NCBI RefSeq assembly: GCF_000189635.1
Contig: NW_002476432.1
Coordinates: 496,001-560,000 of the forward strand
Reading direction: 5' to 3'
Source of the DNA: Tetrahymena thermophila SB210
Taxonomy: Eukaryota; Ciliophora; Oligohymenophorea; Hymenostomatida; Tetrahymenidae
Length of the DNA: 64,000 nucleotides
In this document: piece after piece, positions 1 through 64,000 of the stretch
Position numbering within the stretch: position 1 is the stretch's first letter
Layout: every line of letters begins with the position of its first letter
The notes under the pieces: model-generated
Seen by the model: the letters and a program-made list of their open reading frames with translations, nothing else
What the model was told of the DNA's origin: nothing
Databases searched by the model: none
Position numbers and translations under genes: made by a program

Positions 1-1288
1 GATTATTCTTAACATTTTCGATGTTTTAAGGGAAATCTTCAGTTATCCTTTTACTTATCTCAAAGCAAACTTGTTCAATCTCTTATTTGAATTGATTTTC
101 GCTAGTTTTAAATTAGCCTTATTCAAAAACTTCAGCTTTAAATTCATCAATCATTTATAAATATGAAATAATATCTAGTATTTCTTTAATATTTTGGGAG
201 GAAAATATGTTGCTTTATTCAGAAGCTTCCTTAAAAGTGTTAAAAGCCTAGTTTTTTTATTTTTCAAAGATTCTTACAATTTCTTTCGATAAATCTTGAT
301 ATGAATATAACAAAAATTCATTCCCTGTATAGTCCCTTATTTACTTGAATTCAACCATTCTATTCTTTACTTCCATATACTTTCCATATTATTATTATTT
401 TAATATAATTTTGCTCGTCTCCTCTGTGTATAACTTTATCTATTAATTTGCATTTTCTGAAACACTAAAGCAAAATTCTTCAGCAGGATTACTGAAAGAT
501 TAATGGCTAAGGATCTTTTAAAGTAATAACCTATGATTTCCATCAGCAGGATTTACAATTACTAAATTACTATTGATTTTAAGTTAATTTAAAATAACTT
601 TCAAAAAGGTTTTCATTGTAAATGATTCCCTATCTTCTTCTTAGTTTTTCATAATATCAAGAAAATCTAGAATCTTACTATTAATAGTTTTAAAGCTTTT
701 ATCATTAGGAACCTTAGTAAATAGAAATATTATCTTTTCAAATTACTCTTACTCTGGGTTTTAAAGAATTCTAGTTACAAGTTTAAATATCTCTTAAAAT
801 AATGCTCCTCTTCGAGCCTCTAATTCAAAAAAGCTTATCAAAACAACCATTTTCACACTATTGCAATTCAACATAAATTACTTTAAAGAATATGCATTAG
901 CGATTTCGATTTCAGTACCACGATTATCAAAAAATCCAGGAGAATCGCACAAAAAATAATTACCTTGTAAATGAGCTTTTTACAGTGTTGAAGTATGTGA
1001 TTTTCCAGAGTGCCCAATTTCAAATATTCCATTTGAATTAAAAACTTCAGTTTCACTTTAATAGATTTCACCATCTACTTCTTTCTCTATTTCAATCTTT
1101 TCAAAAAACATTTCATAACCTAAAAGATAGTTAGCAGTAGTACTCTTTCCGCTTCCAGTAGGTCCTGCTAATAAGATTATATCCTTATCTTTTAATTCGC
1201 TATAGTCTTATTCGTATTCCTAGAATAATTCTATCAATTTTTTGGCATCTAAATTGTTTTCTCTATTTGATATTTCTGGCTGATTCAT
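1..1288 (-). CDS. GTPase domain of a second GTPase-SecA-like protein, cut by the window edge
   Basis: This is the 5' part of a minus-strand gene that starts at ATG 1288 and runs off the window. The protein begins MNQPEISNRENN and soon reaches a P-loop, GPTGSGKST, followed by TANYLLG and a DSPGFFDNRG motif (G3/Walker B of a GTPase). It aligns without large gaps to the first ~430 residues of the complete gene at 22849-30057. The P-loop, the DNRG motif and an FTKVP motif where NKxD would be expected are all retained. TAA/TAG codons read as Gln, and I saw no TGA within the visible part. The neighbouring copy continues into a helical region and a SecA motor, so this one probably does too, but that lies outside the window. 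Alternatively it could be a truncated duplicate. Confidence 0.85.
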
Positions 1289-2344
1289 TAATTTATAAAT
1301 ATTCGTATTTTTTATTTAGTATTTATTTTTTGATATATATTAATTTTTATAGGTTATTGATAAAATCAATCATATATAAATTGAAAAATACAAAAACCCT
1401 AAATGAATAGATAAAGCAAGACAATTTTTATAAAACTTTTTAGAATATTAAGAATGCAAAACAAAATTTTTATATTTTTATTATTCCTTTCTCCTAATTA
1501 GAAACGGAAGGCTTAGATTATGAAATGCAATTATTGTTAATTAATCAATGATTTATGAAGTTATACAAAGAAAGTATTCGAATATTTATATTATGATTTT
1601 TTTAATACATATTATTTCCAAGTAAATACACCCAATTTATTTTGCGGTTTTTAAATCGTAATTAAAAGATACGCAGATTTCCTCTTCTTTTAGTTTCTAT
1701 TAATGGTTTATTTTTAATAATAGATACTAAATTTCTTTCTTTTAAAATGGTTATTTCTTCTTTAATATCATTCAAATTATAATTTTCTGAAAATAGTGCG
1801 TATGTATTCTAAATGCCTTGATTATAATTTCGAAAATAATTAATTGATGGATTTAGCTATGTTTCGGTATTTGCTATCTAAAAAAGTAAAAATAAAAGTA
1901 TTTTATTTAATTGCTTTTTTTGGTCGATTTAAACAATTTAAAGTATGCTTTTTAAAAAAATGATATACTTTTTTTAGTAAAAATCTTAAATGGAAATGTC
2001 TGTCAATTAAAATTAGAATTATCTAAATTTTCATACAAATTCATCAAATAAGACATTAACTTGTATTAAAAGAATATGGAAAATTAGCACTATCTATTTA
2101 GAATATTTTATTTTTTAAATGCATGAATCTAACTTAATATATATCAGTCAGATGACATCGTATCTATATATTCTAATATCACTTAAATTATTAAATTTTT
2201 ATTTGAATATTAATCTAACAATAAAATCATCCATCAAATATTTTGCTTGAGCTATAGGTATCATTACATATATATATATTTGCAATTAACGTTTAAGATA
2301 ATAATAAAAAGGATAATATACTCAGCTTATATCTTCTCTTTAAT
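1289..2344. other. Intergenic region, duplicated at 30058-31150
   Basis: No gene is visible. Most of this A+T-rich stretch (to about 2130) is a diverged copy of 30058-31130, the upstream flank of the complete GTPase-SecA gene. Shared blocks include the segment around 1835-1900, with its AAAATAATTAATTGATGG core, and a TGGTCGATTTAAA block near 1921. The promoter of the GTPase-SecA family was therefore copied with its coding region. An upstream exon of the next gene could lie near 2210-2340 but cannot be defined. Confidence 0.6.
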
Positions 2345-4395
2345 ATGCTAGAGCCTTTGAAAAACTTTTTAATCAATGTAGATTTCTCTTTATAAGAGAT
2401 TCCGAACCAAGATGAATAAATAGGTGATATTTACTAATCTTACTTTCAAACAAGTAAATTTTCATAGAATGAAATACAAATTTGTTTTACTGAAAGCTAT
2501 AGACTAGTTAAAAAACATATCGACTCTTTACATTTTACTCTTGATTCGTTTGAATAGAGCTTTTAAAAAGATTTTGATGATTATTTCTTGAAAATAAATA
2601 CTTTTTTACCTAACAAAGAGCTAACATACATCTTTCTAACCTAGGTTTATCAATTTAATGTTTAAAAGCTTTAATTATAAAAAGTATTAACCATTTATTT
2701 ATTATATTTATAACAAATTTACAAATTAAATTTATTAATAAAGCTAATAGATAGATATGAAAACATAGAGCTTGAACATTTTTGCTTAAAATAGGAATAC
2801 CTCTAAATTTTAGCAACAAAATTAGGTTAAAGCAATAAGCTGACATGTATTTTGGAGGATTAGATGAAATAACTAGAAAGGTTTAAAGAATAAGAAAATA
2901 AGTTCTTGTAGGATATGAGAAAGATGAAATCATAATTTGAATCAAAAGTAATTATTCAGTCAATCAAATCTTCTACTTATTTACTATATATTTAATACTT
3001 GTAAAAATGCAAAAATGAAATAAAATTAAAAAAAAGGAGTTTGTCAGCAAGCAATTTGAGTTATTTAATAGCGATATCAATAGAAAAATGGATAGGAGCA
3101 ACAACCCTGTTTTGCCAAATTTTTATATAAATTTAAAAATCGCAGACTCATTGAGTAATATGAGCAAAGTCTAATTTTCTGAAAAATTTATTGATTAGGC
3201 ATAAGATAATATTTAGACAGAAATGGAAATAATAAATGATCAGAATTATATGCTTGATACCATTAAATTACTCAAAGACGTTTAAAGTACATTTTATATC
3301 CCTGTTTCAATGATATCTAATTCCAGAAACAACCACTAGCTCTTAATTTAAAAAATATTGGGATCTTAGAGAGAAGTTGCTACAAACTTTTTCGAGGAGA
3401 AGACAAAAAAAATATATGAAGGTGATTTAATTGGATTTTTAGATAAGAAGAAAGTTGATGAAGATATCGTTATTCTGACGACACCTGGGTTAGATGATAC
3501 TCCAAGCAAATAGAAATTTGAGGCAGAAATAAATTCCTTTCAAAAGCTAAGAATGAATATCAAAGACTTCAAAAAAAAGAATGGAGATATAAAAGGCTAT
3601 TCCAAAAAATTGAAACCATCCGAAAAAGAATAAAAAGAAGATAGATCTTAGCTTATGACAATATTTTAACTGATGAAGAAAGCCATAATGTGTTTTTATT
3701 TGATTTGCTAATCAAAAACCATTTTCGTTGTACTTCAAGACAATGAATAGGATTTCGCCTTATATTAGTAAATAAAGCTAATTTGTAGCAATTTCCTTGG
3801 AGCCGAAAAATAAGATAAGGAAATAAATTTCATTCATTTTTACTCTTAAATTTCTGATATTAAAAGTGAAAAAGCAGAATTTTAATTCCAGAAAATCAAA
3901 GCTAAATTCAATTTTAAAGACACTTCTAGCGATTTTAAAAATGAAAAATTTATGAAATTTGAAGAAGAAGAATAAGAAGATTTTGATAGTTACTATAGAA
4001 ATAAACTTGGTTAGAATATTTAATTCTATCATTTGATGGTTTTTGGAAGCTTTGAAAGTAATTATAATGAGCAGCTATTTGAGAAAGTCAAAAAAGATAT
4101 AAAATCTACTAAATGCAAACAAATTGTCCCAAATTAGATAGAGTAGCATTTTAAAAAAAATGTATACAAAATTCTTACATATTTCTTTGAATTTCCTAAA
4201 GAATAAGAAAATGATTAACAAGAAAACTAAGTATTTTAATTTAAAGAAATATAAAAAAAAGTTCAACAATAGTAAAACGAAATAAATGATGATTATGATT
4301 TTGATTAATTATTAGAAAATTAATTAGATTGGAAAGATTTAGTGTTTTATCCATTTAGTTTTTTGACACCAAACCCAATCAATTAACAAAATTGA
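2345..4395 (+). CDS. 653-aa helical protein of unknown function, two exons
   Basis: Exon 1 is 2345-2947 and exon 2 is 3037-4395, ending at TGA 4393-4395. The 89-nt intron starts GTAATT and ends AAAAAG, and the frame is kept across it. The frame is open from a TGA at 2204; 2345 is the first Met (MLEPLKNFLINVDF), so the start is only moderately secure and a 5' exon is possible. The product is rich in Lys, Glu and Gln with long predicted helices. In the second half it has a VILTTPGLDDTP segment that looks loosely like a GTPase G3 motif (TPG), but there is no P-loop. The C-terminus (QLDWKDLVFYPFSFLTPNP) is hydrophobic/aromatic. The gene sits just upstream of the divergent GTPase-SecA copy at 1-1288. 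I do not recognise a family. Confidence 0.75.
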
Positions 4396-5232
4396 TTGAA
4401 ATTTAATTTGAAAGTAAAAAAAAAAAGTATTTTATTTTTTTAATTTTATACCATATTTTCTATCTAAAAAATAAAAATTAATAATAATTCCAAAATTCTT
4501 TTATTTAATTAAGATATTTAAAGCAGTCCTGTGAAATTCTGTATGTTTTACTTTTACATTTTTCTATTAAAAGCTTATGTATGAAAAAATAAATAATCAA
4601 GGAATATCTTTTTATTTTTATTAATTAGATATGTACATATATTTTAAAATGAATATTCACACTTTAGTTTTTTTCATTATTTATTATTACTATTGAATTT
4701 CAGTATATTTATGTATGTATAACAACACCTCCCTAAAATAAATTTATACATCAAATGCAAATGTATGTGATGTTAAAAATATGCAATAGGTAGGTGGTGT
4801 TATTAATAAACAAATTGACCCTATTATATTGATCAAATTAATAGAGTAATATAAAAATCAATATTGTTAAATAAAAAGTATCTTTTATTTATTTATTTAT
4901 TTGAATTTTTGTTAACCTTTTCAGAAAATAAAAATATTTATTTTAGAAACGCCAAAACAAACAAATAAACATCTCATCAACTAAAATACATGAATAAAAA
5001 CTGTAGAATATATTTGTAAATGTTATTGTATAATTTATCAATTAAGAAAAAGATGGCTACCTATTTTATTTAATTTTTATTCTTAATTAGATAGATAGAT
5101 GTAGATATTAGTATATTTGGTGTTTTTGACTTTTTTTATAGTTTAATAACATTCATTAATTTGTTTGATTAAAAACCTAAAAAAAACAATTAAAAATAGT
5201 TAAAGATAGTTAAAAAAGGTAAACTAATAAAA
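4396..5232. other. Intergenic region, A+T-rich
   Basis: No coding potential is visible. The stretch has simple T- and A-rich tracts and short TTTA runs (for example near 4891). Between about 4724 and 4803 two similar segments face each other (CACCTCCCT... and ...GGTAGGTGGTG), a weak inverted repeat. Confidence 0.5.
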
Positions 5233-7251
5233 ATGGAAATAATAAGCTCAAGCGATTTAGAAGAAGAAAAAGAATATTATGAAAAGCTTATTATTCTGCT
5301 GGGACTTAATGATGAGTTTAAATTGTAGAATTTAAGATTCTTAACACGAGTTCGAGAAATCTAAAGCTCATAATCTATATTGAAATTAAATAATTAACGC
5401 TAATTAATCAGCTATCCAATGAAAGATGACTTAGACTTAAAAACGAAAATAATATTATGGAACTAAATAAATGACTTATTGAAAGAGAAATAGCTATTGT
5501 TTGCTCTAATTCTTGATGAGGACAAACTCTTTTTATCAGAAGAGAAGGAGCTTAGTGATTACCTTGAAAGCTAACTTTTGTCTTTAAACTATATTTCTGA
5601 TGTAAATCTCTTCCTATAGCTGAAAATATTAACTATTATTGTATCTCCGATTGGAGTAAAGCAAAGAAATAACATGAATGAAGAAATGTTTAATAAACAA
5701 ATAAAACTATTAAAAGAATAAATTTGCTAAATATACTGGAAAAAACAACCTAATATTTTCAGAACCTTTTTATATTACCTAATTTAAATTTTCTCCGCTA
5801 AAGGATCATACTTAAGATTTTAGTAATAATAGCCATTAACAGAATAGCTTTTAGAAGAACTCTATTCACAGTAAACTGTAGATTCAATTGAATTTATAAT
5901 CAATCCTCCTGATGATGTTTAAGATTAAATGATGAAGGACTGTTTAGAACAAATAAAATAGTTAAAATTAGAAGAATGCAATTTTGACTAGTTCAAAAAT
6001 TTATTTTGCTAAATTTCTTCTTATAAATCAAATATAAAAATACAAGAATTATATAACGAAATAATTTAAACTTTTCAAATTCCAGTATTAGATCTGATAG
6101 AATAACTAAAAATTAATGGAGGTTTTCTATAACAATACAATAGTTTACTTGAATAAATAAAAACGCTTGAAATGTTTGAATAATATCTATCAAGTTTTAA
6201 TTTTACAAAGATTATAAAAAGTGATGATTATGTCCAAAGCATTTTTGATGCATTTGAAAATTAATTATAAGTGTTACATATAAATGAAATGAATGATTAT
6301 TTAATAACACTATATGAATTTTCATAATGGAATAAAAAATTCTAACTATAAGAAATAAATTTAAAGTAAAAAATTGGTAGTAAATTAAGCTAGATCTTGA
6401 AGGTATTTATTGATTAATCAGAAAGAGAATTATTTTCTTAGAATTTAAACAATCTATAGGAGATTATAAAAATATTAACAAATTACCAAAATATTTAAGA
6501 GTTCTTAACTGGAAATCTAATAATGGAAATAAAAGAGTAATTAGCAGAGATTTCGAAAAGTTGCTAGGAAGGTTTAGATAAAAAATATATGATCTTAGAA
6601 AGCAATAAATTTAACTTTAAAAATATTTTGACTGATCTATAATATTTTCTTGATCTATTGAAAGTCCAAAAAGTACTCAGTAGTGAATAATTTCAAAAAA
6701 TATTTGAAAAAGACATCAAAGATTTTGAATGTGAATAAATAGTAAATAACCTTAAATAAAAACTTGAAAAGATAAAATCTAACATAAAAAATGATTTTGA
6801 TTTAATTATAAATGTTCTTTAAGAGAAAGAAAGTGTTAAATAAATTTATTAAATATTAAATCTTGAAATAAAAATTGACGAATAGGATTTGTAATAATCT
6901 TTAATGAGACAAGTTTAAAGATTAGAAATATCTTTGACTAATATAATTTCAAAAAAAGATTTTGGTAAAGATTTTGTTGATAACTTAATTTAGCTTGAGA
7001 AATGTGAAATACTAAATAATAACCTAAAAATAACAAATAAGATTTAGAAAGAATTTAAAGAATATTATTCCAAATATTTGGAAATGCATTAAAATATTGA
7101 TAACGATGAAATTGATTATCAAACAAAACAAAACTTTCGCTAAGAATAAACCAAATTAGATGACTTAAAAAAAAATGTAAAATTCAAAACTAAGCCAAAA
7201 TTTTTGGTTGAATTGTTTAAAATTAATATACCTTCAAAATAAACAAAATGA
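5233..7251 (+). CDS. 672-aa intronless helical protein of unknown function
   Basis: A single open frame runs from ATG 5233 (MEIISSSDLEEEKEYYEKL) to TGA 7249, with many in-frame TAA/TAG Gln codons. The product is almost entirely predicted helix, rich in Leu, Ile, Glu, Lys and Gln, without signal peptide, membrane segment or nucleotide-binding motif. Style and composition resemble the helical middle regions of the GTPase proteins at 17305-22464 and 22849-30057. It may be a detached homologue of that region, but I cannot align it by eye. It shares strand with the genes on both sides (gaps 837 and 645 nt) and is probably transcribed alone. Confidence 0.85.
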
Positions 7252-7896
7252 TAATTTAGACATTAAAACTTATTCTATTTATGTTACTTTTATTAATTTA
7301 AAAAATATATTTGTGAAATAATATATGTAGTCTGTACCTATTTACGTACATAAGCCTTTCTATTTTACAGATTACAGTTTATAATATCAAATAAAATATC
7401 TTTTTTTAGTTAACCAGAGGAGAAAATGAAAAAAAAAAAAAAATACTTTTATTTTGATTTTTATTGATTTGCATTGATTTTTTAATATAAAAGTGATTAG
7501 AATTTTCAAATATTTTGAGTTGATAAAAGTTTTTCTCGTAAGAATGTTTTAATAACATTCACAATAATTAGATTTTTTATTTTTTGATAAATTTAATAAA
7601 ACCCTTTGAAAATATACTAATATCTTTTTTAACAACTTTTGCAAATATAATAATATCCTTTGATAATATACTAATAACTTTTGATAATATACTAATAACT
7701 TTTGATAATATACTAATAACTTTTGATAATATACTAATAACTTTTGACAATATACTAATAACTTTTGACAATATACTAATAACTTTTGATAATATACTAA
7801 TAACTTTTGATAATATACTAATATCTTTTTTTATTTCAATAGCAATTAAAGTTATCATAATTTACTCAAATAAAAAGGTAAATCAATAGACTAAAA
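7252..7896. other. Intergenic region containing a 21-bp minisatellite
   Basis: Spacer between the genes ending at 7251 and starting at 7897. Apart from the tandem repeat (7608-7829) it holds homopolymer A and T tracts (for example about 7430-7445). Both strands are open across the repeat: the plus strand encodes an iterated DNILITF heptad and the minus strand an iterated SKVISIL heptad (minus ATG at 7858, TGA near 7550). Either could be a short repetitive protein, but no other evidence supports translation. Confidence 0.5.
7662..7829. repeat. 21-bp tandem repeat, about 8 units
   Basis: The unit GATAATATACTAATAACTTT plus T (21 nt) begins at 7662, 7683, 7704, 7725, 7746, 7767, 7788 and 7809. 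Two units carry GACAAT instead of GATAAT, and the last diverges at its 3' end. A degenerate unit (GAAAATATACTAATATC) begins at 7608. The unit length is a multiple of three, so all units keep one reading frame, and no TGA occurs on either strand. It lies 68 nt upstream of the next start codon. Confidence 0.9.
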
Positions 7897-8595
7897 ATGG
7901 AAGATTAAAAAAATTAAATAAACCAAGAGATTGGTGATGAAGATAAGCTGATAAAAATTTAATAATAAAATTTAGAAAATTTAGATAAATTTCTCTTAAC
8001 ATTATCTACAAGGCTAAAAGATAATTATCTTTTAAATATTTCTAATCATTATAATAGTGATGATATTAAGTAGAAGTACCAAGAAATTTTAAGAAATATA
8101 CAAAATTCAGATAGTAAATCCTGTGAGACTACCAAAGCATTTGAAGAAAGCATTCTAAACATGAAAATTTTTTAAGAACTAACAAAATATTGCCTTGAAA
8201 AACATCAATAGCTTGAAACGCCTACAAGTACATAGTCTATTGAATATATCCTTTTAAAAACAAATGAGCTAATTTAAAATATTTTCTAATAAACTAGCTT
8301 TGTTTTGAGTAAAAAAAAAAATTCACACTCAGTCAAAAATTCTTTTTATCAAAAAAAATTAAATTAGCAAATTTTGGATGTTGAAAAGGTATACAAAAAT
8401 AAATAAACCATGTGTGTTAAGGAATTAGTTAAATTTTATGTAAGTACAAATTAAGAATGGCAACAAATAATTAAAAAAATAGAAGAAAACTTGCAAATAG
8501 AAGATACAATTGAAAGCTAGAGGGAACATCTAGATGATTATAATAAAAATATATTATATATATAAGATCAATTAATCAAATAAAATCAATATTGA
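7897..8595 (+). CDS. 232-aa helical protein of unknown function
   Basis: A single open frame runs from ATG 7897 (MEDQKNQINQEIGDEDKL) to TGA 8593. The product is Gln/Lys/Glu-rich and predicted all-helical, with no membrane segment or recognisable domain. Its start follows the minisatellite closely, so the repeat lies in its 5' leader or promoter. The downstream AAA+ gene begins 337 nt after its stop on the same strand. I do not recognise the family. Regular amphipathic helices and the size suggest a small coiled-coil partner protein, but this is inference. Confidence 0.75.
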
Positions 8596-8932
8596 ATTTG
8601 TTAATCATTTTGTATGTTTTATTTGAAATGGTTTCTAATAATTTTACAAGTTTATAAGTAATTGGATACTGCTATATTTAGGCATATCTGATATGAAAAT
8701 AAATGACAAAAAAATATTTTACTAATAAATACATAAATTTTAATGGTTAAATGTATTTTTTTTCTTCATAGTTCATTGTTTTTTTTCAATAATTTGTTTT
8801 AATTTTAAATAAAAATAACTTTGCTTCATTTTTATTTTCCAAAATATTGACTTGAATTTATATTTATATTGAAGTTAGTATGTTCTAAATATATTATTAA
8901 TATAATTAATTAATTTCGTAAAAATAGATTAA
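8596..8932. other. Intergenic spacer, 337 nt
   Basis: A+T-rich spacer between two plus-strand genes. T-rich tracts (around 8757-8825) and A-rich sequence just before the ATG at 8933 are the only features. No ORF or RNA gene was seen. Confidence 0.4.
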
Positions 8933-11900
8933 ATGAAAGGAGAAAAAAAAAAATTTGATAAATATGGATTATATTGTGAATATTCACAATAAGAGAATCT
9001 TTAAATAAATACTTTTTTAATGAATTGTATTCTAAATTACTAAGAAAAGAAATACACTAAAGATAATTCTGATTTTAAAAGAATGCTAAATGACTACGCA
9101 AGTCCAGATTTAAAAAAAAATTTTTTTGATGGAAATTTTGAGGATATGGATTTTGATAATCCTGAACATGAAAATTTAATGGATTTTATAAGTTATATTA
9201 GTGATTTTATTTATAAAATGTAAGATATTTTAATCAAAATGTAAAAATTTGATGGAAAATAATCATTTCAAGAATATTTAGAATCATTTTACTAAACAAT
9301 TATGAAATAAAATAGACGCTAAGATATGGAATCTTTAAATCAAATGCTGTCTTAGAAAAAGGAATTTTAATATTTTATTTTATTTGATCCATACTGGAAA
9401 GATGCTTTCAAGGAGCTTGTTAAAATATTTCAAGGAATTAATAATGCAGAAAATATAGAAACCAAAATGGGAATCAAAGTAAGTTTTAAGTCAAAAGAGG
9501 CAAGAAATATGTTTAATCTTTTATGTGCTTAGTGTATATCTTAATTTAAGCTTATAAAGTAATAAGATGTAAAATCAATATGTGAGCATGCTGAGTTTGA
9601 AAAATTAAAAATTTAAGCACTCAAAACTGTTTTTGCAAATTTTGTAATCTTTAGACATACAAATGTATAGAAACAATTTTTTAGCTCTTAACAATAAAAT
9701 TTACTTGATCTGCACTTATTCACTCCAGAAATCAGCAGCAAAGAAGATTAAAGTCTGATGACGTACTAGCAAAATCCATATATTTTATTGCCTCAAAACA
9801 TGCATATACAGCTCATCGACTAAAAAAAGAATCCTCTTTCTTTAGTAAAATCTATGAAACTTGTTATTTAGAATAAGGATTATGACTATATATCATATGA
9901 AGAAAATGAAGAATTAGATATTCAATTACAAAATTAAGATAAGAGCAAGTATAAAAAACTAGAATACTTCATAACATATTTTTATTACTACAATGAAGAG
10001 GATGAAGAAGATTAGCAGTCTAGATATGCATTTGTTCCTGCTTAAGTTTTGGATGACGGTGTAAAATCAATGCAATAATCGTGTTTTGGATTAGATGGAT
10101 TTCTTTAAAACAGTTAAATGTAATCCCTCCTAGAAGAATTTAAAAACCCTCTTAGGTTTTATGAATGTAAGGGACCTCTAATTTATGGACCACCTGGAAC
10201 TGGTAAAACATTTATTATCCAAAAGATGATAAAATACTTTTAAATCCACTTAATATTTGATGGCAACAGTTCTACTTTTTAAACTTCCCTTTAAGGATAA
10301 GGATCAAGAATGCTTACCTATTACTTTAATAGAGCAAGAGCAATACCATGGTATTTTTTTTTTATTCTGGCTATAAAAAGCAGATAAATTTGTGTATGTG
10401 TATAATGATTAATTAATTTTAAATTTTAGGTAGCCATGTGCAGCTCATATAGGAGAAATAGAGTAGCTTGTTAAAAAGAAAGATAAAGATGGAGGAGGAT
10501 CATCAGAAGTGCTTAATAAACTTTTAGAATTAACAGATGGTACAGAAACTGTGGGAAATATTAAGATTTTTAGTACAACAAACCATGTTGAAATGATAGA
10601 AGAAGCTATTTTAAGTAGATTTAGATAAGTTTATCTGGGAAAATCGAATACACCTCTGAGAAGAGATTGGATTGTTTGGTATTTGCTTTAAAATAAAAAC
10701 CAAAGCGAGGATAATTTTAAATCAATTATTTAAGGATTCATTCCTGATGTTGAAGACTTTATAAAGTAGTCTGAAAAAGAATAAGAGAAATAGCTTAAAG
10801 ATGCAATATAAGATATTGTCAGTTATACAGTTAACTTTAGTACAAGATAGCTTAAAGCTCTAATGTCAAATATAACCTCAAAAATTTTATTCGGGGAGCT
10901 TAATTATTAAAGTTAACCAGAGTAAAAGTTGAAGTGTATTTTAAACTTCTGTAAATCTTTAGGAGAAGATAATTTCATGTTTGGAAGTAAAAGTCTACCT
11001 CAAACAATGTTTGATTGTTTAAACTAGAATCCATCTGAATTTGTAAATTAGCTTTTAAATGAGTCTAATTAAAAAAAATAAGACAATAGCTCATAATAGC
11101 TAATTTTAATGGATTCATTAGAAGATGAGTTAAATAGTCAAGAAGTGCAGCTATTTATAGATGAGAATTTTGAATATTCGAAAGTAGTATTTATTGATCA
11201 GTCAACAGTATAAAATGAGAGGATTAGTATTTTGAAGTAAAAATAAAGAATTTCATAAAAAATACATCTTTATAAAAAAGTCGAGGATATGTATTATAAG
11301 TTAGAAATCTTAGTTGGTACCATACTTAAATGCTAGCAGTTTAAACATTTATTACAGGAAATCGAAGATAGTATTTCAAAATTTGGAAAATTATTTATTG
11401 ATCTAGATAAATAACTGTAATTTTATCGTGATTACCAATAAAATAAAAAAAAATTGTAGCTGCCCTAAGGTAATAAAATATAAATCCATTTAATTAATTA
11501 ATTTATTTATTTATTTTTAATATCAAAAAGAAATTTTTACATTATTGCAAAAAACAAGAACTGAATAGATAAAAAAATATGAGGAATTAAAATCAGGAAT
11601 AAATGCTGAAAGCAATAATGGTAAAAAAGTTAAACTTTTACCTATCGATAAATTAAGAGAAATAGATAATTTGTTTAAAGTTTTTAAAGAATTAATTTAA
11701 CAAATCGACAAATAAATAAACAAAGTAAGAGATGATATTGATCGTTATACTAGTTTCTTAAGTTTAGAATAGAAATTAGGAGAAATTAAGGACATTTTGA
11801 TTAAAGATAATAGTTAAATAGATTTCTAAAAGTTGATAAAAAATTAAGAAGCATTTGCGAACAACGAAGCTAATAAGTTGTTAATGCAGCTCAAAAAAAT

Positions 11901-13145
11901 AATTAGAGCTGATTAGCTAGAATACATGGAAGTTGAACAAATAATAAAGCAAAAAAGGTTCTATTAAGTAAATTTCTGCAGCCTACGTGACCCAAGTTAT
12001 GATAATATTATGGTACTTCTTGCTGAATTTATCAACAGGGGCGTAATAAATAAATAAATATTCAAATAAACTATTTTATTATTTTTATTTAATTTTATTT
12101 TAATAATAATTAGGATTTTTCCAAAGTAGACATGGTTGATTACCATTCATGTGAACGAAATAATGCTTTTAAAGATATAAACTCCTTTAAAGATTACATA
12201 TCTAACTTAACTAAAGAGGGTAAAGAAGAAGAAAAGTCGTTGATAGTTTATAAACTTGATGAAATTTTAGATGTTACTGAAGCTGAAGATACTCAGATTG
12301 AAAAGGATAGGCTTTAAATGGCAATAAAGATATTCTAAACAATAAATGTAGACACTACAAATTCAAATATGTGGTCAATATTTATTTCTAAAAATTAAAA
12401 TGTAATTGACTTATTCTACAACACTGTGACTTATTGGCCTAAGTAGAGTATTAAAGGTAAATTGATTCAAATATAACAAGAATAGCTAAAGTTGATAGAA
12501 TGCAAGTTCTGTGGTAAAACATTTAAAGAATCTGATGAAGAAGATTAATGCAAAGCTCATATTAGTGACGAATTTTTCATAGAAAAAAACACAGAGAAAT
12601 ATAAAAAAGTAACTAATTTTTTATTTTTAAGCATGTTTTATTTAAATGCATCAAAAATATAGTTTGAAGGAGATTGGTTTGGACCATATTTGGAAGAATA
12701 TTATAAAAGGTAAAAGCATGCAAAAGAGCATAAAAATAATTCTTTAAGTTCAAATGAATCTTAACAGGATAAATTAACCAAAAAAAGTTGTACGTATTGT
12801 GAAAACTATTAAGAATTCAAGATAGATAATTACAGTTTGGACTTATATGAGCTTAATGCAGACTCTTTTAAAATTATGAAATCTAATTCTATAATTCCAC
12901 AATATTTAAAGAGTTTTGAACAAATAATCAATTTAAAATAACCAATATAATTAGAAGAAGTCAAAAGACGAATTTAAAAAAGAGAAGCTTTCGCAAATGA
13001 ATTCAAGAGAGTCTGTTGCTAAGGTGACTATTACAAAGAATAATGTAATCCACATAAACACTAAAAAAAAGAAGAGATCACAGAAGAAAGCATTAAATAA
13101 GAAATTTATGTTTACATAAAAAATAAAATTTAAGAATTGAAGTGA
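8933..13145 (+). CDS. AAA+ ATPase with C-terminal zinc-knuckle-like clusters, 1333 aa, four exons
   Basis: Exons are 8933-10350, 10430-11469, 11531-12042 and 12114-13145, and all three GT-AG introns keep the frame. Residues 1-400 are helical without motifs. The AAA+ core starts with Walker A GPPGTGKT (residues 419-426). Downstream the Walker B position reads CAAHIGEIEQL, keeping the catalytic-type Glu but with Gly where the usual Asp stands. A sensor-1-like FSTTNH follows, then ILSRFR with an arginine-finger-like Arg. The middle is coiled coil. The C-terminal part has Cys/His clusters: CKFCGK...CKAH (C-x2-C-x12-C-x2-H), CTYC, and CCQGDYYKEQCNPHKH near the end, which could bind zinc. Intron 1 interrupts the AAA+ domain between Walker A and B. 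It is not recognisable as a proteasomal, Cdc48 or Bcs1 orthologue. An AAA+ remodelling ATPase is a safe call; the substrate is unknown. Confidence 0.9.
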
Positions 13146-13505
13146 TAAAAAATTAATTTAACTAAAGCTAGTAAATATAAAAAGGTTATTCTTTATCAAT
13201 TATTATTACTATTAATATTAGATTTATAATGTTTTTTTGGTGTAAGAATTTTCAACAAAAAAAATTATTTTTTTTTAAATTGTGATATTATTTATATATT
13301 ATAGTAAGTATTCCATAAATAAGACTAATCAAAAACATTTAAAAATTGTTAATGATTTCAATAATTTGTTAATGTTTGAGGTAGAATATTTTTTTATTTT
13401 TAGTAATTTAGGTAATTAATACATTATGTAAATAAAAGAACTCAATTATAAATAAGAGTAAATCATACACAATATATTCAAATATTAATAAAGTTTCTCT
13501 ATAAC
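13146..13505. other. Intergenic region between convergent genes
   Basis: A+T-rich spacer between the plus-strand AAA+ gene and the minus-strand coiled-coil gene. From about 13401 (TAGTAATTTAGG) it is duplicated at about 15201 as part of the tandem unit described separately. Nothing else was seen. Confidence 0.5.
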
Positions 13506-14546
13506 TCAATTTTTGATAGCTTTTTATTGGACTTTCGTATTGAGAGATTATTGAGAAATTTTTTGTTAGATTTCAATGATTTTCATACGATAATCTAAGA
13601 TGGCTTACCTTTAAAATCTTAACTCATTAAGGTTTTACTCAATTTTACGTTCGTTTTATTCAATTTTTTTAGCAGCTGCTAAGTAGTTTTTATATTCTTC
13701 TACTTTTTGTTTCCCAAGTGTTGATATATTTTCAATCATAGTTTCTTAATTTTTTTAGAATGTATTTAATTCATTTTTAACATCTGCTAGTTATCCTTTA
13801 TAATTAGTGAGACTCTCTTCTTTTTTTTTAATATCTTTTTTGGTTTAATCTAATTCCTATTTATTAGTTTTATTGGATAATTTTAGTTTATTTAGTGTTT
13901 CTGATAAAGAAGCTTTCTTTTTTGAGGCAGCTTCTGACCTATTTCTAATATTTTACTGATGCTTTTCTTGCATCTCTAATTCCTCCTATAAATTTAGCAT
14001 CTCTTCTTATTTTTGTAATACCTAAGATTATTATTCTTTAGAATTATCTCCCTTAATCCTGTTAATAATATTTTCCTTATCATTTTTCTTAACTTTTAAA
14101 CTATCTATTTCTATTTGCTTATCTTATAATTGCTATTAGCATTAGCTCATTTCGTTTTCATATTTACCTATCTCAGTTTCAGTTTTTTGAATTTGCTTGT
14201 CTTCTTCTTTAATTTTAGTATCTAATTCTTTTTCTTAGTCTTTTGCTTAAGAGAGTTCTACCTCACCTGATTTGATATCTTTCTCAAGATCATTTTAAGT
14301 AGCTTTTGCCGACTCGATGTTTCTAAGTAGAATTTAGTATTTTTCTTTATCATTTTATAGATCTATTTCGCATGTCTCTATTTTGGTTTAGGAATCTAAT
14401 TGGGCCTAATATGAATCATAATTCTCTTCATTATAGGCCTTTATTTCTTCTTCAGCTCTATCCTATTTTTATTGTGCTTCTTCTAGGTTTTACTAAATAT
14501 CTTAAACTAATTTAGTTAAATTTTAATCTTCTTACTATTCACTCAT
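13506..14546 (-). CDS. 346-aa coiled-coil protein, tandem copy 1
   Basis: The frame runs from ATG 14546 (MSEQQEDQNLTKLVQDIQ) to TGA 13506-13508 on the minus strand, intronless. The sequence is one long heptad-type coiled coil of Glu, Gln, Lys and Leu from about residue 5 to the C-terminus, with few aromatic residues and no globular domain, like SMC/tropomyosin-type rods. A conserved island EKHQQNIRNRSEAASKKK is identical in its tandem copy at 15300-16340. The two copies have exactly the same length, with substitutions spread along both. Likely a structural or scaffold protein; the family is not recognised. A neighbour on the other side is the plus-strand GTPase. Confidence 0.85.
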
Positions 14547-15299
14547 TTATGTTTTATATATTAATTTATTCTTACCTACTTTATTTTACTGCTTTCTTAA
14601 TTAATTTACATTAATTATTGTTAATAATTTAATAAGCTTTTTTCATTCAATCAACTCAACTTTCTATTCTAATAAAAAATTGATATGGATATCTTAAAGT
14701 TAGAAACACACATTCTTATAAATATGAATATAACTAAAATTGAGGATTTACTTTTTTGATATTAGAATATTTAATATTATCTTAAAAACCAAGTTAAAAA
14801 TAAAATACTTTTATTTAATAATCAATTAATTTTAATAATTTAATTGCTAATTTCTAGACCTTATGATATTACTTTTATTTATTCTAATATATTATTTGAT
14901 AATTGGTAAAATCATTTCTCAGAGTTATACTTTCATTTAGGTTTAAGAATTATTTATTTAGCAATGCATTTATTAAATATGCAGATAAATAATTAATTTT
15001 AAGTTAATTTTTTTAAAAAGAATTTAAAAGTTTTGAATAGATAAAATTACATAATAAATAAAAAATTATTTTAATATTTTATGTTTTAAAAATAACAATT
15101 TGGTGAAGTATTTATTTCTGAATTTAAAAAAAAAGTTTTTTATCTTTTTTATACTATAAATATTTTTTAATTAATATTTGAGCTATATTATATTTATTTT
15201 TAGTAATTTAGGTAATACATTATGTAAATTAAATAATTCATTTACAAATAATAGTAAAATCATTATGCTTTCAAATATTAATAAGTCTATCTCTATCAA
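14547..15299. other. Intergenic region between the coiled-coil copies
   Basis: Holds the promoter of copy 1 and the 3' flank of copy 2. The promoter side, with TTTTTCATTCAATCAACTCA near 14640, recurs at about 16425 upstream of copy 2. The sequence is otherwise simple A+T-rich DNA. Confidence 0.5.
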
Positions 15300-16340
15300 T
15301 CAATTTTTGATAACTTTTTATTGAACTTTGGTATTGAGTTGTTAGAGAGAAATTTTTTGTTTAATATAAATGACTCCCATGCGATAATCTAAGACAGCTT
15401 ATCTTTAAAACCTTAACTCACTTAGGTTTTACTCAATTATACGTTCATTTTATTCAATTTTTTTAGTAGCACTTAAGTAGTTTTTATATTCCTCAACTTT
15501 TTGTTTTCCAAGTGTTGATATATTTTCAATCAAAATTTCTTAATTTTTTTAGTACGAATTTAACTCATTTTTAACATCTGCAAGCTATCCTTTGTAATCA
15601 GTGAGGCTCTCTTCTTTTTTTTTAATATCTTTTTTGATTTAATCTAATTCCTATTTATTAGTTTTATTGGATAATTTTAGTTTATTTAGTGATTCTGATA
15701 AATAAGCCTTCTTTTTTGAGGCAGCTTCTGACCTATTTCTAATATTTTACTGATGCTTTTCTTGCATCTCTAATTCCTCCTATAAATATAGCATCTCTTC
15801 TTATTTTTGTAACAATTAAACCTATTTTTCTTTAGATTTTTCTTTCTAAATAATGTTGATAATTGTTTCCTTATCATTTTTCTTGACTTTTAAACTATCT
15901 ATTTCTATTTGCTTATCTTATAATTGCTATTAGCATTAGCTCATTTCATTTTCATATTTACCTATCTCAGTTTCAGTTTTTTGAATTTGCTTGTCTTTTT
16001 CTTTAACTTAAGTATCTAATTCTTTTTCTAAGTCTTTTGCTTTTGAGAGTTCTACCTCATAAAATTTTACAAATTACTCAAATTAATTTTAATAAGCTTT
16101 TGCCTACTCGATGTTTCTAAGTAGAATTTAATATTTTTCTTTATCATTTTATAGATCTATTTCGCATGTCTCTATTTTGGTTTAGGAATCTATTTGGGCC
16201 TAATATGAATCATTATTCTTTTCATAATAGGCCTTTAGTTCTTCTTCAGCTTTATCCCATTTTTATTATGCTTCTTCTAGGCTTTACTAAATATCTGAAA
16301 CTAATTTAGTCAAATTTTAATCTTCTTACTATTCACTCAT
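15300..16340 (-). CDS. 346-aa coiled-coil protein, tandem copy 2
   Basis: The frame runs from ATG 16340 to TGA 15300-15302, exactly the length of copy 1 (1041 nt). It is a single coiled coil, highly similar to copy 1 along its whole length. The main divergence is in the segment matching 14030-14060 of copy 1 and around 16050-16100. The reading frame is intact, including TAA/TAG Gln codons, and the same start context (MSEQQEDQNLTKLV) is kept, so both copies look functional. Its upstream flank also matches that of copy 1, which suggests shared regulation right after duplication. Confidence 0.85.
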
Positions 16341-16890
16341 TTATGTTTTATATTAATTTATTCTTACCTACTTATTTATACTACTTTCTTAATTAATTTA
16401 CTTTAATTATTATAATCTTTTTTCATTCAATCAACTCAATTTTATATTTTAATAAAAAAAAATATATGGATATCTTAAATTTAGAAAGAAGCACATCACA
16501 CATTCTTTAAATATTAAAATAAGGAAATAAATAGAGGATTTAATGATTAGATATTAGAATATTTGAATTGATCTTAAAATTAACAATAAAAATTAAAGTT
16601 CTTTTATTAAATCTAGACTTTATTATTTTATTTTTCTTTATTCTAATATCTTATTCGATAATTAGTATTAACATTTCTAACAAAATTATATTTCTATAGG
16701 TTGAAGAATTATTTTTTCAGTAATAAATTGAAAATACAGTTAAATAATTAATTTTAGGTTTATTTTTTAACCATAATTTATAGCTTTAAATAAATAAAAT
16801 TACTTAATAATTAAAAATAATTTTGATATTTTATTTTTTAAAATGAATAATTAGGTGAAGTATTATTTATGAATTTTCAAAAACAGCTGT

Positions 16891-17304
16891 TTATCTTTTT
16901 TATAATTGATTCTGTCCCTTTATCAATCAAATTTTTTTAAAAAAATTTAGGTCTGATAGAAGTGGAGAAATTTGAGGGTACTTAGTTAATGAGGATCTAG
17001 ATATATTAATTAATTGTTTTGGCATTTAAGAGTAAAAGTAGTTCTTTAACTAAAATACAAGTGGAATAAAATTGAAATAATATTTGAATATCAAATCTAA
17101 ATTTGAATAAATAAAAATATTTTATAACAAACAGAAATTTTAATTATTGAATATTTAATATCAAATATCTTCACTTAATTATCTTTTTAATAACTTAGCA
17201 CAATTAATAAAAGAAAAGGCTATTGCTTTAACATAAATAAGGTATAAAATAAAAAATATTATTTTAGAGGTTTACAATTAAAAGTCAAATTAAAATACAT
17301 TACT
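16891..17304. other. Intergenic region upstream of the 1719-aa GTPase gene
   Basis: This follows the end of the duplicated unit. A short plus-strand open stretch near 16950-17065 (GLIEVEKFEGTQLMR) is more G-rich than its surroundings but lacks a Met start and ends at a TGA; it may be a gene remnant. The remaining sequence is A+T-rich. Confidence 0.4.
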
Positions 17305-20300
17305 ATGTCGTTACTAAACCCTCTTTTGCAATCTTCTGTTCAAGACGATCCTAGCTTTTGGCTTAGTAGTGTTGTTCTCTCATCTTAGGCTAGTTATAAT
17401 AGTTCTTATATTGAACAAAATGTATTTAAAACATGCTTCAAACCTGAAGAAATGCTTAACTAAATTGAAGAAAAGTCAATACTATTTGGTTATGCTAAAA
17501 ACAAGGATGCCATTTTAGTTTTGGGTTCAACTGGAAGTGGAAAGTCTACAACTATCAATTTCTTAATGAAGAAAAAGATGGTTTTAAAATTAACATCAAT
17601 TACTCATTATATTGAAGATGTTGGAGAAATAGAAGTGGAAGAAGAACAAATATGCACAGAAAATAATGATGGCGATGATGAAGAATTTAAAATTGGCTTT
17701 AAAAAAGAATCTTAGACACTAATTTTAAAAGCGAAATAGCTAGAAGATAGCGATTTCTTTATTTGTGATACTCCAGGATTCAAAGATAGTAGAGGCTTTG
17801 AAGTAGAATTATCAAATTCAATTTGTCTTATTAATTTTATAAAGCAATGTAAGAGTATTTGCCCTATTCTAACAATTAATTATAATGATTTGAAATCAGT
17901 GAGAGGTGCATCCTTCAAAGATATACTTGTGTCATTTTCTAAATTTATAGAAACTGCATCCATGGATAAGGTGATATATTTTTACACCCATGTTCCAAAG
18001 TCATTAAAAATCAAATAATTGTTAAATGATATTATTCAGATAAGAGAATCTCTTGAACAAAATTCCACTCCTGAGCTTAAAGTCTTGCTCATTTCATTAG
18101 TTAATGGATTTAACAGTAAAAAAGCTTTTATTTTAAATCCTGTTGAGGAAGATCCAAAAAGTTATCTGTAAATTATTAACGATTTATATAAAAATTAATA
18201 ATTTATTAATAGCCCATCAAGTAAATTTAATATTAACTTATCTGAAGACAGTCTTACTAAATTAAAACTCTATTCAGAAGATGTTCTTTCGTATGTAACA
18301 AAATGTACTCAATAAGGTTTCCATATTGAGAAACTGATAGATGTTTTAGACCAATATGCAATGATTAAAAATATCACTATGGTATAAAATATGATTGAGA
18401 AGTATGATCAATGCATTTAAAGGGTGCTAAATTATGCTGCATCTACAAAAAGGATAGCTTTCAAAAACTTAAACTAATCTAAAAACCTACAATAAGAAAT
18501 AAATTAAAGATATATCAATTAAATAGTAATATGCCTCGAATAGACGTTGAAGATAGATAGTTATAAAAATCCTCACTTCTAGAAATATGAGTTTACCTAT
18601 AATTCAATTATTGATGAAATAAAAATAGTTATATAATAGCTTTGCTATGAAATCACAGCATGCTTTTAAAATTAAATTGAAAATATTAATATTTAATTAA
18701 TAAAATCAAATATAATTAAAATTGAATAGCTATCAAATATATCTTAAGAATTGCATAGATTCAGTTATGAAATAAAACATTATACAAACTAGTAATTCTC
18801 AAATTATGAGAAAGAACAAAGTTAATTTTTAGAATAATCTCTAACAAAAGAAAGTGAAATACCTGTTTTTGAAGAAAAATTAGCAAAAATAGTTTAAACA
18901 TTTAAGTAATTCAATGAAATAGATACATAATTAGATATCATCTTACTTGATAGCAGTAAAGAGTAATTATTTCATAAATACCAATAAAAATTAAGTTATA
19001 TTCTCTAACAGTAGAATTAAAATTTTATTTCAATAGTAAATAAACTAAAATAGCAAATGTAAAATGAATAAACTCCAGATATGATAAATTTTTAAATCAT
19101 TAGTTCAAAACAATAAATTTTTGAGATAAAGGTTCTTTTAGAGATATAAAAAAATATATTCTTGAGTGAAAATATTTAGATATGTTAAGAATATTATAAT
19201 AACCTAAAAGAGAATATTGAATAATTGTCTACAGCTATTATAGAATATTTAACTGAGTATTGCCAAAAAAAAAAATACATAACAAAATACGAAGTTGCAA
19301 TAGATACATTAAATTTGTTATTAGACATCGATTAAAATGCTAAACTATAAACTTAAAACAACTACATAAAATTTATTCAATGCATAAAAAATAAGATTTC
19401 TATAACAAAAACTTAAATAAAATATGAGATTAAATTAATAATTAATAATGAAAAAATAGGTAAATAATAATTATTAAACAAAACCATGTAAAAATTAAAT
19501 AAATATAATTAATTTTTGAGTGATGTATCTTGGATTGATGAGAAATTGAAGACAAAATGCGTTTAGCAAACAAAAGATAGCATGAAAAAATGGGTTAACA
19601 AGTATTTCAATTACTGCATATAAGGCTGCGATTAATCAGTATATGACTAAAACTTTAAATATTTAGACTCTTTTATGGTTTGCTTCTCTAAGTTAAAAGA
19701 AATAAAAGGTATGATAGATAACTTTAAATAAATAGTTGATAAATGTATTAATAACATATATAATTAGATCGTTTCCTATATATATCCAATACAATCTATG
19801 ATTAAACAAATTATAACTTCTAAAGAGTTACCAGAATTAAGCTAGCTTTAAGATATTGAAAAGTATTTAATTTATAAAAGCAAAATATTAAAAATGATAA
19901 ATCCATACATTTCTGTAAAGCAGATGGACTCTATCAATAAAGAAGAAGATGAGATGTTTGAAAACTTAATTAATGGAAAGTTATCAAGAGAAAATGAAAT
20001 TATAATTGAAAATGACTTTGAAGATTTTTTTAGAGAGACTTTTAAAAAGTTTTAGAATTTATTTAAAGAATTATCATACTTTAAATTATAGAAAATGGTT
20101 TAAAAATAAAATTAAGAAAAAGAAATAATCAAATGGAAGAATTTCACTAAAATAATTAATTAATGCTAGAAAGAGTGTAAATAAATTATGTTAATTATAG
20201 GAGGAGGAGACTCTTTTAATGATATAGTTTAGAGTATTTCAAATACTTTCTATAAATTATAAGACGAATATAAAGATATAAAAAGTAATAGTGAATATTT

Positions 20301-22464
20301 AATAGATATTACATAAAAATATCAACTTTTGGAAGAATTTGTTGATGCATTTTCTAATTTAGAACCTTTATCTAATATGAGAAACTAGCTTATTACTACC
20401 TAAAATCCTAGATAATTAATAAAAATTACTGTAGAAAATTTACAAAAGGAAATTAAACACAATCGCTTTACAGAAGTTAAAATATTTATAGAATAATTAA
20501 ATAAACTTTCAGATGAATATTCTAAGGATAAACTCTCTAAATGTAGGGAATAATTAGAATAATATCAATAAGAAATAATTAATGAAATTAACATTTTAGT
20601 TGAACAGAGTAAAAATAGCTTTTATATTAATTAGTAATTAGTTGAAAAAATTAAATGTTTGAAGGAAATTTCAAAAATTAATACAAAAACAAATGTTTAA
20701 TAAGATTTACATGCAATTTTATTAAAATACAATGAATAAAAATTATAGATAATAAAAAATAAAATAAGAAATCTTCAATTTGAGGAAGTAAATATTTAAT
20801 ATTCTTTAATTTAATAATTTTCAACGTATATTTCTACTGAAGATAATTTCAATTGCTAATAAATAATCCATCAAATTATTGAGTCAGTCAAAAATCTTGA
20901 TCAAATTTATCAAAAAAAGAAATTATTTAAACTTATTAAAAAGCTTCATTTGATTATTTTAGAAACACACAATGATGATCCAATTAAAGAAACTTATAAA
21001 GAAGTATTTATCATAAATTTCTATCGCTTAGTAGAATATGCTAAGACAGAATTGTTTGAGATATCAGAAGAATTATAAAATAATAAAGATTAAATTTAAC
21101 TAAAGGTGATTAATTTAAGATTAAATAAGCTTGAATATATTTCTTAGAAAATAGAATAGTATATATAAAAATTACTATCATCAGAAGAATATGTAAAATA
21201 AAAAAATTAACTTGAAGTTCAAATAAAATATTTGATTTAAGAAATTGAAGAAAATATAAGTAAGTTGGAATAAATTCAAAAAGAGAGTAATAACTATCGC
21301 CCATTAAGCTCATTTAAATCAAGTGAAAATTTCGAAGAAACTATCTAAAGGCTAAATTTATTAAAAGAGTAAGATATTTAGTAATATAAGAAAGAAGTGG
21401 AAGTTATTGAAACTAAAGTAATGTATTAGTTAGTTGATTTAATTAATTCTTTCCTGAATTTGAATCAAGAAATAAGAAAATCATAAGTAAAGTAGATTAT
21501 TTATTATTTAAAATTCAAATTGTACTTCAGTAATAAAGCTAAATAAGAAATTGATAATGCGTTGTAAGATTTAGAAAATAAAATTAACAATTTTTTTAAT
21601 TAGCAATAAATAGAGTTTTAAAAAGTAGAAACTGTTTCTAACTTAATTGCTTATCACGATTTAATAGAATTGATAAATTAAAAGTCTTAAAATAGCAAAT
21701 CTTATTAATTTATAGAAGAAAAGTATTAACAATAACTAAGTAATTTTATTTATTTTCTTTTTGAAATATAAGAAAATTAGCAAAAATTAATATAAAACTC
21801 TAAAAATATGAAAGATATAGCATAATTAAAAAACATCTATTAGTTTACTATTAAAAATAATCCTTTTATAGAATTTTACAAAAAACAAAGTTATTTGTTT
21901 TAGGTTGGAGATGAGAAAGTTGTATTAAATATTTTAGATTTGGAATTAATAGAAAAAGCTATTATTTCAAGTGTTACCTCTATTAAAGAATAAATCAAAA
22001 TTAGCTTTCATCAAAAAAATTTCAATTAGTTAAAGGAAAATCTGTAGGTTTTAGACAAAAACTAAGATGTAAATTAACTATTGAATAAAAATGTATTTGA
22101 ATATCAGGTTGAGTTGCAAAATATTTAATTAGAAACACAAGATATAACATCTCTTATAATAAAGAATATTTAAGAATAAAAAATTGATGAAAGTACACAA
22201 ATAGCAATTAATACAATTTATTATTTTTTTGAAATATTTTAGACAACATTTTAAGGGTTAGATATATCAGAATAGTTAGAAAATATATATAATCATCTCT
22301 AAATTTACATAGAACCTATTATCACAAATGTGGTTTATAATAGCACTGATTTAGATAAAGAAACTATATTAAATAAAATTACTAAGTAACTCCCAAAATT
22401 AGAAGGAAAAACATAAGATTTAATATCTTTGATAATTTCATAATATATTTCTTTCTTGTCTTGA
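17305..22464 (+). CDS. 1719-aa P-loop GTPase with a long helical C-terminal region
   Basis: A single exon runs from ATG 17305 (MSLLNPLLQSSVQ) to TGA 22462. Residues ~60-290 form a GTPase domain: P-loop GSTGSGKST at 74-82, G3 CDTPGFKDSRG with Asp155, and YFYTHVPK near residue 227 where NKxD would normally lie. An acidic insert (EVEEEQICTENNDGDDEE) sits between G1 and G3. Residues ~300-1719 are almost pure helix with many Gln, Leu and Ile residues and no membrane segment. Domain order matches the first two thirds of the 2402-aa protein encoded convergently at 22849-30057, but the SecA motor is absent here. The architecture resembles dynamin/AIG1-like large GTPases in a general way only. The function is unknown; a nucleotide-controlled scaffold or membrane-remodelling role is possible but not shown. 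Confidence 0.88.
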
Positions 22465-22848
22465 AGTATAAATATTAAATACCTCTAAGTATAAAAACTC
22501 TACATATTTGTCATTTTATTTCTTCAATATTTATTTTTTTATAATTAATTTCTTTTTAAACTTTTTTTTGCCTTGAGAATTTTTTTTAGAAAAAGATAAA
22601 TAATCTTAAATATTTAATTTAAAAAATAACCCAAAAAAAGTAATGTTTTAAAAAATACTGAATATTCGAACAAGAAAAAAAAAAAAAAATTCGAATAGTA
22701 AAATTTTGCAGAACACTAGTAAGTTCTAAAAACTATTTAAATCCAAAATTAATTTGATAAAAAAACTACACTTATATAAATAAACAAAGGACAAATAATA
22801 TGAATATTTAGGGATTTATAAAAGTATATTAGAATTAGTTGAGTGAGT
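22465..22848. other. Convergent 3' spacer between two large GTPase genes
   Basis: Both flanking genes end here (TGA at 22462 on plus, TGA at 22851-22849 on minus). A poly(A) run of 16 near 22674 is flanked by TATTCGAA and TTCGAATA, a short inverted repeat. This could serve 3'-end formation, but that is a guess. Confidence 0.45.
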
Positions 22849-25800
22849 TCAACAGCTTTCATTAATATAGCGATTAGCTTAATCATAATTTTTATTTTTA
22901 ATATTCTAAATATATTCCATAGTTTTTTAGTGGATATTAGTAGCCTATTTTATATCATTTTCAATATTTTAATACAAATCATTTTCTTTTTTATTTCTTA
23001 TTTCATTAAGATTATCATAAAGAGATTTATTATTTTGATTATTTTTCCATTATTAAATTTAATTTATATTTAACCCAAAATCTTTTATTAAATCTTATTG
23101 ATTTAAGATTAAATAGTATTATCCTTGTTAACCTTGCCTTGCAGTTCTTCCTTTGATTTAGATTTCTTCTGTTTTGTTATCTGAAAGAAATGTTTAGATT
23201 ACTACTACACCACCTGATTCATTTACCATAGGATCTAATGAAATGAAATCTGTTCCTCTTCCATACTCTCTCACAAAAAGTCCTATTTGACCTGACTTAG
23301 TCACTCTTAGAACTTAAAAATTAAAATCTTCACTACTATCATGATCAGTGAAAACTAAATAGTTTTCTTTAGGGAGGTATAAATAATTGCTTTTATGATA
23401 TTATATTAAAGATTCACTATCTTTAAAGAATATAAGCACAGATTATTTTTTTGTAATTGCTGAATAAGAAATCTGCTAAATTTACAAATATTGGTTTTAT
23501 AAATCTGTTTCTACTTTTACCATATCTCCTTTTCTAAAATCTAGCTTAGAATCTCCAAACATAGAAGGGATATATATCTCTTTTGAGAATTTATACTTTT
23601 TGAGAGACTATTTCATTTGATAATTTAAAGATTGAAGGGTACCTGTTACTCCTAAAATAGCTGAATAGCTATCTGGTAATAGTGCATAAGAAATTTATCC
23701 GCACCCTAAATTTAATGAAATTTATTTTTAAAGTGTTTAATCATCTATATTTCCTTTGGAATTTTCAAGAAAATATGCAAAAAGAGTTTAGTAATCACAA
23801 TTAGCACCGAAATAAATTGTTGAATCATTTTATCTATACCCAATTTTATTATCTCTCACTACATAACTTTTAATTTATTTTTGATGGTTTACTTTATTCA
23901 CATCGTAAGCAAGTTATATAATATGTCTTTAGAAGAGTTATTCATATTTTGGAAATTTGTTGATTAATTCTTTATAGTTACTACTTTATTCAATATTCCT
24001 AATAATCTTTGATTCTGACTATCCTCTCTAATTCCAAATTTCTGTAATAATATTTTTTATTTCTTAAGTCTCAAAATATACTAAGGGATTGTAAGTTTTT
24101 CCATAATAATCTAGATTGAAAAAGATATCTACTTCATCAATTAACAAGATTTTACAATTTTTAGTATTTTTTATTAAGTTTTTGTGATCATTTTACATGC
24201 TTTAATTTACTATATTTAAGGTAGTTTACCTAACATTTAAATAATTATCTATGTACTTTTCTGCTTAATAGTTTAAAGTTCCATATTTGATTTTTTCAGA
24301 AACTCCAAAGAAGCTAAAGAGCTTACGAAAGTCTTAATTATCTCTCTATGAAAGGTAGGAACTATAGCAAACTACATCAACCTCACAACCTAATAAAGCA
24401 AGCATTAAAGAACAAAATCCTAATGTGATTGATTTTCCTTCACCAGTCAAAATCTCAATCAACTAATTTTTAAATTACATTTAGTTTTCAATAGAAAAGA
24501 ATTTCCTAACACCTTACCAAAATCCAGTTACTCTATGAATTCCTAAAAGCATTATAATGCTAATTATTTGAGTATGGTTTGGTTTTTTAAAGATATCTTT
24601 TTTGCCTTACTTTTATTCTCCACTTTCAATTAGAGTCCAGAATGCACAAATTTGAGCAAGCAAATTTAGAACTTCATTTTTATCCTCCTTTCTTTTTATT
24701 TAAATAGATAATATTTTTACTTTCTTTACAATTTTTTCCCACTTATTCTTATTGTATTTATATTTCTGAATTGTTTCTTCATATTTTTTTAAGTAAATAT
24801 CATAATACTGTTTTAGCTATTCCTTTAATTAATCACTTAAATTTTATTTGATACCTCCTCTTTTGCAGTATTGCAATTTCTCAAGAATGTAATTGATGTC
24901 ATGTTTTCCTACTAATTCGTTAAATGTATCAATCTTAAAAGACTAATAAAATATAGGTATATTGTTCAAAATATGAGCCCCTGAAGCATCTTGTTTGAGA
25001 ATATTACCTAATTTAAAAATTACTTCTTCTCCCATAGCTTTCTTTATGATTTCAGCTGCTTCAAATAACTTTTTATTGGCAATTTAACCAAACTTACACA
25101 CTTATTCAGAAATTTGTTGTATGCTAATTAAAAATTAGCTAATTTCATTTAGGTTTTATTAATTGGTAAAAGTCCTATTATAAAGTTAAGATATTTCTTG
25201 ATCTAATTTATTAGTAAGCTCATTTAAAATTATTTGGATTTAAGGTTCATAAGGATATTGATCTATTATCTTCAAATGTTCATCTGCTTAATAAATTTTA
25301 TTCATCAAATCATACATTTTTAAATCATAAGTAAAACTAGCTCTCACTATATCTAATGCTTCTCTAGTTATTTGATTAACCTTTTACTAGATTATTTTAA
25401 ACATCGAACTAATATCAATGAATTCTGTATTAAATTCTTAATTTATTTAAGAAAATTTCCTTATTTTAAAAATTATCTCTTTAACTTATTAGAAATCACA
25501 ATTTTCCAATGCAGCAGTAAAAGCTTACTCTTAGCAATTAAAATTTTCTTTTATAACAAGTAGCATTTAATCGTGGTTCAAAATCTCAAGACCAATTTAT
25601 TTTATTTGTTTAAGCTCGTCAGATAAATCAAACAATTAAGGTTAATACTGTAGGATTTAGTGTAGAGCATTGAATTTTTTCAAATTTTTATTTAAAGTTT
25701 AATCTACTTACATACTCTCCTTCATTAATTGTTGAGCCTAATATAATTATTATAGTCCTTCGATTACTTTAACTAAAATACTTTTAAAATATTATTATAA

Positions 25801-28800
25801 ATTCGATAACTCTGCTTTTTAAACTGTCTCTTCTTGAATTATTTTAAAGAATGAGTGATGTTTAAATAGATTATATAAATTTTATTATGTAAACGAATGA
25901 TCACTAATAATCAGAACATTCTCACATATCTCAAATAACTTTCTTGATTATGTAAATATATGACTAGAAAGTTAATTAATTAGTGTTTTATGTTACCCTT
26001 CTTCATTTACAAAGTTTTTTATTATTACCAAGAAGCTTGAAGCAGCTAAAAAATTATTCTAGAAGCTAGAAATTTCTATATAGGGGAACTGCTCTTTAAT
26101 TAAATTGACAGCTTAAGAAATTACATTTTCAATTTTTTTGATTAATTTATGGAAAAACTGCTCATCTACTTACTTAATTTTTTGTAGCTGTTCAATAGCC
26201 ATATCATGTTACTTTTTAACCAATAAATTTTAAATTTCTTATAAACTCTTATTAAGTTCGTTTTTTATCTCTTGTTCAATTTAAAATATACTAGCTTAAA
26301 AATCGCAATTTTTCAATTATTCAATATTTTCTGCTTTCTAAACAAAATCTTTAATGATTTTTAACTCAATACTAAAAAAATTATCTTAATTTTTTATTTT
26401 TTCTCTAATGCTCAATTCATAGTTTTTAAATACTGACTTAACCATTTCTATTGTATTTAATATCTCTTTTTAAATTGTCTGTGAATAATTTGAAAGGCAC
26501 TTCTAAGTTTAAGCTTCATTTAGTCCTTAAAGCAAATTTAAAAGATACTAAAACTCTCCTGAATTATCTGAATTATGAAGACTTAAAATAATCTTTGGAA
26601 TTTCCTCTTTTATTTAGTTAATTTCTTAGATAAAAATATCCCAATCCTTTTATTAGAAAATGTTTCTAAATTTATTCAAATAATTAAAAGATTGCATTAA
26701 TTATCTGTATTGCTATTACATTTCTAAGAATTTTAGTTGTTTTATTTAACTGAAAATCATTTATTTTTAAGAATCCACGTAATTTTACCTGAAACTATTT
26801 AGTTCATTTTATGAGTTTTAGTAAAGCTCAATCTTATATTTCTCCAGTACACTTAATATTTATGATAAATTTTAGAGATTTTTTTAAAAATTTTGATAGA
26901 AATCTTCATTTTTTTAAAAATTAATATAAATCTTTACTTGTTATATTTCATAAAAAAGCTTATTATATATTTTTTAAAATGCTTTATCTAAAGCTTATTT
27001 ATCAGTATCGCTTTAAAGCTGATTCAATAAAAATATTTCTGAATCTAGGCTCTAAAAATCTTCATTTTTTATCAAATTTTCAAGTTTCTTAAATTTTTCC
27101 TAAATAGTCTCTTTTGGTGTAGGTAAACTTTCAAAATGCCTCTATAAAAAATTAAATTCATTCATGCTTTAGATAAATTTTTGAATTCCATCATAGCTCT
27201 CTTAAATCTGTTCAAGATTCTACATTTTTTATTTTTTAGAAGTGTAATCAAATACCATCTCATCATACACTTTTTAAATCAAAGTAGTAAGTTATTCAAA
27301 AGAGAATCCCTTTAAACATGATTAAATATGTAGGTATTCTTTTGATATTAATTTAGCTTGTTTAACAAAATTATTATAAATTGTGAAATCTTTCACAATT
27401 GTATAAGATTATGCTTTTGTTAAATTCTCAATTTATTTGAAATTTTCCTCGAAATATTTCAATATTAGACATTTGATATCATTTAGCGAAGAAGTAGAAT
27501 CTCTCTTAGCATCAGCAATCTTGCCTAAAGTCTGAATGTTTTACAAAAGCAATATATTTTAATTTAATCTTTCCCAGCAATCGCTATTAAATATATGATC
27601 TACTCTTTAAATACTACTGATAAATTCGTTTATTTGTTTGTTCAACTCTTATACTTTTTTCTTCACTAAATCTATGCACATATCATATTGTTCTTAGTAT
27701 TTTTCATTCCTATTTTTAAATACAGTAAAACAGCTCATACTCTATAGAAATTATCTTACTTATTAGAATTTATCATTTTTAATCAAATTAAAAATACTCT
27801 ACTTGCAAATCTCAAAGTATTTATTGAGCTTTTCAAAGAGCTTTTATATGCTATTTTATGTAAATTTTGTTTAAAAATAATCATCTGTCCAAAGCATATA
27901 AGTAAGAAAATTGTAAGTCTTCAACAGTTTATCAAAATCAATTTATTAGCTTTTTACTAATTCATCATTTGATTTTATTGAATTATTAATATCATCATCT
28001 TTTTCTTCTTCACTAGACTCCTCTTCTTTAATATCCTATAAATATTTGTTCAATATTTTTTTAGCTTTACTCGCCTTTTTTTTAATTTTTTACTTAATTT
28101 CATCTTTTATTTATCTATATTCTTCAGCAGTTTAGCCTTAAATCAAATCGTCTTGATTTCTGATTTCATCTATTATTTTTAAGATATTTTGTAGCTAGTA
28201 CAAATGAAAACTGTCTTATGAATTTTCTTTGATGAGACTAAAAACTTGTTAATTAAATTCTTTTAAATATAAAAGAGCTTAATTATATAAAATCTCGCAG
28301 TCTGGAATATATTCAGAATATTTGCTATTCTGGTTTTATATTTTCAGTATGTTAATTTCAAAATCTGGCATGCACTCAATTTAAGGACTAAAAACAATCT
28401 AATTGTCATCTAAAGAGGGTTATTTCTAAATTTCTTTATTAATATTGTTAATTATTCTCTTTAGATTTGATAATAACTCATTATTTTCTTTCAGATGTAT
28501 TTGAACTATACTGTAAAAATTTTCATCTTTCTTTAAAATAAATGCTCTGAGAAATTCTTCAATTAATTTAATAGAGCCAATTTTCTAAGTTATATTGGCT
28601 AAGTTGTCTTTGATTGAGTTAACCTCTAATTATTTTGTCCTTTAAAAAAATTTTGTAGACAATAGTTTCAAGTCTTCTATTTCCATAATGTGTTTATACC
28701 TTATGTTTTTTTAAGTTTTATCAAATATTTATTAACATAAAGAAGTTTAATCTGAAAAATCTTTTAACTTTTATAGATTATTCTTAACATTTTCGATATT

Positions 28801-30057
28801 TTAAGGGAAATCTTTTATTATCCTTTAACTCATCTAAAAGCAAACTTCATCAATATCTTATTTGAATTGAATTTCGCTAGTTTTAAATTGGCCTTCTTCA
28901 AAAACAACACCTTTAAATTCATCAATTATTTTTAAATGTTAAATAATTTCAAGTATTTCTTTAATATTTTAACAGGAAAACATGATGCTTTTTTCAGAAG
29001 CTTCATAAAAAGTGTTAAATGCCAAGTTTTTTTATTTTTCAAAGATTCTTGCAATTTCATTCAATAAATCTTGATATTAATTTAATAAGTATTCATAGCT
29101 TGTGTAGTCACATATTTATTTGTATTCAACCATTTTTTCCATTATTTCCCTGTAAAATCCCTTCTATTAAAATTTTGTTACTATATTGCTAGTTTCCTTT
29201 GCGTAAAATAATAACCTTTAATTTGCATTTCCTGAAACACTAAAGCAGAATTCTTCAGAAGGATTAATGAAAGATTAATGGTTAAGGATTTATTAAAGTA
29301 ATATTTTGTGATTTCCATCAACAGGATTTACTATTACATAATTATTTGGTTTAAGTTAATTTAATATAGCTTTCAAAAAGCTTATTATCATTTATGATTT
29401 AATATCATTTTCATTTTTGAAATTCTCAAGAAATTCTAAAATTTCCTTAACAATATCATTAACTTTTTTTTCTTTAGGAACCATAGTAAATAAAAAAATT
29501 ATCTTTTCAGATTACTCTTTTTCAGGATTTTTAAGAATTCTAGTTAAAAGGTTAAATACCTCTTAAAATAATGCTCCTCTTTGAGCAACTAATTCATGAT
29601 AGCTTATTAAGACAACTAATTTCATGCTATTGCAATTCAACATAAATTAATTTAAAGAAAATGCATTAGCAATTTCAATTTCAGTGCCACGATTATCAAA
29701 AAATCCAGGAGAATCACACAAAAAATAATTTCCATATAAATGAGCTGCTTACAGTGTTGAAGTCTGTGACTATTTAGAGTGTCCAATTTAAAATATTCCT
29801 TTTGAATTAAAAACTTCAGTTTCAGTTTAATAGGTTTGACCATAGACTTCTTTACTTATTTTAATAAGTTCAGTATACATTTCTTAACCTAAAAGATAGT
29901 TAGCAGTAGTACTCTTTCCGCTTCCAGTTGGTCCTGCTAATAAGATTATATCCTTATCCCTTAATTAGATTTAGTCTTTTTGGCATTCTTAGAATAATAA
30001 TATCAATTTTTTGACATCTAAATTATATTCTCTAACAACTGTTTCAGACTGATTCAT
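22849..30057 (-). CDS. GTPase-SecA fusion: N-terminal GTPase, helical middle, C-terminal SecA-like motor (2402 aa)
   Basis: ATG 30057 and TGA 22849 are in one frame, and five motifs checked along the gene lie in that frame, so it appears intronless. Residues 1-~400 are a P-loop GTPase (GPTGSGKST 42-50; DSPGFFDNRG from Asp115; FTMVPK instead of NKxD). Residues ~450-1780 are long helices. The C-terminal ~600 residues match the SecA motor: LLGIHRVTGFW, then LTGEGKSI (Lys1875), ALLGCEVDVV, SSYLSQRD, KYGT, ILLIDEVD (1974-1977), YGRGTD, and GRTARQG at 2303-2309, which corresponds to motif VI (GRAGRQG) of SecA. There is no signal or transit peptide and no membrane segment, so it should be cytosolic. 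In bacteria and plastids SecA pushes proteins through SecY; here the substrate is unknown. An isolated minus-strand gene, convergent with the related GTPase at 17305. Confidence 0.9.
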
Positions 30058-31130
30058 TAATATACAAATACAAGTATTTTCTTTTTAGAATTAAATTTAT
30101 TGTTATGTATTAATTTTTTATAAAAGTATATTGTTTAAATTAATCGGTATATAAATTCACAAATACAAAAACGCTAAATCAAAAAGATAAAAGAAAGAGT
30201 GATAAAAGAGTTTTTAAATATAAAAACTTTATAGATTTTAAAAAATAAGCAACATAACTTTATTATTCCTTTATCCTAAAAAGAAAGGGTTTAGATTATA
30301 AAATATTAGTATTGTTAATAAATCAATTATTTATTAATTTATAAAAATTAAGCACTCAAATATTTAGATTACTTTTTAGAATCATATAATTTCATTGTAT
30401 TTATTTAAATCATTTAGTTACATATGTATTCTATATGAATACCTGAATTATATTTTCGAAAATAATTAATTGATGATTTAGTTATGTTTTGGTATTGATT
30501 ATCTAAATAATTATAATAAAAGTGTTTTTTTATTAATCTTAAATATTCTAAATGCTTTCTTTGTATTTTCGAAAATAATTAATTGATGATTAAGTTATGT
30601 TTTGTTATTGATTATCTAAATAAGTAAAAATAAAAGTGTTTTATTTAATTGTTTTTTATTAATCTTAAATATTCTAAATGCTTTCTTTGTATTTTCGAAA
30701 ATAATTAATTGATAGATTTTTAATTAAATTCCAGTATTCATTATTTAAAAAAATAAAAGTCTTTTACTTATTTTGGAAGATTTAATGTTTCCAAATGATC
30801 ATATTTTTGAAAATAATTAATTCATGGATTTGATTAGGTATGAGCATTTTTTATCTAAAAAAATAAAAATGTTTTATTCAATTCTTTTTTTTTTGGTCGA
30901 TTTAAATAATTTAAAGTCTTAGTTTTTTAAAAAATTAAAGCACTTTTTTTACTAAAAAAAAAAATTTAATCTTAAACGGAAGTGCGTATCAGAATTACTT
31001 AATCTTTCTAACAAATTCATTAAATTAGACATTAATACGTACTAAAAATATAAGGTAAATTATATTGATTTTGAATATTTTATTTTTTAAATAGATGAAT
31101 CATATTATATATATATAACTTAAATGAGAT
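28774..31130 (-). repeat. Segment duplicated at 1-2130 (5' GTPase region and promoter)
   Basis: About 2.1-2.3 kb, covering the first ~430 codons of the GTPase-SecA gene and its upstream flank, is repeated in the same orientation at 1-2130. The coding parts align closely; the flanks are more diverged but recognisable (TGGTCGATTTAAA at 1921 and 30894). The duplicate continues beyond the left window edge, so its full size is unknown. Confidence 0.85.
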
Positions 31131-31347
31131 AGATGGTATCATAACTAAATATTCATTAAATTTTTAAGCTTTAATTTTATTTTTTAATAAATATAATGAA
31201 ATTATTATTGTATATTTTGAAATAATTGTTGAATAGGTTATCAATATATAATATATAAAATGCAAATATTGTTTTATGTAAACAGAAGCAGTTTAAAATA
31301 AACTGATGAGAAAAAATGGGTTTATTAATTAATAGTTTTAATATTTA
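30058..31347. other. Intergenic region with 113-126-bp direct repeats
   Basis: Upstream region of the GTPase-SecA gene and 3' flank of the gene ending at 31348. It includes four direct repeats (see the separate entry) and the block homologous to 1289-2130. No gene was seen. Confidence 0.6.
30451..30850. repeat. Direct repeats of ~113-126 bp in the upstream region
   Basis: The block TATTTTCGAAAATAATTAAT begins at 30451, 30564 and 30690, with a degenerate form (TATTTTTGAAAATAATTAAT) at 30802. Each is followed by a TTATGTT/ATTGATTATCTAAATAA segment and a run of TAAAAGTGTTTTAT. The corresponding place upstream of the other gene copy (about 1830-1905) has one unit only, so the array expanded after the large duplication. 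Each core contains the palindrome TTTTCGAAAA. Confidence 0.85.
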
Positions 31348-32559
31348 TCATTCTTAAATTTCAATATAATTTGATTCAAAAGATACATCTAGTTGATTGT
31401 CATCTTCAATTTCAATTACATCTTCATTTTTTATTTTAATTTCTTAGATTATATACCTTTTACTTTCTATTAAAATTTTTAGAGATTCTTAAATTAGCTT
31501 TTCGTACTCTGAGCTTGAGCTGTTACTAATTTTGGGCTTCTTCGATTTTTTTTATAGTTTATTTATTGGTTTTGATCTCATGGCTAGATTTGATGGTTTT
31601 TCTTCTAGTTCTTATTTAGTTTAATTTTTAATTGTAAGATTATTTTACATTATATGTTACTTTCTAACTTTAGCAGATTCTTCTGATTGGATGTTTTGGT
31701 TATGTAAGTTAGTTTCTGTAGTATCATTCTTTTCCTTTAGCATTTTTGCTAGTTATTTCCATTAGATTTTCCTAGGTTATCCATCTTTTTTCAGAGATTT
31801 GCTATAATAGAGTGTATTATTTAGTTAATTTTATTTATTTAACTCAGCTTCTTGCTTAATTTCTTAGCTATTTTCATTTTATGAGATATGCTCAATTTAA
31901 ATATCAGTTTTATGGTTATCAATTTATTCTTCATTTTCTTGGCTATTTACAGGATCTTCTTTAATTTAATTATTTTTATTTTATTATGGGTTAATTATTT
32001 AAGTATTCGTGTTTTATTCTTTAGTCATTTTTATTAGCTTTTTCCAGTGAATTTTCTTTGGTTATCCATTTTTTTTTAAAGACTGTTAATTTATTTAATT
32101 TTCGCATACAACATTTGAATTTACTTCTTCAGCTTTATTAATTGATTATTCATTTTAGTTGTTTATTAATTTATTTGATTAACTTATCTAATCTTCGCTA
32201 TTAAGTAGATTTTCTTATGTTTTTAAATTTTTAGAAATTTCAACACCCTAAATTACTTGTTTGTCTTCTTTAAATTCCTCTTCTTAAATTTAAGATTTTT
32301 GTTAATTATCAATTTAATTTAAACCTTAATCTGATTTATGTTCAATATTTTCTGTTTAAATTTAAGTTTATTTGAAATTTATAATCTTATTATTTTTTTT
32401 AGATCTTGTTCTTCTTTTTCTTAGTGTAAATTCCTCTTAGCTTTAAGATTAACTTTATTCATTTTAATCATCTTCTATTTCTTTGTTTTCTTCTTCTATT
32501 TTTTCAACTTTATATTCAATCTAAGTATTTTAATTTTATTCCTATTCTAATTCATTTGC
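31348..32559 (-). CDS. Basic/acidic nuclear-type protein, 3' part (possibly the 3' exon of the gene upstream)
   Basis: An open frame of 404 codons ends at TGA 31350-31348. Its left border at 32559 looks like a splice acceptor (AATTAAAAG), and there is no Met in frame before it. The product is highly charged, rich in Glu, Gln, Asn and Lys. A basic segment, SLKKNGQPKKIHWKKLIKM, recurs about 90 residues later as SLKKDGQPRKIQWKQLAKM. A RKRRTRSKK cluster could be a nuclear localisation signal, and a Ser-rich tail SNSSSSEYEK is present. Two readings are possible. It may be the last exon of the gene at 32737-34715, via an intron 32859-32560 whose phases agree, or a separate gene with an unidentified first exon. 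I prefer one gene. Confidence 0.6.
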
Positions 32560-32736
32560 CTTTTAATTAAAAAAATTAATTAAAAAAAATTTAATCTCAA
32601 ATCAATAAAATTAATCATTTATTTTTTATTATTTTTGTTTTTTAGATTAATTTTGATACTTCTAAAAATGATTTAATTATTCTAATTAAAAAATAAATTG
32701 ATTAACTTTGTGTGATATGCTAAAAAATGTTTTTAT

Positions 32737-34715
32737 TCAATTTGAATTAATTAATGATTAGATTTGATATTATTAAGAAGATTTAATTATTCTTTATTAA
32801 GAAATAAATAAATCTTAAAAATAAGATATTGGGTGAATTTTAGCTCTTTTGTTTTCAACTGAAAATCGAATTTCTTTAGATTAAGAAAATACAAAATTGC
32901 TTTTGGATTATTAATTTATTAATGAAAAATTAGTATTTATATCTCTTTTCTCTGGTTTTAAATTAATTCTCAATTTTCAAACAGCTAATTTATTTAATTT
33001 TTGCAATTATTTTGTATCAAGAAATAAATGTATTTAAAGAGGTTTCTTACATTTTAACAATTCTCGTTCATTTTTTGGTCATCTTTTTGTTAAATAGAAC
33101 CATTTTCTGAAGGTTTTTATTATGAAATAGATGGTCTACTCTCTGCAATCGAAGAGTTTCTACGACGAGTAATATAGCTTCTTTGAGTGCTCTCAGGTAT
33201 AACAACTTCACTCTGTTCTGCCTTTATGTCTAATAGCTCTTTGTTTTTTCTTCTTTCTATTTTTTTTCTTCTCATTTTTCTTTCCTCATGAATTTTTTGT
33301 ACATCTTCAGGAGTTAAATTACCTTCAGTAATTAACTTTTTAATGCGATACTTTTGCTTATTTTAATCGCTGATTTTCTTCTTTTTCTATTCAATACAGA
33401 TCTTTCTTTTTCTTCTTGCAAAAATAGATATTTTTTCTCTGCTATCAATTCTGTTTATATGGCTCATATCTAAAAATTACTATACTTGTAATTCATATTC
33501 GTCCTTTAATTACTTGTAATCATTCACCACAGATACATCTTCTATGCTAATCTAACGGTCGCTCCATAAAACCTTGTAAAACTTATGATTTTTTTCATAT
33601 TTTTCACCTATTATTTGTATAATCCTTGGTTAATCACTATTTTATAAGTTATTCTAAGACATAATCTATCCATCTGCACTTTAAATTAAATTCTATAAAC
33701 CTCTATTTCTGTTATATAGATAACCTTCAGATCCTCTTGATTATTCTCCAAGAGAAATATCATAATTTTCCTTTTGAATATGATTTAAGGAGTTTGATGA
33801 ATTTACTTCAAGCTAATCCTTCTAAGAAACCTATTTTTATAAAATTGATATTATTCACTCTTAAAAACGCACAAACTTTTGTTTAAACAAAAATAGATCA
33901 ATGGCTTTGTCTAATTATTATCTTTTATTTAATTAGCTTGTGAATTATAGATGGAAAAAAAGGAAAAAATTTAAGTTCTAAATAAAATTGATTCCTGTTT
34001 AAAATTATCTATCATCATAATTCACTCGCTCTAAATTATTAAATTGTAAAAAAATGATATCAGTATTTATATTTACTAGTCTTCTTAAGGGATATGCGTT
34101 AATATTAGGAAAATCTATTCCAAATTTATCTAGATTAGGAACACTAATAGCTTAGTTAACTAAACTTTAGAAATGGGGATTATTCAATTAATTTATAAGT
34201 TGATCATTGCTATCTAATTCTTCTGAAAGAATATCAGATAAATTTTCATCATCGTAATCACTGCTTTCTTCTTCTACTTTTTCCTATTTTGTATTATCTT
34301 CAAGTTCTTCTCTTTTGTCAAGCTAAATGTCTCCGTTTTCTTAGAAAATATCGTAAGACTCCTCTCTTTAGACTTGAATTTCTGGTAATTCTTTGAGTTA
34401 ATTATTGCTCATTTCTTTATTTATTATTGCTTGATTTAGACAAGGGAAAATATTTCTTAATTCCTAATTAATTTTTGATATGTATAGATCAATCAAGTAG
34501 TTAAAAAGCAACTCTAATAGCTGCTATTAAACTTCTATTTTATTAAAAGTTAATTCTTGATTTGATGAAAGATTTTAAAATGATCTTTTAATTTCTGATT
34601 ATTTTCTTTCAGAATTATTCTAATTATACTATATCCTACATCAGAATATAATCAAAAATTAATTTATATATTCCTCTATAATTTGTAAAGTTTACCTAAT
34701 AATCATTATATCCAT
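32737..34715 (-). CDS. Charged nuclear-type protein with a possible chromodomain-like segment, multi-exon
   Basis: Likely exons (minus strand): 34715-34696, 34635 to about 33860-33950, 33830-33051, and 32949-32737 (or to 32860 if spliced to 32559). The splice at 34695/34636 and that at 33050/32950 keep phase; the joint near 33850 is unresolved. The N-terminal half has an acidic stretch (EEESSDYDDENLSDILSEE). The middle contains RIIQIIGEKYEKNHKFYKVLWSDRQISIEDV, shown here as two parts: RIIQIIGEKYEKNHKF and YKVLWSDRQISIEDV. It has the hydrophobic spacing and Y-x-V-x-W core of a chromodomain, but the match is weak. A strongly basic region follows (ARRKRKICIEQKKKK, EERKMRRKKIERRKNK). It diverges from the SET-domain gene at 35744. 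Confidence 0.6.
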
Positions 34716-35743
34716 TCTATTACTACATAAAAACATATCTTTTCTATATAAAAATTATTATTCTCAAAAATTTCTATTTACAATTTTTATTTATTCTCAC
34801 AACTAAATCTAGATAGATAGATAAATAAATAAATAAATAATAAAAAGACATTTATTTAATTTTTTTAGTCAAGCATATTATAAAAATTAATTAATTCATT
34901 AATTAATTAATAAATTTTACACTTTTATTTTCTCATAATTAATCACATTCATGTGTATTATAAGTTGAAGCTATAAATTCATGATCATAAATTAAGTAAT
35001 CTATATTGATTATTTACATAAATACACATAAGCTTTTAAGATATTTAAATAATTTAAACTAATGTGCAAAGATAAAATTAATTTAATTTAATTAATTCAT
35101 TCGTAATTTAAATATACATCTATCTACCTATTTTGATATATTTTAAATTAATAAAAATTGAATAATTTTTCCAAATAAATTTACAGTTGAATATTTAGTT
35201 TGACAAATTAAAAATGATTATATGCCGATTAAATATATTTTTTACTTTTAAAGAATATTTTTCCAAAATTTTTACTAGAATTGATATACCCATTATTGTC
35301 TAATAATTATCTGATAAATAGAAAATAAATATTTAGTAGAATAATAAAAGATTAACAACTCATTTTTTGGTTTCGGAAAATAAGGAAGGGAGATTAATTA
35401 ATGGGATTTATGGTATATAATATTACTCAAATATCATCAGAAATCAAGAAAATATATTATCTAAATTTAGAATCTATGAAAATCTAAAATTTAAGAAATT
35501 AACAAAATTTCAAATTTATAAAATAAGAAAAATCATATATGATTTTATCAATGTTAAGCAAAATTTTGAATTCAAAAATCATTTATATCTTTATTTAAGA
35601 GGTAATTTAATGAGTGATTCATGCATATTTATATTCCCTTAAATTTATATGTCTCATAAATAAGTAAATTTTGAAACAGGAATTAAAATATCTTTATAAT
35701 AAATAAAAAGCAAATTTGAAAGAGTATTTTTAAATATTGAAAA
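34716..35743. other. Divergent intergenic region, probable bidirectional promoter
   Basis: About 1 kb between the divergent starts at 34715 (minus) and 35744 (plus). It contains GATAGATAGATAAATAAAT microsatellite sequence at about 34813, AATTAATTAATTAATT-type runs near 34880-34915, and a more complex A+T-rich stretch. No ORF with a convincing start was seen. Confidence 0.5.
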
Positions 35744-37390
35744 ATGAAAAAAAATAATGAAGATTAACTCAAAAGTTTTTTTGAGTTTGGAAAATTTATG
35801 ACTCAAAATAAGGATTAATTTTCGAGTATTGCATAGAATATGCTTTCTACTAAGTAACTCCTATAAATAAAGCAGAAAGCAACAATATAATAGGAAATAG
35901 AAGAGTAAAGAAACTATATCAGCAGTCATTCTCATAACATTAAATAGACAGTAGCAGATTAAATTTCTTTAGCAAATAAATGCTCATTGGGACTGGAAAA
36001 ACTTAAAAAAATATATTTAGAAGATTTGGTTGTAAATAAGCCCATGGAGAATTGTGTAGTTTACGTTAAGACATTTTGCAAGCCAAGCAAAATGAATGCA
36101 ATTAACTTAGGAATTGAAGATGAAAAAAGCAATTACATTCATATCAGTCTTTACAACTCAGAAAAGTCAAACTGTGATTTAAAATATTTGGATTAAAAAT
36201 ATCCTTTGAATCTTAATTTAGCAATAAAAAACCCTTATATGAAAATGAATGCTGTTGGCCATGTTTTCTTGAGGAATGATAATCCTGAAAATATCTTATT
36301 TCTAAATTCAAATTAATAATAAGATAATGATAAGTAACTAAAAGAATTCAATTCTTTGAAATAAAAGGGTAACGAATTATTTAGCCAAAAATAATATAAA
36401 CAAGCTATAGAGTTTTATCTTAAAGCTATTTAATTTGCTTCAAGCAACGAAGAAAAAATAATAGCTACCTCAAACATATCTTAAGCACTTATATGCCAAA
36501 ATAATTACTAAAAAGCTATTTTTTATGCTGACAGAGCTCTTGAGCTTGATTAAACACACTAAAAGTCTCTTTTTAGGAAAGCTACTTCTTTGGTGGGGTT
36601 GTATGATTTTGAAAAAGCATTAAAGGTATTCGAGTAGTTGAAACCAAATTAAGAATGTGAAAAACATATGGAGGAGTGTAAGTATAAGCTTAATAAATAA
36701 AAAAATGGATTCACTTAAGATGAAATAGCTGAAATAATTTAGAAAAAGCAAGGCCAAAAATTGGTTAACTTTGTTGGAAATATTGAAATAAGAAGAACCT
36801 AAAAGATGGGCAGAGGAGTATTTGCAACAAAAAGCATCAGAAAAAATGAAGTTATTGCTGTTTGTGAATTTGTTTAAGCAAAAATAAATAAAGGTGAATT
36901 ACTAGTGGAGTACATAGACACAGAAAACTTAGCTGTCAATTTAAATAGTCAATATTTTATAAGGGAATAACTGATAATGGAAATGCAAGAAAACTTCTAC
37001 TTGAGAAAAGTTCTTTCCTATTTATATAGAGGAGAAATAAATAAAGATTATTAAATCCCTAACTTGAAAGAAGTTTTTGTCAAAAAATATTATCAAGAAG
37101 GATTAGATGATAAAATTGAACTCACAGCCGAAGATGTCAGTAATATAGTTAATTACAATACTTTTGGGAGTCGAAATAGTACTTAGCTAATCATGCTAGC
37201 TAGTTTCTTTAATCACAAGAACGTAAGTGATGTTCTACTCATAGATGTAGAAGATAAAGTAGTAATAGTTTCATAAAGAGAAATTCAAAAAGATGAAGAA
37301 ATATTTATTACTTACATAAATTAAAGTGATAAAGATAAAGAATAAGTGGCTAAAGATTTATAAAAATGGGGAATCACAGAAGTTAATTGA
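35744..37390 (+). CDS. TPR + SET-domain protein (SMYD-like lysine methyltransferase candidate), 548 aa
   Basis: An intronless frame runs from ATG 35744 to TGA 37388. After a ~190-residue N-terminal region, a TPR block begins at about residue 205: KQKGNELFSQKQYKQAIEFY, then ALICQNNYQKAIFYADRALE and FRKATSLVGLYDFEKALKVF. The SET domain follows from about residue 350: MGRGVFATKSIRKNEVI (GRG at 356-358), LASFFNHKNVSDV with the Asn490-His491 pair typical of the SET cofactor knot, and DEEIFITYIN with the expected Tyr. A long insert lies between the halves, as in split-SET (SMYD-type) proteins. I see no MYND zinc finger and no post-SET Cys cluster. SET proteins transfer methyl groups from S-adenosylmethionine to protein lysines; the substrate here is unknown. 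Confidence 0.88.
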
Positions 37391-38662
37391 ATTTTATGTA
37401 AAATGCTTAAGAAATAATAAATTATTGTAAGTAAGTAAAAAATAATCGTAAGAAATTTATAATTTTTTAATTAATTTAGTTAATTTTAGATATTACTATT
37501 TCTTACATAGCATTTTTATCCTGTTTAATTTTTTAAATAAAATATATCTTTTATACACCTTCAATGATCATTTATACAAGAAATTAAATAAAAAATTTAG
37601 CTTGAGATAAAGTAAATGAAATATAAATAATTTAAATTGAAATAGAACAAATAATCAGTAAAATTGTTAAAAATATTTGAAATTAATTAAATTTTATTTA
37701 GCATAACAAATAATTTAAAGAAAAAGCAGTTTATTTTTCAATTCCATCTTTCCTTCTTTTAATTTAAAAAACTAAAATCCATATTTATGTTTAAGTTTAT
37801 AACTTGATTTTGAATTTTTAAGTTGTATGTGAAAAATATGCTTACAATTACCTATCTAGAAAACTGTTGTGATAACAATAAAAATTTTATATTTGATAAT
37901 ATTTTTCTATTGGATAAAAGAATATATAAAAAATTAAATAAAAAACATGATATATCTTTTGAATTTTGAGAAGAAATAATTTGATTAAAAATATTGTAAA
38001 ATAATATGTATTAAGATATTACTAACATATATTAATTGACACAATTTAATTTTTGTAATTTAACCCTTTATCTTGATTTATCTATCTATTAATCTAAAAA
38101 TTACTAATAAATCTTTTTTAGAGGCAAAATATTTGTTCTTGCATAATTTTGTCAATTAAAAAATGATTTTTAGAAAATTGAAAACTTAAATATATTGAAC
38201 AATTTTTAATTTTTATAATAGTATTAATTTTTAAAGTGACATCTTTTTTACAGCTTTTGAAGATAAAATAAAAGTATAATATAAAAATGTTTTTTAATCT
38301 AATACTCTCTTATTTTTGTTAGAATTAATTAAAAAAAACAAAAATCTTACTACAACTTTCTTTGTTTTTTACTAAGTTTTGAATATTTAAAACGTTATAA
38401 GTTTACTAAAAATAGTCATCATCGCAAGGGCGTTATTAAATCTTACTAAAATTTTCAGTAAAGTATAATTTTCTCAATAATTTAACTCCCTTTTAACATT
38501 TTGGTTGCAATAATCGCTTAGATTGTCTTCACTTTTTTACTTCTATTTTAAAATCATCTTCATTTATTTTTGTAATAATATAAAAAAATTAGGAACTAAA
38601 TAATTAAAAACCTATCATCAATAATAGATTTCCTTTAATGAAAAGCCAAGAAAATTACATTT
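37391..38662. other. Intergenic region, A+T-rich
   Basis: About 1.27 kb without convincing coding sequence. It includes short complex segments (for example GTCATCATCGCAAGGGCG near 38415) within A+T-rich DNA. I see no RNA gene. Confidence 0.45.
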
Positions 38663-39199
38663 ATGAAGATTAGTAGTAAATAATTATAAATTGCCAATCA
38701 TTTTATAAGCATAAAATAGAATAGAAGTCCATATTTTTAACTAAATAATAGATAAAGCTAATAAGATGATAAAAGTATAAATCTAGCGTTTAAAAAATAT
38801 CAAAAGAAAGGCGCAACAAATCCATGGAAGATCATAATGTATTATAAGTAACTCAATATTCTAAATACTTCTTTAAAAATAGCTTTTTTTGTATCAACAA
38901 ATTTGTATTCAAGGAGTAATTGCATAACAGACTATGGTATAGAGATTATGAAGAAATACATTTATGAAAATGAAAAGCTCTCTCTTTTAATTTTAGATTT
39001 TGAGTAAAAAATAATGATGTCAGTTAACTTTTATTTATTAGCTAAAATGAATAAAAAACTATAGGGAAAATAAAATTACTTAGACAGGATTAAAAATGTT
39101 GTTATAGCTTCCAAAGCACTTAAAAAATCTTAAGAGATACTTCCTATCTTTAAAGTACTTACATATAAATACATACATAAATACGCATTGATTGATTGA
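38663..39199 (+). CDS. 178-aa orphan protein, probable
   Basis: The frame runs from ATG 38663 (MKISSKQLQIANHF) to TGA 39197 without interruption and uses TAA/TAG as Gln. Codons such as GCG, GGC, TGC and GAC and the mixed composition (GATNPWKIIMYYKQLN, SRSNCITDYGIEIMKKY) argue for a real coding region rather than random A+T-rich DNA. No signal peptide or domain is seen. The central part (SLKIAFFVSTNLYSRSN) is hydrophobic but too short and polar for a confident membrane helix. It stands alone, more than 1 kb from the SET gene. Confidence 0.5.
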
Positions 39200-39826
39200 T
39201 TAGTTTGTTAGTTTGTTTTTGAAAATTTTATAAATTAATAATTTCTGATAAAAAATATCCACTAAAGAGGAAATTACTATAAAAAATACACACAAAAACA
39301 ACTAACTATATTTCGTCTAATCATTTTTGTTAAAAAGATCAAATAAATTCGAATTTGGCAAACTATGTTCAAACTCTAATGACTAGTAAAAATAATTTAA
39401 TAATGATTAAAAAACTAATCTTTAAGCTCTACAGTTTGATTTTAGGTAATAAATATTTCATCTCAAAAATTATTTTTAATTAAATTTCATAAAAATAGCT
39501 AGAATAAGCTTGATACTAAATCAATTAAATATGTTTGTTAGTTAATTAAAAGCTCTCCTTAACTAAAAGAAATCTCTCTAAGCATGGAGTAATTTATTTT
39601 ATTTTTATTATTATTTTAGCAATAGCTTATATTTAATGTAATTTCAAAACAAACAACTCCTACTATTTTGAGCTTTAAAAAATATTAATATTTATTTGTA
39701 TTAAGTTTAAATTAATTACAAAAAATAACAAAACCTATTTTGAAAATTTAAGAAATCACATTTTTTAAAATATAAAATATTTGAAAAAAATAAAAATAAT
39801 AATTCTTTGTTGCTTTTAAAAAATAG
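39200..39826. other. Intergenic region and unresolved 5' part of the LRR gene
   Basis: A+T-rich. Part of it must hold the start and the first exon(s) of the LRR gene, because the first defined exon begins at a splice acceptor (AAAAAATAG, ending 39826). A CTCTCCTTAACTAAAAG segment near 39553 and an ATTTTAG acceptor at 39619 are possible exon borders. I could not join them in frame. Confidence 0.4.
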
Positions 39827-40734
39827 AGATACAGATTTATCGTATTAGAAGACTGATGTTTTTAAAAATGAAGTTTTTTTTCCTTAGTAATTAGAAATAA
39901 TTGAGCTAATATTTGGGTAGAAATTACATAAATCTAATTAAGTTAAATAAAATAATTTGTTTATTTATTTATTACAATTAGTTTAAATAATTTGACAGGA
40001 GATGGAATATAAAATATATGTAACCCTTTTAAGGCATGTTAAGAATTAAAATAAATACATTTAGATCTACAGTATACATCATTATTTAATTAAGATATCT
40101 AATTTATTTAAATTTAAAATAGTCACAATATAATTGGTGATGATGGAATAAGATACTTATTTTCCTACTTATCATAACTTTAAAATCTTTCTTAGCTCAA
40201 AGTTAACTTAGAGTAAAAAATATTTTATTAATTTTACAACTATTTAAAAAATAAATTTATTTTAGAAATAATATGATCACAAATAGAGGAGCTAATATTA
40301 TTGGAAAACTTTTAGAAGAACAAAGTAGTTTATTACATGTTGATATAATTTTGAGGTAATTAATTAAGTATCTTTGCTTGATAAATATTTTTAAATTTAT
40401 GATATATTCAGATTTGTTAATTTTACTTAATAATTTATAGGAATAACTTGATAGATTATAGTGGTGCTAAGATTTTGAGCAAATCAATCAAATTAAATAA
40501 AAAAATAAGATTTATATAATTAAACCTAAGGTATTAATTAATTCAAATATTTATTTATTTATTTGTTAAAGGAGAAACAAATTTTATTATCTAATTACTC
40601 TAATTTATTCAATTTATTTATTTATTAAAAGTGACTTCAACATAAGTAAGCAGGAGAAAATATAATTATCAATGCTGATTTCAAAATCTCAAAGACTTAT
40701 TTATTCCCCAAAAATATTTTTACAATACATTTGA
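39827..40734 (+). CDS. Leucine-rich-repeat protein, one repeat per 90-nt exon (5' end unresolved)
   Basis: Five consecutive exons are each exactly 90 nt: 39827-39916, 39982-40071, 40123-40212, 40266-40355 and 40441-40530. A last exon, 40632-40734, ends at TGA. All introns are phase 2 and GT-AG (50-100 nt), so each exon encodes one 30-residue repeat in the same register. Repeats 2-5 follow the ribonuclease-inhibitor-type LRR pattern: NNLTGDGIQNICNPF, HNIIGDDGIRYLFSYL, NNMITNRGANIIGKLL, NNLIDYSGAKILSKSI, each followed by a leucine strand such as LKQIHLDLH. Repeat 1 is degenerate. LRR domains of this type bind proteins. The exact periodicity of exon length, phase and motif strongly supports the model. 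The start codon was not found. Confidence 0.85.
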
Positions 40735-41934
40735 ATAAATGATATTTATATATTTTGCCATTTATATTACTAGTAATTTATTTAATTTATATTCAAAAAT
40801 TTGTTATATTTCTATATTAAATTTACTCATTCAAACTTTATAATTAATTTTATTTTTAAATTTAAATATGAATTATAATTTAAATTATATATTAGATTCC
40901 ATCATAAATTACTCATATTTACAATTTTTTATTTTTTAATAATTTTTTTATTTATAATTCTAAAATAAAATTAAGATATTTCATTTAATATCTATCTAGA
41001 ATTAGTTGTATAGTGTTACATTATTACCTAACAAAAACAAAAATAATAAAAGAAATATAAATACAATATAAAGAGCATGAATAAATAAATAAATACATAC
41101 ATACACACATAGAAAAATATATAAACTTATAATTTACCATGCAAGCATCTAAATAAATATAAAAATTAGTATTATGAATAAAGTTTTATTAAAAAATATT
41201 TGTAATTTATTCAATACAGTATTTTAGTTATATTTTTTAGTTTAAAAATACTTATTAATTTAATATAAAAATATTTTACAAATATATTAAAATATTAGTT
41301 ATCTTCTTTTTGTTTCTTTTGTTTTTGTGAATAGATAAATAAATGGAATTAAATTATAGATGAATTTTTTCCAGATATTTAATATTTATTTAATTATTTT
41401 ACTGAAGAAATTTAATAAAAACATACTTAAAAAAAGGATAAAATTATTAAATTTTAATGAGTAAGCTTTGAAAAGTGAGTTGCGTTTATTTGCTTTCAAA
41501 ACAATTTTTGAAAAAAAAGCTTTATTTATTTGCTTGAAAAACAAGATTTGGATGAAAAGAATTTTGATTTGATTGAAATTCAATTAATAATTTTAACATT
41601 TATAATCAACCACAAATAAAAAAATATGCAGAAACCTGATTTGATATAAATTTAGATAGTGAAAGTAGGATACTTCAATTAATTAATTTGTTTTGAAATT
41701 TCAATTATAAATTGAAGTGCGTTGTTAAATATTTTCTAATGAATTTATGGAAGGAGAACTGAAATATACTTTCTTGATTTTATAAATTAAGAATAAAAAG
41801 GATTTGTAATCTAATTTATATGGTATATAGAAAAGCGAATGAGTGTAGTGAGTTTTTGATCGATGAAATAAAGTAAGAAATAAGAGTTTGATTTTTCGAT
41901 GTAAAACAAATAAAAAGAAAAGAAACAAGTTGAA
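40735..41934. other. Intergenic region with a weak small ORF
   Basis: A+T-rich, with ATAAATAAATAAATACATAC microsatellite sequence near 41083. A 70-codon frame at 41360-41572 (MNFFQIFNIYLIILLKK...) has a hydrophobic start and a basic remainder, but other frames here also look open, so I do not call it a gene. The final ~200 nt upstream of 41935 are somewhat less A+T-rich. Confidence 0.45.
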
Positions 41935-44900
41935 ATGAAAATTTTGATTAAAAAAAAATACTTGCTATAAATATTTGTTATTCTTTTATAATTTGTGATT
42001 CATTTGTCTTTTTCACAAATAATAACATAAAATGAATCAATAAACTTATAATAAAATGAGTAATATCTTTAAGATGTATCTGATTTTTATGAATTTATAG
42101 CTAAAAATATAACTTTTCCATCTGGTTATCCTTCAAATCAGATTAATTAACCATACACAAGTTTGTCCGATACGAAAAATAATTAAGTGACAAGTACTAC
42201 ATTGGCAAGTTACAATTACGCAAATGCGATTTACTCAATAGCTTTGGGTTATCAGCTCAAGAGCAACAGCAATAACTTGGATGTGATTCTCACATACTAT
42301 AGGACATATATCAATCCAAAGAATGGAGTGATTAAAAGGGAAGAACTAAACAATAGAAAGATAGAAAGCATAGATCCGCAAAATACTCCTAATTATTAAT
42401 ACGCAAGTATGTTTAACAGTACTGCTGGTTTTGTGTCTTATTATAAAATAAATGCTACCTGTTTTTAAAAGTCTGTTTATTTCTTCAATTATCTAGATAA
42501 GATTGGCATTAATTTAGTGGAGATTACTGATATAGATCTTTTTAATCATGCTTCAATTTTAGGATCAAAAGGAACTATTTATCTCATTCAATACAGATTC
42601 TAATAATTCTAACTGTATACATACAAAAACTAAGAATCTACTTTAGTCGATTTGACAAAATCATACAAAGACGTATTGATATCCAAGTATGTTTCAGATC
42701 AAGGAAAATACTACTTTGGCATTAGTTTATTAAATTCTACAGTATATTGTGCTTCAATTAACTTCACCAACTAAAAACTGATAATGAATAAGTACTAGTT
42801 GCCCCAATTTTTGAGTGAAGATAGCGAAGTCTATGTACAAAGATTAAACGATTATTTCTACATAATTATTTCTGATATCCATTAAATAACTATCTTAAAG
42901 TTTTAGTCTTTTGGTCTATTAGATTTTGGTACTATGAAATTAATAGAAAATAAGCAATTTCCTTTTGGTTTTGGTGCTAGATCTTTTCCCACATTTATTT
43001 CACAAAGCAATTTTATTTTCATAAAAGACAAGCAAATCCAATTAGTGGATGTAAAGAAATCAAGAGTGATTTACTCACAATCTTTTGATGCAGGATTGGA
43101 TTTTTATTAATTAGATTATTACTAGAATCAATTTATTTTGTACTTTCTTAATAATGACGGTCAAGGCAAGATTACGTATTTGAGCAAATAAATTTAAATT
43201 AAAGCCCCGTCTTTAATAATCTAAGGCAAATAATAATAATTTTCCCTATTAATTTCCTCAAGTAATTTCCCCTTTTCTTTTAATGTCATTGTTACTGTGA
43301 ATATTCCCTCTCAAGAGTAAGTTACATTCCAATAAGAAGAAATCCTTATCACATAAATGATGGACACTCTCCTCAAGCCAACATAGTATTTCGAAGTTGA
43401 ACCATATGTTGAAGGTCCTGATCTTTCTTTACAGGTAACTTTACCACAATCCTCAAAACAGCTGATAAAAAGCGCTTAATTTGTAAAAGTACATTCTCTT
43501 AAATCTTTTCAGTAATTTAAAATTGATGAAACATTTGTCCCACATTAAACAGATTACTACTTTTCTTCACTAGCATAAAGACAAAAAATTTTGACAAATA
43601 ATAAATAAAATTAATAAGAAAAAACTAAGAATTTTAAGAGCTTAATTCATCAAAAAATAGAAGATGAAAATAGCTTAAATTATACAAATTAAAATATTTT
43701 AAAAGACAAGAATTAAATTTTTTATGAAATCATTGCTTTACTGCCCGTATAAAACATCGATGGAAGTGGAAGCATTCAGGTACTAGCAAGTGAAGAGTAA
43801 TTTGACTAAGTAATTGACCAGATTGATAATTCTGGGTCATTTACTCTTTAGTAAGATCAATCACTACCAAATCAGAGAATTTATGTTCCTATTATCAACA
43901 AATAATAACTCATTTTAAATCATTATGATTTTTCATGCAATTAAAAATTTATGTTTGCTTCTGATATTACTGCTAATGCTCTTTTTGTTTCATGTGGATC
44001 CTTGCTTTAAATGGTTTCTTTCATACCTTCAAGTGATTCAAAGATTCCTCTGGTCGTTACCTAGTTATACAATATCACAATAGACCCAACTCCATTTAAT
44101 AAATTACTCACCAACAGAGGTTTGCTTTTCATCTATAACGATACATGTATAACTGCATTCGATTACATTAACATTAGCTACTTCCCATTTGCTATTCAAA
44201 TACCTAAAATATCACCTAATTAATAAGTTGTGTTCTTTAAGCACAGTTTTATCCTTATTTCTCCTACTAATTCCTAAGCATCTAAGTCAGCTATCAACGA
44301 TGGGACCAGTATATAAGCTGCTTAATATTCTTATAATAATTTCTAGCAAAGCTAACCCACACTGTAAAGATATCTCCAAATTGACTAATAGCATTTAGTT
44401 AATAGTTCTTATAAAGCTATAGCTATTAGAAATGACATAGAATACTTATTGCTCTCATAAGCTTAACAACCTGATTATTACAGCATCTACAGAATATCTA
44501 TGAACGCATATTCACAAAATCAACTATATTCAACAATTTAGATACCTATAAACTCAATTCCAATAATCAACTCTGATATGATTTGCATAATCCAAAATAG
44601 TTCAGGTAGTGATAATCTTTAAAGCAACGTAAACTGCTTCTAAATAATGGAAAAAGCCTCAATTGTTTATGACTTGCTAATTGATGAAACTCAGTTCTAT
44701 AACAACCTTTCCTTCTCTACCTAGATTCTTCTTTCTAGTGGGAGCCAAACTTCTCAAACATATAATCTAGTCTTGTAAAGAAATGCAGAGTTGAAAAATA
44801 TGGTTGTGGATCAAAAATCTCTAGAGCTTAAATCATTAAAAGATTAATTTTATAATGGTTAATGGGATCAATCAACAACATTTTCTTTCAACGACCAAAA

Positions 44901-46554
44901 AATATTAAACACTTGCGTTCTAGGATGGTACAGCAGCTTTAGCCAGTGTAATGTAAAAAATAGAATTACTTATTCTTAATCAACACAATAGCAATTATTT
45001 AATTTAAATTCCAAAAACAAATCAAAAGTCATTACAAATATCAAGAATGAAAAAAATTAAATTAACTAAAATGAACATATATAAAACAATACAAAAAATT
45101 TAAAAGAGTTTAATAGAATTATATAAGAAAATAACTTAGAATAAAATTAATAATAATTAGCAAATAACGAACAATAAAATATTTAAATTAAGTACTTTAA
45201 CACCAACAATTAATAACATGAAAGTTTGATTAAACAATAAAAATATCAAAATTAAGAAATAAATTATCAATAAAATTTGGAATCTTTAAACTCTTAACTA
45301 AATAACAAAAATAAATAAATTGAAAATGAATCAGAAGAATCCTCAGATAATGCGAATAAGTTACTCTTCTTTAGCATTTTATTTGATTAAGTCATAATTG
45401 TTTCCTAAAGCTCAACAAATATAATGAATTTGCTATCAATAAATTAAGATTATTATGGATGTTCCTTCATGGATGATAACGCAAGCATCACAAATAGGAA
45501 ACAAGGAGTATTTTAAGTTGATCTCTATGTCTTGTGTTCTCAATATTTGGATATATACAACTTGAAAATTTCGAGGGATAGCAAGAATTAATACACAAGT
45601 GTAAATGTTAACAGTAAGGTAACTTACTCTACTTAATATATCTATGACCCATCACCATATTGGAAGATTCTTTCGATCAATTAAAGTATAATTTTGACTA
45701 AATTTAATGAAAGTAAGTATTTTTTAATAATTTCTGACAACTAATTCTACATTGACCAGAATTAAATACCCTACTCAACTATTATAGGAGTAAACGCAGT
45801 TTCTACTCTTTCTTCTTTTATGTTGTTGACTTTCTTTGAAAATTAAATTCTTTATGTCTAAGTAGTCTTAAGTCAAGGAGTTCTGAATTAATACATAGAT
45901 ATATCAGATTTACTTGAAGAAAATTACTTTTCAATAGCAAGTAGCGACACTATTAACTCTATAGATCAATACTCTGACACTAAATTCAGAATAGGGTTCT
46001 CTAATTCTTATATTTATGATGTCGAAGTTTAATTAAATGATGATGGAACCACTTCTCTAACTAACATATCTTTGTATTATTACAGAGATGCATTTTCAAA
46101 GCACATCTCTGGGTTTAAAGGATCTAAGTATCATCTCTTTTATGGAGTCAAAGATAATTAATATATGTTAACTTTATACTCTAATGCAAATTCAAAGTAG
46201 AATTAATTCTTAATTGAATCAAAACTAGACTTACCTTTCATTACAGACATATAAGGAATCAGATATGCTTAAGAAATTAGTCCTAGTTCTATTTTAATTT
46301 CTTTCTCTAATTAATAAGTCATCACCTTCGACATTTCTGAAAATGTAAAGTTTAATGTTTCTTCCTCTTAATCACAAATTCCATCCACAGGAATATAACT
46401 AGATCCAATAAATTAACTGGATGACTTAAATAATATAACACTTTTCCTCAAAAAGTAGCCTCCCAAACCACCTCCAACTTCTTCTTCGAATAAGCTCATT
46501 TTCTCTTTTACTTATATCATAATTATTACTACTATTTCTTTACTTACATTATGA
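41935..46554 (+). CDS. Large secreted, probably GPI-anchored surface protein, 1539 aa
   Basis: A single frame runs from ATG 41935 to TGA 46552. The start is chosen because it yields a clear signal peptide: MKILIKKKYLLQIFVILL followed by a hydrophobic run and a small-residue cleavage region (SFSQ). The body is rich in Ser, Thr, Asn, Tyr and Phe with many predicted beta strands and few Cys. A low-complexity Gln/Asn/Lys-rich stretch lies at about residues 1010-1130 and separates two similarly composed halves. The C-terminus is PPKPPPTSSSNK followed directly by a hydrophobic tail (LIFSFTYIIIITTISLL) that ends the protein, the pattern of a GPI-attachment signal rather than a transmembrane helix with a cytoplasmic tail. 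It should sit on the cell or ciliary surface. The family is not recognised. Confidence 0.85.
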
Positions 46555-46899
46555 TAAAATGTAACCTGCATATTTTTATTTTTTATTTATTTTTTTCATG
46601 TTAAAGTTTTAAAAATTAATCTTTTCTATAATTTTTTATTACGTGATTTATTCGATAATAAATAAATGATTATAAAAAAAAATATTATTTGCTCTTATTT
46701 CAAAACATTATACATTCTGAAAGATGTTTGAACATTTTAAACAAATAAAATCTTTAATGAAAATTATGACTAATAATTAATTATTTTAGCAACCAATTTT
46801 TAAGATTAATTTCACACAATTTAACTAATGAATAAATTTGCAAAACTGAAAGAATTTACAAGAAAAACAAATGTTTTAATCAAATTTATATTTTGATAA

Positions 46900-47150
46900 A
46901 ATGAAACGCTATATTTTATTAAAATTAGTTCTCTTCTAAAATAAAATAAACTGAGAGTCTTGATTTAATTCTTAGGTATAATTGATGTTTAGTAAAATTT
47001 ATGTTTTAAAGCATTAATAAAAAGTGGATGTGAAGTGAATAAGTAAAAAATTACAGATATATGCCCTCAATTAGAAACTCTTATTGGCATTGAAAAGCTA
47101 ATTTTCAAATAAGATAAATTTTAAATTAAAAGAAATAATCATTTAAATAA
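46900..47150 (+). pseudogene. Possible remnant of a coding sequence
   Basis: After a TGA at 46894 one frame reads ETLYFIKISSLLKQNK, later NLCFKALIKSGCEVNKQ and ITDICPQLETLIGIEKLIF. Codons include ACG, CTG, GGC, TGC and CCC-type triplets unusual for spacer DNA here. There is no Met at the start; the frame stays open to a TGA at 47563, but composition turns to simple A+T beyond about 47150. It may be an exon of an unrecognised gene or a gene relic. The leucine spacing is weakly LRR-like. Confidence 0.3.
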
Positions 47151-47560
47151 TGAATTATTCCATCCTTAGTTATGTATTATTAAATAAATAATTTTATAAT
47201 TCTATTAAAAATTACAAATAAAGGTATTTTTTAAATATTTATTTCATATGGACTTTAAAGAGTTAATTAAATTAGTACTATTAGACTATAAAATTTGGAA
47301 AAAAATATAGAGAATTTTCATTAACTATTTACTAATAGTAATATATAATTTTAAATAAAATTGTAAATATTTATCTTAAAAATTATAAAAAATAATAATA
47401 GTAATCTATTTGAAAAAAGCTTATAATATATTTATTTTAATTAATAAGAATAAATTATTTTATTTAAGCTAAAAATTTATTAGATAAATATTTAATGATA
47501 AATTTTTAATTAAAAAATTTTTTTTGTTTTTTAATTAAAATATTTGCAATATAATAATTA

Positions 47561-47608
47561 TTTGAAATATCACAAATCATGGAATCATATGGTTGGTGAT
47601 ATTTCAAA
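47561..47608. other. Perfect 13-bp inverted repeat (hairpin)
   Basis: TTTGAAATATCAC at 47561-47573 is exactly complementary to GTGATATTTCAAA at 47596-47608, with a 22-nt loop that is itself partly self-complementary (ATCATGG...CATATGG). It lies 684 nt upstream of the next gene. The arms are too long to be expected often by chance, even in A+T-rich DNA, but no function is evident. Confidence 0.7.
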
Positions 47609-48292
47609 CACAACAACAACTATATTATAAATAAATAGCACAAATTAAAAATTTTAAATTTATCTTTGTTAATTTTATAAATATTATTATTTTTCATGAA
47701 TAATTTGGTTGGTATTTATGTAATTATAGTCTAATACATAATATTTATTACGATATTTTAAAGAGATATCTCTTATAATTTTCTCTTTTTTATTAGATAT
47801 CTAGAATATTTAATATACCAAATTCAAATAATACTTATTTTTATTTAAATACCTCATCTCAGCTTTAGTTTTAATTAATGAATCAAAATAGTATTTAAAT
47901 ATTAAGTAATTAATACCTTTTCTTATTAGCTCTCAAAATTAATTGTATTAATTATTTTTTTTATTTAATTAAAAACTTACTTTTAAAATATTTTAAAAAT
48001 AATTTAAAATTAATTTTACAAGATTTTAAGTCTTTTTATTATTAAAAAGTATTAAAAAAAGGCAATTAACTATAAACTATAAATTTTACAAAAATTATTC
48101 AAAATGTTTGAACATTTTTTTTTACTTTTTATAAAATTAAGTTAATAATTTCATTTTTGATGATTAAGCTTTTTTATTATTATAAAATTGTTATCTACTT
48201 TAAAGTTTATTTTCTAAAAAAAACTAAATAATTTATTTAGAAAAAAAATACAAAATTCGATTTAATAATTTAGTAAAAAGTTATATAGGAAT

Positions 48293-51087
48293 ATGATAAA
48301 CTTTGATATTTTTAGTTAGCAAATATGCCTAAGCTATAATAATAGTAAGATTTTTAGGACTTATTTAGGAGGTCTAATAACAATAACTGTGGTTATTTTA
48401 TTGATAGCCAGGTTCGTATATCTTATAACATTTTCGATAGCAGGCTGGAGTTTGTAAATGATTCATTAGCAATCATTTAATCAGACGTCAAATTAGTTCA
48501 TAATATCTCCAAAAACATTTAATTTAGCGCTTGGGCTAATAGGAAGCGATCTGAAATATATTGTTGACAAAAGCATTTTAGAATTAGAAGGTTATTTATA
48601 TATTCAAAGTATTGTAGTCGATAGCTAGACAGGAATTTAGAGCATGTAAACATAGCAAGTTCCATTTTAATTAGAAGTTTGTACTAACGATAATATGCAA
48701 AATGAATAATTACAATAATAATTTCAGCAATATACATCAAATGGTTTTTATTTTTGTTTGCCTTAAAATATGCAATTTTAAGTAGAAGGAGAATATGGTG
48801 CTTCTGTTTATTCTTCTATTGTTTTAAATCTCAAAAAATGCAATGGAAGCTCATGTAAAAGTGAATAAATTATTGATTAAGCACTTCAATAGCTTAAAGT
48901 AGAAGTATTTTTTTCAGATGTTGTGATTTCTCCTCTAAATAAGGATTCACCTTTACAATTCTATGTAAATAACTTCTCATGGGAAGCATCTGAAACATTA
49001 CCAAAAAAAGTGTATTTGGAACTCATACAAAATAGGATATAAACAGATATAGGTTTTTTAGTAGAAAATCTCGTTATTGAAGAATATCCCTCTTTAAGTT
49101 AGGCAAGAGAAACTGTATTAATTTTATTCAAAATTTAATTAAGTTAGTTAGTTAATTTTATATAAAAATGGCTAGTAAAACTTTATAATAAAATTTAATA
49201 CTGCATTTAATAATTTTGTTTAAATAATGTTGTTTTCATAATTATTTTGGATTCTTAAATGCAGCCATTAATTTATTTTTTTTGATTAATTTTGAATAAA
49301 CGAAAGAAATCAAAGAAAACTTTTCTTGACATCAAAATTACGAGTTGGCTATTTATTAGCCTTTGATCTATAAACTAGAAGCTTTTATTTATAATTAGCA
49401 AATAAACGAATTCACTACAATGTTAAAGATTACAAAAATTAAAAGAAATAAAAGTTTTACTTTAATTTTAACTTATCAAGTAAATAATAATTCTAGTCTC
49501 TAGCATTTTAATAATGAAAATATTTTTAATGGTAAAAAAATAATTTTTTAAAAATTATTAATAAATAGGTTACTACTCAATAAAATGGATTACTGAGCTC
49601 TTTGGTACTTTAGTTTTAAGGAAACAAACAAAATAATTATTAAAGATCATACCAGAGCGTAATCTAAATAATTTCAGAATTAGGGGGATTTTCTCAGTTT
49701 TTAACATTAATTGGATTTTTGATGGTTAACTATTACTCTTCTTTAAAATTAAATTGTGATTTAATTAATTCTGTTTTTTAACTCAAAGAGATTAAGCAGA
49801 ATTCATAAGCGAATTCTATCAATCAAAATTAATTAAAGGGGAAATCAGCAAATGTGTATACCAAAAGAATGAGTTTATTTTAGCAATAGAGATAAAAATA
49901 ATACCAATAGAATTCAAGAAAATCATTAAATATGAATATAAATGATTTACCAACTCAGAGTGTAAATACAGATAGCTTTGTCAAGGAAAATATTAAAGAT
50001 AAATAAAGTGAATAGAGTATTAATTAGATAGAGCTGTTTTAAAATAAAAGGCTGGTAAGCATAAAGGATCAAAGCTAACTCAAGTCAAAATAAAGCGAAA
50101 TTAAAACTAGCGATGAAAGAAACAGAAGCGAAAGCAATTTCACTTAATTGAGTAAAAAAATTATTTAATTTACATGAAAATAAAAATTTGATTTTTATAA
50201 AAGAGAGAATTCTGGGTAGTATTAAAGGATTGGCAACTTAGAATTCTTTGTTTAAATCTAAAGAAAATGATTTAACTAATAGTACAATTCATTCAAAAGA
50301 AAACAAGAAAAGCAAAAATGATGAACAAAGTTCAAGCGAAATAAATAAATTTAGTATTTTTGAGTATTTTATATCATCATTCTTTAGATATGGCAAATTC
50401 AAAAACATAAACAAATTATATAGTAATAATTTAGAGAAATTGAATTAAAAATTGGATGTTACTATTTTACTAAGCAAGATATTTGAGATAGAAAAGCTAA
50501 AGGCTATTCTTTTAGATGACGATTAACTTAATTTATTCTAATATTTACCAAAGCCTTAAATTTGCTATTCATTTAACCAAAAAGAAGAAATTCAATTTCA
50601 CAATAATAATAACTTTGTTTTTGATATAAATAGCAGAAATAATGATAACAATGAAAACTCAGATAAATTATAAAAGGCAATAAAAAGCTATTAAAAAATA
50701 ACAAGCAAAGCAGATTTGTTTAAAATAGATCACAGAATAATTAAAAATCTAGATCCTTCTTATAAAAAAATATTTCAAAATGCAACAAGCTAGCAAAAGA
50801 TTGAAAATGCGACTCAGTAATTATAAAGTTATGAAAATAATCGCCCAGCTAGAATTTAGCCAGAAAAATTTTCAGAGGCAATTAAAGAAGTTGAAGAATG
50901 CTAAGAATATTTTGTCACCAACGATTTCGAAGAAAATAAAATTGAAGAAAACTTTAAAAATTATAAATCTTTGTCTATACAGAAACCATCTCCCAACTTA
51001 ACCATTATTTAAAACAACGATTGCATTAACTAAATTACATTTTAAGATATTAATACAAGCTATATAATTTCTTAAACTAATAATTGA
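48293..51087 (+). CDS. Two-helix membrane protein, 819 aa, four exons
   Basis: Exons are 48293-49150, 49345-49479, 49569-50151 and 50204-51087. The last two joints are well supported by frame; the first is approximate. After a short cytoplasmic N-terminus (MINFDIFSQQICLSY) comes a first transmembrane helix (GGLITITVVILLIARFVYLI). A long extracellular part with scattered Cys leads to TTQQNGLLSSLVLQF and RSYQSVIQIISELGG, and then a second helix (FSQFLTLIGFLMVNYYSSL). The C-terminal ~400 residues are polar and cytoplasmic, with KLKAILLDDDQLNLFQYLPK and a Gln/Asn/Glu-rich tail. This two-helix layout, with the conserved QxG-x-GG element before helix 2, is that of a large family of putative membrane proteins in Tetrahymena, as I remember it. 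Its function is unknown. Confidence 0.82.
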
Positions 51088-52109
51088 TTAAACTTATTTA
51101 TAATCAAAATTATATGTAAAAATTATATTTATTAATTAAAATTTATATAAAATTTCAATTTTAAACATTTGCTTTTACTAAGGATAGACAAAAATTATTC
51201 CATTTTTTAGCATATTTTTTATCATTACTTATTAAATAAAAATTATTTTTAATTTTTTAATTTTAGAAGTTCTCTAAATGTAAAAATGTAATTAACAAAA
51301 AATTAAAAATGTTTGTAATTATTTTTGTAAGCATTTTTTTATTAAGTTTTTAGAATATGATAATTAAGAAATAAAATATAATAATAAAATAAAAGTAAAG
51401 GGAATAAGTATTAATATGATTAAACAAACACAAGTAATATAAAAAATATTATTATTTTAAATGTTTGATATTAATATTTGCACATTTACCTAATACTTAA
51501 GAAAGAAAATTTGATATAACAATTAACTGATTTTAAATTAGAAAAATAAAATAAATTATAATAATAAATAAATTTTAAATTAAATTAATTTTAATATTTT
51601 TTAATTTTAAAAATGAAATTAAAGCAAATACAATTATTATTTATTGTTGAAGTATACAAAAATAACTAGAATATAATTTCAACTTTATTTTAATGCATTC
51701 ATAATATATATAAACTTTCTTAGATTTTTAAAGATATTTTCCAGAAATGATGAACTAAAATAATTTATTTACCTTGCTAACTGTAAAGATTTAAATATAT
51801 AAATAAAAGCAGTTTCAAAAAATACTTTCATAACATATTAATTTTAAGTATTTATTTTCAAATATACCGTAGTTCCTCATTAACTTTCATCACTATCTTT
51901 TTAAGCATAAAGAGGCGAAAATTCAATCTTTGACGCTTTTGACGAAAATACCCCCACCTTTTTAATCACTGATTATTAATTGTTTATATTAGAATAATTA
52001 ATTATTACTTTTTTATTGAATTTAATATTCTAATTGCTTTAATATTACAAATAAATAGCTGATGATAAATAATAAAATTTAGGTATCTTCAGTTGGTTGT
52101 CAGTATCTA
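51088..52109. other. Intergenic region with a small G+C-richer island
   Basis: Mostly A+T-rich. Around 51875-51975 a G+C-richer island stands out. It is open on both strands: the minus strand reads KKVGVFSSKASKIEFSP and continues LYAQKDSDESQ to a TGA near 51880; the plus strand reads HKEAKIQSLTLLTKIPPPF. Neither has a Met start. It could be an isolated exon or an imported fragment. Confidence 0.4.
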
Positions 52110-53050
52110 ATTTATAGTTTTATTGTTTTGCTAGAAAATTGTAAATTATATAATTTTCTTCTTTATATTGATAAAATAATTGATTTCTTGAAGAAAAATA
52201 AATTTTACTTAGGAAAATATATGCCCGAAGGAGGTTGTGTGTGTTGCTATTGATGGAAAAATATATTAAAATAATAAAATACAATTAACAGATGAGTAAA
52301 TTATTAATGAAAGTAAAGAACAATTTCTTATTATGAAAGGATTTGAAAAAAATATTAATTTGATTCAAACTATTGATTACAAAAGAATAGATTATAATGT
52401 TTCTGTTATATTGATTGAACAGTGTGAATGTGATTTAAATTACAATTTGAAGTAACTTCAAGAAAAGAATTAATTTTCATTTACTTAACTTTTAAAAATT
52501 ATATTTGATCTAATAGATGGATTGATATTACTGAAGACATATAAAATAATTTATTTAGATACAAAACTTTAAATTATTCGAATTAATTTTTATGGTATTT
52601 ATGTTTTTTATGATTTTGGAATATCTTCTAAAAATATAAATGATAAATCAATTTGAGTTAAAGGGTTTACATCTTACTCTGCTCCCTAAGAAGTAATTAC
52701 AGGAAATATTAGTGATATAAATTACGAATCAGATGTTTTTTTATAAGGAAAAACATTATAAACTGTTATTAAGTAGTATGAAAAACTTAAAAATTTTAAT
52801 AAAAATGAAAAAATATGCTTGAGAAATTTAAACAAATTTTAAAGGTTACTACCCTAAAGAGAATAAGTCTCTTCAGAAAGAAATACATGATCATCATTTC
52901 ATATAAAAAATATTTTCAAAAGATATTCATTTTTTGGATATTTATAATTGCCCATATATTTGAAAGATTAAAACTCAAATAAATTTTAAATTAAAAAAAT
53001 ATTAGTATTTTTTTCTATTTGGAAGTTATTTGATCATTTCTTAATTAAGA
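52110..53050 (+). pseudogene. Kinase-TPR pseudogene (array unit 1)
   Basis: This is a broken relative of the kinase-TPR genes at 54327-57677 and 59999-63241. The N-terminal half is missing; similarity starts near the segment before the kinase domain. A one-base insertion destroys the Gly-rich loop (PEGGCVCCY, then TGA; about 52231-52252). About 20 nt that encode the strand with the ATP-binding Lys are deleted next. The catalytic loop has changed (YLDTKLQII for HLDIKPSNI), although a DFG triplet survives. At 52654 a TGA stands where the intact copies have a TAA Gln codon. Shortly after the kinase domain, near 52900, the sequence jumps to the extreme C-terminal segment, so the entire TPR region (over 1 kb) has been deleted. 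It cannot encode a kinase. Confidence 0.88.
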
Positions 53051-54326
53051 TTTTCTTTCAAAATTATTAAGAATGCAATATTATATATATAAAATAAAAA
53101 TCTATTATAAATTAGAAATAAAATATCTTAAATTATAAAACAAATATTTATCTACTTTATAGCAAATTCAGGAATTAAATTCTTAATTTTCCACATTCAT
53201 AAGAATTTAATACCTGAAAGTGCTATATCTTCAATCATTTAATTGTTCCTAAATAAATTATATTTGCTTGATAATTTTATGAAAAACTCTCTTATCTTTT
53301 TGTTATAACTTTGAAAATTTAAAACTAATATAATAAATAAACAAATACGCATTATAAATTGTTTATAATCCAATTAATAACCGGGAAATTATTGCATATT
53401 TTTATCATTATTTCTAAGTATCAATTAGAATAGAATCCTCTTTTTTTACATTAATAAATATTTAAAATTTTTCTAGTAAATTCTAATAATATTATAATTG
53501 GTTACTCTTTAAATTATATTATTAGCTTTAAATAATACCACTAATTGATTGTGTATTCAATAAAATGCTGATACTTTATTTATATTTAATATTATTCATA
53601 ATAAATTCAAAAAATTATATTATTTAACAAAATAATACTTTCAAATTTTAAAATTATATGCTTGAAAAAATGCAATAAAATCTGGTGATTTTTAGAATAA
53701 TACTTTTGAAAATTAATTCATCTGCAAATAGGTTTTTTTAAGCAAATAAATAGAATAATAAATTTCATTTTTATCTAATTTGATTCCATTTTAATTGTAT
53801 TCATTTTTTAAGTGATTAAATTCTTTTAAATTTAATCATAAAATGATTATTTAGAAAAAATTCAATAATTTTAATAGTTTCAGTTAGGTATTTTATTAAC
53901 TTAGTAAGTAAAAATAAAGATATTGATTCAACAACATTATGTATTGCTTACAATAAAACTTAATAAATCTTAAGAAATAAAATAAAAGAATCTTAATTAT
54001 TTTTATAAATATTCTAATTTCTTCCTTTAAGAATTCTAGCAAATACCTTTTGGTTATATAACAAATAATATTTAAATAAGAGTTTTAATAAAAAATAAAA
54101 ATAGTAAGTACTAAAGTTTAATAGGTGGTTAGTAAAAGCTTTTGAGATAACGACAACTAAAGATTGTAAATGAGTTTATTTATTTTTACATTAAATTTTA
54201 AAATAAATAATTTTAAAATAATATTAGAATTAATTTTAATTTATTATTTATTATTTATATTTTATTATTAAATTATTTAATATTTAAAATTTTTATATTA
54301 AAAAATAGATAAAATAAGAGGACTGT
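53051..54326. other. Intergenic region of the kinase array
   Basis: Largely homologous to 57678-59800, the flank between the second and third units: AATACGCATTATAAATTG near 53344 and 58237, and CCTTTTGGTTAT near 54046 and 59538. No gene was seen. It supplies the upstream region of the gene at 54327. Confidence 0.6.
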
Positions 54327-57300
54327 ATGACTGGCAATAGCTAAAGAAACTTCGGGGATATTATAAAATAAGATTGTAATTATTTATTTAATTAATAACA
54401 TGACTAATCATACGTTCAGTAAGAAATACAAAATGAGTTAGAAAAATAAAGTTAAAACCTCAGCCATTTAGAAAAATATTAAATTAATCAAAAAACTAAT
54501 AATAATTAAAATATAATTACTAATTATTAGTTTTAAACTTTGCTTAAATCATAATTATGTAATAAAAAACACTACTCTATTGATTTGAAATTAAGTTAAG
54601 ATTCTTAAAAGTATTAGTTAATTTAACAATATAGTTATATTAACTCTAAAAATGAATAAAGTAGTATTAAATATGAAATCAAAGAAATTAAAAAGACCGA
54701 ATTCTAAATTTTTAAAAATTATTACAGTAATTAACAAACTAATTAAATTAACTCTAAAAATCAATAAAGTAGTATTAAATATGAAATCTATGAAAATAAA
54801 AATTCCAAATTCTTACTTAATTCTACCTAAAACATGATAGACATAAATGAAACTCATAGCAATAATCTGAATAATCGCATTGGTATTTTTTATTATTAAA
54901 GCATTAATGAGTCTTCATCAATGGTGGTTGATGAATAAAATGACAAAACAATAAAAATTAAATAATTTAAAGCAAATGAAAAATAAAGTAAATCTCAATA
55001 GATCAAAAACTATGAAAACTTATCAACTAAAATTCAAGCTAAATCCACTAATTTGGTATACTAAGATAAAAATATAAAAGAAAACGACTATTAATATTAT
55101 AAAATTCAAACTAATCCGATTGTAGAAATAAAGAGATAACTCACAAATAGGAATTATTAATTAAAAGAGTATGAAGAAGAAATAGGTGGTGGCTTTGTTA
55201 TACGAGCTACTAAGTAAATCGGATTAAATAATTAAAAAAAGTACTTATTATTGGCAAGATTAATTGAAACTTAAAATAGCTATTAAGAGAATAAAGAAAA
55301 GTTAGAATTTTTATAATTATTACAAGAAACTAAAAAATATATCCAAATAGAAAATTCTTTTGAACTATCTTTAATTAGTTATCCATAATCATTTTTTTTT
55401 GTAATAGTTTTGCTAGAATTTTAAAAAACATACATTTTTCTTCAAAATATTAAGAAAATAATTGATTTCTTTAAGGAAAATCAATATTATTTAGGAAAAT
55501 TTATAGGTGAAGGAGGTTTTGGTGTTGTTTTTGATGGAAAAATATATCAAAATAATAAAATATAAGAAGTAATATTCAAAATATAATTCACAGATGAGTA
55601 AAATATGAATGAAAGTGAAGAAGAATATCTTATTATGAAAGGATTTGAAAAAAATATTAATTTGATTAATGCTATTGATTATAAAAAAATAGACTAGAAT
55701 GTTTCTGTTATATTGATGGAAAAGTGTGAATGTAATTTAATAAATAAAATCTAATAACTTCAAGAAAAGAATTAATTTTCATTTACTTAACTTTTAAAAA
55801 TAATATTTGATCTTATAGATGGATTGATATTGCTGAGGACATATAAAATAATTCATTTAGATATAAAACCTTCAAATATTTTAATTAATCGTTATGGTAT
55901 TTATGTTATTACCGATTTTGGAACATCTACTAAAAATAAAAATGATCAACCTATTTAAGTTAAAGGGTATACAGAAAGCTTCGCTCCCAAAGAAGTAATT
56001 AAAAATGAAGAAGTTAATTATTAATCAGATGTTTATTCTTTAGGAAAAACATTAGAAACTGTTTTTAAGGATTACGAAAAACTTTAAAATATTAATTAAA
56101 AAGAAAAAACTATGCTTCAGAAATTCAAATAAATTTTAACAGATTCTGCACTCAGGGAATAAGTCTTTGAAAGAAAAACATGCTTGGAATTGCATAAAGC
56201 ATTTTATGAAGCTGTTATATTTGAAGGATATTTAGATTTTTTATAATCTTATATTGATAAAATTAGATTAATTTTATCATAAAGCTGTAGTGATAGGAAC
56301 AAAGATATCTATTTTTTTCGTGAAGTATGTATTTATTATAATGAAAAAATACTTGACTTAAAACAAAAGATTAAAAAATCTCATATTTTAAACTTTGTTG
56401 AAATTGAATCGCTTTCTTAATCTTCTTTAAGAAAGATTGATAAAATATAAAGTTAACAAGATTCAGAGTGTATATTAATTTATAATTCAATTGCCGACTT
56501 TTACTATGAGCAATGCTAATTTCATATGGAGAAAAAGTATTTATAAAAATCCCTTGAATTGTGTAATTAATTATTCAAAAAAGGGAATCTCTATACAGCC
56601 AGAACATTTAATAAACTTGCTTTTTTTCACAAAAAAGAAATTGGTTTAGAGTATTCTCTTAAATCTTTATAAATGGTTGAAAATATTATTAAAGGAGATA
56701 ATGATTTTAAATCCATTTACCTGAATACTCTTTCATGGTGTTATTCAAGTTTAAATGATCATAAACAAGCCTTTAAAGTATCAGAAGAATCTCTAAAAAT
56801 GAGACTTAATTTGTTTAAGTTATATCATCCTAGAATTTCTTTAGCTCTTAACAATTTAGGAACTATGTATTAAAACTTTAATTTAAACAAATGCTTGAAA
56901 TACTAACTTTTATCTCTAAAAATCAGATAATTTCTTTATAAAGAAAATCATCCATGCATAGCAAGATCTCTTCATTGTGTTGGATAATGCTATTTAAATA
57001 TGGGAGATTTAGAATAAGCAAAAAAGTATTTGTACAGATCATATTTTATGAGAAGAAAAATTTATTAAAAAGATATAGATTGTGTTGCAGTTTCTCTAGC
57101 TAGTATTGCAACATATCATTAATAGTCTGGTGAATTCATTAAATCAATATTTTTTTATAAAAAATATTTTTAAATGATGAGAAACTTGAAACCTGATAGC
57201 ATTGATTATGTGTACAATTTCCTTTATAATATAGCTCAGTCTTTGTTCTTGAATAGATAATTTTAATAAAGTATATCTATATTACAAGACTTTTTAAAAA

Positions 57301-57677
57301 TATTTTCGAAAGATACTGCACAAATCTCTAAGGCTCACATAATTATTGGATTATGTTAATTAAATATAGGGCAATTTTTAAAAAGTTTAGAATCTGCTAT
57401 TAATTCAATATCAGTTAATAAAAATGTTATTCAGCAAGATATTCATAAGTTGTCCAATCTTATAAAAAATATTTTCAAAAGATATTCGTTTCTTGGATAT
57501 GTATCAATGTGTCTATCTTTGAAAAATTAAAACTCAGATAAATTCTAAAATTAAAATTTTCAAAAGTATTAATATTTTTTGATAATGATTTACTTATTAA
57601 TTCTAGAATTTTAATAACAAGATAAAAACCAAAGACTTCAACTTTATAGAAAAATTTTACAAATTGATAAAAAATGA
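54327..57677 (+). CDS. Protein kinase with C-terminal TPR repeats, 1116 aa (array unit 2, intact)
   Basis: A single frame runs from ATG 54327 (MTGNSQRNFGDIIKQD) to TGA 57675. Residues 1-~370 are Gln/Asn-rich and contain two 36-residue repeats. The kinase domain has GEGGFGVVFDG at 394-404, a VIFKIQF strand with the ATP-binding Lys, EKCECNL as hinge, HLDIKPSN from His510 (Asp512 catalytic), DFG at 530-532, and SFAPKEV in place of the usual APE. The C-terminal half carries kinesin-light-chain-like TPRs: SLALNNLGTMYQNF, then HPCIARSLHCVGQCYLNMGD and LEQAKKYLYRSYFMRR, then LASIATYHQQSGEFIKS. It should be a soluble Ser/Thr kinase whose TPRs bind partners. All catalytic residues are present, so it is probably active. 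Confidence 0.9.
54642..54857 (+). repeat. 108-bp in-frame repeat, 2 copies, in the kinase N-terminal region
   Basis: AACTCTAAAAATGAATAAAG at 54642 recurs at 54750 (AACTCTAAAAATCAATAAAG); the period is 108 nt or 36 codons. The encoded unit is NSKN-x-QSSIKYEI followed by a variable part. The paralogous gene has three copies at the same place, so the repeat number has changed since duplication. Confidence 0.8.
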
Positions 57678-59998
57678 TTTAAAAAATAAATGTTTTGCTT
57701 GTATATGCAATAAAATTAATAGTATGAGCTCAAAAAACAATATCAAATAAATTTAGCAATAAAAAGATACATATTTTACTTAATTAACTTGCAAAATAGT
57801 TAAAAAAAATCTTTAATTCAGAAAGGCCTAAAAAGTAGGAGATAATTTATTTTAAAAGCAAGATGAAGATCAATCATTTAAATTTAATATTAGAATTTTA
57901 GAAATAACTAAAAGATTATCAAGTAATTATGTAAAAATAAATATTTTATATAATTTAGAGTTTATAATTAAATTTTAAATATAATTTTAAATTTTAAAAT
58001 AAAAAAGTTATATATTACTTAATTAACTCACTAAATATTTAAAAATAAAAATATTCTTTTAATCGGGAATGCTTAATTTTAAGTTAGTTCCTTTCAAATT
58101 TTAAATTAATAATTTATTTTTGTAAAATGATTTATTTTCTATTATATTTTTTTTATAAGTTATCTTCAGTTTTTGAACTGTTATTAGAATATTTAATTGT
58201 TAGAATTTTGCAAATTTAAAAGTAAAATATTAAATAAATAAATACGCATTATAAATTGTTTATAATCAAATTAATGACGGGTAATTATTACTTATTTTGT
58301 TGATTTAAATAAAATAGATAATAGGACTTTCTTTTTAAATTATCAGTCTTTCTAAGTATTAATACTAACTTGCAGAATAAAATTCTCATTTAAAATTTAG
58401 TTTGTTTTACATATATTAATATTTAAAATTTCTCTAGTAAATTTAAATATAATAAATAACTTTCCTAAAAATTATATTGTTTACTCTTTATATTAAATTA
58501 ACTAATTAGTTTTAAATTACATTACTAATTTATTTTGCATGCAATAAAAAGCTGATATTTTTTTTTTCTTCAAATTTTATTAAAAATATACTCAAAAAAT
58601 AAAATTATTTCACAAAATAATACTTTGAAATTTTTAAATTATATGTTGATTAAAACAAAAGTTTTGCTAATATGGCATAAAATATATCTGGTGATTTGAG
58701 ATATATCCTAGAATATTTAATTGTTAGAATTTTGCAAATTTAAAAGTAAAATATTAAATAAATAAATACGCATTATAAATTTTTTATAATCAAATTAATG
58801 ACAGGTAATTATGACTTATTATGTTGATTTAAATAAAATAGATAATAGGACTTTCTTTATAAATTATCAGTCTTTCTAAGTATTAATACTAACTTGCAGA
58901 ATAGAATTCTCATTTAAAATTTAGTTTTACATATATTAATATTTAAAATTTCTCTAGTAAATTTAAATATAATAAATAACTTTCCTAAAAATTATATTGT
59001 TTACTCTTTATATTAAATTAACTTATTAGTTTTAAATTACATTACTAATTTATTTTGCATGCAATAAAAAGCTGATATTTTTTTTTCTTCAAATTTTTAA
59101 ATTATATGTTTAAAAAATGATTAAAACAAAAGTTTTACTAATATGGCATAAAATATGTCTGGTGATTTGAGATATATACTTTTTAAAATGAATTAATCTA
59201 CATATACAATTTTTTATATTATTTTGGATAATTTTTTAAGCAAATAAATGAAATAAAATTTTTTATTTTTATTTAATTTGATGCCATAAAAATTTTATTC
59301 ATTTTTTAATTGACTACAATCTATCTAACTTAAAGAATAAAATATTATTTAGACAATTTTGATAATTTTGGATATTTTATTAACTGAATAGGTATAAATA
59401 AATAAATATAGTGATATGATAATACATTATCTATTACTTATGATCAGATTTAAATATGTATTAGAATAAAATAAATAGGATTTTAATTATTTTTATTAAT
59501 ATTCTAATTGCTTGCATTAAGTTATCTGGCAAATACCTTTTGGTTATGTAATAATATTAGAAAAAGACTTTTAATAAAACAAAAATCACTGGTACTAAAG
59601 ATTAAAAGGTGCTTAATAAAAGCTTTTTTGAGATAAGGGTAAGTATAGATTGTAAATGCATTTATTTTTTTTATGAGCATATTTATAAAATAAATAATGT
59701 TTCGATAATATTATTGTTAATTTTGTTTTACAAATTATATTTTATTTCATTTTAATTACATTTTTAAATATTAAAATCATTTTCTATTTAATAATAGAAT
59801 AATCAAGAGGACTGAAAGACTGGTAATATCTAAACAAACTTCAAGATTATTAGAAAATAATAATAAAACTTTTAATTTAATAGATAATAGTACTAATTAT
59901 AGGTGCAGTAAGAAATAAAAAATTAGTTAAATTTAAAAAGTTAAATCCTCAATCATTTTTAAAAATAAATTTATCTATAAATTAATAATAATTAAAAT
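57678..59998. other. Intergenic region of the kinase array with an internal tandem duplication
   Basis: About 2.3 kb. Its parts are a 3' flank shared with 63242-63480 (CAAGATGAAGATCAA near 57861 and 63401), a direct duplication at 58185-59190, and a promoter-proximal part matching 53700-54330. The stretch 59800-59998 is homologous to the first ~170 coding nt of unit 2, but the ATG there is replaced (GACTGAAAGACTGG in place of GACTGTATGACTGG), leaving a TGA just ahead. Confidence 0.65.
58185..59190. repeat. Tandem duplication of ~0.5 kb in the intergenic region
   Basis: TAGAATATTTAATTGTTAGA starts at 58185 and 58709 (offset 524), and the copies align to GGTGATTTGAGATATAT at 58690 and 59161. 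The second copy lacks about 50 nt. Both contain AATACGCATTATAAATT and CATGCAATAAAAAGCTGATA. A single diverged copy lies downstream of the pseudogene (about 53320-53700). Confidence 0.85.
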
Positions 59999-62900
59999 AT
60001 GATTAGTAATTACGACAGTGAAACTTTGCTTAAATCATAATTATATAAAAGAAAAAACAACTTTATTGATTTGAAATTAAATTAAGTTTCTAAAAAGTAT
60101 TGTTTGGATTAACAAAATAGTTAATATACCATTAAAAATGAATAAATTAGTATTATATGTGAAAGCAATCAAAATTATTTGTTCGAATTCAAAGATTCTT
60201 AAAAGCCTTGCTGGAATTAACAAACTTATTAAAATAGCTCTAAAAATGAATATAGTTGTAAAATAAATGAAAGTGGTGAAAATTAAGAGATGGAATTCTA
60301 AAATTTATAAAACGATGGATAGAATTAACAAGCTATTTAAAATAACTCTAAAAATAAATTAAATAGTGCTCTTTATGAAAACTCTGAAATTTAAAAGATC
60401 GAATTCTTATGTAATCCTACTTAAAAAAGGAGATACATAAATGAAACTAGTAACAGTAATCTGAATTATCAAAATAGTAATGAGTCTTCATCAATAGTTG
60501 ATGAATAAAATGACGAAACAATACAAATTAAATAATTTAAAGCAATGTAAAAATAAAGTAAATTTGAATAGATCCAAAAGTATGAAAACTAACCAACCAA
60601 AATTTAGGCACAATCCACTAATTTGTTATACTAAGATAAAAGAATTTTATAAAACGACTCTTAAAATAATAAAATTCATACTAATCTGATTTTAAAAATA
60701 AAGAGATAACTCACAAATAGGAATTATTAAGTAAAAGAAAATAAAGAAGAAATAGGTGGCGAGTTTGTTTTACAAGTTACTAAGTAAATCGGAAAAGATA
60801 ATAATAAAGATTACTTGGCATTGATCAGATTAATTAAAATCTAAAATAGCTCTTAAAAGATTTTTAAAAAGTTAGAGTTTTTAAATCTATTATAATAAAC
60901 TACAAAATATATCCAAATGCATGATTATTTTTATCTATCTTTAAATGAGCATCCATAATCAATTATTTTTGTTACAGTTTTGCTAGAATCAATAAATACA
61001 TAGAATTTTCTTCTTTATTTTAATAAAATAATTGATTTCTTTTAAAAAAATAAATATTACTTAGGAAAGTATATAGCCGAAGGTGGTTTTGGTGTTGTCT
61101 TTGATGGAAAAATATATCAAAATAATAAAATATAAGAAGTAATATTCAAAATATAATTCACAGATAAGTAAAATATAAATGAAAGTGAAGAAGAATATAA
61201 TATTATGAAAGGATTTGAAGAAAATATTAATTTGATTCGTGCTATCGATTATAAAAAAATAGACAAAAATGTTTCTGTCATTTTGATGGAAAAGTGTGAA
61301 TGTAATTTAATAAATAAAATCTAATAACTTCAAGAAAGGAATTAATTTTCATTTACTTAACTTTTAAAAATTATATTTGATCTAATAGATGGATTGATAT
61401 TGCTGAGGACATATAAAATAATTCATTTAGATATAAAACCTTCAAATATTTTAATTAATCGTTATGGTATACATGTTTTTTCTGATTTTGGAACATCTAC
61501 TAAAAATAAAAATGATCAACCTATTTAAGTTAAAGGGTATACAAAAAGCTTCGCTCCCAAAGAAGTAATTAATAAGGGTGATGTTAATTACGAATCAGAT
61601 GTTTTTTCATTAGGAAAAACATTATAATTTGTTTTTAAAGAGTACGAAAAACTTAAAATTTTTAATTAAAATGAAAAAGCTATGCTTGAGAAATTTAAAT
61701 AAATTTTAAAGGATTATGCCCTCAGAGAATAAGTCTCTGAAAGAAAAACATGCTTGGAATTGCATAAAGCATTTTATGAAGTTGTTGAATTTGAAGAAAA
61801 TATAGAATTTTTATAGTATTATATCGATAAAATTAGATTAATATTATCATAAACATGCTATGATAGTAACAAAGATATCTAGTTTTTTTATGAAGTATCT
61901 ATTTACTATTATGAAAAAATACTTGACTTAAAAAAAAAGATTAAAAAATCTCATATTTTAAGCTTTGTTGATGAAAATAAATCACTTTCTATATCCTCTT
62001 AAATTGATGAAATATCAAGTAAACAAGATCCAGAATGTATATTTATTTACAATGAAATTGCATATCTTTATAATGAAAAGAGCTAATTTGAAATGGCGAA
62101 AAAAATAGCATTAAAATCTCTATAATTGTGCAATTAATTATTTAAAAAAGGGCATCTCTATACAGCCAGCACACTTAATAAACTTAGTTTATTTCACTAA
62201 AAGGAAGTTGGTAAAGAATATTCGCTTTAATCGTTATAAATAATTGGAGATATTTTTAAAGGAGATACATTCATCAAAGCTGTATACCTAAATACTCTTT
62301 CATGGTGTTATTCAAGTTTATAAGAATCTCTATAAGCTTTAAAATTATAAGAAGAATCTCTAAAAATCAGGAGTAATATCTATCTGTTAAAACATACTAA
62401 AGTTGCTGTAGCTCTTAACAATTTAGGGACTCTTTATTAAAATTATGATTTAAGCAAATCCTTGAAATATTAAATTCTATCTCTGAAAATCAGAAAATCT
62501 CTTTTTGAAGATAATCATCCATGCTTAGCAAGATCTCTAGATTGCGTTGGATAATGCTATTTAAATATGGGTAATTTAGAAAAAGCAAAAAAATATTTGT
62601 ACAGATCATATTTTATGAGAAGAACAATTTATTAAGGAGATATTTATTGTATTACAACTTCTTTAAAGAATATTGCACAATATCATTTAAAGTCTAGAGA
62701 ATTTATTAAAGCAATATTTTTTTTTAAAAAATATTTTTAAATGATAAGAAACTTGAAATCTGATATTGAATATGTACACATATTCCTTTATAATATAGCT
62801 CAATGCTTGTTCTTTAATAAATAATTTTAGTAAAGCACGTTTATTTTACAATACTTTTTACAAATATTTTCAAAAGATGCTGCAAAAATCTCTAAGGCTC

Positions 62901-63241
62901 ACATAATTATTGGATTATGCTAATTAAACATGGGGTAATTTTAAAAAAGTTTATAATCTGCTTGTAATTCAATATCTGTTGATAAAAATATTATTCAGCA
63001 AGATATTCATAAGTTATCCAATCTTATAAAAAATATTTTGAATAGATATTAATTTCATGGTTGTGTATCAATGTGTCTATCTTTGAAAGATTAAAGCTCA
63101 GATAAATTCTAAAATTAAAATTTTAAAAAGTATTAATATCTTTTGCTAATGATTTATTTATTAATTCTAGAATTTTAAGAACAAGATGAAAACCAAAGAT
63201 TTTAACTTTACAGTAGCATTTTCGAAATTACAAAAAAATGA
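59999..63241 (+). CDS. Protein kinase with C-terminal TPR repeats, 1080 aa (array unit 3)
   Basis: Open from ATG 59999 (MISNYDSETLLKS) to TGA 63239. The ancestral start, present in unit 2, is lost here (ATG to AAG near 59817), so translation must begin at an internal Met and the product is shorter at the N-terminus. The kinase domain keeps HLDIKPSN (His476), DFG (496-498), the VIFKIQF lysine strand and SFAPKEV; the first Gly of the Gly-rich loop is Ala (AEGGFGVVFDG from residue 360). TPRs match unit 2: ALNNLGTLYQNYDLSK, HPCLARSLDCVGQCYLNMGN, LEKAKKYLYRSYFMRR. No TGA interrupts the frame over 3.2 kb, so it is probably functional. A single Gly-to-Ala change at that position is tolerated in some kinases. 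Confidence 0.85.
60128..60451 (+). repeat. 108-bp in-frame repeat, 3 copies, in the kinase N-terminal region
   Basis: Copies start at 60128, 60236 and 60344 (period exactly 108 nt), each with a CTAAAAATGAAT-like core that encodes S/K-KNE/K. They match the two copies in the paralogue at 54642 and 54750. Copies within this gene are more diverged from each other than the two in unit 2. Confidence 0.75.
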
Positions 63242-64000
63242 TTATAAAAAAAAATATTCTGTTTATATATGTTTTAGAATTAATAATTATAGATGAAAAA
63301 ACAGTTACTTAATTAACTTACAAAATAATTAAAAATAAAAATAAATACTCTTTATTTCAGACAGTTCTAAAAAGTAAGAGATAATTTATTTTAAATACAA
63401 GATGAAGATCAAATATTTAAATTTAATGATAGAATTTTAGAAATAACTAAAGAATTATTAGATTTTTATGTAAAAAATAAATATTTAATAAAATAATTAA
63501 ATTTTATTAATATATGTATGTTGCTTAATTAATATCACTAAATAATTAAAAAAAAAATTCTTTAAGTCGGAAACGATTAAAAATTAAGAGATAATTAAGC
63601 TGATTGGTAGAAGATATTTTTTATATTGATTCAAAATATCAAATTTTATTATAAGCAAAAGATTTCCTAGCAATATCATGCACCAGTGTACTCTTTGAGT
63701 AAGTAAATTAATTCAAGCATTTTCTTAAATTTATTTTTTAATATAAATTTTAAGTTTTTATCAAAAACGGGCTTAATATTAAGTGAAAAAGGACAGAGAA
63801 TGGAGCATGAAACTCTTAGGATGTTGAAATACTTGACAGTTGGATAAATTTAATTTAATGATTTTTAATTTTATTATTTAAAAAATCAAATTAACAGCAC
63901 CCCACACAAAATTTGAAAATTTGTGATTTTTACTCAACAAATAATTTTAACTTTAACTTAGCCAGTTAACGTGGGTAACAAACATTTAACTGTTAAGATA
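63242..64000. other. Intergenic region at the right edge
   Basis: The first ~250 nt repeat the 3' flank of unit 2. Beyond 63600 the sequence is unique and a little less A+T-rich (for example ATCATGCACCAGTGTACTC near 63677 and GACAGAGAATGGAGCATG near 63793). It might be the start of a further gene, but I cannot define an open reading frame there. Confidence 0.4.

Follow-up and report, generated by a model that had tools for sequence, protein, structure and literature searches.

Introduction

A single reading frame of the ciliate Tetrahymena thermophila SB210 appears to join a P-loop GTPase to a SecA-type ATPase, which raises the questions of what such a protein does and where its motor came from. 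SecA-domain genes have been reported in insects, Daphnia, Polysphondylium, Salpingoeca, and Tetrahymena thermophila, and in Wolbachia wBol1, whose wBol1_1091 and wBol1_1092 are very long and carry a divergent SecA domain (PMC3639933). These eukaryotic and wBol1 genes show little sign of introns and bear signs of horizontal transfer; for the wBol1 genes, the direction proposed was from eukaryote to bacterium (PMC3639933). The accessible part of that report mentions neither a GTPase nor a fixed arm. GIMAP-type GTPase and SecA-like domains are both among the Amoebophilus effectors, according to the accessible part of another report (PMC3482391). A sequence-only reading of the present locus had suggested that the protein would be a new kind of machine. 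Because eukaryotic SecA domains and the Amoebophilus domains are already in print (PMC3639933; PMC3482391, as far as their accessible parts go), that wording is softened here; our literature search found no chain coupling a GTPase to a SecA-type ATPase. In this study, we aimed to establish the domain anatomy, kinship, and probable mechanism of this protein.

Materials and methods

The window, i.e. the whole stretch of DNA analysed, comprises 64,000 nucleotides of contig NW_002476432.1 (forward-strand positions 496,001 to 560,000). All coordinates are those of the window. Frames were translated with the ciliate code (table 6). The genome scanned for paralogs comprised 101.0 Mb in 445 contigs. 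Domains were assigned with Pfam profiles and with profiles built from the family itself. The family GTPase profile was scanned against 83 bacterial loci, namely 80 from the SecA scan and L001-L003. The 64-row core tree omits L053 and L068 (partial cores), 32 of the 47 canonical-length rows, and the C112 genes. In the 46-row tree, 18 more rows are absent, most of which are long or almost identical to another row.

Results

One ciliate-code frame encodes the whole protein

On the minus strand, the frame is open from 30156 to a TGA at 22849-22851. Its first ATG, at 30057, gives 2402 residues in a single open frame, and the whole gene (2402 codons plus the TGA stop) spans 22849..30057, as previously proposed. 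The frame contains 199 in-frame TAA or TAG codons (168 TAA and 31 TAG). Read with the standard code, 20000-33000 contains no 150-aa frame. A tandem copy is 65% identical over the full length. The gene sits in a large ciliate-code genome, and it is presumably nuclear.

The protein consists of a GTPase-type domain (residues 1-345; 29023..30057), a long arm (residues 346-1785; 24703..29022), and a SecA-like ATPase core (residues 1786-2345; 23023..24702), all on the minus strand. We regard this anatomy as nearly certain, and the pairing of a GTPase with a SecA-type motor in one frame recurs in paralogs. By simple composition, the N-terminus has no hydrophobic or strongly basic stretch, in agreement with the claimed lack of a transit peptide, and the protein is probably cytosolic. 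A Sec partner had been said to be missing nearby, and indeed none of the 13 frames of the window that were scanned with Pfam matched a SecY family. SecY-family matches lie at two loci in the genome.

The N-terminal domain is of GTPase type

The GTPase domain alone scored 22.4 bits with MMR_HSR1, just over the cut-off of 21.9, and 25.2 bits with AIG1, under the cut-off of 27; the whole protein scored 17.5 bits with MMR_HSR1, under its cut-off. All 12 family GTPase domains scanned matched MMR_HSR1 at E<=0.1 (best 5.7e-11), and the C212 paralog reached the AIG1 cut-off with 37.4 bits. Septin and IMAP chains appear among the matches to the domain. In the 12-member alignment, G1, the switch Thr, and G3 DxPG are invariant (12/12). 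The P-loop GPTGSGKST (residues 42-50; 29908..29934, minus strand) retains G42, G45, G47, K48, S49, and T50 throughout, and the G3 motif DSPG (residues 115-118; 29704..29715, minus strand) retains D115, P117, and G118. The G4 motif [NT]KxD is absent: the window protein reads TMVP, and column inspection found no fourth-place Asp in any of the 12. Guanine specificity is therefore unproven.

From these motifs, the domain reads as a TRAFAC-type P-loop GTPase, with weaker support than the SecA part, and it would bind GTP. Some members of the TRAFAC superfamily, such as septins and AIG1, self-assemble or dock on membranes. The P-loop and DxPG are common to the window protein, AIG1/GIMAP, septins, and the very large inducible GTPases, the last of which are also big GTPase proteins. 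The window protein differs from all of these in scoring under the AIG1 cut-off, in missing [NT]KxD, and in carrying a SecA-like core.

The C-terminal core is SecA-like and lacks detectable translocase parts

The window protein matched Pfam SecA_DEAD well over its cut-off (E 1.1e-12; 48.2 bits vs 24.6), so that the NBD1 motor is present, and it matched solved SecA structures in two stretches (E 2.6e-9). P-loop_SecA alone gave 16.0 bits, under the cut-off of 27, the second half being weaker by itself. A profile of 10 family cores matched 24 distinct PDB sequences at E<=0.001. An ordinary helicase identity was rejected because all 24 were SecA. The best stretch of this profile on a PDB SecA (E 5.5e-16) falls in NBD2, where motifs V and VI are present.

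On the minus strand, motif inspection and the core alignment placed Walker A TGEGKS at residues 1871-1876 (24430..24447), Walker B LIDEVD at 1972-1977 (24127..24144), motif III VTGTL at 2137-2141 (23635..23649), motif V YGRGTD at 2265-2270 (23248..23265), and motif VI GRTARQG at 2303-2309 (23131..23151). Further SecA motif letters, listed between TGEGKS 1871 and LIDEVD 1972, are VDVVCYSSYLSQRD. The GTPase motifs GPTGSGKST and DSPG and the SecA motifs TGEGKS, LIDEVD, YGRGTD, and GRTARQG, all named in the sequence-only reading, are thus present. The SecA motifs are retained with few changes across the 10 aligned family cores.

Three translocase parts were sought. SecA_PP_bind (the preprotein cross-linking domain), SecA_SW (wing/scaffold), and SEC-C gave no match in the window protein at E<=1, and they were likewise not found in the C15 paralog. 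The control, E. coli SecA, matched all three (9e-41, 2.1e-72, and 1e-10, respectively). Motifs II and III are separated by an insert of 164 residues in the window protein and of 156-164 in the cores measured (9 out of 10). Of 15 bacterial giants, 5 match SecA_PP_bind at E<=0.001, so the family insert may contain a remnant of that domain that has diverged too far for Pfam to recognise. After motif VI, 99 residues follow in the window protein and 336-350 in distant paralogs.

The window protein thus shares with canonical SecA, as in E. coli, the two-RecA-fold motor, the motif order, and the motif II-III insert. It differs in having no detectable cross-linking, wing/scaffold, or SEC-C part, in its motif letters, and in its added N-terminal GTPase and arm. 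Since the translocase parts were undetected and the motif letters are unlike those of canonical-length SecA, the protein-threading motor proposed earlier was not demonstrated. The core is very probably SecA-like rather than a translocase SecA, and it presumably hydrolyses nucleotide.

The arm keeps its length and loses its sequence

The arm of approximately 1,440 residues contains about 1% Pro and 1-1.5% Gly, and from this composition it is probably helical. A Pfam scan of residues 346-1785 found no match. Against distant paralogs, the arm gave two weak, high-bias matches only (best 1.1e-5 and 8.7e-5), one of which adjoins the SecA core. The arm sequences have thus diverged almost beyond detection, while their length is nearly constant: in every one of the 6 unbroken copies, the GTPase P-loop lies 1803-1888 residues from the SecA Walker A (mean 1830).

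The gene belongs to an expanded family

At least 11 GTPase-then-SecA pairs were found in the genome. Six are free of in-frame TGA between the start of the GTPase and the final SecA residue matched (the SecA match of one of them ends after motif III), one is open as far as sequence was taken, and four are interrupted. In five complete copies, the TGA-free frame exceeds 7 kb. Motif VI was not found in the C112 copy. The family is greatly expanded and lies in tandem clusters. The next tandem copy (G000:C116:490044-497288) contributes its first 429 codons, i.e. the GTPase and the start of the arm, at 1..1288 of the window on the minus strand and extends beyond it. A convergent paralog on the plus strand (17107..22464), a 1785-codon frame, has the GTPase domain and a long arm; no SecA core was found in it, and its match covers residues 33-436 only.

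Against the tandem copy, dN/dS was 0.57 overall (0.49-0.65), 0.45 for the SecA core (0.33-0.60), and 0.56 for the arm (0.46-0.67). The arm and core are under selection below neutrality. The GTPase domain gave 0.71 (0.49-1.01), which is not clearly below 1.

The core shares motif letters with SecA-like proteins of symbionts

The family was compared with a symbiont set of 33 rows and with 47 'canonical' rows, the latter grouped by ordinary SecA length (~650-930 aa) and scan rank and including some that are SecA2-like by length. The Walker A Ser is found in 10/10 family cores and 26/33 symbiont rows, and is Thr in 46/47 canonical-length rows. TGT is followed by Leu in 10/10 and 25/33, and by Ala in 43/47. 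Asp after RQG occurs in 0/10, 2/33, and 46/47, respectively. Ala in motif VI occurs in 10/10 family cores and 23/33 symbiont rows. None of the three canonical-length signatures (GKT, TGTA, RQGD) is present in any of the 10 family cores. A symbiont profile outscored a canonical profile in 10/10 family cores (115-155 vs 65-81 bits), but the rows behind it were more numerous (25 vs 15) and more diverse, which favours it for any divergent query; it likewise outscores the canonical profile on two outside rows, L063 and L064.

The giant SecA-like proteins of Rickettsiales, Legionellales, and Amoebophilaceae resemble the window protein in placing a SecA-like core in a multi-domain giant. Most symbiont SecA-like frames have 1,000-4,000 aa (largest 5225 aa), and the window protein has 2402 aa. 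As in the ciliate family, Ser in Walker A, TGTL, and the absence of Asp after RQG prevail in these giants, and SecA_SW is absent among the families listed. They differ in companion domains, which include ones of ankyrin, LRR, UCH, or nuclease type, and in the varying position of the core. The family GTPase profile, unlike in the ciliate family, had no match at the symbiont-type loci among the 83 bacterial loci; it gave 7 weak matches (E 1.8e-5 to 0.015), all at Lactobacillales loci with canonical-length SecA.

In the core trees, in which no other eukaryotes and no plastids are represented, the family branches off on a very long stem as a lineage of its own, the third next to the canonical and symbiont types of SecA, a placement that carries a long-branch warning. 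A quick tree gave a support of 68 for the family joining the main symbiont group on a long stem. Placement with canonical SecA was not rejected (p-AU 0.572). The ancient transfer suggested earlier is plausible, but the trees do not fix a donor.

In the phage collection, 8 records matched, but in each the match spans less than 80% of the query; one is annotated SecA and seven have no annotation. The plasmid collection yielded 30 records, and the two best among the 20 listed are plasmids of Euplotes endosymbionts. Viral contigs gave no match to the window SecA part or the family profile, and at least 3 loci with the symbiont SecA profile.

The same genome holds a recent capture, of ~4,370 codons, of a Rickettsiales plasmid SecA-like gene. 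Its Megaera-type SecA-like gene looks like a transfer into the eukaryote, opposite to the eukaryote-to-bacterium direction given for wBol1 in the accessible part of that report (PMC3639933). Broken captured genes are present elsewhere in the genome (C129).

Discussion

We put at about even the chance that this giant protein, cellular role aside, combines an N-terminal GTPase-type switch, an arm of near-fixed length, and a non-canonical SecA-like ATPase core in a remodelling mechanism. That it is a GTP-switched remodelling ATPase falls slightly short of even. In such a mechanism, the GTPase domain would anchor or dimerise the protein and the arm would set its reach. The core would open and close its two RecA folds at the expense of ATP and thereby exert force on a target bound to the motif II-III insert, and no preprotein would be threaded into a Sec channel. 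The likely setting may be the handling of intracellular bacteria or their compartments, although a role toward such bacteria is a doubtful proposition.

A disguised SecA-type translocase, moving polypeptides across or out of a membrane (of the ER, the mitochondrion, or a bacterium-containing vacuole) with parts diverged past Pfam recognition, is quite unlikely. The insert is present at the site of the preprotein-binding domain of SecA, some bacterial giants keep a weak SecA_PP_bind match, the longer tails of distant paralogs leave space for a wing/scaffold-like part, and SecY-family matches occur in the genome. However, none of the three translocase domains was detected in the window protein or the C15 paralog, the tail of the window protein is short, and its composition shows no targeting presequence.

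It is improbable that the motif-keeping core acts in cytoskeletal or ciliary transport, as a scaffold or switch that depends on nucleotide, with no bacterial tie and a purely historical symbiont kinship. The septin and AIG1 kinship of the GTPase, the long arm low in Pro and Gly, and the large expansion in a ciliate agree with this idea, but nothing points specifically to cilia or the cytoskeleton, and tandem clusters with fast change suit conflict genes at least equally. Very improbable is a selfish or decaying family, in which remnants of genes captured from symbionts or plasmids multiply by tandem duplication and then degenerate. The interrupted copies, the upper bound of the GTPase dN/dS interval, and the broken captured genes elsewhere fit decay; against it stand the long TGA-free frames of the complete copies, the dN/dS below 1 of arm and core, and the retention of motifs and spacing between very distant copies.

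A bolder reading may be imagined, although it is an unlikely one: the host would have turned a captured effector-type motor into a machine of its own, with a GTP switch and an ATP motor held at a set distance by an arm conserved in length and free in sequence, and the ciliate would have expanded it for cell-autonomous defence against intracellular bacteria equipped with a motor of this kind.

The family illustrates what may become of a SecA motor whose translocase parts have been lost or can no longer be recognised, and it is testable in Tetrahymena, a standard laboratory ciliate. Since the SecA-like genes in this single ciliate genome have diverged to three different degrees from their counterparts in intracellular bacteria, the movement of such motors between symbiont and host is traceable in it.

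Frame and domains of the window gene

The gene at 22849-30057 (minus strand) forms a single open frame of 2402 codons in the ciliate code and contains 199 in-frame TAA/TAG codons. In the standard code, no open frame of 150 aa was found anywhere in 20000-33000. GC content of the window is 16-28% in 2-kb steps, and the genome containing it comprises 101.0 Mb in 445 contigs. The sequence-only reading had described a GTPase and a SecA-type motor in one frame, and both domain types were matched there. SecA_DEAD matched residues 1824-1980 (Pfam, E 1.1e-12). A PDB search with the protein sequence alone retrieved SecA (E 2.6e-9) in two stretches, one per RecA fold. A profile built from ten family cores retrieved SecA alone from the PDB (24 sequences at E<=0.001, best 5.5e-16), which bore out the SecA assignment.

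The N-terminal domain is predicted to be a P-loop GTPase of the TRAFAC type. Searched in isolation, it exceeded the cut-off of MMR_HSR1 (22.4 bits; cut-off 21.9) and fell below that of AIG1 (25.2 bits; cut-off 27). The P-loop, the switch threonine, and DxPG are unchanged in all 12 family GTPase domains; [NT]KxD is present in none of the 12. The arm between the two domains contains about 1% proline and 1-1.5% glycine. It matched no SecA, coil, or repeat family (Pfam, E<=1) and gave only chance-level P-loop matches at its ends. Five 19-residue windows of the protein reached a hydrophobicity of 1.6, and the highest one, at residue 1879, lies inside the SecA core.

Elsewhere in the window, neighbouring plus-strand genes at 54174-57677 and 59816-63241 each encode a protein kinase domain and, after it, TPR repeats. 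An AAA ATPase domain is matched across two overlapping frames at 8873-11564, perhaps a single gene with an intron.

Paralogs in the genome

A tblastn search of the genome with the window protein yielded 36 candidates, of which at least 20 were scored matches. Together with the GTPase search, it revealed at least 11 GTPase-then-SecA pairs with both parts on one strand, located on contigs C116 (3), C31 (2), C15 (1), C212 (1), C127 (3), and C112 (1). In 6 of the 11 pairs, no in-frame TGA interrupts the stretch that begins with the GTPase and ends at the final SecA residue matched; the pair at C127:24967 is open over the whole stretch fetched, and four are interrupted. In the C112 pair, the SecA match stops past motif III and no motif VI was found; hence, five of the six TGA-free copies are complete. 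The convergent neighbour at 17107-22464 has a GTPase and a long arm, and no SecA core was found in it. The next tandem copy starts inside the window (1-1288). A third tandem copy (L012, G000:C116:474875-482106) has its three parts in different frames with overlapping matches, and frameshifts are therefore likelier than introns. Six weak GTPase matches cluster at G000:C176:782-798 kb; the genome search with the whole window protein gave no match on C176.

Arm length and selection

In the six TGA-free copies, the GTPase P-loop and the SecA Walker A are separated by 1829, 1842, 1888, 1815, 1805, and 1803 residues. A profile built from the arms of the three tandem copies matched distant-paralog arms just twice, weakly and with bias, and gave no match of note in the convergent neighbour. 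The arm thus keeps its length while its sequence drifts, and for this reason it may be a spacer; few insertions over time would also produce a constant length. Compared with the tandem copy, dN/dS of the window gene was 0.57 (0.49-0.65) overall, 0.45 (0.33-0.60) for the SecA core, 0.56 (0.46-0.67) for the arm, and 0.71 (0.49-1.01) for the GTPase. The arm and SecA core are constrained, yet change rapidly; for the GTPase, this pair shows no clear constraint.

Translocase parts

Judged from its sequence, the window core is not of the translocase type. SecA_PP_bind, SecA_SW, and SEC-C were all detected in E. coli SecA, the positive control; none was detected in the window protein (Pfam, E<=1) or in the C15 paralog (Pfam, E<=0.01). 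The window protein ends only 99 residues past motif VI. Its motif II is separated from motif III by 164 residues, which indicates an insert at the place of the SecA preprotein cross-linking domain. This spacing is 156-164 in the nine of ten family cores measured, 182 in E. coli SecA, and 196-269 in six bacterial symbiont-type cores. The layout is therefore SecA-like, but the insert sequence is unrecognised. With no wing/scaffold part recognisable, the core is unlikely to thread a substrate into the Sec channel. Of the earlier proposal of a SecA motor, the two-RecA-fold ATPase stands; the threading function does not find support.

Affinity of the core

At four motif positions, the family cores agree with the giant SecA-like proteins of intracellular bacteria (symbiont type) and not with ordinary-length SecA. 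The residue after the Walker A lysine is Ser in 10/10 family and 26/33 symbiont cores, and Thr in 46/47 ordinary-length cores; that after TGT is Leu (10/10 and 25/33) or Ala (43/47); motif VI has Ala (10/10 and 23/33) or Gly (39/47); and Asp follows RQG in 0/10, 2/33, and 46/47, respectively. The symbiont profile outscored the ordinary profile for 10/10 family cores, although it drew on more rows than the other profile and was also preferred by two rows from outside. In both the quick (64 rows) and careful (46 rows) trees, which contain neither plastid nor other eukaryotic SecA, the family forms a clade with full support; its stem is about 2.4-2.5 changes per column long, and a long-branch warning applies. 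Ordinary SecA (100/99) and the symbiont group (94/89) stand apart from it. A constraint placing the family with ordinary SecA was not rejected (p-AU 0.572), and its union with the main symbiont group had a support of 68.

Bacterial relatives

A profile led by a Megaera SecA-like core was searched against a prokaryote genome collection, and the best 80 of 116 matches were used. The top 30 loci (L034-L062, L108; E<=7e-53) have frames of 966-4051 aa, some truncated at contig ends; SecA of ordinary length ranks lower among the relatives listed. Twenty-one of the 30 are titled Rickettsiales (including Arcanobacter, which we take to belong there), Legionellales, Amoebophilaceae, or Francisellaceae, groups with a known intracellular lifestyle. 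The other nine are metagenome-derived genomes named just to class, phylum, or 'bacterium'. In a Pfam scan of fifteen giants (14 symbiont-type and locus L063), SecA_DEAD and P-loop_SecA occurred in 15/15 and SecA_PP_bind in 5/15; SecA_SW was absent among the 25 of 26 families listed. Companion domains include ankyrin, LRR, UCH, and nuclease-type domains. The GTPase family profile found no window-type GTPase in symbiont-type loci.

Plasmids of the Euplotes endosymbionts Megaera and Bandiella carry SecA-like genes of 1,589, 5,225, and 2,966 codons (L001, L002, and L003), the first two adjacent. At least three viral-collection contigs (L124, L125, L126) have symbiont-type cores, and such genes may travel on phages.

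Other SecA-like genes in the ciliate

PF07517 gave 14 matches in the genome. In the careful tree, a SecA-like pair at G000:C9:571-600 kb (L028, L029) fell among symbiont proteins of Bacteroidota, chiefly Amoebophilaceae (97/84); the quick tree left the pair unplaced, and the GTPase search of the genome gave no match on C9. A Megaera-type gene at G000:C391:16189-29307 (L114, L026, L115) has a TGA-free frame of about 4,370 codons, of which 195 bases were bridged by an unbroken match and the rest fetched. Its identity to a plasmid gene of Ca. Megaera polyxenophila, whose source was sampled from Euplotes, is 80% before the core, 93% in the core, and 74% after it. GC content is mostly 0.28-0.34 (0.24-0.37 per 400 bases) in the gene and 0.20-0.24 in the flanks examined. 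In a 1,223-codon piece, 11 of 16 TAA/TAG codons align with Gln residues of the bacterial protein. This symbiont gene is also present as a second copy of greater divergence (L027, L118, L120, L121; G000:C129:232955-243550), which is interrupted in its 3' part and has 12 of 30 TAA/TAG codons at such positions. Four reassigned stop codons are common to the two copies, of 15 (C391) and 30 (C129) in the aligned stretch. A further SecA_DEAD gene (L030, G000:C112:404988-405836) is split across two frames.

The C391 gene looks like a recent symbiont-to-ciliate transfer that is now starting to use reassigned stop codons; both the GC island and the tree suggest this direction. With the GTPase family, the C9 pair, and the Megaera type taken as separate cases, SecA-like genes would have entered the ciliate lineage three or more times, provided that the trees are correct.

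Discussion

Earlier reports describe eukaryotic SecA-domain proteins, with Tetrahymena thermophila among the species that have them, and movement of such genes between eukaryotes and Wolbachia (PMC3639933). They also describe GIMAP-type GTPase and SecA-like domains among Amoebophilus effector domains (PMC3482391), and giant secreted actinobacterial toxins carrying SecA-like ATPase domains with a predicted role in toxin secretion (PMC8195603); secondary SecA_DEAD proteins are the subject of PMC4452313. No GTPase-SecA fusion was found in the mainly open-access literature searched.

In the mechanism we propose as probable, the GTPase head would dock or assemble, the arm would hold it at a fixed distance from the ATPase core, and the core would open and close on a target. 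The tandem clusters, the rapid change, and the kinship of the family fit a putative role toward intracellular bacteria.
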